From Bryoerythrophyllum caledonicum (lineage: Eukaryota > Streptophyta > Bryopsida > Pottiales > Pottiaceae), in assembly GCA_963971425.1 (NCBI GenBank), contig OZ020518.1:7729989-7793988 (forward strand): a DNA stretch of 64,000 nucleotides, read 5' to 3'. This document shows, one piece after another, positions 1 through 64,000 of this stretch (its first letter is position 1; every line of letters begins with the position of its first letter). Made by a program: the position numbers and the translations under genes. The notes under the pieces are model-generated. The model worked only from the letters and a program-made list of their open reading frames with translations. It searched no databases and was not told the origin of the DNA.

Positions 1-722
1 TACGAACATGGACACGAATATAGATATGAATACACATACAACAACAAATACATATACTAATACAGATACGAACCCAAATAAGAATATAAAGACAGATATT
101 CAAATAAATACAATTAAAACCACCGATACAGATTCAAATATAAGTACGAACACGTATACTATTCCAAATACAAATACAAATACAAACATGAACGCCCTAA
201 AATATACAAACATAGATATAAACACATTTCAAACAACTAGTATATACATACAAAACATTACGAAATATAGTAGGAAATGTAGACCCCCTTCTATAAACAC
301 TTATACTTTTACAAATAAGAATATACACACATGTATTAATTCAAATACAAAATACGTGCTAATTAGGTCTAACACACAAATACTACTACACCAAAAAATA
401 AAAACCATACAATCACCAGAAAAAAATAGTGATGACACCCTCCCCTTATTGTTAAATGGCAAACTTGCACATATATACAATAAAAAAAACACATGCATAC
501 ACAAACAAAACAATAACTACACACACAAATACACAAACAAATAGACAAATTATAAATAAAAATAAAAATAAACAAACCATACTAAAACAAACTAAAAAAA
601 AACAAAATAATACAAATAAGATATATATATAAATATATGGATATACACTAAATACACAATTAGATAAACACAAAATCACATATAATACATACGCAAAGAC
701 ACGAAAGTTGTTCCAACAAAAA

Positions 723-1160
723 TCCACCTACTACAAAATACTAATACTAAGTATGAACACCAACATAAAACCAAACACATATACACACACTTATACAAAG
801 ACAACCACACACCATCAAAAAAACATATCCATACACATATACAAAATCAAATACATACAATCAAATAAAAAGAAAATAAAATACAAAAGCCACATACAAA
901 AACAAAAAATTCTAAAACAAAACAAAAAACTCACCTACTACAAAATACTAATACTAAGTATGAATACTAATATAAAACCAAATACAACTACATATACACA
1001 CACATATACAAAGACAACCACACACCATCAAAAAAACATATACAAAGACGGATACATACAATCAAATAAACAAAAAATAAAACACCAAAGCCACATACAA
1101 AAACAAAAAATTCTAAAACAAAATAAAAAACCCACCTACTACAAAATACTAATACTAATT
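723..1160 (+). repeat. Tandem repeat of about 205 bp in the 5' spacer of copy A
   Basis: Two near-identical units, plus the start of a third, each open with cacctactacaaaatact at about 723, 931 and 1132. Each holds the same A/C-rich body with (aca)-rich runs and a run of aaacaaaaaattct. The third start runs straight into the 2A-like coding motif, so the repeat unit begins with the codons (TYYKILIL) that precede the 2A core. This resembles tandem 5' monomers seen in some LINEs, but promoter activity is only a guess. Confidence 0.75.
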
Positions 1161-1190
1161 GGAGGGAACATAGAGACTAACCCAGGACCC
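1149..1190 (+). other. 2A-like ribosome-skipping motif opening ORF2 (copy A)
   Basis: Translation gives LILIGGNIETNPGP followed directly by a methionine codon at 1191. The 2A consensus is D(V/I)ExNPGP, with the skip between the last G and P. All of NPGP is present, but the usual aspartate is asparagine here (GGN instead of SGD), which is expected to lower activity. The equivalents in copies C (32303-32329) and D (53544-53570) keep SGD. 2A-like motifs are known at the N-terminus of several APE-type LINEs, including trypanosome L1Tc. The upstream frame is open from about 708, so ribosomes could reach it. Confidence 0.8.
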
Positions 1191-1538
1191 ATGTCGAACG
1201 TTCTAAAAAGACACCCCGCCTCACACAAAAAGAATGCCAAAACATACTTTATACCTAACACCATAAAACTACAACCCGAATATGAACACATCGCCCAAAA
1301 ATTTGCCCTCCTCCTCAAAACCACACACATAGCACATCAACAACATAATGACTCATACCCATACATTGCCATATATATAAACCAACATAATGAACACCCT
1401 CCATCCCACATTCTATACGCCCTTGTCATTACTATACACCCCAACATAGACCTCTGCAATCAACTCTTAAACACTCAAAATCAAAACATAACCCAATGGA
1501 CCAATACATTCCTATACACTCTACATAATCTACAAAAC

Positions 1539-1549
1539 CCACCCGAAAG
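1539..1549. repeat. Target-site duplication, left copy (pair at 2349-2359)
   Basis: The 11-mer ccacccgaaag occurs here and again at 2349-2359, bracketing the nested LINE fragment. The host reading (NPPER, then RHI/DTL-type sequence) continues across it as in copy D. Confidence 0.85.
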
Positions 1550-1924
1550 AAGAAGAAGAAGAAGAAGAAGAAGAAGAAGAAGAAGAAGAAGAAGAAGAAG
1601 AAGAAGAAGAAGAAGAAGAAGAAGAAGAAGAAGAAGAAGAAGAAGAAGAAGAAGAAGAAGAAGAAGAAGAAGAAGAAGAAGAAGAAGAAGAAGAAGAAGA
1701 AGAAGAAGAAGAAGAAGAAGAAGAAGAAGAAGAAGAAGAAGAAGAAGAAGAAGAAGAAGAAGAAGAAGAAGAAGAAGAAGAAGAAGAAGAAGAAGAAGAA
1801 GAAGAAGAAGAAGAAGAAGAAGAAGAAGAAGAAGAAGAAGAAGAAGAAGAAGAAGAAGAAGAAGAAGAAGAAGAAGAAGAAGAAGAAGAAGAAGAAGAAG
1901 AAGAAGAAGAAGAAGAAGAAGAAG
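1550..1924. repeat. Perfect (GAA)n/(TTC)n microsatellite, about 125 units
   Basis: About 375 bases of uninterrupted GAA triplets on the + strand. It sits exactly where the 3' tail of the nested - strand LINE fragment should be. Tails of the other copies are only 3-4 TTC units long, so this one has expanded. It produces a spurious poly-arginine reading frame. Confidence 0.97.
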
Positions 1925-2348
1925 ACCAGACCCTTATGGGTTGGCGTGAATATAGTGTCCGTTCGACCTACCCTTCATGATATGCCCACAGGACATAACA
2001 ACAGTGGTATAGGACTACTAACCCCTCTGAGGGTGGACACTGTATAACTGAAACCAAGAACCAATACACCGTAAAGTGATTGTTTGGAGTATATTCTATT
2101 GTATAAAAGTAGAAGGTTGGTTTTGTTGGTCGTCACATTGCTGACATTCCACTACTAAGACCAAGTCCATCGGACAGGGAATTAGTGAGTTGGAACTACT
2201 TCCTCCTTTCGAGGGTAGACACTATGAAACAAATAGCCAAGAACCACAAACCCAATGAGAAGGCACCAAGGGGGAGGAAAACAAAAATAGGAGGGTCAAA
2301 ACGTCCAATCGTCCTCGGTGTCAGTGCACATTCCCGAACGAAGGAGAT
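1550..2348 (-). mobile_element. Nested 3' fragment of a related LINE inserted in copy A
   Basis: On the - strand this reads as the 3' end of the same retrotransposon family, finishing in a very long (TTC)n tail (the GAA run 1550-1924 on the + strand). It is flanked by an exact 11-bp direct repeat, ccacccgaaag, at 1539-1549 and 2349-2359. Removing 1550-2359 rejoins the interrupted ORF2 of copy A, whose sequence then matches copy D (cacccaaaagacacattcg). This is a textbook 5'-truncated target-primed insertion. The fragment contains two tandem, diverged versions of the family 3' tail motif (atagtgtctaccctcgaaa-like), at about 2140-2260 and 1925-2062. Confidence 0.85.
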
Positions 2349-2649
2349 CCACCCGAAAGACACATTAACACCCCACACATTTATACAACTTTTCTTGAAA
2401 CTAACCGAAACACCATAAACCATAATACATCGATAAACAAAGAATTATATGACTTCATACACAACCAAAATACACCCCCATCAAATGACACGATAAAATA
2501 AAAATTCCCCTACCTTCCAAACACAATCATAAATGAGTCACTAAAATGCCTCAACCCCCTCCCGGAATACACACACCCCCCCACCGCCGAACCACATCCC
2601 GCCACAAAACCATAACCCACACACGAACAACAACAACACGACAAGCATA

Positions 2650-3410
2650 ATAACATGGAATGCCTCATCCCTCAACACCGCGCTCCCAAACTTACAAAAC
2701 ATCATTATACACACTAACACACCACCGGCATTCATAGTCATACAAGAAACAAAAATATCGGCCACAAAATCCACAAAATACATACAAAGATTATTTCCAG
2801 ACTACAAACTTATCTTCAATAACACATATGCCCTAACACGATGCATACAACAAAGAAGACCATTCACACCAGGCCGAGGGGGCCTCCCCACTCTCATACT
2901 CAAAAACTACGCCTTTCCAGGCAATGTCAAAAGAATTCTCACCCCAATGAACATATCCCCATACCTCCAAACTATAGAAATTTTAAATCATCCACTACAA
3001 CCATGCCTAATCCACCACATATACATGCCATCCCACCCCGAAGACATTAGATTCACCGAGGACATCAAAACTAACATCACCACTCATCTTACCAACAATC
3101 CCAACCACAATCACATCTTATGTGGCGACTTCAATAGAGACGTTGCCCTCATAGATAGACAAAATGGAAACCAACACACACCACCACAAATAATAGACCT
3201 ACAATGGAAACAATTTACAGAAAACCTAAACTTTAATTATATTTCCACAAACACTACATACTCTAGACAAGGAGGATACAACTATAGCAACTGGAGCCTC
3301 ATTGATGGATTCTACGTCCGTGCAAATAACCATACCTTATTTACTTCCACAACAAATAATAACATTCATCTGAATTCCGATCACTCACCTACACAACTCC
3401 ACATTCCAAG
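2650..3410 (+). other. APE-type endonuclease domain, copy A
   Basis: Canonical AP-endonuclease-like motifs occur in order and in one frame: TWNASS (2653-2670), IQETK with the metal-binding Glu at 2746-2748, GDFNRD at 3124-3141, LIDGFY near 3300, and NSDHSP with Asp at 3379-3381. This is the N-terminal nuclease of APE-type LINEs and nicks target DNA. The same motifs recur in copy C (QETK, GDFNRD, NSDHYP) and copy D (QEIK, GDFNRD, NSDHSH), so the domain is a family trait. Confidence 0.88.
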
Positions 3411-4299
3411 AAACACATTTATAAACCGCACACCAACCAACACAAACAATGACCAAATACGTATCCTCAATCCCATCCCACAAAACAACATAGAATTATT
3501 CAACACAAAATTCTTCGAGGAAAACTCACTACGCATGGACTCCCTAATAAACGAATTAGAATCTAATAACAATCTCTCCCCAACGCAATGGCAAGAAGCT
3601 TGTCACACTCTAGACACACTCATCAACAACATTTCCAACACAATTGAACAAACCTGCAAAGCCCAACCCATACCACAAATGACAAATCGAACATCACAAC
3701 AAGGTGGATATTTACCCCGTAAATTATCTAAAACATGGAAACAACATCTAACCATTTACCACACTATACGAAAAACCATAAGAATCGTAAATAACAACCC
3801 CCAATGGCAACCACCCTATTTTCAACGAACTCCAAAACCTTCAATACACACAAATCCCTAATCCACCCCCCATACATCTACCTCACGACACATGGATAAA
3901 TAACATAGCACTAATTGCAAAAAATGCCAACATACAAGCTTGAAAAATCACCACCAAACATACCCAAGAAAACATTCGAAAAGCAATCTCTAAATATAGA
4001 CAACTATATGAAGCTAGCCCCAAGAAAATAAACAGAAGAATATTCAAAACTACGGAGTCCCCACCATTAGACTGCATCACCGACCAATAAACAATATACT
4101 AACTAGCCCAGAAGACATTGCAAACGAAATATTTTACCAACAAACAAAAAACAACACATCTACGGTAAACACATGCAACTATCAACCGGACCACCACACG
4201 ACATGCACATGGGTAGTACAACAATACCCATGGCATGACCTAGATGGATTCACATTAGAAAAAAGAGGAGACCTGGAAACCCCACTACACACATACTTT

Positions 4300-5300
4300 A
4301 ATCAAGCTACATATGGCACTTGCCTACGTAACCTTGGAAATAATAAGGCCCCTAGTCCGGACCGCATACCGAACTCTATACTAAAAAGTATGCCCCTAAG
4401 ATTCCACAAACTACTAAACCTATTCTTCTCCCACTGCTATAAACAAAAACAAATTCCTACTTCATGGAAAACAAGTGCAACAATCCTAGTATACAAAAAA
4501 GGGGACCCATCCATGCTATCGAACCATAGACCTATTGCATTAGCCAATACCATCTATAAACTATTTACGAGCACATTCACATCAATACTATCATCATATG
4601 GCGAAAAACATAAAATACTGCATGATAGCCAAGAGGGATTCCACGCAGAAAGAAGCACCGCTAGACAAATCCAAACAATAATAGCCGCATTAGAAGATGC
4701 ACGATTTACAAACCAAGACATACTTATACTGTATGTCGACTTTAAAAATGCCTTCGGCTCTATTGACCACGCTAGACTTTTAGCCATAATGACGGACCTT
4801 GGATACCCCAAAGACGCCACTCCACTAGTGGCAAATATATACTCCGAATCCTCAATGTCCTACATAGGAGAACACTTTGGTAAAACTAAACTCATAGCCA
4901 TACAAAGGGGAACAATACAAGGAGATACCCTAAGCCCATATTTATTCATCATATTCCTAGAACCACTACTTAGATGGGTAGATAGAGGCAACAATGGATA
5001 CACATTTGGGACATCACAAACCACCATCAACTCCACGGCATACGCGGACGACCTTGCAGCCATAACCAACAAAATCAACGACATAAAATACAACTTAACA
5101 AAATAGACAGGTATTGCAAATGGACAGGTATGGATGTAGGGGTCCCAAAATGTGCCGTCAGTGGATGCCCAAATAAATCAAAAACAAACCCCACGGCATT
5201 CAAAGCCCTAATACAAACCTCTAACATTAATTACCGAAACCAACAAATACCCGTACTACACCAAAATGAACCATACACATATCAATGAATAAGCCTCGTC
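4300..5300 (+). other. Reverse transcriptase domain, copy A
   Basis: Non-LTR RT motifs are clear: NNKAPSPDRIPN (4341-4376), KKGDP...NHRPIALANTIYK (4495-4560), DSQEGFHAERSTARQ (4624-4668), YVDFKNAFGSIDHARL (4733-4780), QRGTIQGDTLSPYLF (4903-4947) and the catalytic YADD at 5041-5052. The frame shifts after 5103 into the thumb region (IDRYCKWTGMDVGVPKCAV). Order and spacing match the fingers, palm and thumb of LINE RTs. Confidence 0.92.
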
Positions 5301-6934
5301 CCCTTCCTAAAATGGAAAACCCAAATCCATGCCACCACCACAAAATTAATCAAACAATGCAAAGAACTAGTAGCTTGTCCGGCCACTATGAAACAAAAAA
5401 TAAAAATGATCGACACAATTTTAAGACCGGGCGTGGCATACAACTTCTACGCGGTACCATACTCAATGCCCGCCATAAAAAAACTAGACCAAAAAATAAC
5501 TATTATTCAAAAAACCGTATGCGGCACGCCAAAATGTATGTCTAATATAATTACCCAACTACCACACAACCTCTTTGGACTAGAAGCCTTCTCACTAAAA
5601 AACGCATACCTTAGATGCATAGGAGAACAACTCCAGAACACTCTAAATGATAGTGGCAGACTTGGGAAAATATACAGGGGCCTAACACATCACATCCTCG
5701 CCCAATACAGGGGGGCCAAAAGCATACCTAGAATAAAAAAGACAAATTGTACAAGATCACCAATAACACGTACCTTCTTCTTAATAAAACATGTAACAAA
5801 AGTCCACCTAAAAAAGTATTCTCCCCAACTTTCTTATAGAACCAACAACACTAGAAAAAACCTGGACTATTGAAACACAAAGCCATAATACACTCAATAC
5901 ACAATTATCTCAAAAGCTATTACAAAAACTCCTAACAAAAAATATCTACAAACTAAAACAAATCTCCCTACCTAACGGAACACACATCATGAACAATGAA
6001 GAATTTAAAACCTACCACTTCACCTCATCAAAACTAATTAAAAGTGCCCTCAAAATTTCACGACAACTCTTTTGCCACCAAATATACCCCCCTTCACCCA
6101 ATACCCATACTAGTACACATATATACTCCCATACAATTAGAGACCCATTCATCACTATAAACAACGACATCACCCCAATAAATACCCCCCACAATCGATA
6201 CACCCACACCACCCCCACCCCCCAAACCACATCCTTAAAAACCCCACCACATATCCCATTAACAACATCATACACCACGAATACAAGGAAAAAATAGATA
6301 AAAACCAAATCGAAAACAATTACACTAGATATCTATGCCAATGGACTCACAATAACCACACCTACGACAAATGGCTCCCCCAAAGAAACCTCTTCCCAAG
6401 ACACAACCAAAACACCATTACACATAATACAAATAAATTGACACGATATTATCAAAAAATCCAACACAAATTCTACACCAAAATTATCCGAGCTCACCAC
6501 CCACAAAACCAACCCCAGGACACAAGGTCCGTCACCCCACCCACAATAATTCCCCTACTAAACATCTACACAACGAAATGTAACCCCGAAAACGACATTC
6601 TCACCTCATCTAACACAATTAAAATGGACAAAGACCAAGCACACTTATACGAAGAAGATGGACGACACCTCTTCACCATCCCAACCACTAGGCTCACATG
6701 GTTATGGAATCAATACAATACTAAACTACAAACTCCTACAAACATTGAACCAACAACCCAACCGTTTGAAACCGAAGTCATATGGCTATACCAAAGATAC
6801 AAATACAAAATACCAAAAAATAACCCCCTTAAACTTATACAATATACACTACCCATACCTATACTAAACTCATTAATCTCCACATTCAACATCCAACACT
6901 CATACTTCTCCTTCCCCGTCACATGCTCCACCAA

Positions 6935-7265
6935 ACTCAACAAATTTTACTCCTCCTTTGAAAGAGATAAAATATTCGGATCACTAGGTAAAGCCTTTGA
7001 CCACAAATGGATAGGTAATGTATGGCCCACCCCCACACTGAAGAAGAAACACAACAAGCACTACATTGGGCCCGCCTAGCAGCCAAACATGACCCAAACC
7101 ACACCTCCACCCTAATCATAACCCCTGACAAAAATTGGTATCAAAATCCTAACCCACACTCGGGCCCCTTTCCTGACACACACATCATTGCACTATTCGA
7201 AGCGGACTCAATAACATACGAAGAACCCACTATCCCACTAGATCTAAAAAAGCCCAGAACTGAAT
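6935..7265 (+). other. Methyltransferase-like segment with AHPH motif, copy A
   Basis: Between RT and RNase H lies a conserved block: SSFERDKIFGSLGKAFDHKW, then GN(G)MAHPH, an acidic helix with HWARLAAK, LIITPDKNWY, and HIIALFEADS. Order and spacing recall PCIF1-like and related N6-adenine methyltransferases, where the FGS...G segment is followed by a catalytic NPPF and a hydrophobic strand ending near P(E/D). Here NPPF would be replaced by AHPH. The block is also present in copy B (- strand, about 25240-25540) and copy D (58505-58800), both with IAHPH. The relationship is inferred from motif layout only and could be wrong. Confidence 0.4.
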
Positions 7266-7529
7266 CATCCACTCTACAAATAATATGCATCCACCACCAA
7301 AATCAAACTCTAGGCACACAAGAACAACTTGAAGAACTCTCCTCCATAGCAAAGACTCTAAATGTACACCGGATACTCACAAAATTGGCCCCACCAACGC
7401 CAATGCAAACACCCGTCAACAGAAACAAAAAATGGTCAAAACTACACTACAACAACAATACACTAAACTACACCCTAACACCCCCATCCCTCCCAGAGTA
7501 TCAAAAACCACCCCACCTAAATTTAACCC

Positions 7530-7960
7530 CGCATATAGCTACTATATTGATGGCTCCTTCAAACCGCCAGAACAAATTGGCCCGGGATCTTGGCGCACAG
7601 AAAAAGTCGGTTACGGAATATACATCGCTACAAAAGAAATCAAACTAGCCAAAAGACTACATGGACTGCAAAATATCCTTAGAGCAGAACTAATGGCCAT
7701 CCATAAAACACTAGAAATCGTCTCAACAAAATACATCAATGAACTAGTGCACATATTTACAGATTGCATTAACGCACTATACTTATTAAACACCCAAATA
7801 ACACATCCTACCCTCCATAATAGTCACCCAGACCAAATCATACTAGAATCAATGGTCCAAATGATACTAAAACGAGGACAAATCACAACCCTCCACAAAG
7901 TCCATGCTAATATCGATGGCAATGAACAAGCGGATAAACCTGCAAAAGAAGGAAGAGAAA
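7530..7960 (+). other. RNase H domain, copy A
   Basis: All four acidic positions of an RNase H fold are visible in one frame: YYIDGSF (Asp 7549-7551), LRAELMAIH (Glu 7687-7689), IFTDCINAL (Asp 7762-7764), and HANIDGNEQAD (final Asp 7933-7935). It would degrade the RNA strand of the cDNA hybrid. Copy D has FTNCINAL (third acid lost) and copy B has GNKQASK (fourth lost), so copy A keeps the most complete active site. Confidence 0.85.
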
Positions 7961-8322
7961 AATCACATAAAAATGCTAAAGACCCACATGAACACACCCA
8001 CGCCACCCCTTACTATTTCCAAAAAGAAGATTGGCCCTCCAAAGAAGACACCCCCGATAAAGGCCCGGTTAGATTCCTGAGTAAATACCTCAAAAAACAA
8101 GACCTACATAACAATCTTGACACAATCACAGACAACTTTCCTAACATAGAAAAATGGACTAACAACAATTACATAGACAATGAATTCTCTACAAATTTTT
8201 GGAAAAGCTCTATTATCACCGATTCACAATTAACATGCCTTATCAAATTCCGTACCGGTCAATACATGGGAAACGCCCGTAAATAACTCTTCTTTGGAAT
8301 AGAAAGATTTCCATCCATAACA

Positions 8323-8379
8323 TGCCCCATATGCCCCTCAACGGACCCCGACACATGGCTACATGTTCTACTCAAATGC
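8323..8379 (+). other. CCHC zinc-knuckle before the C-terminal nuclease, copy A
   Basis: Reads C-x2-C-x9-H-x4-C (CPICPSTDPDTWLHVLLKC). It follows a KFRTGQYMGNARK block broken by one TAA in this copy and precedes an RHNKAVW helix. This layout (RTG block, C..C...H....C, then RHN) is what precedes the restriction-like endonuclease in R2- and Dualen-type LINEs. Copy D has H-x3-C instead of H-x4-C. Confidence 0.75.
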
Positions 8380-8559
8380 CAAAACCACCACATACACTCC
8401 CTAATTGTTAAAAGACATAACAAAGCGGTATGGAAAGTTCGTAAACTAATCACCTCTTACAATAAATCGAGATGTTTTATACTAATGAACGCCGACACTT
8501 TTAATAACAATCCACAAGAAAATATGGTCCCCCCTTGGCTACTCCCATGCTCATGTATG

Positions 8560-8850
8560 ACCCAAAGATGTCATTGCAACGCTAGGCTCAAACCGGACAT
8601 CCTTTGTGTTAAAGGTTTACCATATAATGACCCTCCACCCGTTAATATCAACCAAGACTACACCATTCAATTCATTGAATTCACATATTGCAACGATAGA
8701 TTTTCCCCGGAAACAATCCAAAATAAAATAGATAAATACCAACCCCTTATTGACAACATCATCGCCCTCGGATGGAATGTCGATCCCCTTATTGTAATCA
8801 CATCCGGCGCTCGTGCCACCACCTTTATCCCATCTATGAAAACTCTAGAA
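8560..8850 (+). other. Restriction-like (PD-(D/E)XK) endonuclease domain, copy A
   Basis: After a second Cys/His cluster (CSCMTQRCHC) comes LKPDILCV (Asp 8696-8698 is not part of it; the PD pair is at 8593-8598), then a strand IQFIEFTYCND with Glu at 8677-8679, then NKIDKYQPL and GWNVDPLIVITSG. A KPD followed by an acidic-residue strand and a K..KY helix is typical of the RLE nuclease of R2-like and Dualen elements. Together with the N-terminal APE domain it makes this a two-endonuclease element. The catalytic assignment is inferred and no structure comparison was possible. Confidence 0.65.
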
Positions 8851-8997
8851 GATACCTTCAAGATATCCATTGAAACAATTAAAACCTCCTTTATAAACAT
8901 TAACACCATAGCTATTCAATACGCCATGTCCATTCTTCTACATAAACGCAAAATCAAAAACAACCAAGCCCTCCCCGATACACAGGACCCCCCTTAA

Positions 8998-9275
8998 ATT
9001 CTCCCCCCGCCTTGATTTATCAGGACTAGTTGGTTTTGAGGTTTTTGACTACTTGCTTGATTTGTGGTTGGTTCGTTGACTAGTTGATTGGTTAGTGATT
9101 GGTTGGTTGGTTGGTTTGTGGTTCTTTGGCTACTTGTTACATAGTGTCTACCCTCGAGAGAGGGAAGTAGTTTTAGTTTACTTATTCCTTGTCCAGGGGG
9201 CATGGTCTTAGTAGTGGAACGAACAGACACTTTACTCACGCCGGCCCCTTTGGAGACCGGCGTTCTTCTTTTTAG
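8998..9275 (+). other. 3' UTR of copy A with terminal hairpin and TTC tail
   Basis: After the stop comes a ggtt/ttgg-rich stretch, then the family 3' motif (catagtgtctaccctcg at about 9140-9156, cttagtagtggaacgaacag at 9208-9227). A perfect 7-bp stem follows, ACGCCGG (9238-9244) / CCGGCGT (9257-9263) with a 12-nt loop, directly followed by ttcttcttt. A stem at the extreme 3' end followed by a short microsatellite is the arrangement recognised by stringent LINE reverse transcriptases. Confidence 0.75.
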
Positions 9276-10700
9276 AATTGGTTTCCGTCCATCCGTGCGG
9301 TCATGCTTATCTACGTTATGGGAAGATTTTGTGCATTTACCTTCTGGTTTTTATTTTTAGGCTTTCACTTTGTGACACTCCTGATTTACACTAAAAAAGA
9401 TTACTATATACTTTACAACACTATATATTTACCACATCATTCATTTCATAAAAGTTTATAAGAAGATCCTACCGTTACATTTTCAAGATTAAGTTGTTTT
9501 AACGACTGGATACAAAGACAATACAAAGACATTACAAAAACCAATATTGGTGCAATCGGGTTGTTTATTTTACACCACATATTGTTATGAAAAAAATAAG
9601 AAGTAAAAAATATAAAGATCTCTAAGTTTAATGTGGAAAGGAAGAAGTTTTTTGGTACCTTGCCCAACAATGTGAGACAATGTGTGACTTGGATTATTGT
9701 GCTATTTTTCACAAAAGACAAAAATTGTTTTTTGACAATATGCAAGGAAATAATATTACTTGCTAAAATTGAGAATCTCACATTTAATAGAGTGTCCTAG
9801 AAAAAGTTTTAGGGGGCGCCCAACGTGCCCGCTCTTGTCATTTGAGATTCAAAACCCTATGACTGTTTCAATAAATGTCAGATTTTGGGAAAAAATTCCC
9901 CAATTTTTTTTTAGTAATGCGCATCTACAATAAAAACTTCAAAGAGGAATGTCAAAAATTGACACCATAGGAACCTGACCAAACCTTCAAATTGCCATTT
10001 TATGACTCTTGGTCTTTTAGGGATTAAGGACGACACCCCTGACCAGGCTTGGGAGATGCCACGAGTAAATACATTTCATTGTGACTAATCACTAGATCAT
10101 CTACATGCGACGAGTGGGTAAATTTCATTACAACTTGTCACAACAAACATCAGTGTAGTTTGTCCATCAGACTTTGATGCACATACTCATCGCAGTCATT
10201 GGAAGCACATGGAGGTGAGGGTTTTAGGGCCTGATCCAATACCCATGAGGGGCCTCTCACCATGACTCATTCCATTACTTGCAACACTTTTTGTTTTCCT
10301 TCCTATGTTTCCATTCATAAATTTATTTTTGAGGTTTTAGTAAATGTTAGTGTGGCAATGTATAAACCCTTTAAGGCCGAACGAGCGTATGTGGGTGGTT
10401 TTGGCACAAGAACCTTTGTAGCAAGCGCTACAAGCCACCTCAAAGGAAAAATAGACCATGACTAAGAGGTGGAGGACGAGAGACCATTGCCACAAGCATC
10501 GGCAAGCTACAGTGATTTCCGTGAAATGAGATTGTAGATTTTTTGTGTTGAAATGTATCCAGTGGGTAGATGTATGAGAGAGAATACTTGAAGATTCTCA
10601 CAGGCCAGAAAAGCTCTTGAGCCTGAAAAGAGTCCCATCCGTATTCTCGAGTCGTGAATAACTCGAGAATGAGGGATCAATTCTTCCATCTTAAAGGTAT
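9276..10700. other. Intergenic region with dispersed repeats, no gene seen
   Basis: AT-rich DNA without convincing coding potential. The part 9590-10010 is similar to 61190-61440 plus 62640-62850, including agatctctaagttt and ggaaataatatta blocks. The part 10216-10365 is a copy of the repeat found at 45960-46084 and 46487-46660. Confidence 0.6.
10216..10365. repeat. Dispersed repeat (copy 1 of 3)
   Basis: Contains ggttttagggcctgatcc, catgaggggcct, a caccatgactc block, cattccatta, cactttttgttttcc and gttagtgtggcaat in the same order as the copy starting at 46487. The segment at 45960 shares the first two thirds. No protein-coding sense was found. Confidence 0.7.
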
Positions 10701-10710
10701 CCATAAAGAT

Positions 10711-10718
10711 TAGGGTTT
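10711..10718 (-). promoter_or_regulatory. Telo-box-like motif upstream of the carrier gene
   Basis: tagggttt (AAACCCTA on the other strand) lies about 60 bp before the chosen start codon. Telo-boxes are common near transcription starts of plant housekeeping genes. Function here is inferred. Confidence 0.35.
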
Positions 10719-10779
10719 ACAAAGGGTGTTGGGCACTAGAATCCAGACTAGTTGTCGCGATGGGCCCGAGTGGGGACTG

Positions 10780-12192
10780 ATGGCGATCGCAGCGCCGGAG
10801 GAGATGAAGGGCGCGTTGGCGCTGGAGAGCGAGGAGGAGCGCGAGGCGCGCATCCACGCGCTCTTCGACTCGCTGGACGACAGACGCCGTGGGTACCTGG
10901 AGAGCGCTCAGATCGAGGCGGGCCTGCAGTCGTTGGCGTTCCCGTTCCAGCGCCGGTACGCGGCGGAGCTCGTGGACGCCTGCGACGCCAACCGCGACGG
11001 CCGCATCGACTTCGCGGAGTTCCGGCGCTACCTGCACCACAAGGAGGCCGAGCTCCTCCGCGTCTTCGAGGCCATCGACATCTCCCGCGACGGCGCGCTC
11101 CAGCTTGAGGAGCTCCGGCTCGCTCTCCAAGGCTCGGGGGTGCAGTTGGGTGACCAGGTGCTGGAAGCGTTTATGCAGTACATCGACCAGGACAAAAATG
11201 GGAAGATAACCTTCGGGGAATGGCGCGACTTCCTGCTGCTCTACCCGCGTGAGGCGACATTGCCCAACATCTACCAGTATTGGGAGAAGATCTCGCTGGT
11301 GGACATCGGCGAGCAGGCCGTGATCCCGGAGGGCATCGGGGAACAGCACCGCCTGCACTACCTGGTGGCGGGCGCCATGGCGGGCGCCGTGAGCCGCACC
11401 GCCACGGCGCCGCTGGACCGCCTCAAGGTGCTGCTCGCGGTGCAGACGCACAGCACCACGGCCAGCATCATGCACGGCCTCAAGCACATCTACGAGCGCA
11501 ACGGCATCATGGGCTTCTTCCGCGGCAACGGCCTCAACGTGCTCAAAATCTCGCCCGAGTCCGCCATCAAGTTCTACGCGTACGAGATCATGAAGAAGCT
11601 CGTCGCTGGCGGGGGCGAAACTGGCCCTGTCGATCGCCTAGTCGCAGGCGGCACTGCAGGTGCCATAGCGCAGGCGGCCATCTACCCCATCGACCTCGTG
11701 AAGACGCGCCTGCAGTGTCACAGCGAGCCAGGACCCACGCCTCCTTTGGCCAAGTTCACGCGTGACATTCTTGCGAATGAGGGTCCGAGAGCACTCTTCC
11801 GGGGCCTCCTGCCATCCCTTCTGGGCATCATTCCGTATGCTGGGATAGATCTGGCAACTTATGAGACACTGAAGATCAAGTCTCGCCAGTTCCTGCCACC
11901 TGATACTGAGCCAGGTCCCATGTTGCACCTGTGTTGTGGCACATTCTCTGGCGCGTTGGGAGCCACATGTGTCTATCCCTTGCAACTCATTCGAACCAGA
12001 TTGCAGGCCCAATCCCTCACGTCACCGGACAGGTACACGGGCATGGCGGATGCCTTCAAACGCACATACCAACACGAGGGCCTGCGAGGCTTTTACAAAG
12101 GTTGGCTGCCCAACATGCTCAAGGTGGTACCATCAGCCAGCATCACCTACCTTGTGTACGAGGACATGAAGACTCGCTTGTCACTTCAGTAA
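10780..12192 (+). CDS. Mitochondrial calcium-dependent ATP-Mg/Pi carrier (SCaMC/APC type)
   Basis: A 470-residue protein in one uninterrupted GC-rich frame. The N-terminal half has EF-hand loops: a degenerate first one at about residues 30-41, then D69-E80 (DANRDGRIDFAE), D100-E111 and D136-E147 (DQDKNGKITFGE). The C-terminal half is a three-repeat mitochondrial carrier with signatures PLDRLK (211-216), YPIDLVKTRLQ and YPLQLIRTRLQ; a non-acidic third signature is usual in this subfamily. It should exchange ATP-Mg for phosphate across the inner mitochondrial membrane under cytosolic Ca2+ control. I chose the ATG at 10780; an in-frame ATG at 10726 would add 18 unconvincing residues, and an out-of-frame ATG sits at 10760. 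The lack of introns is notable next to the 16-exon neighbour. Confidence 0.93.
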   Translation: MAIAAPEEMKGALALESEEEREARIHALFDSLDDRRRGYLESAQIEAGLQSLAFPFQRRYAAELVDACDANRDGRIDFAEFRRYLHHKEAELLRVFEAIDISRDGALQLEELRLALQGSGVQLGDQVLEAFMQYIDQDKNGKITFGEWRDFLLLYPREATLPNIYQYWEKISLVDIGEQAVIPEGIGEQHRLHYLVAGAMAGAVSRTATAPLDRLKVLLAVQTHSTTASIMHGLKHIYERNGIMGFFRGNGLNVLKISPESAIKFYAYEIMKKLVAGGGETGPVDRLVAGGTAGAIAQAAIYPIDLVKTRLQCHSEPGPTPPLAKFTRDILANEGPRALFRGLLPSLLGIIPYAGIDLATYETLKIKSRQFLPPDTEPGPMLHLCCGTFSGALGATCVYPLQLIRTRLQAQSLTSPDRYTGMADAFKRTYQHEGLRGFYKGWLPNMLKVVPSASITYLVYEDMKTRLSLQ

Positions 12193-13030
12193 TCTGTAGA
12201 GCATCGCTAAGTTTCTCCTTCCGTTCTGTCTGTCTGACTGAGCTCCCCCCATCTTTTTGCTGCCTCTGATGATGATCATTCTATTCTGAGTGTCGGTAGA
12301 ACTACCGCACTTCCTCGTTGTTTTTAGGGAGTTTTGATTTGTGATTGAAGTTCCCCTCATCCAAGGGAGAAAATCAAGGTAAAACATGGTCCGAGATGAC
12401 CCTAAACTACTCGGGTGAAGGTGGGAGATACCCAATGTAGTGTAGCTTCGAATGGAGTGGTTGCGGGTTTGATCCCTGGTTGTAAAATCTTCTCTCTACC
12501 TGGCAGGATTGGTACAAGTTGCCAATGTAGCAACTTGTGTGTGCCAAAATTATAAGGAGGTTGCCCCGGCAGGAAGGCAATGTTGATCGAGGTGTGCATG
12601 CACACATTGATGTCTAGACACAAACCAACTGCTTTCCTTGGTGGTAGCATGGAAATGGTACGGAGTGCTCTACCAATCACGTGCAAGCTTTGTTGGCTCA
12701 ATGTGTAGGATATTGACATGGCTCATAAGGAAGTTGGCCTCTTCTACAGAATTTGGCACAGGGCCGCCGTGGTTAATGTCTGGTGTGGCAAGGTGCATGA
12801 CGGTCAAGTTTGTCTACTGAAGGTGCAACTAGAAACTTTGCCCGGGCTTTTACCTCGCCTCGCTCAAACTTGCGGGATTGCTCCCTATTTTCTCCACAGT
12901 AAAGGTTCCCTTTATTCATGTCAAAATACATTAAAAAAAACCAATTCTAGGAGAATTCTATTCTTAACCCTTAAGCGGTACATTAAAGATGATATTTAGT
13001 GTTAATATCATCTTTAATATCATCTTTAAT
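12193..13030. other. 3' flank of the carrier gene, no gene seen
   Basis: Contains the probable 3' UTR (ctgtctgtctgactgag) and a stretch with ggtttgatcccugg-like sequence (ggtttgatccctgg, 12468-12481) that resembles a Pol III B box but lacks a convincing A box. Short ORFs here have no recognisable similarity. Confidence 0.5.
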
Positions 13031-13201
13031 AACCACACTAATTTGTTCAAAAGTGCTATAAGTTTTTACTCTTGATGAATATTTTTACCAACTATGTTAG
13101 CAATGATCACTCTCTTTGGATGGTATTGATAGTTGTGCCCTCGATAAAAATCTTCTTTGAAAGTAAAAAGTTATGGCATTACCATAAACATTAGTGTGGT
13201 T
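13031..13201. mobile_element. Small foldback (MITE-like) element
   Basis: Ends are perfect 12-bp inverted repeats, aaccacactaat (13031-13042) and attagtgtggtt (13190-13201). An inner inverted pair is also present (gctataagtttttac / gtaaaaagttatggc). The same internal sequence recurs around 42928-43640, where it is split by another MITE. Non-coding. Confidence 0.65.
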
Positions 13202-13868
13202 ACACTAATATCATCTTTAGTGTAGTGGGGACCCCATATAAGGAACTCATTTTACTCCATAATATACAAAAAATGTATTGATGTTAGCCAGACATACACC
13301 TTTTGGATTGAAGATTCTTCAACTAACATCTTTCATTTGGAGGTCATTTCAATATCTTAACCTTATCATGTAGAGTACTATGGCCACCAATGACACCTCG
13401 GGTAAAACTTACATGAGATGATGTCATAAATTCACAGAATGTTTATGACATCACGCATTCAATATCTGCAGTCAACGGACACTTGGTCCTTTAGGGGTTA
13501 ATGCACAACAAACTCATGCACAACAAACGCATAGCCACTTTCAAGATAACTCTAATAGCTGCTTGATTTCGGAACAAAAAGGAGGAGAGAGTTTTAGGCA
13601 CAGACATAACAATGTAACAAGCGAGTTTCAGTCCTTTTTAAAAACTCCAAGTTGGGTGACAATAATATTTCCAACAGATAATCGGCGTTGTCTAAAGCAC
13701 AGAGGGGGTGAATTTCCGGATACTGGCCCTATAACGTCAACGACAAGAGTGCCCTATAGTACAAAATTTTGCCGTATGCTACATCGTTGACAAGCAAAAA
13801 GGTTCCGGGCTCACAGATAAAAGATAAACAATGCGAAATAATATGCAAAAGCAGACTATCAAACCAAC
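13202..13868. other. Intergenic region between carrier gene and DDM1-like gene
   Basis: No gene seen. 13261-13345 (tttggattgaagattcttc and caactaacatctttcatttg) is nearly the same as 61741-61826. The last 100 bases are probably the 3' UTR of the DDM1-like gene. Confidence 0.5.
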
Positions 13869-18605
<4,737 letters not shown>

Positions 18606-19354
18606 CGCTCACTTACACCGCCTCCCCTCGGCGACTCCCCAACACCCACCTGCTCCACAGATCAGGAAACGGCAACATAAACGCCGACCCTCTTCCACAA
18701 CAACATCTCATCACATAACCCATCTCCTCAGAACCCAAAACACCACCATTCTCTCCTCCCTGACCTAAACACCAAAAAATATACACGATTCCCGTAACCT
18801 TGCAAAGAGAGCCTAGGGCGAAGAGCTGCTACATACTACACAAACCAAACAAGGTTAGCAAGACTGGGAGTTTTCTGGCTTGCAAGAATCCTTGACAACA
18901 CGCATGTGTGAGATGGGATTCTCACCTGAAAAGGAAAGTGATCGCGGGAGGCAAACCGGGAGACGCGAAGTGTGAAGTGTATATATGTGTGTGTGTGAGT
19001 GTGCGAGTGCAGATGTGTGCACAGATGTGCGAGGCGATGGAATCCTCGGCGCGAGAGGAGGGGCTCGGCGGCGGCGAAATTGATGAATGGGGCAACGACG
19101 GCGACGAGAATTTGATGCGGAGCGCAGACAGGGATTGAACGCGGGCGCGGGAAAAAGCGTGCTGATGTGGAGGGGTGGTTGCGGCTGAGGTGGCGGGAAT
19201 TGGGGCTGAGCTGGCGGAGTGGAACTAACGGTCGAAAAGAGGGGTTTGAAGAGCGCCGCCCTTTGCGTTTGTCCTTGTTACTTGGGGCCTTTTTTAACCC
19301 CTAAACACATTTTACATTTGAGAGGAATCTCTACTCTAATCCCTAAACCTACAA
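18606..19354. other. 5' flank of the DDM1-like gene
   Basis: No gene seen. Holds the probable promoter and 5' UTR on the - strand, a GT-rich run near 18978-19020 and a GC-rich stretch at 19030-19250 (gcggcggcgaaattg, gcgggcgcgggaaaa) that may mark an unmethylated promoter island. Confidence 0.4.
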
Positions 19355-19573
19355 CCCTAAACCTACAGTTAAAAAGACTTTAATTCTTGGTCAAAGGGAA
19401 TGATCTATGCTAGACCTATGGTCATGACCCTAAACCTTCGGTTAAAAAGACTTCAATTCTTGGTCCAAGGGGATGATCTATGCTAGACCTATGGTCATGA
19501 CCCTAAACCTTCGGTTAAAAGGACTTTAACTCTTGTTCCAAGGGATGATCTATGCTAGACCTATGGGCATGGA
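19355..19573. repeat. 73-bp tandem repeat, three units
   Basis: Units start at 19355, 19428 and 19501, each beginning ccctaaacct and holding tgatctatgctagacctatg. The run begins next to a second ccctaaacc, so the array carries plant telomere-like motifs. Units differ by only a few bases. Confidence 0.85.
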
Positions 19574-22366
19574 TTCATTATGGTTGTATGGATTGTTTTG
19601 TTTGTTCAATTTCACACTTAAATTTACAAAATTAATTGTTAATACATTTTTCCTTAAGAATTTATTTTTTGGTTTTTTGTATGTAGATTTTTTTTTAAAA
19701 AAATTGGCAATGAAAACGAAGTTATTTTGATTTTTGATAACCGGATAATTGATGTCACGGTAAGTTTAGGGCATGTGGTACACCAAACACTGCATGTACT
19801 GTGGACTTGATTATTTCAAAATGCCTACACTAATTCCAGTACGTGCAAATTACGGCGGTCCACATCAATTCTCAATCCTCATCACATCATGTTCATCCGA
19901 AAACAATGTGGGATGTTTCAAAATTGTTGGCACAAAATTAATGTGGATTATGGAGAGGTGGCGACGAGCCGTAGTGACGTGGCAGCAATCAATCAGGAGT
20001 GGAAGATATTTGGTAGTGAGTGGCGGTGAGGTGGCAAAGTATGGCATGACAAATGTTGAAATGTGTCCACATCAATTATGTTCCAAAACCAGTATTGATG
20101 TGGTCCACATCATTTTTCATCCACACTATATTCAATGTTTGGTGTAGTATCTTTGAACCCGGTGGAAGTGGATTGAAATTGCAACGGATGAAGACTATTG
20201 CATATGAAAACTAGAAGTAGGGTTATAATAGCTAGAGTTTGAAGGGTTAAGAGGGCAAACACCCTCACTATTTGATTTTCTCTTCTTGTGTTGTTGGATT
20301 CATAACGTGTGGGGAGGTAGGGTGGCTAGAGAGGTGCGGTTGAGGTATTAGACGTGTTGTTAGGATTATATGAGTGCATACCAAGTGGTTGGTATCGATT
20401 TTATGAGAAAATGACTTTCTTTTTAAACCCTAACTTGTGTTTGGAGTAAGGCCAAATATTGAGTCAATAGATGTTGTGGTTAAGTTGTGATTTGGAATAG
20501 AAGGTGTTTTGAGTTGTGTAGATGGGGAGGTAAAACAATGGATCCGATCTAGACCTAGCCCAATCTATCAATCCTAAGTCAATTTAAGTGGTTAGAGAGC
20601 GTGTAATGTCCGGAAACTTATATTTGATGTGCTTATACATCCGGAAATTAGCACAACGCTATTTGATCTCTTGTACAAACAATTAACAAATCCAACAACA
20701 AAACCCTACAAAATTTGGGTCCGGGTCCGGATAAGGTCTAGTTGTTGGACCTACTTATACCCTTTGGACCTTCAAAAATTTACATGATTCAATTGAATTA
20801 TGTGGAAACTAATCTAAAACCACCCCTTAACAATTTTGTAAAGTAAAAACCTAGGATTTTTCATATAAATTATGAAAATATACTAGAAAAACCAAGTATT
20901 TCCACATACCCTAACTTAATATGAAAACTTTTTGTTTGATGAAAATTATCCGTGTTGTTGAAATTAGTATAATATATACTAGCCTATAGTAATAGCTATT
21001 GAACTTGCATCTGTTATAAATTTATGAACTTTAGTAATTTAAAAACAATAAAAACTTGAGTCAGAAATTGACTTTATAAACTTCATTTTATACGTGAAAT
21101 CAAATGCATCCAAAATAATATCCATCGTTCACACATTTTTTTGTTAAGAAGCCAAAGGTTTCAAAATACATTTTATGAAAATTTGTTTTTACTACATAGT
21201 TTCCACCATGGCTTAAACCAAGTTCAAAATTTTCCTAGATAGCTTAAAATACAACGCATGTATTGAAGACACTCATGAATACACCTGCTTACAACATTGG
21301 ACAAAATGAGTATTTTTCCATTTGTTGAAAACATTTCCAATCATCCATGGACCATATTTCAATCTTATTGTAGCTTCAAGATTAATTGGCTTTTGTTTCA
21401 AGACAAAGCTTTTATTATTGACACAACATCTATTATATAAAAATATCCTTAAAACCACCAACTTAAGCTTCCTTACTTATTTAATAATAGTGGTGTACAA
21501 AAAATTATATATTTTTGGTAATCTACATATACATCATGATTTTTGCAATTATTTGGAGATTTGAACTCTTAATATTGAAATAGTTAGAGGTTTAAAACGA
21601 ATATGATACCACAATTTATTGAATTCATATTGATCGATGTAGAATATGCATATTTTTGGTTTAAATCCAATGCCATCCCAAGATTTACATGCATATATGA
21701 TAATTTGGGCTACATATTGCTAAAAGTCAATGTGCTCATAATTAGGTAGAAATTCAAATGACGATATATGAAGTATGACAAATTGCAATGTGGATTAAAT
21801 GTGAAGGTGTTTTAGTAATGCATGATTTTAAAAGAACGACTAATTGCTCCTTGTGCAATTGTTGCTTGCTCCGCTTCTTCACATTTACGTATGTTGTCCA
21901 ATACAAATTCAATTTGATATAGTAGGACTATATATCAAAAATTTATTGGATCGCGATTTTTTTGCCTTATGAAATGAAGTTGGTTCAATTTGTATATGCA
22001 TTTTAGACATATGCAAGATTCATTGACTAGAATACAGAGATAATATAAACCTACCCGAAGGCTTGAATTTTGCACCCATATTTAGACAATTTATAATTTT
22101 GGCAAGTTTCTTATGAAAACTTGTGTCAAAAAGCTATGCCGGAATCTTGTAGTAATAAAAATGGGACAAAAGGACTCCCAACTTAAAAAATCTCCTTGAA
22201 AATCTCCTTTCTTGAAGACATTATCAAATGTGAAGGAATTATAGACATATAGACAATCAATTCATTAGAAATTGTAAGTCATTAACAGAATGGTCAACTT
22301 TCAAAAATCCGAGTCCATGTACACATATAAAACAATATGAGAGAAAAATATAAGTACAAGAAGGTG
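19574..22366. other. AT-rich intergenic DNA with one MITE-like element
   Basis: No gene recognised on either strand. It contains the inverted-repeat element at 19779-20146. The remainder is AT-rich single-copy-looking sequence with short spurious ORFs. Confidence 0.5.
19779..20146. mobile_element. MITE-like element with TA-flanked inverted repeats
   Basis: The left end tacaccaaacactgcatgta mirrors the right end caatgtttggtgta; the inverted similarity extends to gtggac / gtccac about 28 bp in. Both ends are bordered by TA, as in Tc1/mariner-type target sites. It is about 368 bp and non-coding. Confidence 0.65.
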
Positions 22367-22661
22367 CCATGGGTATGCCCAAGGCGATCTGACCCCCTCA
22401 TTGGTACTTACCTGAGGGGGCCACGAGGTGGTGGGGCCAAACTTGGCCACTATTTTGTTTTTGGATGGGGACCTATTTATAACAAGGGATAGTCTTCTAG
22501 GATAAACAATAACCGTAGGCCCCAAATTTGTCAAAAAAAAACCCAAAAAAGCCTCCACATCCCCTAAAATAGGAGGGCCAGAAAAATGACACCATGCAAT
22601 AAAGACAGGGCCCACCTCGGGTAAGTACCAACGAGGGGGTCAGTTTGCCCTGGGCCCATGG
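22367..22661. mobile_element. Foldback element with long terminal inverted repeats
   Basis: The left arm (ccatgggtatgcccaagg, then tgaccccctcattggtactt) pairs with the right arm (aagtaccaacgagggggtca ... ccctgggcccatgg) over roughly 55 bp with few mismatches. About 295 bp long, no coding capacity. Superfamily not assigned. Confidence 0.75.
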
Positions 22662-22859
22662 ATATAGATCACTGTTGAGTTCCAGACTGTTATAAGGATT
22701 ACTGCAGTAATGAAGACCCTAGGTAATTATTGCTCATTTATAAGATACATAATTTATTTTTTAAATGTGTGCAAAGGAATTTAACACTAGAGACGAACCT
22801 AGATTGGAGCTAGAAGGTGTGAAGCAATGTGTAACTTGGAGATGACATTGTAAACTTAC

Positions 22860-23147
22860 AACCACAAAATCCACTAAATACATACAAATCATTTTTTTCC
22901 TACAAATTTTATTTTAATAATACTTAAGCACTTACAAGATTAATTTGACAAAAAATACGATACACTTCGGTTTGAGGTGGTCTCCTCATATTAGTACTCA
23001 AAACATACGCATTTTTAGGCAATGTAACTAAATCTTAATATCATTTAACATGTTCCCTTATTTACAAATTAATAAATTTAACAATAAATCTCTCTTATCT
23101 TGATAAAAATTCCACATATACATGTAATTTTATCCAGAAGATGTTAT
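22860..23147 (+). mobile_element. Eroded relic (copy E) of the LINE APE region
   Basis: Aligns by eye with 2763-3050 of copy A: acaaaatccactaaatacat, cagactac-like and ttttaataatacttaagca, ttagtactcaaaacatacgc, ttaggcaatgtaac, ccacatatacatgtaatttt and ccagaagatg occur in the same order. It has drifted to high A/T and lost all coding frame. It ends where copy B is inserted. Confidence 0.7.
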
Positions 23148-25945
23148 AAGAAGAAGAAGAATGCCAGCTCCGAAGGGGCCAACGAGAATAAAGTGTCTGT
23201 TTGTTCTACCACTAAGACCATGCCCACCAGACAAGGAATTAGTAGTACGGAACTACTTCCCCCTCTCGAGAGTAGACACTATGAATCAAGTAACCAAAGT
23301 ACATAAGTAACCATCAATATCCAAAAAGTATCAAAAAGGAAAATGGAGGAGAGGGAAGAAAAGAAGAGGGGAGGAAAACTAGGGGGGGTAACATTGGAGG
23401 TGTGTTTTCAATGTGGGAGGTTTTCAAGTTTCAAAGGCAAGTTAGTAAAGGGTAATGCTATGGAGGGTTTTGTGTGTCGGAAAGGGCTTGTTTGTTTTCA
23501 ATTTTGCGTTTGTGTAGTAGGATGGACATGGCATGTTGAATGGCAATGGTGTGAATGTTATTGAAAGTGTGAGAAATTGTTTCGATGGGGATTGGAAAGG
23601 TATCTTCAAGGGTTTTTTTGGATGGGATAAAGGTGGTGGCACGCGCGCGGGCTGTGATTACAATAAGGGGCTCCACTTTCCATCCCAGGGCTATGATGTC
23701 ATCAATAAGGGATTGGTATTTATTCATTTTGTTTTCAATTGTTTCTAGGGAGAATCTATCATTACAATATGTGAATTCGATGAATTGAATGGTATTGTCT
23801 TGATTAATGTGGTCAGGTGCAGGGTCATTGTATGGTAGGCCTCAAACGCAAAGTATGTATGGTTTGAGTCTAGTATTGCAATGACAACGTTGAGTAACAC
23901 ATGTACATGGGAGTAGCCAAGGGGGACCGTATTTTCTCATGGGTTGTTATTAGAAGTTCCGGCATTCATGAGGATAAAACATCGTGATTTGTTATGGGAG
24001 GTAATTAGTTTTCAAATCTCTCATACCGCTTTGTTATGTCTTTTGACAATTAAGGAGTGTATGTGATGGTTTTGGCATTTAAGTAGAACATGGAGCCATG
24101 TGTCGGGGTCCGTGGAAGTGCATATGGTGCATGTTATAGATGGGAATCATTCTATTCCAAAGAAGAGTTGTTTTCGGGCGTTTCCCATATATTGACCGGT
24201 ATAGAATTTGATGAGGCATGTTATTTGTGTGTTGGAGATGATGGGATTCTTCCAGAAATTTCTATACAATGTAGTTCATTGTCTATATTGTTGTTGCCAA
24301 TCCATTTTTCTATATTAGAGAAGTTTTCTGCGATTGTGTCAAGGTTGTTATGAAGGTCTTGTTTCTTGAGATATTTGTTCAAGAATCTAAGTGGGCCTTT
24401 GTCGGGAGTGTCTTCTTTAGAAGGCCAATCTTCTTTTTGGAAGTAGTATGGGGTAGCATGTGCATGTTCGTATGAGTCTTTGGCATTTTTATGCGATTTT
24501 TCGCGGCCCTTTTTTGCTAGTTTACTAGCTTGTTTGTTTCCATCGATATTGGCATGGGCTCTAACTTTGTGAAGGGTTGTCACTTGTGTTCGGTCTTGTA
24601 AAATTTGGACCATTGACATTATTATAGTTTGGTCGGGGTGGCTATTGTGGAGGGTTGGATGTGTTATTTGGGTGTTTAGTAGATAAAGTGCATTGATACA
24701 GTCAGTGAATATGTGTGCAGGTTCATTGTTGTATTTTGTTGTGAAGATTTGTAGTGTTTTTTGTATGGCCATAAGTTCTGCTCTAAGGATATTTTGTAGT
24801 CTGTGGAGTCTTTTGGCTAATTTGATTTCTTTGATAGGATTATATATGCCATAGCCCGCTTTTTCTTTGCGCCAGTTTCCCAGGCTAATTTGTTCTGGCA
24901 ATTTGAAGGATCCATCGGTATAGTAGCTATATGTCGAGTTAAATTTTGGTATGGTTGGGGTTTGGTAGTTTGGGAGGGGTGGAGGTATTCCAAGGTAATC
25001 TAATGTATTATTGATATAGTTTAGTTTTGACCATTTTTTGCTTCGGTTTACGGGGGTTTGTATAGTTGATGGTGGGGCCATTTTTGTGTATAGGCGGTGT
25101 ATGTTTAGAGTATTTGCTATGGAGGTGAGTTCGGCAAGCTGTTCTAGGGTGCCAAGGGTTTGATTTTGGTGGTGGACACATATTATTTGTAATGTGGATG
25201 GTTCAGTCCGGGGCTTTTTTAACTCAAGTGGAATACTTTGCTCTTCGTATGGGATTGAGTCTGCTTCAAATAATGCAATGATATGGGAGTCTGTAAATGG
25301 GTTTGAATGTTGCTTAAAGTTTTAGTACCAATTTTTGTCCGATGTGACAATGAGTGTAGATGTGTGGTGTGGGTCATTTTTTGCTGCAAGGTGGGTCCAA
25401 TGTTAGTGCTTGTCGAGTTTCTTCATCATTGTGAGGGTGAGCTATACCATTACCGGCCCATTTATAGTCAAAGGCCTTTCCCATGGAGCCAAATATTTTA
25501 TCTCTTTCAATGGGTGAATAGAATTTTTTTTAGTTTGGTGGAACATGTCACGGAGGAAGAAAAGTATGATTGTTCAATGTTAAAGGTTGAAATGAATGAG
25601 TCTATGATGGGTGTGGGTATTGTGTATTGTGCACTTTTGAGGGGATTATTTTTTGGAATGCCGTATTTATATCTTTGGTATAGCCAAATTAGTTCGATTT
25701 CAAATGGTTGGGTTGTTGGTTCGATGTTTGTATAGGTTTGTAGTTTCATATTGTATTGGTTCCATAGCCATTGGAGTCTAGTAGTGGGAATAGTGTGTAA
25801 GTGTCGGCGGTTTTCTTCATAGAGGTGGGCTTGATTTCTTTCTATTTTAATTGTGTTTGAGAGTGTGAGAATATCGTTTTCGGGGTTACATTCCATAGTA
25901 TAAATGTTTAGAAGTGGAATGATTATGGGTGGAGTTACAGAGACT
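23148..25945 (-). mobile_element. LINE copy B, 5'-truncated, inserted into relic E
   Basis: On the - strand it runs from the linker just before the CNPENDIL segment (near 25945) through the methyltransferase-like block, RNase H (YYTDGSF, RAELMA, FTDCINAL), the CCHC and RLE region and the 3' motif, to a TTC tail (aagaagaagaaga at 23148-23160 on +). Its longest frame (24221-25081, -) covers RNase H and linker; other parts are frame-shifted. No target-site duplication was found. Confidence 0.85.
23450..25896 (-). pseudogene. C-terminal half of LINE ORF2, copy B
   Basis: Three conserved frames: 25507-25896 (linker, ENDILTLSNTIKIERNQAHL), 24221-25081 (286 residues; RNase H with three of four acids, the last site GNKQASK having lost Asp) and 23458-23727 (RLE tail, YQSLIDDIIALGWKVEPLIV). 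The KPD-equivalent segment near 23840-23880 is mutated. A dead fragment, useful as an independent witness of the family sequence. Confidence 0.8.
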
Positions 25946-26519
25946 TACTTTTGGTCGTTGATTATGGAATGGTGTTTGTTGCTTGCTTGTAAGGTTGAAA
26001 GTTTGTGATGTGTTGGGAAGGAGAGATGGACTGCTAAACACTCCGTATTTCCTGGTGAGGGGCTGCTTTGTAGAAGTTAGTCTCAGATGTGATGCATAAG
26101 GGTAGTAAGTGAAGCTGGCCTTACTGCACGTCCACTTACGACTTAGATCTAGAACTTGGGTGAGCTCTCGGGAAACGCGATGTGTTGGATAGGACGAAAG
26201 TACAAATCTGGGAGTTAGGCTTATGGTGTGGTAGCATTGGACAAAGATCAAGTGACGTTGCACTGAGAAGAGCTAGCCCCTATATTGGACGCTAGATCTG
26301 TGATTCATCCACCAGATAATAAACACTCCCTTGGATCTCGACTTAGAAGCGGATCAGCGTCCAAGTTCACCTATACCTCTCACCGCAGCCCTGATCCAGG
26401 AACGACATGCAAGCGAAATGAAAACATAAGAGCAACAAAGATCTACAATCAAACAAGCAAAGTCACCGCCATCATCACCATCAAATAAGTGTACCGGTTA
26501 CTCTCTTTGCCACTTCAGC
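25946..26519. other. Junction sequence between copy B and the ORF1-bearing element
   Basis: No gene seen. The first 24 bases (cttacttttggtcgttgatt...) recur at 46248, so copy B abuts another repeat. The sequence becomes T-poor toward 26400. Confidence 0.4.
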
Positions 26520-28889
26520 ATGGTAACGTATGTTGTTTTATTAGGCTGCATTCAATGCTTCTCACGCACCACTAGCACTATACCACACAACTCCACTGTT
26601 ACCATCACATCACCTAGATATATCCGCTCACAAAACACCATTAACGCCACCACACCACTCAGATCTACCTACCCTCACCCACACAGGTTTTCTCACACAC
26701 ATTGTTGCAATCACACACACCCCAGAATGCACCAAGTCACCACCTCACTTGGAATCCACAACACTTCAATCTTCACACTCAAGCACACCACCGTACATGC
26801 TAGATTATCAAAATACAGATCTAGCATAACCTACTCCCTAGTGGAAGAAACACAGCATCGGACAAGATGCATAGGTGTTAATAGGTACAGGTCTAGAAGT
26901 CCCGCCGAAATTCCAAGACTGCCGAGATATCCACGTCAAGAGGAAGAGAGCACGACAAGGACAAACTCAGACTTTGCAGTGCGCACCAGAACCTGCCTGC
27001 ACAGAACGCAAATTTATGTATCAGGATCCGTCATCGGAACCAGGATTTCAGCAACAGTCACCGCACAAAAGCTCCTACGGCAGTCGAAAGAATCGGAGGC
27101 CCCCAAGAACAATTCAGTAAGCAGACTCGAAGTGCCAACGGCTCAAAGAAGAAAGCAACATCTAAGTTCATGGAGGGCAGGACAACAAGAACGTCAACAT
27201 CAATATACAAGCTTCACCAACCAGACACCGTGTCAAACAACACTTAGTTTCCTGAAATGTAGAGCAGTTCGGCAACCTTCATACAAAGACAAGAAGCTCG
27301 AGGAGAGATCTGTAGCGAAAAGTTCAACAATACTCAAGAGCACAAGAACGTACAAGCCAACATCAACAACATCAAGACACCAACACAAGACCTCCAAGAC
27401 GATCAGAGTGAAGAAAAACAAGAATAGTGGGTGGCATGAGCAAGAAAATAGGTACCAAGAGCAAAAAAACGAGTACTGGAGCTGCCACCATCAGGACCTC
27501 GCCAAGCCGTACAAGCGTCCACAACCCCAACCGGCAGCCAACCCTGCAAAAACGCCAATGGCACCAACAATGAGACTAAAATTAGCGCTACATCAAAGGC
27601 ACAATCTCCACCACAGAAGAGGGATCGCTCGGCCACGAAACCATCCTGCATCAACAAACCTTAAGCCTTCCCGAATCCAGCCAACACCGAGCCAAAGGCG
27701 AGCCGAAACCCTAACCAACCTGCACAGCCATAAAAACCGAGAGCACAACCCCTCTTTGACTAACGGAGCACCTACTGTGTCTCTCCCATCACAACGCTCA
27801 TCTCTCGTAGCCGCGGAGTACTCACCGAGTGGAGATCGGATTGGAGATCTAGTCGGAGATCTGGCAATAACGAGTGGAGTCACCGATCCGAGGAGTACCG
27901 CAACGCAAGGAGGCACCGCACGAGAGAGTGCCGAAACGAGAGAAGACACCGAACTGAGAAGACCACACATAGACCTGTCGGCTCTATGCCACACAACAAA
28001 GGTACACTCTTTCCTTTACCATTGTTTGACCTGTTCTTTGCATACAATACGTTCTGCATATGATCGCAAGCCTCCGGTACTGTCCCTCTCTTTGGTACTG
28101 TGGAGACACGAAGTACATGGGCCAGAGCTGCTGAAGGCCGCCCTGCACAGACAAAGTCACGAGACAGCCACCAACAAGAAAGAGGCGCAAAAATGTGACC
28201 CGGTGGGTCATTCCTGTCACCCTTCTACTCGCCCGGAATTGCACTGGAGGTGGACAGAGATAGATCCTGACGCGCAACACACAAAAACGAAGGCGGAAGT
28301 CGGCAAGTACAACTCGGTGGAAAAACAGCGGCAGAGAACGAACCGAAACGAGGAGTGGAGCCTTGGTGGATCGAGACAAGGAAGACAAGGTGAAACACTA
28401 AGGCGGAGACTAGGTCTCGACCAAGCTGTGGGGAGGAACAGTGGAGGTCCGCAACGAGGAAGTTCAAGCGAGCCACAAGCGAGACAAGGAAGACAAGGCC
28501 AAACACCAAGGCGGAGACTAGGTCTCGACCAAGCTGCGGGGAGGAACAGTGGAGGTCCGCAACGAGGAAGTTCAAGACAGAGTTGTATCGAAGGAGAGGA
28601 AGGTCCGCCACAAGGGCAAAGACGAGTTCACAAGACAGAGTTGTGTCGAAGGAGAGGCCCAAACCCGAAGGAACGGAGGCCACCCTCCCCACCCCGCAAG
28701 AAGTTTAGGCCAGCCAACCCCCACCTGGCTCGCCCACAGATATCAAACTGGCGACTACAGGACGAAAGCCTGGAAAGAGGCAAACCGAACTATTGGAAGT
28801 TGGTAAGGTTGCTAGAAGGAAGAGCGACCCCCCTGGTGTTAACGCTGCTAAAAGGAGTGTACAAGGATCAAAGAAAGGAGGTCAACTAG
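26520..28889 (+). other. Long T-poor open frame of low complexity (789 codons), possible element leader
   Basis: An open frame rich in Arg, Lys, Gln, Thr, Ser and Pro with no recognisable domain. It contains a 108-bp tandem duplication (28380 and 28488; RRRLGLDQA and NSGGPQRGSS repeated). T-poor DNA lacks stop codons by composition, so openness alone is weak evidence. It lies upstream of ORF1 of copy C. A similarly T-poor, basic stretch (49030-50770) lies upstream of ORF1 of copy D. It may be the 5' leader of the retrotransposon rather than a gene. Confidence 0.3.
28380..28595. repeat. 108-bp tandem duplication
   Basis: ggaagacaagg starts at 28380 and again at 28488. The following cggagactaggtctcgacca and ggtccgcaacgaggaagttc blocks are repeated almost exactly. 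A third partial similarity follows (cgaaggagagg near 28590 and 28647). Confidence 0.8.
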
Positions 28890-28934
28890 CTGCCAAGAAA
28901 CCCACAAGGTTGGTTTTGTTGTATTATTATTGAT

Positions 28935-29468
28935 ATGTTGTATTGTGAGGTTTATTGTGTAAACCCACAATATTGTATGTTACATGTGCTCAATATAAAG
29001 TTGTGCGAAGGGGAAAGATACACCACCAAATTTTGTGGTGTATCTACAAAGTGTCTTTTTGTATGGATTACTAGTAGTAGAAGTTCACTCCTCTTGCTAG
29101 ATTTCACATTAGATGATAGCAAATCCTATAGAATGTGGCTTGCATGTAATGATGGTCATTTGTATTTGAAGTTGCTTGGTAGTATAAATCCTAGACTAGC
29201 AAAAGTATATTATCACTTCTATGATGTTTCTATGGTACCAAGGAAGTTATGTTTTTATAGCACTCACTGCCTTGATACTAACACATCAATTTGCAATAGA
29301 GAGTTGAGGGCCATCACTCTTGATGGCCCCTTAACTTTCAAACAATTGCAAAACAAACTCTTTCAACCATCTTCTCTTTACCTACTCAGCCCACAACTTA
29401 ATTTGTGGAATGGTAAGGAATGTGGATCCGTTGCAAGATGCAAATTTTTTAGTCAAACCTCTTTATAA
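28935..29468 (+). CDS. Unrecognised 177-codon open frame
   Basis: An AT-rich frame with balanced amino-acid composition (ITSSRSSLLLLDFTLDD, YRMWLACNDGHLYLKLLGS). No known family recognised. It sits between the T-poor leader and ORF1 of copy C. No equivalent was seen upstream of ORF1 in copy D. It may be a captured segment or chance. Confidence 0.2.
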   Translation: MLYCEVYCVNPQYCMLHVLNIKLCEGERYTTKFCGVSTKCLFVWITSSRSSLLLLDFTLDDSKSYRMWLACNDGHLYLKLLGSINPRLAKVYYHFYDVSMVPRKLCFYSTHCLDTNTSICNRELRAITLDGPLTFKQLQNKLFQPSSLYLLSPQLNLWNGKECGSVARCKFFSQTSL

Positions 29469-29486
29469 ATCTCTTTGTTATGTAGA

Positions 29487-29674
29487 ATGGAATCTCCAAC
29501 AACCGCAGCCTCATCCTCAAACAACAAAAACAGCTTTGATGTGGAAGTAACTCCAATGAAACAGTTAGAATTGGAGGTGGCTACTTCTCCTTCCAAAGAT
29601 CTTGAGGTACATTTGGTCAAACATTCGAGACCACCTTTTTGGCTTGGATTTGATGCTTTGAATGCGCTTGGATA
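29487..29674 (+). pseudogene. Probable displaced N-terminus of ORF1, copy C
   Basis: Reads MESPTTAASSSNNKNSF...FWLGFDALNALG and then a stop (TAA). The main ORF1 frame begins 40 bp later in a different phase. In copy D the words FWLGF directly precede the ORF1 start (about 50945-50960), so this piece is likely the same protein split by a frameshift. Confidence 0.45.
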
Positions 29675-29716
29675 AATCAACGAGGTCCTAGAGTCAAACA
29701 TCTTAGTGTGAGCAAA

Positions 29717-31108
29717 ATGGAATTGGAAGGGATGAGTAATGAAGAAGCCCTAGAGGCTTGTGAAGCAATAGTGTCATTTCCCTATGTCTCTCAAAAGCAT
29801 TGGCCAAACAATCGTGGTGATGGAAAAGAGGGGAATCACCTAAACCTGATCCAACTTCCATGTGATGTGGAAGTGGACGAACATGGCTTTTCCCTCGACT
29901 ACCATATTGCCATTTGTTTTGAGATTGGTGATACAATTGTCTCCAAAGACATGGTCTTAGGATTGGTGAAGGAAAGACTTGCAAAAATGCAAATTCACCT
30001 TGGAGATAGGATGGCTCAATCTATTGCTATCATGTGTCTCCACAAGTCGGATAATTGGAGTAGTATAGTGAAAATACATCTAAAAACCCCTGAGGTAGAT
30101 GCATGTGCCCTACTGTCAGGTATTCGCCCTTTCATCCTCAAATTGGATGAAACCTTGTTGGTTAGGGGAAAGGTTTGCAAATCCTTTGACTCTATAGCTG
30201 TCCAAAGACTTCTATCAGTGAGAATTAGTAGTCCCTCACTCAAAAATAAGAAATGGTTTGATGTCGTCTTCGAGATTGTGAATGAGGGATTTAAACGAGG
30301 GGTAGATTATGAAGTAACAACAGTCACAAAGAAAGAATTGGCGGACTTTGCATGGATGAAAGCACCAACACCGGAGGAGGCTAACAAGATAAAAGAGCAA
30401 AAGATTTATGCGGATAGTGAGGTGTTTGTCCCAATCTTTGTTAAAAGAGGACAAATGACGGAGGATGAGAAAGCCAAAAATAATGCGGTAGTTCTCATTG
30501 CACAAAATCTAAACAAAACCAAGTCAACCTATGAGTTAGAGGTAGCCATCAAACAATTCATGGGAGAAGAGAATGTTGTTAGCGTCTACTTTAGACTCGA
30601 GAACAACAAACACGTGGGATCTTGTAATGTGGAGTATAAAAACGCTGTAGTTTACAAGAAATACCTAAATAAATGTGAAAAGATGCTAAACAAGTATGTG
30701 GAGTTTATTTCTCACCCTCGTAGCATGGACGGGAAACTAAAACCTAGCCCGGAGGAGCTCACAAGATTAGGATTCTTGGATATCAATACTGCGATTGCCA
30801 ATACGGTAGAAACCCTAAACATCACCTCGGGAGACACCTACAGTAAAAAGGATATTGACACACTCATAGATGTTGCGGTAGCCAAGAGTTCCAAAGCCAC
30901 TATGGGGGAAATATGTCAAGAAATGGATAGCCTCAAGGATGCGATTGTAACGGAGGCAAAGACATATGTAGATACAGTGCATGTGGAGCAAATCAAAAAC
31001 ACCAGCCCACTTCGAGCGGAGATAAGGCTTCTACAAAATCAAATGAAGTCTTCCATGATGATAATGGATCAACTCCTCCCAGCAGACTGTATGGACCAAA
31101 CAAACTAG
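29717..31108 (+). CDS. ORF1 of the LINE family: RRM-like RNA-binding protein (copy C)
   Basis: 463 residues from the ATG at 29717. About 80 more codons of the original N-terminus probably lie at 29487-29672 in another frame (FWLGF is shared with copy D). The middle reads as an RRM-like fold: strand AVVLIAQNLN, helix STYELEVAIKQFM, strand VVSVYFRLE, RNP1-like strand HVGSCNVEY, helix VVYKKYLNKCEKML, strand YVEFISHPR. A long helical tail (EICQEMDSLKDAIVTEAKTY) may form a coiled coil. LINE ORF1 proteins of this build bind element RNA and oligomerise. It ends 1,195 bp before the 2A motif of the same-strand ORF2; copy D has the same arrangement. The N-terminal 200 residues are unassigned. Confidence 0.65.
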   Translation: MELEGMSNEEALEACEAIVSFPYVSQKHWPNNRGDGKEGNHLNLIQLPCDVEVDEHGFSLDYHIAICFEIGDTIVSKDMVLGLVKERLAKMQIHLGDRMAQSIAIMCLHKSDNWSSIVKIHLKTPEVDACALLSGIRPFILKLDETLLVRGKVCKSFDSIAVQRLLSVRISSPSLKNKKWFDVVFEIVNEGFKRGVDYEVTTVTKKELADFAWMKAPTPEEANKIKEQKIYADSEVFVPIFVKRGQMTEDEKAKNNAVVLIAQNLNKTKSTYELEVAIKQFMGEENVVSVYFRLENNKHVGSCNVEYKNAVVYKKYLNKCEKMLNKYVEFISHPRSMDGKLKPSPEELTRLGFLDINTAIANTVETLNITSGDTYSKKDIDTLIDVAVAKSSKATMGEICQEMDSLKDAIVTEAKTYVDTVHVEQIKNTSPLRAEIRLLQNQMKSSMMIMDQLLPADCMDQTN

Positions 31109-32302
31109 TTTGGACAAATGGAACGGCGGAGTTTATAAAACAAAAAACATCCAAAAAAATATTTAAAAATACTAAAACAACCAAAAATATCTACATAGTA
31201 TTTATAAATACTATAAATATTTTGGAAACAACTTTCAACTCTATGAATATATATATATAGACACATTTATACCTTTATGTGCCTTTATTTTCTCACCTCC
31301 TACTCATATATTTTTACGTCTACCATTCACTACTCTATTTTTTATTCCTTTATTTTTTATTATTTTTCTCTTATTTTTTAGAAAAAAATAAATTTATCGC
31401 TTATTTTGTAGACTTGCATTTTTTACTCTCCTATTTTTCAAACTTCTTCTTAAATCCTTACTAGTTATTCTCTCACTATTTTACATTGCTCTTTTTATTC
31501 TTTTACTTTCTCACATTCTACTTCTTCATTTAGTTTTCTACATTCTTAATGCTCTACTCTATTATTTTTTACTTTATAATCTTTTACTTCCCTCCATACT
31601 TTGCCGTTTAAATATTACCTTCTCTTTTCCTCTTCCTTTATTTTGCCCCATTTTTATAATCTCTCTAGACATCTTTAAAAATTCAACTACTATTTCTCCC
31701 CCTTGCGATATTTCACTTTCCCCTCCTCTGCTTCCTATTCTCTCACTTTCAACCCCTCTATTTTTTACCCCTTTACCTGATACTCCTTTACTTTTCATCT
31801 CCTTATCCTTTACACTTTCTACAATATTTAATCACCCAGAAACTACTCCTCAACTCTACAATCTTCTAGTTACTACCTCTTTTCCTTTACCTTTTGCTAT
31901 TGAAAGTCTCAACACTTTATTTTATACTTATTTATTGTATACTCCCATACTTCAAGTTACCCTACCTCCTACTCTCGACCCAGATATACCTATACAGTAT
32001 CCTTTAATAGCTTTATCTCTTTTTATTGTAATCCTGCTACTATCTATTGTCTCTCTTTCCACTCTTCTACTCTCTAAAACTCTCCTCCATCATTGTAAAC
32101 AAGTATTCTCGACCCCTTTTCAAAAAATTCTACTAAAACCCACTATAGCCCTAAACCAGAACTCAAAATTCCCCACAAATCCCATAACCCATCTTATAAG
32201 TGGCAGAAAGACACATACCCACCCCCACACATCCAATCCAAAACAAAACAAAGGGAAACTCCAATCCAAAATAGAGACATATCATTCCTTTTACTAATTA
32301 GT
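31109..32302 (+). other. Inter-ORF spacer of copy C
   Basis: A strongly pyrimidine-rich tract (31260-32100) turns A/C-rich before the 2A motif. An open frame 31935-32297 encodes a hydrophobic, membrane-helix-like stretch (PLIALSLFIVILLLSIVSLS) and ends one nucleotide out of phase with the 2A frame (stop at 32295). If that frame once joined the 2A, it would give a leader peptide with a signal-anchor-like segment. Confidence 0.5.
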
Positions 32303-32329
32303 GGAGACATTAACCCAAACCCAGGACCT
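32303..32329 (+). other. 2A-like motif, copy C
   Basis: Reads LLLISGDINPNPGP and is followed by a methionine codon at 32330 (MPN). The core D-I-x-x-N-P-G-P is intact; only the Glu is changed to Asn. It is in the frame of the following ORF2 N-terminus. Confidence 0.8.
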
Positions 32330-35300
32330 ATGCCAAACATTCTACAAAATCACCCCTCAACACACAGAAATGGGCAAACAACTATTTTATCCCTAACACA
32401 ATTAAATTCCAACCAGAATACCAACATCTAGCAAAATTGTATTCACCATTCTTGAAACCCTCCCACATACTCCATGATGAATATAACAACATACACCCCC
32501 ATCTATTGCAATACATCCAAACGTTACAGGCCTTCCCAACTTCTCACATTATATACGCCATCATAGTAACAATACACCCATCTATAGAATCGTGTAACTT
32601 GTTGATTTCCTCAAACACCCAAAACAACAACTCTGAGATAGATCATAGACTAGACAACAATCCTGCTACTCAAGCTATCCACTCTAAATAATCCTCCAGA
32701 ACGACACATAGAAATAGAACACAAATAATACACCCAATTTCTAAAAAATAACCATAACATTATATACCCAACAGACTCAATTCACCAAAACATATACGAA
32801 AGTATCCACAAGCATAATACATTAGCAACTCCCCATACAATAAAAAACGAATTCCCATTCTTCCCAGATGAACTAATTACAGCAGCACTAAAATGTCTAG
32901 ATCACATCCCGGCCTACTCCCACCCACCAGATAGAGCGTATACTCCACCAATACGACAACCACCAACATATAACCAACACAAAACACATTTCATAACATG
33001 GAATGCAGCAATATTAAACACTACACTACCTAGTATCCAAAACTTGATAACAGAACTTCAAACAATACCAGCGTTCATTTTCATACAAGAGACTAAAATC
33101 ACCGCAACAAAATCTATAAAATATATTGAAAGGCTTTTCCCAGACTACAAACTCATCTTCAATAATACACTTAGTCTTACTAGATGTATGCAACAACGGA
33201 GACCATACACCCCCGCCCATGGAGGGCTACTAACACTAATCAACAAATCGTATGCATTCACCGGCAACATAACAAAAATTCCCACCCCCGCCAACATATC
33301 ACCATATTTACAAATAATAAAAGTCACCAACAATCCACTTCAACCTTGGCTAATTATTCATTTATACATGCCCTCACACCCAGAAGATACTAATCTCATA
33401 CACAAAATACAAACAAACATCACAAGCCAAATTGTAAATCATCCAAATCACACGCATATGTTAGTTGGCGACTTCAACAGAGATGTCGCCCTCATTGGAT
33501 GCACCTTTGGAAATAATTTAACACCTCTTGATGATGTAGATTACCAATGGAAAACTTACATAGATACCCTACAACTGACTTACATTCATACAAACACAAA
33601 CTTCTCAAGACAAGGGGGACACAATTATACAGAAACAAGTCTACTAGATGGTTTTTACTTAAACACCAACAATCATCAACAATACTCATGCAAAATTAAT
33701 ATTGACAACAACTTAAACTCTGATCATTACCCACTTCAACTACAAATTCCCAACAACGCATTAATCAGTAGAACACCACAACCAACAAACAATAACACCA
33801 TAAGAATATTGAACCCTATCCCGGCTGACAATATGGAAGCATTCTACAGTACATATTTTGAAAATAACTCATCCACAATAGAACAGCTTACTGACACCTT
33901 AGAACATAACACAAATCTCACAGACAGACAATGGCTAGAAGCATGTGATACATTAGATATACTAACACAAAGAATCTCCTCAACACTGGAACAAACATGC
34001 AAAGCCGAACCGTCACCCCAACTTACCCCCAGAGCAGCACAACAAAGAGGCTTCTTACCACAAAAACTAGCAAAACCCTGGAAGAAACATCTATCAACAT
34101 ATCACCTCATCCGAAAAACCATACGCATAGTAAAAAACAATCCAAATTGGCGGAACCATCCTATCTTCAATAACATCCAAATTCACAATCATGTAGATAT
34201 ACCTCAACCTCCTACAGACGATACCCTTATAGAATCGTGGATCTCCAATATAGCACAAATTGCAAAAACAGCCAACAATCTAGCCCGCAAAATCACAACC
34301 AAATACAACAAAGAAAGCATCAAAAAAGCCATTATAAAATACTAGCAACTACACAATAAATGCCCCAAAAAAATCAATAAAAAAGTCTTTAGAGACAGCA
34401 TAATACACGCCCTAGACTGCACATTGACCTACATGGTAACATCCTTACAAATCCAGAAGAAATTGCTAATGAAATATATAGACAACAATCACAAATAAAC
34501 AAACCTACAATACCCATATGCCACAATCAAAACAAACACCCATCAACATGTACTTGTAGTGTTAGGCAATATCCATGGCACGACCTCGATGGGTTTGTAC
34601 TAGAAAAGAGAGGTGAACCTAACATCCCTCTACACACATACTTTACAAAAGAAACATATGATATGTGTCTAAAAAAACTAAGTAGCAATAAAGCCCCCGG
34701 ACCCAATCGTATCCCAAATTCCAAATTAAAAAATATGCCGGCAAAATTCCAAAAACTTTTATACCTCTTCTTCATACATTGCTATAGACAAAAACAAATT
34801 CCCGAACTATGGAAAACCAATCTATCCATACTACTCTATAAAAAAGGAAACCCCTTCATACTAACAAACCATCGCCCCATAGCTCTAGCCAATACCATTT
34901 ACAAATTATACACCAGCACATTAACATCAATATTATCTTCATACGGAGAAAAACACAACATATTACATGACAGCCAAGAGGGATTTAGAGCCGAGCGCAG
35001 TACCGCCCGACAAATACAAACACTAATACCTGCTCTAGAAGATGCCAAACTCACTAACCAAGATATATATATCTTGTGTAGACTTCAAAAATGCATTTGG
35101 CTAAATAGATCATGCAAGATTACTTGCTCTTATGAGTGACCTTGGATACCCAGAAGACGCAGTTACTCTAGTCGGAAATATCTACTCACGCTCTACAACC
35201 ACATTTACTGGTGAACATTTCGGTAAAACTCACCCAATCCCTATACAAAGAGGCACAATTCAAGGTGATACCCTCAGTCCATATATTTTCATAATATTTC

Positions 35301-37200
35301 TAGAACCTTTATTAAGATGGCTCCAAAGAGGAAATAATGGATACACACTCAGCATGTCAAAAACCACCATAAACTCTGTTGCGTACGCAGACGACTTAGC
35401 AGCCCTATCCAATAAACTAAAATCCTTACAAATCCAAATAAATAGAATAGATAAATATTGTAAATGGACAGGAATGGATGTTGGAGTACCAAAATGCGCA
35501 GTCACTAGATGTCCAAACAAATCAAAAATGAATCCCATGACCTTCAAAGCACAAATTCAAGCCACAAACATTAACTACAGAAATCAACCTATCCCGGTGT
35601 TACATCAAAACGAAGCATATATATACTTAGGAGCCCAAATGGTACCCTCATTGAAATGGAAAATCCAGACTCATGTTACTACTACAAAACTCAACAATCA
35701 ATGCCAAGCACTAACAAACTGCCTTGCTACTATGAGACAAAAAATCAACATCTTAGATACATTCATACGACCAGGAATTGCTTGTAGCTTCTACATTGTA
35801 CCATATTCAATGACAACAATCAAAAAACTTGACAAAAAAATAATAGCAGCACAAAAAACAATCTGTGGACTCCCAAAATGCACATCAAACATAATAATAC
35901 AACTCCCACATAACAATTTTGGACTAGAAGCATTTTCTTTAAAAAAACGACTATCTAAGATGTATTGGAGAACAACTACTAAACACTTTAAATGACAAAG
36001 GAAGACTGGGTAAAATATACAACGGTCTATTACAATACATATTAGCTAAATTTGGAGGTGCAGAATACTTACCTAGAATTAAAAGCCAAGATTGCTACAG
36101 ATCTCCCATTACCATAACGTTATATCTGCTAAAAATAGAAGGAAATACACATCTAAAGAGCACCATAGGTAGTTTCCTTACAACACCTGCGCCTATAGAA
36201 TGTATGTGGAGAAGCGAAGCCCCAACACTTCCACACCTAATTGAGCAAACATCTATGAAATTACTACAAGTACTATTCACCGCAAACATCACAACACTTA
36301 GCCAAATCACCCTACCAAATGGCTCACATTTAATGAACGAGACTGAATTCCACAAATATCATTTCAAACCCACAAGACTAATAAAAAGTGCACTAAACCT
36401 AGCGAAATAGCTCTTTTGTCTCCCTGAGTGTCTTGACACATGCCCCCGCCCTTGCAACGAACACCCAAATCATTGCACACTTATAGAAATATATATCTGC
36501 CCCAACAACAATAATATCCCCCATATTCCCAACTCACCTATCCATCCACCAGACTTACCCCGCCCACGCCATTCAAAACCGCCTCCATATATACTAAAAA
36601 ACCCCACAACATACCCACTGAATGCAATAGTACAACATAAACAACGTACATACTACGACACTAATGACATCAAAATAGAAAAAACTTCATACCTTTGCCA
36701 ATGGAAAACCCAAGAAAATACTTATAGTCAATGGCACACACACACAACCCTATTTCCATGGCATGACCCTAATACCGCATCCCACAACATAACATCCCTA
36801 AAAAAATACTATCAAGAGAAAGCTGATAAATTCCATCATAACATCATACAAGCACACCACCCACAAACTCAACGTAGAGACACAAGATTGGTCACACCCC
36901 CCACACAAATCCCTTTAGCAAAATATCTATCACCGAATGTAATCCACAAAAAGACATTACCACACAACAACATACCATTCAAATTCAACGAAACGAAGCA
37001 TATATCTATGAAAATGATGGAAAATACCTAATAACTATCCCCACGGTAAGGCTCGAATGGCTCTGAAACCAATATCACCAAGCACTAAATACCCCACACA
37101 ATTTAGAACCGACAACCCAACCATTTGAAACTGAAGTTGTCTAGCTTTATCAAAGATACAAATACAGAATACCTAAAACGGACCCCCTTATACTAACACA
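32330..37200 (+). pseudogene. ORF2 of copy C, APE and RT parts
   Basis: Pieces: 32437-32691 (N-terminal region, SHIIYAIIVTIHPSIESCN), 33044-34345 (433 codons; APE with QETK, GDFNRD, LLDGFY, NSDHYP, then linker), 34663-35139 and 35132-35995 (RT: NHRPIALANTIYK, QEGFRAERSTARQ, GDTLSPYIF, catalytic YADD). The RT is split by a frameshift within an (AT) run near 35070 and by a TAA where copy A has serine (35102-35104). It fades through the linker until 37200. RNase H, CCHC and RLE are absent by truncation. Confidence 0.85.
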
Positions 37201-37215
37201 CTACACCATACCAAC

Positions 37216-37600
37216 GGAACTATGTGGGACTCCGTTCCCCCATGTTGCCGGAAGTTAACCTTAAATTCCGGCTAAAATTAAAAAAATTAGTTAATTAGTT
37301 ACTATAGTGTGTGCTAGAATGCACCCTATAATGTTGATGTATAAATAAAGTCGGATGGGCCAGACTGCAAACCCTAATAAAGCCTAAAACTGTTAAAAGC
37401 GGGGCCGAAGTAGTTACTGGAATTCCGGGGCAGTTAGTTATCCGAAACCGTCAGCCGGAACCGTCGCCATCAACTGTCATCATGACTCCCCACCAACGGC
37501 CGGACTACTTAAGGCTGGGGTTCGGGGGGAAAACTCTTTCTTCTCCATTTCTTTCTCGCGTACTGGGGTTTCGCGTTAGGGGACAAGATAATATTGATGC
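37216..37600 (+). repeat. Possible LTR or other element end abutting copy C
   Basis: Begins tgtgggactccgttccccc, holds a TATA-like tataaata (37340-37347), AATAAA-like signals and a GC-rich end (gtactggggtttcgcg). This looks like an LTR or promoter-bearing element. No partner LTR, primer-binding site or target duplication was identified, so the call is tentative. Confidence 0.3.
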
Positions 37601-40600
37601 ATTGACCGATAAAAAAAAATCATTATTAAGACGTTGAGTCCAAAGAGTTGTGTTAGGTGCAATAAAAAAAGGTCACATTACACATAAGGTACTGGATATT
37701 ATTTTGGGGTCATCTAGAACATCCCAATTTTATGCAACTATGTGGAGTAGGGACAACATTTCAAGGTAGTTGTTTATGACTCTATTACTTCTAAAATTAC
37801 CATTGATATAATTCTAAACAATTGAATTTTCCTGAAAGTCACCAAAATACATTGGATAGGTACCCCAAATCTTAGGGTCTTATGTTAATAACCGGGACCA
37901 CGTGTACATGGTGTCTTGCCTTGGGAAAGGTTTGGGGGAACTATTTGTCAACCTTGTGAGAACTTTAGGGTACTATGGTGGAGCTTTAGCTTGCATGGGG
38001 TAGGGCCCAGAAACATTGATTGCAAAGCATTTCATTGGTGCAGAAAAAGGCGATATAAAATTTTCTAATGCTTTTTTTTTCCGTTTATACCTCTTAAACT
38101 GTCTCGCACCATATTCCTCCTGACTTGCCCATTCAGGAAGCACTTTCAGGAAAACTCTAATACGTCAAAGCACAAATGAAACAATTAGCATTGAAAAGTG
38201 TATTTCGAGAAAGTAAATTGCAATCTATGAGTTCAAACAAAAAGCTTTAGAGATTGAAGTGAAGAAAATTCTTGGTGTAAAAATTAAAGTATGAAACATT
38301 TTTGAAATTAAGTTCTTCTTCTTTGGTGGAAAAATCAAGAAAGTATCCAGTATTTTAAATCATCATATTAACAATAAAGTAATAACAAAATTGTTTTAAA
38401 AAAACAAGAAGCAGAAGGAAATCATTGCCTGCCAAAAGAATTGCTTGTAGGTTCTTAATAATGTTATCATAACATGAGGTGCATTGAATCATTTGAAGAA
38501 GGTGGGTCCGTAAAGATTTTAACATACTATTCTTTTACTTCACCAAAAATGTAGAAGGTCAAATTTATCATCTTTGTTGATTGTATAGACTGTACTTACA
38601 AGTTTAGTCTTCATTATCAATTGCAATGTCAGGTAAATTTTCTTCTCATTTTGTTTAACTTACATTGATTCTAAGATGAACTAATTTTGATATGGGGACA
38701 ACTATGGAGGAATGCCTTTGAAGTCTTTGTAAGTTTAAACATGAATAATTTCATACTCCAATAGAAGTGCCTTGTGTGAACACATTTTCATCGATCAATT
38801 GAATACCTACATTGATTGTTTGTAATATTTTTAGTACATAAAACACAACTATTAACCTTCATTCTTTTTTAGATACAATTTGAAGACCCTTTTGCTACCT
38901 TGAATACAACAACATTGACTTCTTTGCAAAAATTTATATGAACCTCTTTTGACATATTGGTAATTGTTAATTTATTAACTTTATTTCTTCAACAATTCAT
39001 CAAATAAATTTATTATAATTGAATTATAATAATAATATTTCCATATTTTATCACAAACTTATAGTTTATGTAGCCACAAGCCTCAGCTTATATCAGTTTT
39101 TCATCTTTTTCTTCAATTCTCACTTTTGATTTTGTAAATACCTTGTGGAATTTCTTATACACACAATTTTTATACTTTATGTTGTTTTAAAATATCATAT
39201 GACAATTGTGAGATATTTACATACATTTTTATTTATTTTTAAAAGCCACAAGGTTAATATATTGATAAGAGTGTTTTTTAACAAACTTGTACTTGAGAAA
39301 ATATTAATATGCATATAAAATTATTTTTTATTTAAATTATTCTACATTATCTAATTAGTAATAGTTTTGTTTATCACTAATTTGATATTCATTCTTTGTA
39401 ATAATTTTTTCTAAATTTCAGACTAACTTAACCTATGAAATTTAATTCATTTTAATTCATTTGAATCCGCATCAATTTTATTGATTATAACTAGTTTCTT
39501 GAATTTGCATTAATTTATTTAGTTTGATTGAAATAACATCATTTAGCTTGATTTGATTATTTTCTTTTGATACATATCATTTAATTTAATCAATCTTATA
39601 CAAATTCTATTATTTTAAATTTTTGAAGTTAAATGTTGTTTCCTAGCATAGTTTTGTTAATGATGTTACAAGGTCGTGCTGATCGAGATTGTCCAAAAGC
39701 TTTGAATATCAATTGTACAATATTGTAACGTAGAGCGAGAGACCTCACAATGTAGGAGGCACCTAACGCGAAAGGCAATGGCGATAGCCTGACATGACGC
39801 GGAGGGTGCCTCCAAAAGCGTGAGGCCCGAGAAGACTAAGACTCGTGTGGCATAATTCCCTCTCGATTTTTACCTCTTGAATCTTCCCCAACTGCCGTCA
39901 TGAACCAAAGTTGCCCTTGCTACCTCAATTTTCACCTCTTGAATCTTCTTCAACTGCCGTCATGAACCAAAGTTGCCTTTGCTACCCCAATTTTTTATCC
40001 GCGGACTAAGACTGCCCTCAAGCCTACTGAAGCTGCTTAACTTGCTAGATGAGTACCAGTCCAACTAACTAACAATGTAGTGGTCAAACGTGCTAGCCCG
40101 ATATCAACCTAAATCTGCTAGTAAGATATCAACGCAACCTAAGTCCAATACCAGCCACTGTAAACTCTAACTTTTTAAAAATGGTCTCTGGAAGGCGCAA
40201 AATCTAAGTGAATGAACAAAAGCGTGCCTTTATCCGTTTTATGTGGGAAGAAGTAGTGTGGCTTTAGCTTTTAATTTTGAATGAAACTTTGGCACCCTTT
40301 GCCAGTTCATAAATTGTTAGCATCACGCAATACAACTTTACTTTTTGTAAAATGTATATGATCTATTGGCTACTAGATTAAATTAACAATCAGTCTGCAG
40401 ATAATGAATTAGCATTGTAAGGCGAAACCAACCGGCTACATGTACAAATGTTGAGCAAAATTTCACCAAATAACACATAATTCAGCACACAAAGCACAAC
40501 ATGGCTAGAGTTCAGCAAACGTCTAGAGTAGAAATCACAAAGACGCAAAAGTAGAGTTAGAACTTAGAAGCATTGGTTAGAAACCAAGACCAAAATCAAG

Positions 40601-42927
40601 CCTTCATGCGGCTTTGACTATCACTTGAAAGACATACTGCGCAGTATGGGTGATTTGTCTCTTTCTTCTAAATTGTTTTCCCTTGTAAAATTCCATCTAG
40701 TCCGTAGAGAAGTAGCAAGTTGTCTACTTTTGCTTGTGATAGATTGCAGACTTCACTTTGGAGGTGAAGCGTGGATCCTGTAGGGTGTAGACCTTGGAGT
40801 GAAACTGTCTCATCATTGGGTTGCTCCAAAATTTTGTATATGAATTGCGTTGCTCCAAAATTCAATAAATTGAAACACTAAACTAGTGAATTGAAATAGT
40901 GAACCAATGAATTGAACCGGACAAATTCACCAATTTTGCCGATTTGTACTTGGTGTTGCGTCAAGCCTTTATTGTCTTGCAAAAGCCGGAAATGTTATCC
41001 CAAGGGTAAAGGTGCGATGAGTGACCTCAAAAAGCGAGAAGCCGTTAAAGTTAATTTCCTCAAACTTCAAAAACTTGAACCATCTCAGTTCAAAGCTGAA
41101 CACACGCCCCAGACATGCCTTGTCATTGACAACCAAGATCTTCAATATCCATTTTTTGTTGTCGTAGAGCAACCTGATGAGCGCACACTTTGCCGACAAT
41201 TCTACGGCATGGGCGTTGATGAAGGCAATATGTAGTTCCTAAGAAACAACAACAAAATCATGAAAACATAACAAATTGTGAGCAAAATTGTCTAAGCGAC
41301 AGAGCAAGAACAAAAGCAAGCACCAAGAATCATATAAGCAACAAGCAACAAGAAGAATAACAACATAATCTAGAAATCAAGAAGAAGAAGATGCATTCTT
41401 ACCAATCTTGCATGGTTTGTCATCGGCGTCATGGCCAGAGTGAAGAAGGTTGCGTTTGCATTCGCCTACATCAAAACCACCTTGTTGAATTGCTCCGCCA
41501 TTTGGGCACCAATTTTTTTTTGTTAATGCCACCTATGAATTGTGAGAGAACCGTGAGAGACGTTGTGAGTGAAGAGAAAGATACTAAAGTGACTTGAAAA
41601 TGCACATTGCAACCACATACAAATTGAAGTTGTGAGCTTACCTTAATAACTAAATTTATACAATGACATCGTTTACAAGTGAACTATTTAAGCATAAAGG
41701 AGTCTTTATCTACCCACTAAATTACAACCAAAGGAAACAAACAATAACGTGTGGATAATCAATATAATATAGGATCTTTATCAAAGAGAGTATAGCAGGA
41801 ATAGTCATTTTATGGAATCAAAAGAAATTCATTGAACATCAAATTTATAATGAATCTTAGCAATCAAGCTAACCTTTTGGATTTGACCTAGAAGAGCCCA
41901 TTGATGATGTTATACATGATGAAATGGACAGGTCTTGTGACCATGAATATTTGAAGTAATTGAATGATTTTATTTTTATCCTTGTGCATTAGGTTAGAAC
42001 AATCAAAAGTGGAGAAGACTTGTCAAATAATGCCATCAATAGGTTGCTTAGTGAGGTATTATTGCATCCTAACTTTGATATAAAAAATCTTATTGCTAAA
42101 TTAACATATGACATTTAAAAATATGAAAGATATTTTTATACTGAAGTAAATGAATGGAGAAGAGTAGATATTGACAAACATGCATTGCAGTATTATAATA
42201 TGCTTGTTGCATTTTAATATTTGTTTCATTATTTATAATAACAAAGAATTTCACAATGATACCCAATGTTGAAATTGATAATCCTTTTCTAGAAGAATAT
42301 TCAATTCCAGCAACAGGAAATTGATGGTGCTTGAAAGATGCTAGTCACAAGTTATCGATATAAATTCATTCCCTCCTATTTAGATTACTTAGTAGTCACG
42401 TATTATGTCCAAAGAGAATGTTTAAAGATGTTTTGAAGAAATTTCTATTACATAGAATATAATAAAATGAATAACATACAAAATGATCAATTTAAATATA
42501 CATGTATTATTGAAGTGGAATAATATGATGTGTAATGTATCCACACCAAGGGCTACTTTGCACCGGGCCAAGTCAAAAGGCCGGTTGTCAAAATTTCTGC
42601 CCAAACAATGGTAAGAGGCCAAACTCTTTGTCGAGAAATGTGCATTAAATGATATAAATTGAAGGAAGTTGACGGCCTCTCGAAGGAAGTTTGGATTGGC
42701 TAAATACGGCGACCCAAGTTTGCACTTGGGAGGTTGTCACTTTGGCCCCAAAACTCTCTAAAAGTCCTCCAATGTGGGCACAATGGAGGGCGATAGCCTT
42801 TGGGCTATGGCCTTTGGTGTGAAGGCTAAGAGGCCAAACTTTGGCTATTTTTGAAATCTCATTGGTTGAAACCGCTGGCCTTTTGACCTTGGTTTCGTGT
42901 CAAGAGGCCCTGAGTGAATTATATATG
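37601..42927. other. Long AT-rich region without a recognised gene
   Basis: Nothing convincing is coded on either strand. 40640-41600 has scattered short frames, including a - strand MAEQFNKVV start after aattggtgcccaaatgg (near 41490-41510) and a - strand TVSLQGLHPTGS segment (near 40770-40810). These could be LTR-retrotransposon debris but are too short to assign. A direct repeat gttgctccaaaatt occurs at 40820 and 40850. 42540-42900 is GC-richer and repeat-like. Confidence 0.4.
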
Positions 42928-43640
42928 CTATAAATTTTTATTCTTGATGGATATTTTTACCAACTATCCTACGCAGTTGTCACTTTTGGAAGGGTGGTGC
43001 TAAATGAATTATTTTTTCTAAACAAAGTGGTTTGGATACAATAGGTGTCACCTAGGCATTACATGGATATCACATAGGCATTACATGGATATCACATAGG
43101 CATTTTACGAATACCCTACGCGTTGGTCAGATTTGCTCATAATAAATTCAAAATGAAGATTGTCCAAAATCTTTGGAAATATAAGAGATTTGTCAAAGGT
43201 GATACCCATGTAATGCCAAGGTTATATCCATGTAATATCTAAAAAATACTTATGTAACACCTAGGTGATATCCGTTGTGTTCGAACTACTATGGATTGGA
43301 AGAAATAATTAATTTGACACGGAGTGTCTGAACCCAACCGATGCGTACGGTATTGCCTAGGCATCACATGGTTATTACCTTGGTATTACATGGATATCAC
43401 CTAGACAAATTAATTAAAATTTCCAATTTTTTTGGATAATCCATTTATATGAACTATGTACAAAAGTGACCACTGCGTAGGGTATGTCTACAATGATTTG
43501 TCTCTTTTTATAGTATTGAAGGTTGTGCTCTCGATAAAAATCTTCAGTTAAAGAAAAAAATTATAAGGTAAAAACCTTCATCAGAAGTAAAAAACTATAT
43601 GGTAGAAATATTTATCAAATGTAAAAATTATAGCACTTCC
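42928..43640. mobile_element. MITE-like element related to 13031-13201, split by a nested MITE
   Basis: The left part (gctataaatttttattcttg ... tttttaccaacta) and right part (tgtctacaatgatttgtctc ... gtgctctcgataaaaatctt) match the contiguous element at 13055-13160. They are separated by the insertion at 42967-43482. The right part continues into inverted copies of the left arm. Confidence 0.6.
42967..43482. mobile_element. Nested MITE with TA target duplication and readable empty site
   Basis: Terminal inverted repeats tcctacgcagttgtcactttt / aaaagtgaccactgcgtaggg, flanked by TA on each side (42965-42966 and 43483-43484). The uninterrupted relative at 13031-13201 reads accaactatg across the site. 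Internally it carries short repeats of tggatatcacataggcatta in both orientations. It is 516 bp, non-coding, and related to 46662-46907. Confidence 0.8.
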
Positions 43641-45486
43641 AAATTGTAATACCCGCACATTTTTCAAACATATAGAGTTCGGCTTCCAAATCTGAATACC
43701 TGCAATTTTTTCAAACATTAGAGTTCAACAATTCTCTCCCCCCAGAACGCTGCTTCGCTTCAACACTTGACCTCATGGCCAAAATCATGAGCAACACAAG
43801 CTGAAGCACAAAATTCCGAGTAGCACAAGCTCAAACACAAAATCCCGCGCAAGAATAGAAATCGGTTTGGATAGCGATTTCCGGACAACGGACAATCAAA
43901 AAATGTGCAAGGTATAATGTCAGTAGAGACCCTTCCGCGAGGAACTCATGGAAGAGAAGTGCCCTCCTCATCGGGCTACCACCTTCTCTGTTGGGACCTT
44001 CCTTCCATGAGCCCCTCATGAAAGGGACTCTCTCTATATGTAATGCTCGGACTTGAGAGCGTCTATTCACTTCCACCACCCTATATTTCAAAGAACAGCC
44101 ACGAGAGCGGGGCCTCATGGAATCTTATGGCAGAAAGCGCGCTTGGCTCATAAGGCTCCCACGCTTAAAAACTTAGGCAACGCTTGATTTTTTTTAATAA
44201 TCCCATGTCCATTGCATTCCCATAAGCTATCATGCACATATACCATGTTCCTCTTGGCGTCATACATGTACATCTGTGCTGGATTAGAGGTGCCAAGGTG
44301 CATGCGGACAATAGGTCCAATCATGTCGAATGTGGCTCGGCTTGTGTTTAGTATTTGAGTATCTGTGATCATGGCCTCGGGCAGCCGTGGGCATTACGCT
44401 AGAAGAGGTTCTCTATAGTGGGCCTCACGAGTTGTGAGGTGCCCTCTTCGTCGGGCCGAGCTTCGCCCATGCCCTCCTCGTCGAGGCTTTGCAACTCGTG
44501 AGGCCTGCTATATGGGACCTCTTCCTACACATGTACATAGTATATAGTAAGAGGCCCTCAAGTAAGGGCCTAAAAGGATAAGAGTGTGGTGACGAAGAGG
44601 GCAAGGGCGTAGCACAACCTGACAAGGAACAACACTCTTATCCCCATGAGGCCGAAATGAGGGGGCCGCTTACTGCATAACTCCTCTTTAGAATTTGCTG
44701 CCCGCTAACCCTAAGTCGCCTATTGCCCCTGAGTTGATTTTGGTATGAAAATTCCCCCCGTGCCCAGGATTTTTGCTATGAGAGATAATTCATGGATGGG
44801 TAAAAAGTAGAGAGGCAAATCGGTATTCCCTCCCGCCCATCTGTTCCGGCAGGAGAGGGCTGCCAAAATGAATGTGCTAGAATTCTAAAGAGGAGTTATG
44901 TGGGCTAGAATCCTTAAGAGGAGTTACATGGGCTAGAATCCTAAAGAGGAGTTACGTGGATACACTAAACATCATTTTCAGTATGCTAGTCTTGCCATAC
45001 TTTTTTCATCCATCGGACCATAAATGATACAAATGGACAAGAGATGCTGACGATAGGTAGCATAATTCTTGGATAAATGACAACAATCTGATGCTTCCCG
45101 CCTAGGGTTTCGTGGCCTAATGTGGATACTCCCAATCAATAATCTGTATGTTTCAACGACTCACACATTTCTAAGAAGACAACTGAAATGCATGAGAAAG
45201 GATAGCAAGCACAGGACTGCTTCACGCTGAAAAAATGGAGGCGGCCAAAAGAAGCTTCAGCTTCAACACAAAATTTCACTGACGTTTCTTACAGACGATC
45301 GTCACGTAAACGATGCTCCGCGCTCTCGCACTCCCGCTGCCTGCATCGTTTCCTCATAAAAAAACACCCCAGGAAATCTAAACTCTATGGCGGTCTAAAC
45401 TACCACCAGCCAACCAATATTATACAGAGGCAGAACCACTCGACTGAACATCAGAGACGCCTGCCATGATCGAGTCGCTTTCCGCC
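43641..45486. other. Repeat-like intergenic region before SNU13
   Basis: No gene recognised. Holds an exact 14-bp inverted repeat (ggcctcacgagttg 44421-44434 / caactcgtgaggcc 44492-44505), the foldback element 44676-44900 and a tandem array at 44870-44960. The last 100 bases are probably the SNU13 3' UTR. Confidence 0.45.
44676..44900. mobile_element. Small element with perfect 20-bp inverted ends
   Basis: cataactcctctttagaatt (44676-44695) is the exact reverse complement of aattctaaagaggagttatg (44881-44900). The right end is followed by two further near-copies (gggctagaatccttaagagg and gctagaatcctaaagaggag), a tandem array with a unit of about 29 bp reaching 44960. Confidence 0.65.
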
Positions 45487-45876
45487 TCAGATCAACAGCT
45501 TCTCGATGGCGTCCTTGAGCTGCTGAATCTGTGACTTGAGCTGGCTCCCTTCGTTCGTGGTGACGGAGCACGCGATGACGGGGCGCGAGACGCCGCACGC
45601 GCGGCCGAGCGCCTGCTTGGAGGGGACGAACACGTACGGCACGTTCTTGTCCTCGGCCAGCAGCGGCAGGTGCAGCAGAATCTCCAGCGGCTCCGCGTCC
45701 GCCGCCATGACCACGAACTCCGCGATGCCGCGGTTGAGCGTCTTGGTGGCCTCGTTGGCGCCCTTCTTGAGCTGCTTGTAGTTGGCCGCCTGCTGCACGA
45801 TGTCCGTGATGGTGATGGTCAGCTGCGCGTCCGACAGCGGGTACGCCTTCGGATTCACGGCGCCGTCGGAGGCCAT
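45487..45876 (-). CDS. SNU13: SNU13 / 15.5K (NHP2L1) RNA-binding protein, L7Ae family
   Basis: 129 residues in one exon, starting [16 protein letters not shown] and ending DAIEKLLI, with the usual length for the family. It has the L7Ae/L30e fold signature: [32 protein letters not shown] and [20 protein letters not shown]13 binds kink-turns in U4 snRNA and box C/D snoRNAs, serving both spliceosome and rRNA-modification particles in nucleus and nucleolus. Sequence is near-identical to land-plant forms, the best single pointer to a streptophyte. A telo-box pair lies about 100 bp upstream. Confidence 0.96.
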
Positions 45877-45959
45877 GGCTGCTGCTGCTGCTGCGGATTG
45901 TGTCGCGAGGGGAGAAGTCGAGGCGCAGCGGAAAAGAGGTCGAGAAGATGGTCCCCAAG

Positions 45960-46084
45960 GACGAGAAGAACGCTCCAGGGTTTAGGGTTTTAGGGCCTGA
46001 TCCCAAAACCATGAGGGGCCTGTCACCATGACTCTCCCCTTAAATCATTCCATTACCTGCAGCACTTTTTGTTTTCCTTTTTCA
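45960..46084. repeat. Dispersed repeat (copy 2 of 3) overlapping the SNU13 leader/promoter
   Basis: About 125 bp nearly identical to 46487-46611 (gacgagaagaa, ccagggtttagggtttt, gatcccaaaaccatgagggg, cattacctgcagcacttttt). It is related to 10216-10365. Confidence 0.85.
45978..45991 (-). promoter_or_regulatory. Double telo-box upstream of SNU13
   Basis: agggtttagggttt on the + strand reads AAACCCTAAACCCT toward the gene, about 100 bp before the SNU13 start. Such boxes are enriched in promoters of plant ribosome-biogenesis and translation genes. The same motif also belongs to the dispersed repeat at 45960 and 46487, so it may be coincidental. Confidence 0.45.
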
Positions 46085-46486
46085 TTCTGATTTCCTTTTT
46101 CTATCTTTGTTTTCCTTTAAGGAGAGCCCCCCATAACCAACAAAAACCCATCGCCAACATCTACTAAATTGGGGTATATCCAACCCTCTTCCATCCCATT
46201 ACCACCAACTCAGCTCCAAATGGAGGTTTGTTATTAGTCACGACCCTTACTTTTGGTCGTTGGTTGTGGGGGTACCTACTACTGGCCACCCACTAAACAT
46301 GGCTGCACAATTTGAAAATTCATAACTAATTCAATTTTCATCGAAAAAATATGAAATTACTTTGGTCGGAATTGCAATTCTATTGGCTATCACTGAAAAA
46401 TTATAGTCCAATTATCTCCTCTCTCAATATATGCACATTCCTTACCTTGTCGGTTTTAGGGGGCTTACCTTTTCCACATTTTAGAG

Positions 46487-46660
46487 GACGAGAAGAAGCT
46501 CCAGGGTTTAGGGTTTTGGGGCCTGATCCCAAAACCATGAGGGGCCTATCGCCATGACTCTCCCCTTAAATCATTCCATTACCTGCAGCACTTTTTGTTT
46601 TCCTTTTTCTATTTTCCTGGTACTTTTTACCAGATTTTAGAAAAATGTTAGTGTGGCAAT
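46487..46660. repeat. Dispersed repeat (copy 3 of 3), ends at a MITE
   Basis: Matches 45960-46084 and extends to gttagtgtggcaa as in the 10216 copy, where it is cut by the MITE starting at 46662. Confidence 0.8.
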
Positions 46661-46661
46661 A

Positions 46662-46907
46662 CCGTACGCTACGGTTAGTTTCGGCAGGCAAGTGCCGAAG
46701 CACTTTTTTTTTTGGTCACATGTGGTTCAACACAATGGATATCACATAGGTATCGCATAGGTGTTGCACAAGTATCACCTAGATCTTGCACGGGTGTCAC
46801 CTCGGTATTACATAGGTATTGCGTAGCCAAATCTATTGAAATTTCCAAAATTTTGGACAAGTCCCCATTTTGAATTAATTATGTACGAAACTGACCATAG
46901 CGTAGGG
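46662..46907. mobile_element. MITE with TA target duplication (same family as 42967-43482)
   Basis: Inverted ends ccgtacgctacggttagttt / aaactgaccatagcgtaggg, flanked by TA at 46660-46661 and 46908-46909. Internal ataggtatcgcataggtgtt-type short repeats resemble those of the 42967 element. 246 bp, non-coding. Confidence 0.75.
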
Positions 46908-46909
46908 TA

Positions 46910-49025
46910 CATTACAGTCTAATCTTGGTAATATCACACTTGTGAATAGAACACCTTGATATTGTCACTCAAAACCTTGAAACCAATTTTCCTGGTTCAA
47001 AACTTCCTTGTTAATATCTCTATCACCCTTGATAATATCACTTTTTTTTCCCTTCAAAATTCGAAGTGTAAGTATGACAATAACAAGTGACATAGATGAA
47101 TAAGTGTCTGATGAATGATATCTTGGTCACATGTCCCGTCGCCTTTAGACTGTCGGGCTCGGACCCTCTGTAAGGGCTACTGAGACTTTGGTCTAGAATT
47201 GAATGTAAACTTTGGTAGACTTTACACAGAACATAATCAACAGTTCAAAATCAATGGCTCAAAATCGAGTAGGCCCTCACCCCCCCTAGCAGGCCCCGTC
47301 GCATGATGGTTTAAGGTTAAACTCTATTAACAACTTGTCCGCCCGTGAGCTAGCCCTCACCCCTTATTCCGGATCCGCCTCTTGTACTTGGGATGTCCAT
47401 CGCTGAACGCTCATGTCCCCAAACCACCCATTCTCACTAAACCATGTTCCAAAAAACCCCCCATCGCCAAAATCTGCCCTCGTTTGAACCCAATGTCCCT
47501 CAGTCATTGTCCCGTCAGAGCCCCTTATTGTCTTGTTACAAAGCATTTGGAGGTGCCTTTGCAATGCACGACTCCAGTCTCAATTTAGGCACAATTTTGT
47601 CTCCCATCGTTGCCCTCTTATTCTATTTTGTGAACCTCCATCAATTAATGTTTTCATTGCCGAGCGTGAGGTATGTTCTGTGAAGACTTAACTCATGTGA
47701 AATTTAACTTCAATCTCTGTGAGAGTTTGTTAGTTTTTATTTATTTTTGGTTATTTTGTTAAATTTTTCTAAATGTTTCATGCCTTTAAAAAAATAAAAA
47801 ATCACATTATGCATACATCCGCCAAATATGATTTTATCAAATATGTCACACCTTGTTTATATCACACTTTCTAGTGAAACAGAGGATGTGATATTAACAA
47901 GGTTAGACTATAGCAGCATAACTCCCTTTAGAAAGACAAACCTCCTCCTTTGCAATGGTGACCAATTTGTAGCATATCAAATGAGTTGTTCCGTTGATTC
48001 AATTTATACTATAATTAGATCATCTTTAGCTAAAATAAAACACAAGAAGAAGAAGGAATGATTTGATGAATTCCATAGTTTTTTGTTTTGGTAGGATTTA
48101 TGTTTTTTTTAATTACATTATTCCACTCTTACATGTACTTCGACCTACTATGAACAAGTGATAATTAACCCTGATATTCCCAAGGCTTTGTTACACCAAA
48201 ACTACCCCAAAATTGCCTCTCTGAGATAAGACATTGTAAGAGAGTCTAATTTAACCCCTATATTTCCTTGACAATTTCACACCAAAGACATTTCAAAACT
48301 ATAAATTCTAGTGCAATGAGTTAGGAAGGAATCAAAGAATTTTATTTTTAGTTTTAACCATAGGATCTTGTTAAACACTTGATAAACAACATACTCACAA
48401 AATCCCATTAAATTTGACTGCACATAGGTTTCAAACCAAGAGGCCGGAATGAAGACTGAGAGAGCTCCAAATTTTCTGGTTAGGGGAGGTGGGACTTAGT
48501 TTCAGAAGCAAGATTGTGGACACCAAGAAGTGGCTGACCTTGGTGAGAGCTTGTCACATATCTTAGATTTGAGAAGAAGGAGAGGGTAGGGAAGCAGACC
48601 ATGTTAGAAAGGGCTCACAAGCACTAGATGTGGAGTTTGAGGAGTGATTGAGAGACAAGGGTTAGATCTATGTTGTGCAGTTACTGAGAAGCGTGGGAGC
48701 AAGTGTTGGCACATAGCTCTAACACTTGCTCCCACCACAAGATCTACCCCATAGTCTTGGAGTGCACCATAGTGAGGAGCAACAAGCACGCGAGAGACGT
48801 ATCTAGAAAACAAGGAATGCACCCATCATGTATGTTTTACCAAAACATCAACCTTCTCAAAAAAATTCTGTCAATGCATTAGATTTGCAGCTCACAACCC
48901 ATTAACAAACACCCTTTGTCTTATAAGCTTTTCCTTGATACAACTGAACAAGTTGCATAGATTGCCACCAGCGATAGCAATAGCCTAACCAAACAGAAAT
49001 AACCTAAACCTAGATCACATATATT
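46910..49025. other. Intergenic region, no gene recognised
   Basis: Short ORFs only. The most notable structure is a perfect 15-bp hairpin at 48693-48735. Confidence 0.45.
48693..48735. repeat. Perfect 15-bp stem-loop
   Basis: gtgggagcaagtgtt (48693-48707) and aacacttgctcccac (48721-48735) are exact reverse complements with a 13-nt loop. The stem is too short for a confident miRNA precursor. Confidence 0.7.
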
Positions 49026-50770
49026 TTGTGCACACACATAGAAACCTCCACAAACACAGTAGGGCGCGGATGCGCTGCACATTTTTTCCAGAATTTTGCA
49101 GGTCCACAAACGATACTGCAGGCGCACAAGTCACAATACTCGAACAACACCTTTAACCAACAGCATAGGCAGAAAAGTGCCGACACTACTGCGACCTACA
49201 TTGAGAAGCTGCACCAACAAAAAATATTCCACTCTAGAAGCAACGCGAGAGAGCGAAGCGAGGGAAGCGACAGCATCCAAGCACGAGGGAGCAAGAGGAG
49301 CACAACGCGAGGGAGTGACGTCATCCAAGCGCGAAGCAATACAAAGTACTCTTCGGCACATCCAAGCGCGAAGCAAGGGACATGTACGTGCGAGGCGCGA
49401 GAGTGAAGCACACGTACATGCGAGGCGCAACTCCTCAACAACAGCGACAGAGAAGCACAACGGCACATCCAAGCGCGAACTCCAAGCAAAGCGGCACATC
49501 CAAGCGTTTGGAAGCCAGCAACAGCAACAAAGAAGCACATGTATGTGCGAGGTGCGAGAGAACGTGAGGAGCTGCAAACGGAAGAGAGAGGAACTGCAAA
49601 AAAATAGAAGCAACAGGTAGAGCCCAGCCGAAGCAGCAGCACCACAGTTGAAGCAGCAGCAGCCATCCACAACAGCGAACCTCTTGCACCCCGATCCCAA
49701 ATACAAAGCACCTGCAACCGCACGCAAAGAAAAAAAGACCGCATCCCACACGCAAGCAACCGAAAGAAAAACCGGAACAATCACAACCGAAACAAGATCA
49801 CAACATCCCCAACAACCTACAGCAATCGAAGAAGACCTCGACTACAGCTACACTCATCCAAACCCAAATCCAAAGCCCTCCAACCTGCATAGAGCCCAAA
49901 CCTACGTCTATATCCTGCAACCTCCAATCCAGATCCAGACCAAACTCAAGGAGCGAAACCAAAACTATAGATACGACCAATCTACAGACCCTACAGCTAG
50001 TAGAAAGGACACAACAAGGAAACCCAAACCCGGCCCAAGTAGACACAAACCCAGACAACCCAGAAGTGCCGACTACAACAAACCTACAGTATTGACTACA
50101 GCTCAACGAAGAGCAACCCCAGCACACAAGTGAGATCCCAACACACAGAAGTACAACCCCAACAAATCGAAGTAATGTCTCCAGTAAACCTGCGACTCCA
50201 ACAATCCAGTAACCCACGACCTAGTGACCCTCAAACCTACGAGACAACCACACGCACAAGAACGACTCGACTACAACAATGACGAGTCCCAACAAAGAAG
50301 AAGACACCAACCGCGTAGACCACGACCCCGAAGAGGCTGACTACAGCCTAGCCCAATACCTCAAAGTGGTCGACGGCAGCTAAGCCCAGTGCTTAAGCAC
50401 ACAGCCGCGTCCCCAACTGCACACAACTACCCCAACGACCTTGTAGACCAGTAGTGTCACTCGAGCTAGCGACCCTCCACGCTCTTTCGACCCTCTCCCC
50501 GACACTATTTTTTTAGGGAGCTTGCGACCTCCCCTAGCATTGTGACCCCCCAGGTCCTTGTAACCCCTCGCTCAACTCTAGTTACCCTCTCGGGCCTGCG
50601 ACCCTCCCTGGCATAGTGACCTCCCCAGGCCCAACGACCTCTCCCAATCCTACCACCCTCTAACCCAACAACAGCCTCCACCTCAACGATCCCCTAGCCC
50701 AACGACTCTTCAGGCTAGCATCCTTCACCAGCCAGTCTCTGGGCCGTCGACCTTCCAACCCAAAAATCCA
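49026..50770 (+). other. T-poor basic low-complexity region upstream of ORF1, copy D
   Basis: Rich in A, C and G with scattered open frames of basic composition (49096-49620, 49648-50133). Contains interspersed short repeats, catccaagcgcgaa (about 49321, 49358, 49466, with variants at 49267 and 49497) and acatgcgaggcgc. Its composition resembles the 26520-28889 stretch in front of ORF1 in copy C. It may be the 5' leader of the retrotransposon. No recognised protein. Confidence 0.35.
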
Positions 50771-50968
50771 TCCACAACGAAGATGGATGCCATGGACACT
50801 GAAAACCCCCACCCAAGAACTATGAAGACCATAGAGACATTGGGATAAACTCCAATGGCAAGTGAAGGTCCAACCCCATCCAAAAAAACAAAAGGTAATT
50901 ATCTCACTCGCATCCAAGTCTCTATCCTTGACCTCTCCTCATTTTGATTCTGGCTGGGCTTTTCAACT

Positions 50969-52363
50969 ATGGAAAAGCTTGCTGTAGACGTGGGACATGA
51001 GCCCTTGTTCAGCGGGGAGAGCGTTAGAGACATGATGACTTGTGGAGTACCCAAAGATGAAGCAGAGGAGGCCCTTGGAGCGGTTGTGGCCTATCTAAGG
51101 ATTCCACAACTCTTATATTCTTTGGTGCGCAACGACAACATCGAGGGCCAACACTGCAACCTTACACATGTACCCTTTGATATTCCTACACACCCTATCA
51201 CTGGACTCTCTTACGACTTCCATGTAGCAATTCACTTCGAATAGCAACCGCATCCTATGCATCATGGTGATGTGAAGAGACTAGCATTGGCTAGGCTTGA
51301 ACACATGAAAATACCATTAGGCACCAACCTGATGGATCCCATGGCCGTTTTATGCAAAGGGGTCAAAAAAGAGGGACAGAAGGGTGTTTGGTCAGGTATC
51401 ATCAAACTACATCTCTTTAGGCTAGAGGTAGATGCTATTGCTCTTCTACGAGGCACACGATACTTCATCCTACATCTGGACCCTATAGGACAAGCCTCCT
51501 TAGGGAAAGTGTGCAAAACCTTCCATGTGGTGGCATGTAAGAATTTATCAATGCGAATCAAGAGTGAGACTCTCCAAGGCGTTGCTGCTCACACCCTTCT
51601 CCAAGATGTAGTGACAAATAGTTTCTTGAGAAACTTGGAATATGAGGTTACAGATGTGTAGAAGGTATAGGAAGAGTCACATGCGTTCATAGTTGCTCCA
51701 ACCCCACTACAGGCCAAAAAAATTGAGCTCGACCAGATCACCACACACCACGAGATGATACCAGCTCGGACTAGCAGCTCTAGAACCCTCTCACCTGCTG
51801 ATAGAGCCAAGAAGGACGCACTCACGGTTACCCTATCCCAACTTCCCATCTTCATGAGTGTGGTTGAAACCACGGATGTCATTCACCAAACCGTTGATGC
51901 CAAAAATGTAATCTCCCTATGGTTCCACAGGCAACAGAGAGGAAAACATAATGGCAGTGCCAATGTGCAATTCCCTAACCCCATCATCTACCGCAAATTC
52001 CTACACAAGACCTTCACTATAGGGAGACATCAAGTAGAGATTTCCCCTCACCGCCGTAGCCTCGAAGGTGATGATCCACCCTCCACATACCTATTGGAGA
52101 AATGGGGCTTCAATGACATCAACAAAGCACTTGTAAACTCGGTGGCGTCCCTACAAGTTACTCCCACTCCCACAGGCATTACTTGGTCCGAAATGACCTC
52201 TATCATAGACGCAGGTAAGAAGAGGTTGCGCCAAGAGCTCTCTACTCTACGAGAGGACATCATCAAGGACACAAGGGCTTACACAGACAACCGCATCAAT
52301 GAGTTACATGCGAAACTCTCAAATGAGGAGCAGTTAATGGCCTCTGCACTCATGGCCATGTAA
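50969..52363 (+). pseudogene. ORF1 of copy D, RRM-like, interrupted by two TAG codons
   Basis: One frame of 464 codons broken only by TAG at 51242-51244 and 51659-51661. It is homologous to ORF1 of copy C throughout (EALGAVVAYL / EACEAIVSFP, YDFHVAIHFE / LDYHIAICFE, LEVDAIALLRGTRYFILHLD). The RRM-like block is DALTVTLSQLPIF, helix, NVISLWFHRQ, NGSANVQFPN, IIYRKFLHKT, VEISPHRRSL. A helical tail (KKRLRQELSTLREDIIKD) follows. Divergence from copy C is high, so C and D represent different subfamilies. It ends 1,180 bp before the 2A motif. Confidence 0.75.
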
Positions 52364-53543
52364 TAGAACACAGGTTCGCGACCACCAACTACCCTAGCTA
52401 TAGAGGACCACTCAAACGTGGATTGACCAAGGACCCCGGCCAAAGATATCATCAATCTCAAGACACAAGGGTGAACAAGGCTTCCACTCCTCACCACCAC
52501 CTTTCTCCATCATTGCCATGCACCTCCTCAAACACTGTAAGTGTGATCCCCTTTAATGCGCTATCTATCCTTCACTACAAGTTGCTAGGATATGATCACT
52601 TGACTATTACACTAGCACTCACTACCCCCCCTCTAGCTACACACTACTCTCCCTTTGATTTGCCCTCATTAGTGCTATGCCACCCCTTCCTTCTTCTTGT
52701 AGCTCACTCTTGCTTCACTACTGTCTTCATAATCACTTCTCTAGTTGTCTCCTACCATAGATTTACTCCATATCTTTACTACAACACACACACACAGCTA
52801 GATACAAGACTCGAAGACCATATGATGGAAGGTTGTATGAGAATTGGAGTTTAATCCTACATATACATAAATGTTGTCACCACATATACCATTAGGGTAT
52901 GAATATCTCTTGGAAAAACACATATGGAATACACACAATCAATACTCACACAGAACTACCATGTAAGAAAATTACAAACACACCTCATACATCTATACAC
53001 AACACAATAACCATACTCCCACAAACAACATCATATACCACTTACTACTCCACATTTATGCACATCTTTTTGCACATAGAGCACAGAACCACAAACAGAA
53101 ATACACACGCCACAATCTCACCCTTAACCAAAAAGTATAGCCCCGTTACAACTCCCATCCCACTCACCCTAATACCAAAAATTACATTTATGACACATAT
53201 AGGGCAAAGCATTCAAGAAACCAAAACAAACACACATACAAAATCACTGGAACCCGTCACAACTACAAACACATACTTCCAAATAACTACAAGGCCAGAG
53301 TTAGTCCCAAACAAGATAAAAAAATACAAACCATACCACAAATACACCTAAAATCACAATGAATCAATCCATCCCTCCTTCCGTCACACCCAGAGTCACC
53401 ATAACACCCACACATACCCGGATAAACAAAAATAATAAAACCAAAAATATTAAAACAAGAAAAACCTAAAATACAGACATAAATCAATAAACCACAAACA
53501 ACAAATTAAACCTTCACATTATAAAAACTTATTACTACTAAGT
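52364..53543 (+). other. Inter-ORF spacer of copy D
   Basis: Pyrimidine-rich with a hydrophobic frame (52423-52854, FLLLVAHSCFTTVFIITSLV), then A/C-rich. The frame 52899-53351 is in phase with the 2A motif but is separated from it by stops. The composition switch matches the spacer of copy C. Confidence 0.5.
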
Positions 53544-53570
53544 GGAGATATAGAAACCAATCCAGGACCC
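53544..53570 (+). other. 2A-like motif, copy D
   Basis: Reads LLLLSGDIETNPGP followed by Met (53571, MPSVLKRHP). It fits the full 2A consensus D(V/I)ExNPGP with the preferred upstream leucines and SG. This is the best-preserved example in the window. Confidence 0.88.
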
Positions 53571-56500
53571 ATGCCTAGTGTATTAAAAAGACACCCGACA
53601 ACACATAAAAAAATGCCAAAATATACTTCATACCAAACACCATAAAACTACAACCGGAATACAAACACATTGCTCAGATATTTGCACCGCTTTTAAAAAC
53701 CACAAATATACTACATCAACTACACAACACAAAATACCCAAATATTGCCCAATACATACAACAAAAAAATGCACATCCATCAACACATATTCTATATGCC
53801 CTAGTAATTACCACCCACCCAAACATAGACGAATGTAACTGCCTTTTAAATCTACAAAACCCAAATATATCTACATGGACTAACACACTATTACAAACCT
53901 TATCAAACTTACAAAATCCACCCAAAAGACACATTCGTACCCCACATCCTTATACAAAATTTCTTGAAGAAAACCTAAGTATCATAAAACACAAAAACTC
54001 AATACATAAAGAATTCTACGACCTATTACACAGTCAAACCATACCACCTTCACACAACACAATCAAACAAAAATTTCCTTACCTCCCTAACAAACTAATT
54101 AATGAGTCACTAAGATGTTTTGACCCCATACCAGAATATACCCATCCACCCCCTCCACCCTCTCACATCCCTCGACATAACCAAAATATCAACTCAAATA
54201 ATGAAAACACAATCATAATTACATGGAATGCTTCATCTCTAAACACCGCTCTCCCAATCTTACAAGCTCTGGTCACACATACAAACACACCACCAGCCGT
54301 CATAGGTATACAAGAAATAAAAATATTGGCCACAAAATCTACAAAATACATACAAAACATATTTCAAGACTACAAACTTATTTTCAACAACACGCATGCA
54401 TTAACAAGATGCATCCAACAACGTAGACCGTACACACCGGGCCATGGTGGCCTCCTTATGTTAATACACAAAAAATACGCTTTCCCGGGCAACATCAAAA
54501 AAATCCCTACCCCAATGCACATATCTCCCTACCTCCAAATAATTAAAATTGCTAATCAACCACTACAATCATGGCTAATCTTTCACATGTGTATGCCCTC
54601 CCACCCCAAAGATACTAGATTTATTATAGAAATACAAAACAATACTACATCCCAAATAAATAATAACCCTAATAACAATTACATGTTATGTGGAGATTTT
54701 AATAGAGACATAGCTCTAATTGGTCGACAAAACGGAAACCATAACACCCCCCTCAAACCATAGACTATCAATGGCGCCACTTCATAGAAAACCTAAATTT
54801 CACCTACATAAAAACTAACACACAATACTCCAGACAAGGCGGATATAACTACAGTGATTGGAGGCTAATAGATGGTTTTTATATAAACACAGGTAATACT
54901 TCACAGTACACCTCTACCACAAACAAAGACATTATACTCAACTCGGATCACTCGCATGTACAACTTCACATCCCAAATAACATATTAATTAGCCGTACCT
55001 CCATAGTCACAAACAATGTTACTATACAAATACTAAATCCCATCCCAAAAGATAACTTAGAAAAATTCAACACAACGTTCTTTAAAAAAAACTCTATACA
55101 AATTTACTCTATCATAAACACCCTTGAAAATAATAACCAACTCTCTCAAACACATTGGAATAAAGCATGTCATGATTTAGACATACTCATAAATAAAATC
55201 TCCGAAACACTCAAACAAACTTGCCAAGCTCCACCCATATCTCAAATGACACAACGCACTTCCCAACAAGGTGATTATCTCCCCCGCAAACTTTCTAAGA
55301 TATGGAAACAACACCTAACTACATACCATATAATACGAAAAATTATAAGAATTGTAAAAAATAACCCTCAATGGCGTAATCACCCCATATGCAACGAATT
55401 ACTAACTTTGCACCATATCCAAATTCCTGCCCCACCTCCCCCGGACCTACTCCATGATACGTGGTTAAACAACATTGCACTAATCGCTAAAAACGCCAAT
55501 ATACAAGCCCCGAAAGTAACTACAAAATACACCCAAGATAATATTGAAAAAGCCATCTCAAAATATAGACAACTATATGAAACTAGCTCGAAGAAAATAA
55601 ATAGAAAAGTTTAAAAAAAACTAGAATCTCGCCACTAGATTGCATCATTGACCAATACAATAACATCCTAACCAACCCGGAAGACATCGCAAATGAAATA
55701 TTCAACCAACAGACAAAAAACAATAGACCCACAGTACCAACATGCAACTACCAAACACAACACCCAATCGAATACACATGTGCAATACGACAGTATCCAT
55801 GGCATGATCTAGATGGATTTACCTTAGACAAACGAGGTGAACCTGAAATTCCATTCCATACATACTTCAACAGAGTCATATACGACACATGTCTCCAAAA
55901 CCTCAGAAATAACAAAGCCCCAGGGCCAGACTGTATACCTAATTCAATACTTAAAAACTTGCCCCCAAGATTTCATAAATTACTATTCCTATTCTTATTC
56001 ACTGCTACAAACAAAAACAAATACCAACCTCATGGAAAACAAGTACAACAATTTTACTATACAAAAAAAGAGATCCTTCACTACTATCCAATCATAGACC
56101 AATTGCACTAGCCAACACAATATATAAACTCTACACCAGCACACTTACCTCAATACTCTCCTCATATGGTGAAAAGTTTAAAATCCTACACGATAGTCAA
56201 GAAGGATTTAGAGCATAAAGGAGTACCTCAAGACAAATACAAACAATAATTGCGGCACTTGAAGACGCACGACTCACAAATCAAGACATATATGTCTTAT
56301 ATATTGACTTTAAAAATGCCTTTGGTTCTATAGACCACGCTCGACTACTAGCGATAATGACTGACATTGGGTATCCAAAAGATGCAACTGCACTAGTTGG
56401 AAACATCTACTCTCAATCATCTATCCACTACATCAGTGAGCACTTTGGAAGGACTAAGCCTATCCCCATTCATAGAGGAACTATACAAGGAGATACCCTC

Positions 56501-59500
56501 AGTCCATACCTATTCATTATATTTTTAGAACCACTACTTAGATGGCTAGAGAGAGGTAATAATGGATACACCTTTGGTACATCACAATTACCATAACCTT
56601 GCCGCCTACGCTAAAGACCTTGCTATCCTAACTAACAAAATCAAATCACTACAAACACAAATTACAAAAATAGATAGATATTGTAAATGGACTGGTATGG
56701 AGGTAGGCGTTTCAAAATGCGCAACTACCGGTTGTCCAAACAATTCCAAAATGAATCCAACTGCATTCAAAGCCCTAATGCAAGCCTCCAACATCAATTA
56801 CCGTGGCCAACCAATCCCCATATTACACCAAAATGAATCGTATGTATACCTAGGCACAAATCTAGTTCCCTCTCTAAAATGGAAAATCCAAATCCACAAT
56901 ACAACCACAAAACTCATTAAACAATGCAAAGAATTGACAACATGTCCGGCCACTATGAAACAAAGAATTAAAATGGTTGACACCGTAATACGCCCAGGTG
57001 TAGCATACAGCTTCTACGCTGTACCATACTCTATGCCAGCTATCAAAAAGCTTGATCAAAAGATAATAGCCATACAAAAAACCATTTGTGGTATGCCAAA
57101 ATGTATGCCAAACGCAATAACCCAACTCCCACATAACCTATTTGGACTTGAAGCTTTCTCCCTTAAAAATGCCTACCTCAAATGTATAGGAGAACAACCA
57201 CAAAATGCTTTAAATGACAAAGGTAGGCTCGGAAAAATATACTATGGGCTTACTCATTATATTCTTGCACAATATGGTGGTGCCGAAAATATACTTAGAA
57301 TTAAAAAAACGGATTGTACAAGATCACCAATAACTCGTACACTTTTCTTATTAAAACATGTAGCTAAAATTCACCTTAAGAGTACACTTCCAAACTTCCT
57401 CTCTGATCTAACACCATTAGAAGTATTATGGAGCCAAGAAACACAAAACCACAATACACTAAACGCCCAACTCTCCCAAAAATTGTTACATAAACTCCTC
57501 TCAAAAAATATTTTTGAATTAAAATAAATTACTCTACCAAACGGCACACACATCATGAATAATGAAGACTTCAAAACCTTCCACTTCTCCCCATCCAAAC
57601 TAATCAAAAGTGCCCTCAATATTGCCAAACAACTTTTCTGCCATCCAACTTGCCCCACCACATGTGATACCCCTTGCAACACACACCCATACTCTTACAT
57701 ACTTCAAGACTCATTCATCACCATCAATAACAACATCCTTCCAAGAATTACCCTCCCAACCCTTCACACCCCTACCACCCACATCCCCCAACATACATCC
57801 CCAAAAATCCCACCATATACCCCATTAATAACATCATAAGCCATGAACAAATACAACATATAGATACCAACAATATACAAAATACCTTTACAAGATATCT
57901 ATGTCAATGGCAACACAATAACAACACATTCAACAAATGGCTTCCTCAAAGAAACCTCTTTCCAAGACACGACAATAATACCTCTACATATAACACCGAA
58001 AAATTAAAAACATACTATCAACAAAGTAAAAATAAATTCTACTCAGAAATCATCCAAGCCCACCACCCCCAAGAACAATTAGAAGATTCAAGATCCATAA
58101 CCCCACCCATTATCATTCCATTTCTAAACATTCATACAACGGAATGCAACCCTGAAAACGACATTCTCACATCCTCGAACACCATTAAGATAGAGAACAA
58201 TCAAGCCCATTTATATGAAGAAAATGGCCAACATTTACACACTATTCCCACTACTAGACTCCAATGGCTATGGAACCAATACAATTTGAAACTACAAACT
58301 CCTATAAACATCGAACCAATAACCCAACCATTTGAAACCGAACTAGTTTGGCTATACCAAAGATATAAATATCGCATTCCAAAAAATAACCCCCTCAAAA
58401 GTGCACAATACACAATATCCACACCTATGCTCGACTCTTTAATCTCATCGTTCAATATCAAACAATCATACTTTTCTTCCCCCGTCACATGTTCCACCAA
58501 ACTACAAAAATTCTACTCCCCATTTGAAAGAGACAAAATATTCGGCTCCCTTGGAAAAGATTTTGACCACAAATGGATTGGTAATGGTATAGCACACCCT
58601 CACAATGAAGCGGAAACACAACAAGCAATACACTGGGCACGACTTGCTGCCAAAAATTACCCACACCACACATCTACAATCATTATCACCCCAGACAAAA
58701 ACTGGTACCAAAACTTTAACCAACAAACAAGTCCATTCTTAGACTCTCATATCATTGCCTTATTCGAAGCAGACTCAATACCATATGAAGAACCCACTAT
58801 TCCACCTGAACTAAAAAAGCCTCGGATAGAACCATCCTCATTACAAATAATATGTGTCCACCACCAAAATCAAACCCTTGGCACCCCAGAACAACTAGAA
58901 GAACTTACCTCCATAGCAAATTCTCTAAACATACACTGCTTATATACAAAAATGGCCCCACCAACGCCTATACAAACAATAGTCCACAAAAACAAAAAAA
59001 TGGTCTGAACTAAATTATAGTAACAATACTCTAGACTAACTTTAAACACCCCGACCCCTCCCAGAGTACCAAACTACCACCTCACCAAAATTTGACCCTG
59101 CATATAGCTACTATACTGATGGCTACTTCAAAGCACCAGAACAAATTAGCCCGGGTAACTGGCGCAGAGAAAAAGCCGATTATCGAATATACAACTCTAC
59201 GAAAGAAATCAAATTAGCCAAAAGATTGCATGGACTACAAAATATCCTCAGAGCAGAATTCATGGCCATCCACAAAACACTGGAAATCGTCACAACAAAA
59301 TACAACAATGAACCAGCGCACATATTCACAAACTGCATCAACGCACTGTACTTATTAAACACCCAAATAACACATCCTACCCTCCATAATAGCCACCCCG
59401 ACCAAATATTACTAGAATCAATGGTCGAAATGATACTAAAACGAAGACATCACAACCCTCCACAAAGTTTGAGCCTATACCAATATTGACGGCAACGAAC

Positions 59501-60565
59501 AAGCGGATAAACTAGCAGAAGAAGGCTGTGAAAAATCTCACAAAAATGCCAAAGACCCACACGAATATGCCATACCACTCCATACTACTTCCAAAAAGCA
59601 GATTGGCCCTCAAAAGAAGACACCCCTGATAAAGGCCCAGTTTGATTCTTGAACAAATACCTCAAAAAACAAGACCTATACAACAACCTTGACACAATCT
59701 CAGAAAACTTCCCTAACATAGAAAAGTGGACTAACAACAACAACATAGATAATGAACTCTCGACAATTTTTTGGAAAAACCCCATATCACCGACTCACAA
59801 ATAACATGCCTTATCAAATTCCGTACCGGACAATACATGGGAAATGCCCGAAAACAACTCTTCTTTGGAATAGAAAGATTCCCATCCATAACATGCCCCA
59901 TATGCACTTCCACGGACCCTAACACATGGCTACATGTCCTTAAATGTCAAAACCACCATATACACTCTCTAATTGTCAAAAGACATAACGAAGCTGTATG
60001 GGAAATCCATAAATTAATCACCTCCCATAACAAATCAAGATGTTTTATTCTCATGAACGCCGGAACCTTTAATAAAAATCCACAAGAAAATACGGTGCCA
60101 CCATGGCTACTCCCATGTACATGTGAAACCCAACGATGCCACTGTAATGCTCGACTTAAACCGGACATACTCTGCGTTAGAGGCCTACCATACAACGACT
60201 TCCCACCGGACCACATAAATCAAGACTACACCATTCAATTCATCGAATTTACATATTGTAATGATAGATTCTCCCCAGAAACAATTGAAAACAAAATCAA
60301 TAAATACCAACCCCTTATTGATGACATCACTGCCCTTGGATGGAAAGTGGACCCTCTTATTGTACTCACTGCCGGCGCTTGCGCCACCACCTTTATCCCA
60401 TCTATAAAAACCCTTGAAGATACCTTCAAAACTCCTATTGATTCAATTATAAACACTTTCAAAAATATTAATATTATTGCCATACAACATGCTATGTCCA
60501 TCCTTCTACATAAACGCAAAATTAAAAACAACCAAGCCCTTCCTGATACACAAGACCCCCTATGA
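53571..60565 (+). pseudogene. ORF2 polyprotein of copy D (about 2,330 codons, frameshifted)
   Basis: Domain order: N-terminal region (53571-54200); APE (54220-54980; QEIK, GDFNRD near 54692, NSDHSH); RT (55880-56900) with the catalytic box mutated to YAKD at 56608-56619; thumb and linker; methyltransferase-like block with IAHPH at 58589-58603; RNase H (59090-59530) with DGYF and FTNCINAL, so a catalytic Asp is lost; a 264-codon intact frame 59771-60565 with CCHC (59894-59947, C-x2-C-x9-H-x3-C), KPD (60158-60166) and IEF (Glu 60245-60247). Frameshifts near 53610, 54763, 55614, 56000 and 59010 break it elsewhere. Confidence 0.85.
59771..60565 (+). CDS. Intact C-terminal module of ORF2, copy D: CCHC knuckle plus restriction-like endonuclease
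   Basis: 264 codons without interruption. The RTG block (IKFRTGQYMGNARKQLFFGI) is followed by the zinc knuckle, RHNEAVWEIHKLI, a second cluster CTCETQRCHC, LKPDILCVRG, IQFIEFTYCND, NKINKYQPLIDD and GWKVDPLIVLTAG. This is the layout of the nuclease domain that ends R2- and Dualen-type LINE proteins. It is probably only a surviving part of the dead ORF2, not a separate gene; the ATG at 59771 is incidental. Confidence 0.6.
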   Translation: MEKPHITDSQITCLIKFRTGQYMGNARKQLFFGIERFPSITCPICTSTDPNTWLHVLKCQNHHIHSLIVKRHNEAVWEIHKLITSHNKSRCFILMNAGTFNKNPQENTVPPWLLPCTCETQRCHCNARLKPDILCVRGLPYNDFPPDHINQDYTIQFIEFTYCNDRFSPETIENKINKYQPLIDDITALGWKVDPLIVLTAGACATTFIPSIKTLEDTFKTPIDSIINTFKNINIIAIQHAMSILLHKRKIKNNQALPDTQDPL

Positions 60566-60857
60566 AGTTACCACTTTACTTTATTCTAGTCCCTGGCATG
60601 CAAAACACACCCTCTTCTCCATCTTTCTCTCCTCTCCATCTCTCTCCTCCCTCCCTCCCTCCCTCCTCCCTTGTTATTCTTTGATTGGTTGGTTTTGGGG
60701 TTTTTTGGCTACTTATTACATAGTGTCTACCCTCGAAAGGGGAAAGTAGTTCCAGCTTACTAATTCCCTGCCCGGTGGGCATGGTCTTAGTAGTGGAACG
60801 AACAGACACTTCATTCATGCCGGTTTATTCCCTTCAGAGACTGGCGTTCTTCTTCTG
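60566..60857 (+). other. 3' UTR of copy D with terminal hairpin
   Basis: Contains a CT-rich run (ccctccctccctcc), the family motif catagtgtctaccctcgaaa (60719-60738) and cttagtagtggaacgaacag (60786-60805). A stem follows, ATGCCGG (60817-60823) / CTGGCGT (60841-60847), with G-T wobble replacing two Watson-Crick pairs of copy A, then ttcttcttct. The change of pairs with stem retention supports a selected structure. Confidence 0.7.
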
Positions 60858-63458
60858 ACTGCACATATTAAAAGATTATTGTGTTTGAAGTAGAAAAAAT
60901 GGTTCCTTTTCATTCCTGTGTTGAGAGGATTAGCAGACTTAGACTTCACTTGGTATCAAAGTTTTGCACTACATAAGGTCTAAATTTTATATCATCATGT
61001 TGATCATGATATTATCACCTTGTACACCAATTTTAAGAGGTAGAAAAAGGGTGTAGCATATTCAAAAAAATTGTGCAAGGAGTGGAGGTTCAAAAAGTGC
61101 CAATTCATGTTTTAAATTTTTGGGAACAAACTATTTTTTAGAATGATAATTTGAATGGTCAATAAAAAGGTTTAGAGCACGTCTTGGAAAAAAAATAAAA
61201 AATAAATGAAAAATATGAAGATCTCTAAGTTTTATGTGGAATAGAAGAAGTCTTTTTCGTTCCTTGCCTGACAATGTGTGGCAATGTGTAAACATCTTTG
61301 ACTTGGAATTAAATGCATTTTTCACTAAAGACAAGAGATGTTTTTTGACAATATGAAAGGAAATAATATTACCTGCTGCTATTGAAAATCTCAAATTTAC
61401 TAGAGTGTCCTAGCAAAAGTTTTTTGGAGTTGGCCAACATGCCTGCAATCCACAGTTTTCCCTTTAAGATGACATAACTTTTTTTCTATCAGTCCAATCA
61501 GAATAAAAATCATACTCCCACATACCTCTTGTCTTTTTGCATCTCTATTTAGAATTTCAAGAACTGTAAATATAAATTGCAACCACGGGAACGTGCCAAA
61601 GATTTGCAAAAGCCCACCTCGGGAATTTTTTCATTTTGGGGTTAAATAACTTCTAACTAAATTTAACCGTATGAACTATAGATTAACTCTTAAACATCAA
61701 TTGGGAACCATATATATACAGGCACATATTTAACTTTGTAGAATACAAAAAATGTTTGCAAAAATTTAACAAGACCTACACCTTTGGATTGAAGATTCTT
61801 CAACTAACATCTTTCATTTGGACATTTTTTGATCCCATTCAGGTAGACTCAAATAACATCAAACCTCACTCTCAACTCCACATCCTCTTGACTTGCATGC
61901 TTCAGAGGCACACCAAACTCATGAGAGATCCTCCCTGACAAATCATTCTCATGTATTACAAACCATAACGCTCTTACACAAGCTTGAAGAAGAATTTTAG
62001 AGCAAATAAACACTCTCTGCTTATGATCGACCAAATGTGTAAAATGAAATCTCCCAATTTAAAAAACAATAAAACCTAAGAAATAGGACCTGAGAAGAGA
62101 AGTGCGTCTTCTTGGAATTCTTAGATTTGGGATTTTTTGAAGGTAGAAAATTGAGGTTAAAAATTTTAGGTTGGATATTTGGTGCAATCTTACTCTCACT
62201 TCAATTGGAATTTAAATTGTGGTAGGGTTTCGTGTTTGATACATTGCGCTTGTTTTAGGTTTCGATTGCTTTCTATGTGTATGTGAGATCTAGGTATGTG
62301 TGTGTGTGATCTAAGTATGCTTGTGTGTGTGTAATCTAAGTATGCTTGTGTGTGTGTAATCTAAGTATGCTTGTGTGTGTCTGTGTAATCTAAGTATGTG
62401 TGTGTGTGTATTCTAAGTATGCTTGTGTGTGTATAATCTAAGTATATGTGTATGAAATCTAACACTAAACTTCAACATGTTAAAGGTAACAACAACCAAA
62501 ACTTATTGTTATTGACAATCGGTGTTCAAGTTCATATTTAATGTTTGATACATTAGTAGGGTTATTGACAATTAGTGTTCAAGTTCATAATTAGTGTTAC
62601 AAACACTAAAAATCAACTTTAGTGTAGTACCATTCAACTCTAAAGTACCCTGCCCAACGTGCCCACCATTCCTAAGAAACTGCTTCAAGCAACATGACTT
62701 TTCCATGAAATATCGGATTTAGGAAAAGATTGTAATCCCAAAGACTCAAAGAGCCTTTAGTAAAGTCTATTTACAGTATCCAAAATATCAAAGAGGAATG
62801 TTCTACAGTGACACCATAGGCACCTGCCTAAATCTTGAAAAGTCCCCCAAGGGAAGACTCTTGAGAATTTAGGTTATAAGTCTGAGATGTCTAATGATGT
62901 AAAAGGGTTGTGATAAATCAGGAAAAAGCTTCCCTAACCCAAGAGGTTTCTCATGAATAAAATGAGCAATGTGCACAAATTACATGAAGAACTCCTTCTG
63001 TGCAAACCATCACGAACATGTGAGCCCTGAATCAAGATATCCTGACAACCAAATTGAAAAATCCACATAACACAACTCTTCCTCCTCAAGATGTAGAGTA
63101 CAAAGAGATTACACCCTGGAGCATCTCATCAACAAGTTGAATCCAACACCAAAAGAGCCAGACAAAGTTCAAACCTGAAGATGAAAATCAAACCTTCATG
63201 ATGCTGTGAGCCTTGAATCACAATATTCTGGCAACCAAATTCAGGAATTCACACAACAAGGCTCTCCTCAAGTTCCAGAGAACAAAGAGATCACAACCTT
63301 GAGCATCCCATGACGCAGATTGAGTACAAAGAGATGGAGTAAAAAAGATGGGATCCTTTAAACCCTCAAGGGAGCATTGATTCTGGATGTACACACGATA
63401 GAAGCCCTGTATGTCAATGAAAGGGAAGGAACAAAGCTCCTCACATCAACACGATGTT
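60858..63458. other. Intergenic region with dispersed repeats, no gene recognised
   Basis: 61190-61440 and 62640-62850 are similar to 9590-9820 and 9820-10010, and 61741-61826 to 13261-13345. These look like parts of one long, old repeat family. It also contains the GT-rich minisatellite at 62277-62460. Confidence 0.5.
62277..62460. repeat. GT-rich minisatellite, unit about 30 bp
   Basis: Six or so units of (tg)n followed by atctaagtatgc, for example taatctaagtatgcttgtgt, with variable GT length. Confidence 0.85.
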
Positions 63459-64000
63459 CACACAAGCTCAATGCGGTCGGATTCTATGAGGTCCCTCACA
63501 GGCCTGTACCTCAAGATGTAGAGATCGTTCGGCATCATGTCCACAGTCTCATCGCCTCTGCACGCACCATCGTTTGCCAATTCAGTATCATCAAACTATG
63601 GTTTGGAATTTGCGGACTATCGATTGTGAAGGTGATTTGTGGAGACGAGAGCTTACTTATCATCGAGCTGAAACGATCCCAACGCCGTCTTGCTCCTGCA
63701 GAACACGTAGGTATCAAGGTTAGGCTCCACGATCATGTCGTTCTCGTCGCTGGACGCGGCCTGCTTCACCATGGAGTCGTACGCCTTCTCCATCTTCCCC
63801 AGCACCGAGTCGTGCATGTGCTTGGACAGCACGTCCACGAACCGGTGCGCGTACTCCTGCTCCTGCGGCGACAGGCGGTCCCAGAGCTCCGCGGTCCGCA
63901 TGATGTGCAGCGCGAACCGCTCGATCTTGGACAAGCGCACGCGGAGGTACGCGCGCAGCAGGAACATGAGGCGGTTCACGTCCATCTCGAAGATGGACAG
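63459..64000 (-). CDS. SLD5: GINS complex subunit SLD5, 3' part (partial; apparent frameshift near the end)
   Basis: The penultimate exon runs from beyond the window edge (64000) to 63657, with GT at 63656. It encodes MDVNRLMFLLRAYLRVRLSK, IERFALHI, LSPQEQEYAHRF, and VEPNLDTYVFCRS. The last exon is 63557-63459 (AG at 63559-63558): KGDETVDMMPNDLYILRYRP, VRDLIES. SLD5 is one of four GINS proteins that join CMG helicase at replication forks. The expected ending (R/Q)I(D/E)LV-stop is present (RIELV, stop 63459-63461) but one nucleotide out of phase; a base seems missing near 63480. This may be a sequencing error or a true late frameshift. Confidence 0.88.

What the first reader, a model, noticed from the sequence alone, without database searches (positions are those of the whole stretch)
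53571..60565. LINE family encoding two different endonucleases plus RT and RNase H in one ORF
The sequence shows APE motifs (QE(T/I)K, GDFN, SDH) at the N-terminus and a CCHC plus KPD...IEF...K..KY nuclease-like module at the C-terminus, with RT and RNase H between, in copies A and D (C has the N-terminal half, B the C-terminal half). Most LINE clades have either APE or RLE. Dualen/RandI, described from green algae, is the known exception. A streptophyte Dualen-like family would extend that clade or define a sister. The clade placement is inference.
Basis: partly seen in the sequence, partly recalled or inferred. Interest (0 to 1): 0.85.

Follow-up and report, generated by a model that had tools for sequence, protein, structure and literature searches.

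The report
Two-endonuclease LINE with hidden domains
The window holds broken copies of a jumping gene from a plant-side organism that carries two different DNA-cutting enzymes, and its protein also contains a chromatin-reading domain and a relative of the enzyme that methylates mRNA caps, which I did not find described for such elements.

Summary
Copies A, B, C and D (plus a fragment) are one non-LTR family whose large ORF encodes APE, RT, RNase H, CCHC and a restriction-like endonuclease (RLE). Both nucleases evolved under purifying selection (D-A dN/dS: APE 0.13, CCHC+RLE 0.08). A profile of RLE relatives ranks an R2 protein first in the PDB. The RT falls in a 60-row clade (89/92) with proteins of Pleodorina and Nannochloris. 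Of its 57 database members, 40 have RT and RLE; 40 of 40 also have RNase H, and 28 have APE. The Dualen/RandI reading is supported; as a kind it is known.

The catalytic motif is NPEY in 14 of 51 rows and lost in this family. (2) A probable chromodomain before it. (3) A 2A-like peptide, a separate ORF1, a structured 3' end with (TTC)n tail, and a target-site duplication. Ten paper searches (listings, some passages) showed no report of (1) or (2) in LINEs. The whole genome could not be searched; functions of extra domains are inferred.

The parts
51020..52360 (+). ORF1 of copy D (broken), unknown family
   Evidence: 32% identity over 465 columns to ORF1 of copy C, E 2e-61; ends about 1.2 kb upstream of ORF2
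53526..53570 (+). 2A-like peptide NLLLLSGDIETNPGP at the start of ORF2, copy D
   Evidence: translation; fits D(V/I)ExNPGP (motif as given in PMC4981915)
54218..55050 (+). APE endonuclease of copy D (frameshift near 54747; limits set by me)
   Evidence: Exo_endo_phos 8e-4; dN/dS 0.13 vs copy A
55620..57000 (+). Reverse transcriptase of copy D (frameshifts; YADD reads YAKD; limits set by me)
   Evidence: RVT_1 3e-13 and 3e-4; dN/dS 0.13 vs A
57794..58057 (+). Probable chromodomain, copy D
58310..58750 (+). PCIF1/CAPAM-type methyltransferase domain, copy D (motif AHPH, predicted catalytically dead)
   Evidence: PF12237 E 2.9e-10, above cut-off; profile of 6 relatives hits only PCIF1 in the PDB, 2e-10; dN/dS 0.12 vs A
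59046..59486 (+). RNase H of copy D
   Evidence: homologous to A and B; PF00075 3e-15 in P0001, which aligns with copy A over 97% of the searched region; dN/dS 0.27 vs A
59894..59947 (+). CCHC zinc knuckle, copy D
   Evidence: residues 47, 50, 60, 64 of the piece: C47, H60 and C64 invariant in alignments A2 and A4; C50 in A4, but P0003 reads Y
59948..60430 (+). Restriction-like endonuclease, copy D (RHN, KPD, IEF, KINKY)
   Evidence: PDB profile: R2 first; motif counts; RLE-only dN/dS 0.06 vs A, 0.11 vs B
60722..60858 (+). 3' UTR RNA structure, terminal hairpin and short TTC tail, copy D
   Evidence: 37 predicted pairs, 5 with a change on both sides in 5 sequences, covariation term slightly unfavourable (+1.64); tail
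1146..9275 (+). Copy A ORF2 and 3' end (2A-like at 1146-1190; interrupted by an insertion at 1551-2348)
1551..2348 (-). 3'-end fragment of the family inserted into copy A, (TTC)126 tail, flanked by CCACCCGAAAGA at 1539-1550 and 2349-2360
   Evidence: the last 3 nt of the left repeat may belong to the AAG array
23146..25941 (-). Copy B: PCIF-like domain to 3' end
22852..23145 (+). Fragment of a fifth copy (APE region) abutting the 3' end of B
   Evidence: tblastn; blastn
29654..31108 (+). ORF1 of copy C, uninterrupted, 484 aa
   Evidence: homology to D
32285..37231 (+). Copy C ORF2 from 2A-like peptide (32285-32329) to part of the PCIF-like domain (truncated)

Best explanation
It is a Dualen/RandI-group LINE (non-LTR retrotransposon). 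Element order: ORF1; then ORF2 made of 2A-like peptide, N-terminal domain, APE, RT, probable chromodomain, PCIF1/CAPAM-type methyltransferase fold, RNase H, CCHC and RLE; then a structured 3' UTR ending in TTC repeats. Shown: the order, homology, selection on the coding domains, a shared 3' end, and a target-site-duplicated insertion of a 3'-end fragment. Inferred: ORF2p binds the 3' structure and integrates by target-primed reverse transcription; APE and RLE probably cut different strands or stages; the chromodomain steers the complex to particular chromatin; the CAPAM-like domain methylates the cap-adjacent adenosine (or other adenines) of element RNA or cDNA in relatives that keep NPEY, and in this family, with the catalytic Asn lost, survives as an RNA/cap- or protein-binding module. 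The 2A-like peptide would yield ORF2p with and without its N-terminal leader.
For: APE, RT and PCIF1 by Pfam; RNase H. RLE residues: CCHC and KX2KY as described for LINEs in PMC5678591; in the 40 clade relatives PD is kept in 37, its D in 40, the acid in 39, the first K in 28, RH in 38; R2 first in a PDB profile search. dN/dS well below 1 in each stretch scored. RT clade with APE+RT+PCIF+RNH+RLE relatives, including Pleodorina P0043 (Volvocaceae); Dualen reported in the volvocine-relative genomes of PMC8226300 (passage) and defined as encoding both APE and RLE in PMC4640811 (passage). PCIF1 the sole PDB hit. Chromodomain by model and VIA-align and by Pfam above cut-off in relative P0023. 2A-like peptides. 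Shared 3' end. 12-nt target-site duplication.
Confidence: 0.87

Rival explanations
1. An APE-only LINE (for example plant L1-like with RNase H and CCHC) whose C-terminal domain merely resembles a nuclease.
For: CCHC and RNase H also occur in APE-only LINEs (PMC5678591 and PMC5348765 passages); the RLE fold model is weak; 12 of 40 relatives do not show the first K.
Against: In 40 clade relatives the D of PD is kept in 40, the acid in 39, RH in 38; the domain is under strong selection here, dN/dS 0.06-0.11; R2 ranks first by profile; nearest RT rows carry the RLE.
Confidence: 0.04
2. A chimaera: two nested elements, one APE-type and one RLE-type, read as one.
For: Nested insertions do occur here: a 3'-end fragment inside copy A, and B beside an older fragment.
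Against: The same order in copies A and D and in 28 single database proteins with APE, RT, PCIF, RNase H and RLE.
Confidence: 0.01
3. The PCIF1-like domain is a decayed passenger without function in this family.
For: The catalytic NPPF is replaced by AHPH; APPA and SPPG mutants of PCIF1 are used as inactive forms (PMC10544176 passage).
Against: dN/dS 0.12 (D-A) and 0.20 (D-B) over the domain, and AHPH conserved in P0001, P0003, P0004, P0005 (AHPN in P0002), imply a retained non-catalytic or altered role.
Confidence: 0.2
4. A wholly new LINE group, sister to Dualen, defined by chromodomain plus CAPAM module.
For: The named volvocine reference, P0043, ends 13 residues after its RT match, so its downstream domains were not seen.
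Against: P0043 sits in a starred subclade (SH-aLRT 97) with P0015, P0018, P0025 and P0030, of which P0015, P0018 and P0030 have PCIF and RLE. So the module is most simply a property of the Dualen group.
Confidence: 0.1

Closest known systems
Dualen / RandI group of LINEs (green algae; also reported in cryptophytes, PMC12747079 passage)
   Same: APE and RLE with RT and RNase H; RT clade with a volvocine protein; cysteine-protease matches in some relatives (Josephin in P0025, P0043, P0057; weak OTU in 2, Josephin in 1, Ulp1 in 1 of 16 scanned).
   Different: Focal family: no protease found, probable chromodomain, CAPAM-like domain with lost motif, 2A-like leader, separate ORF1. The Dualen passages I read do not mention a chromodomain or a CAPAM-like domain; the 2005 description was not available.
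R2 / RLE LINEs
   Same: CCHC then RHN, PD, acidic residue and KX2KY nuclease at the C-terminus.
   Different: R2 has one ORF with N-terminal zinc finger/Myb (PMC5678591 passage) and, from established knowledge, no APE or RNase H; no site specificity is shown here.
PCIF1/CAPAM cap m6Am methyltransferase
   Same: Methyltransferase core aligned over about 175 profile positions.
   Different: NPEY instead of NPPF in 14 of 51 rows, lost in the focal family; fused to a LINE.
Chromoviruses (chromodomain LTR retrotransposons)
   Same: Retroelement polyprotein with a chromodomain.
   Different: Non-LTR element; the domain lies after the RT rather than at the integrase end.

Membership tests
Dualen/RandI LINE group | Both APE and RLE in the same element | tested here: met
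   definition from PMC4640811 and PMC3636483 passages
Dualen/RandI LINE group | RNase H downstream of the RT | tested here: met
   RNase H in Dualen/RandI per PMC4640811 passage
Dualen/RandI LINE group | RT phylogeny within the group | tested here: met
   60-row clade 89/92 with Pleodorina P0043 and Nannochloris P0062; no curated Dualen reference was available and the root is unsure
Dualen/RandI LINE group | Cysteine protease domain (recalled from the 2005 description, not read) | tested here: inconclusive
   No Pfam protease match in ORF1 or the ORF2 N-terminal pieces of C and D; present in some relatives
R2-type RLE | CCHC knuckle, CX2-3CX7-8HX4C spacing | tested here: inconclusive
   Focal relative P0001 has CX2CX9HX4C, one residue longer than published; relatives P0013 and P0015 fit (CX2CX7HX4C)
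R2-type RLE | PD ... D/E ... KX2KY | tested here: met
   KPD, IEF, KINKY in D; KIDKY in A; KTTKY in P0001; KX2KY per PMC5678591
R2-type RLE | PD-(D/E)XK fold | tested here: inconclusive
   Low-confidence model; R2 is Foldseek's first hit at E 0.065; viral cap-snatching endonucleases (same superfamily, recalled) fill most VIA rows
PCIF1/CAPAM methyltransferase | Homology over the methyltransferase core | tested here: met
   PF12237; both PDB hits are PCIF1, 2e-10 and 2e-9; Pfam family is a CAPAM-like methyltransferase, not a WW domain (PMC7641849 passage)
PCIF1/CAPAM methyltransferase | Catalytic NPPF motif | tested here: not met
   AHPH in A and D; NPEY in 14 and NPPF in 0 of 51 aligned rows, one of them blank
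PCIF1/CAPAM methyltransferase | m6Am activity on capped RNA | not testable with these tools
   needs a biochemical assay
Chromodomain | Three-strand barrel plus C-terminal helix fold | tested here: met
Chromodomain | Pfam Chromo curated cut-off | tested here: not met
   A 17.6 and D 13.3 bits vs 25.1; met among the segments tried only in relative P0023, 29.9 bits on a 122-aa cut-out
Chromodomain | Aromatic cage for methyl-lysine | not tested
   the W of YLCQW is conserved; the other cage positions were not modelled
2A/StopGo peptide | D(V/I)ExNPGP | tested here: met
   D exact; A has N for D; C has DINPNPGP

The most novel reading that the evidence does not exclude
The whole Dualen group of LINEs carries an ancestral, functional chromatin-reading plus RNA-methyltransferase module (chromodomain and CAPAM-type domain) between RT and RNase H. 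Members with NPEY write N6-methyl marks on their own capped RNA, or on nascent cDNA, to escape host surveillance or mark templates; members that lost the motif, like this family, keep it as a cap/RNA-binding platform. These would be the first LINEs known to me with their own epitranscriptomic enzyme.
Probability: 0.4. Interest if true: 0.82.

Novelty: new variant of a known kind. Interest (0 to 1): 0.66.

Why it matters
Dualen is the intermediate used to argue that APE LINEs arose by replacement of the RLE (PMC4640811 passage). A family with both nucleases under selection makes the question 'what does each nuclease do?' testable in one protein; if the host proves to be a streptophyte, it also extends the group. 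A CAPAM-type methyltransferase fold in 40 of 40 relatives with RT and RLE, with a probable chromodomain beside it, suggests that a retrotransposon lineage captured RNA-modification and chromatin-reading functions long ago; both could bear on evasion of host sensing and choice of insertion sites.

Tried and rejected
The whole-genome search (genome search 'own', the same request 17 times) did not complete. Copy number, intact copies and host assembly are therefore unknown. A viral-contig scan with P0001 found no relative. Single-sequence PDB searches with the D RLE and mid pieces gave only chance hits; profiles of relatives were needed. Structure models were weak. Rfam (gathering threshold) and tRNA scans of the window found nothing.

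Paper searches (ten). Novelty checks were 12, 65, 91 and 102 (PCIF1, PF12237 or CAPAM, alone or with retrotransposon/transposable element; 16, 11, 3 and 4 papers, all listed) and 92 (chromodomain with LINE; 12 of 120 listed); one search was broader (20 of 313 listed, none with PCIF1). I saw listings, and passages of eleven papers by term search; none was read whole. PMC11288735 states that the LINE Celine lacks a chromodomain-like domain; PMC6338049 names chromodomains as accessory domains of LTR elements. The 2005 Dualen paper is not held, so I cannot say it lacks these domains.

Rejected: that the 277-column similarity downstream of A and D (9569-9832, 61171-61446) is part of the element; it lies about 300 nt beyond the TTC tails and is a shared flank or another repeat. 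The RLE match in P0068 (45 aa) was taken as the zinc knuckle only and P0068 lies outside the clade. P0065 (RT, RNase H, partial RLE, no PCIF) also lies outside and is not among the 40. P0007 (partial) was dropped from the PCIF motif count and from the RT tree. RLE motif counts corrected an earlier impression that KX2KY is conserved throughout.
Full report
WHAT IS THERE. Open frames and homology show four copies of one family in the window: A (+, ORF2 from about 1.15 kb), B (-, 25.9-23.15 kb), C (+, ORF2 32.3-37.2 kb) and D (+, ORF2 53.5-60.6 kb), plus an APE fragment at 22.85-23.15 kb. None of the four is intact. Pfam on nine D pieces gives Exo_endo_phos (8e-4, below cut-off), RVT_1 (3e-13) and, unexpectedly, PF12237 'PCIF1_WW' (2.9e-10) between RT and RNase H; the RNase H and RLE pieces of D have no Pfam match by themselves.

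SELECTION. Pairwise NG86 dN/dS, D against A: APE 0.13 (277 codons), RT 0.13 (418), PCIF-like 0.12 (159), RNase H 0.27 (133), CCHC+RLE 0.08 (267). D against B: PCIF-like 0.20, RNase H 0.26, CCHC+RLE 0.16. The part before the APE is less constrained (0.35, D against A). Chromodomain 0.20 and RLE alone 0.06 against A. Synonymous sites are near saturation: five of seven D-C ratios could not be computed (the other two were 0.13 and 0.10), so the ratios are rough.

RELATIVES. Three database searches gave P0001-P0007 and P0008-P0070. P0001 is an uninterrupted 1289-residue protein from the RT thumb to the RLE, 56% identical to joined copy A over 97% of the searched region. Locally built HMMs gave architectures. 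Among P0008-P0064, 57 rows carry the RT. Of these, 40 also carry the RLE; 40 of the 40 carry the PCIF-like domain and RNase H; 28 of the 40 carry the APE, and in the other 12 the RT match begins at residue 560 or earlier. The 17 rows without RLE end 13-1134 residues after the RT match. The HMMs were trained iteratively on the same set, so they show homology inside the set; the outside anchors are Pfam and the PDB.

RT PLACEMENT. In the careful tree (66 rows, 293 columns) A, C and D are one clade (100/100). They join P0008 (97/73), then P0010, P0032 and P0039 (94/92), inside a 60-row clade that contains Pleodorina P0043 and Nannochloris P0062 (89/92). The six rows outside have long or very long branches and the four chosen outgroup rows are not one side of a branch, so the root is unsure. 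Pleodorina is in Volvocaceae. PMC8226300 reports Dualen families in all species of its volvocine-relative set (passage); that Pleodorina belongs to the same larger clade is recalled.

CAPAM-LIKE DOMAIN. A profile of six relatives hits two of 177,635 PDB sequences, both PCIF1: 6irv at 2e-10 and 6irx at 2e-9, aligned over the methyltransferase core including EANPPF against EANPeY. All six match PF12237. PMC7641849 notes that this Pfam family is a CAPAM-like methyltransferase misnamed as a WW domain (passage). Of 51 aligned rows (one blank at this place), 14 read NPEY, 1 NPPP and none NPPF; the five HPH rows are A, P0001, P0003, P0004 and P0005, and D reads AHPH in its translation. PCIF1 mutants NPPF/APPA and SPPG are used as inactive forms (PMC10544176 passage). 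So in this family the fold is kept and, by prediction, the activity is not.

OTHER ANATOMY. ORF2 begins with a 2A-like peptide in D (DIETNPGP), A (NIETNPGP) and C (DINPNPGP). Of eight database rows with NPGP, P0009, P0027, P0029, P0062 and the outside row P0068 have a 2A-like context; P0012, P0041 and P0060 do not. Two-product translation from such N-terminal peptides is described in PMC4981915 (abstract and passages). ORF1 is uninterrupted in C (484 aa) and recognisable in D (32% identity); its Pfam matches are at chance level. The last part of A, B, D and two modules in the insert of A share a predicted RNA structure (37 pairs, 5 with a change on both sides, covariation term slightly unfavourable, +1.64) and, in the four that reach the end, a terminal hairpin followed by TTC repeats. 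A 798-nt 3'-end fragment with (TTC)126 sits in reverse inside copy A between 12-nt direct repeats CCACCCGAAAGA, of which the last 3 nt on the left may belong to the array. This is the footprint expected of target-primed integration.

MECHANISM. Shown: domain content, selection, shared 3' end and the duplicated target. From established knowledge of LINEs: target-primed reverse transcription from a nick. Inferred: division of labour of the two nucleases, chromatin targeting by the chromodomain, RNA methylation by NPEY relatives, and a binding role for the dead domain here.

NOVELTY. The dual-endonuclease kind is known. What I did not find in print is the chromodomain and the CAPAM-like domain in these LINEs, within the ten paper searches named (some lists capped) and a library that lacks the 2005 paper. 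HOST: a DDM1-like exon (17084-17503, -) matches sequences named DDM1 best in the PDB (7e-43, against 1.5e-28 for INO80 and 2e-24 for lymphoid-specific helicase); DDM1 is the plant name (recalled), so the host is probably on the plant side; 'streptophyte' is not proven.

Noticed in passing
window 9569-9832 and 61171-61446: A 78% similar stretch lies about 300 nt beyond the TTC tails of both A and D; it could be a shared target repeat, which would hint at site preference.
   Followed up: partly
window 23146-23159 and 22852-23145: Copy B ends with (AAG)4 (its TTC tail read on the + strand) directly against an older APE fragment of the same family on the other strand.
   Followed up: partly
window 10714-12192: Host gene in one open frame: EF-hand mitochondrial carrier (Mito_carr 2e-81, EF-hand).
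   Followed up: partly
window 17084-17503 (-): Exon of a DDM1-like SNF2 chromatin remodeller, a repressor of transposons in plants (role recalled).
   Followed up: partly
window 45490-45981 (-): L7Ae-family protein, by eye SNU13/NHP2L1-like (Pfam Ribosomal_L7Ae 1e-27; SNU13 reading recalled).
   Followed up: no
window 19354-19571: Three 73-bp tandem units that begin with ACCCTAAACC, resembling a plant telomere motif (resemblance recalled).
   Followed up: no
window 715-1158: A 201-bp tandem duplication directly upstream of the 2A-like peptide in copy A; 'KILILSMNTNIKPN' in the translation looks like a decayed copy of the 2A region.
   Followed up: no
P0065: A protein with RT, RNase H and partial RLE matches but no PCIF-like match, just outside the clade: a possible earlier-branching relative.
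   Followed up: no
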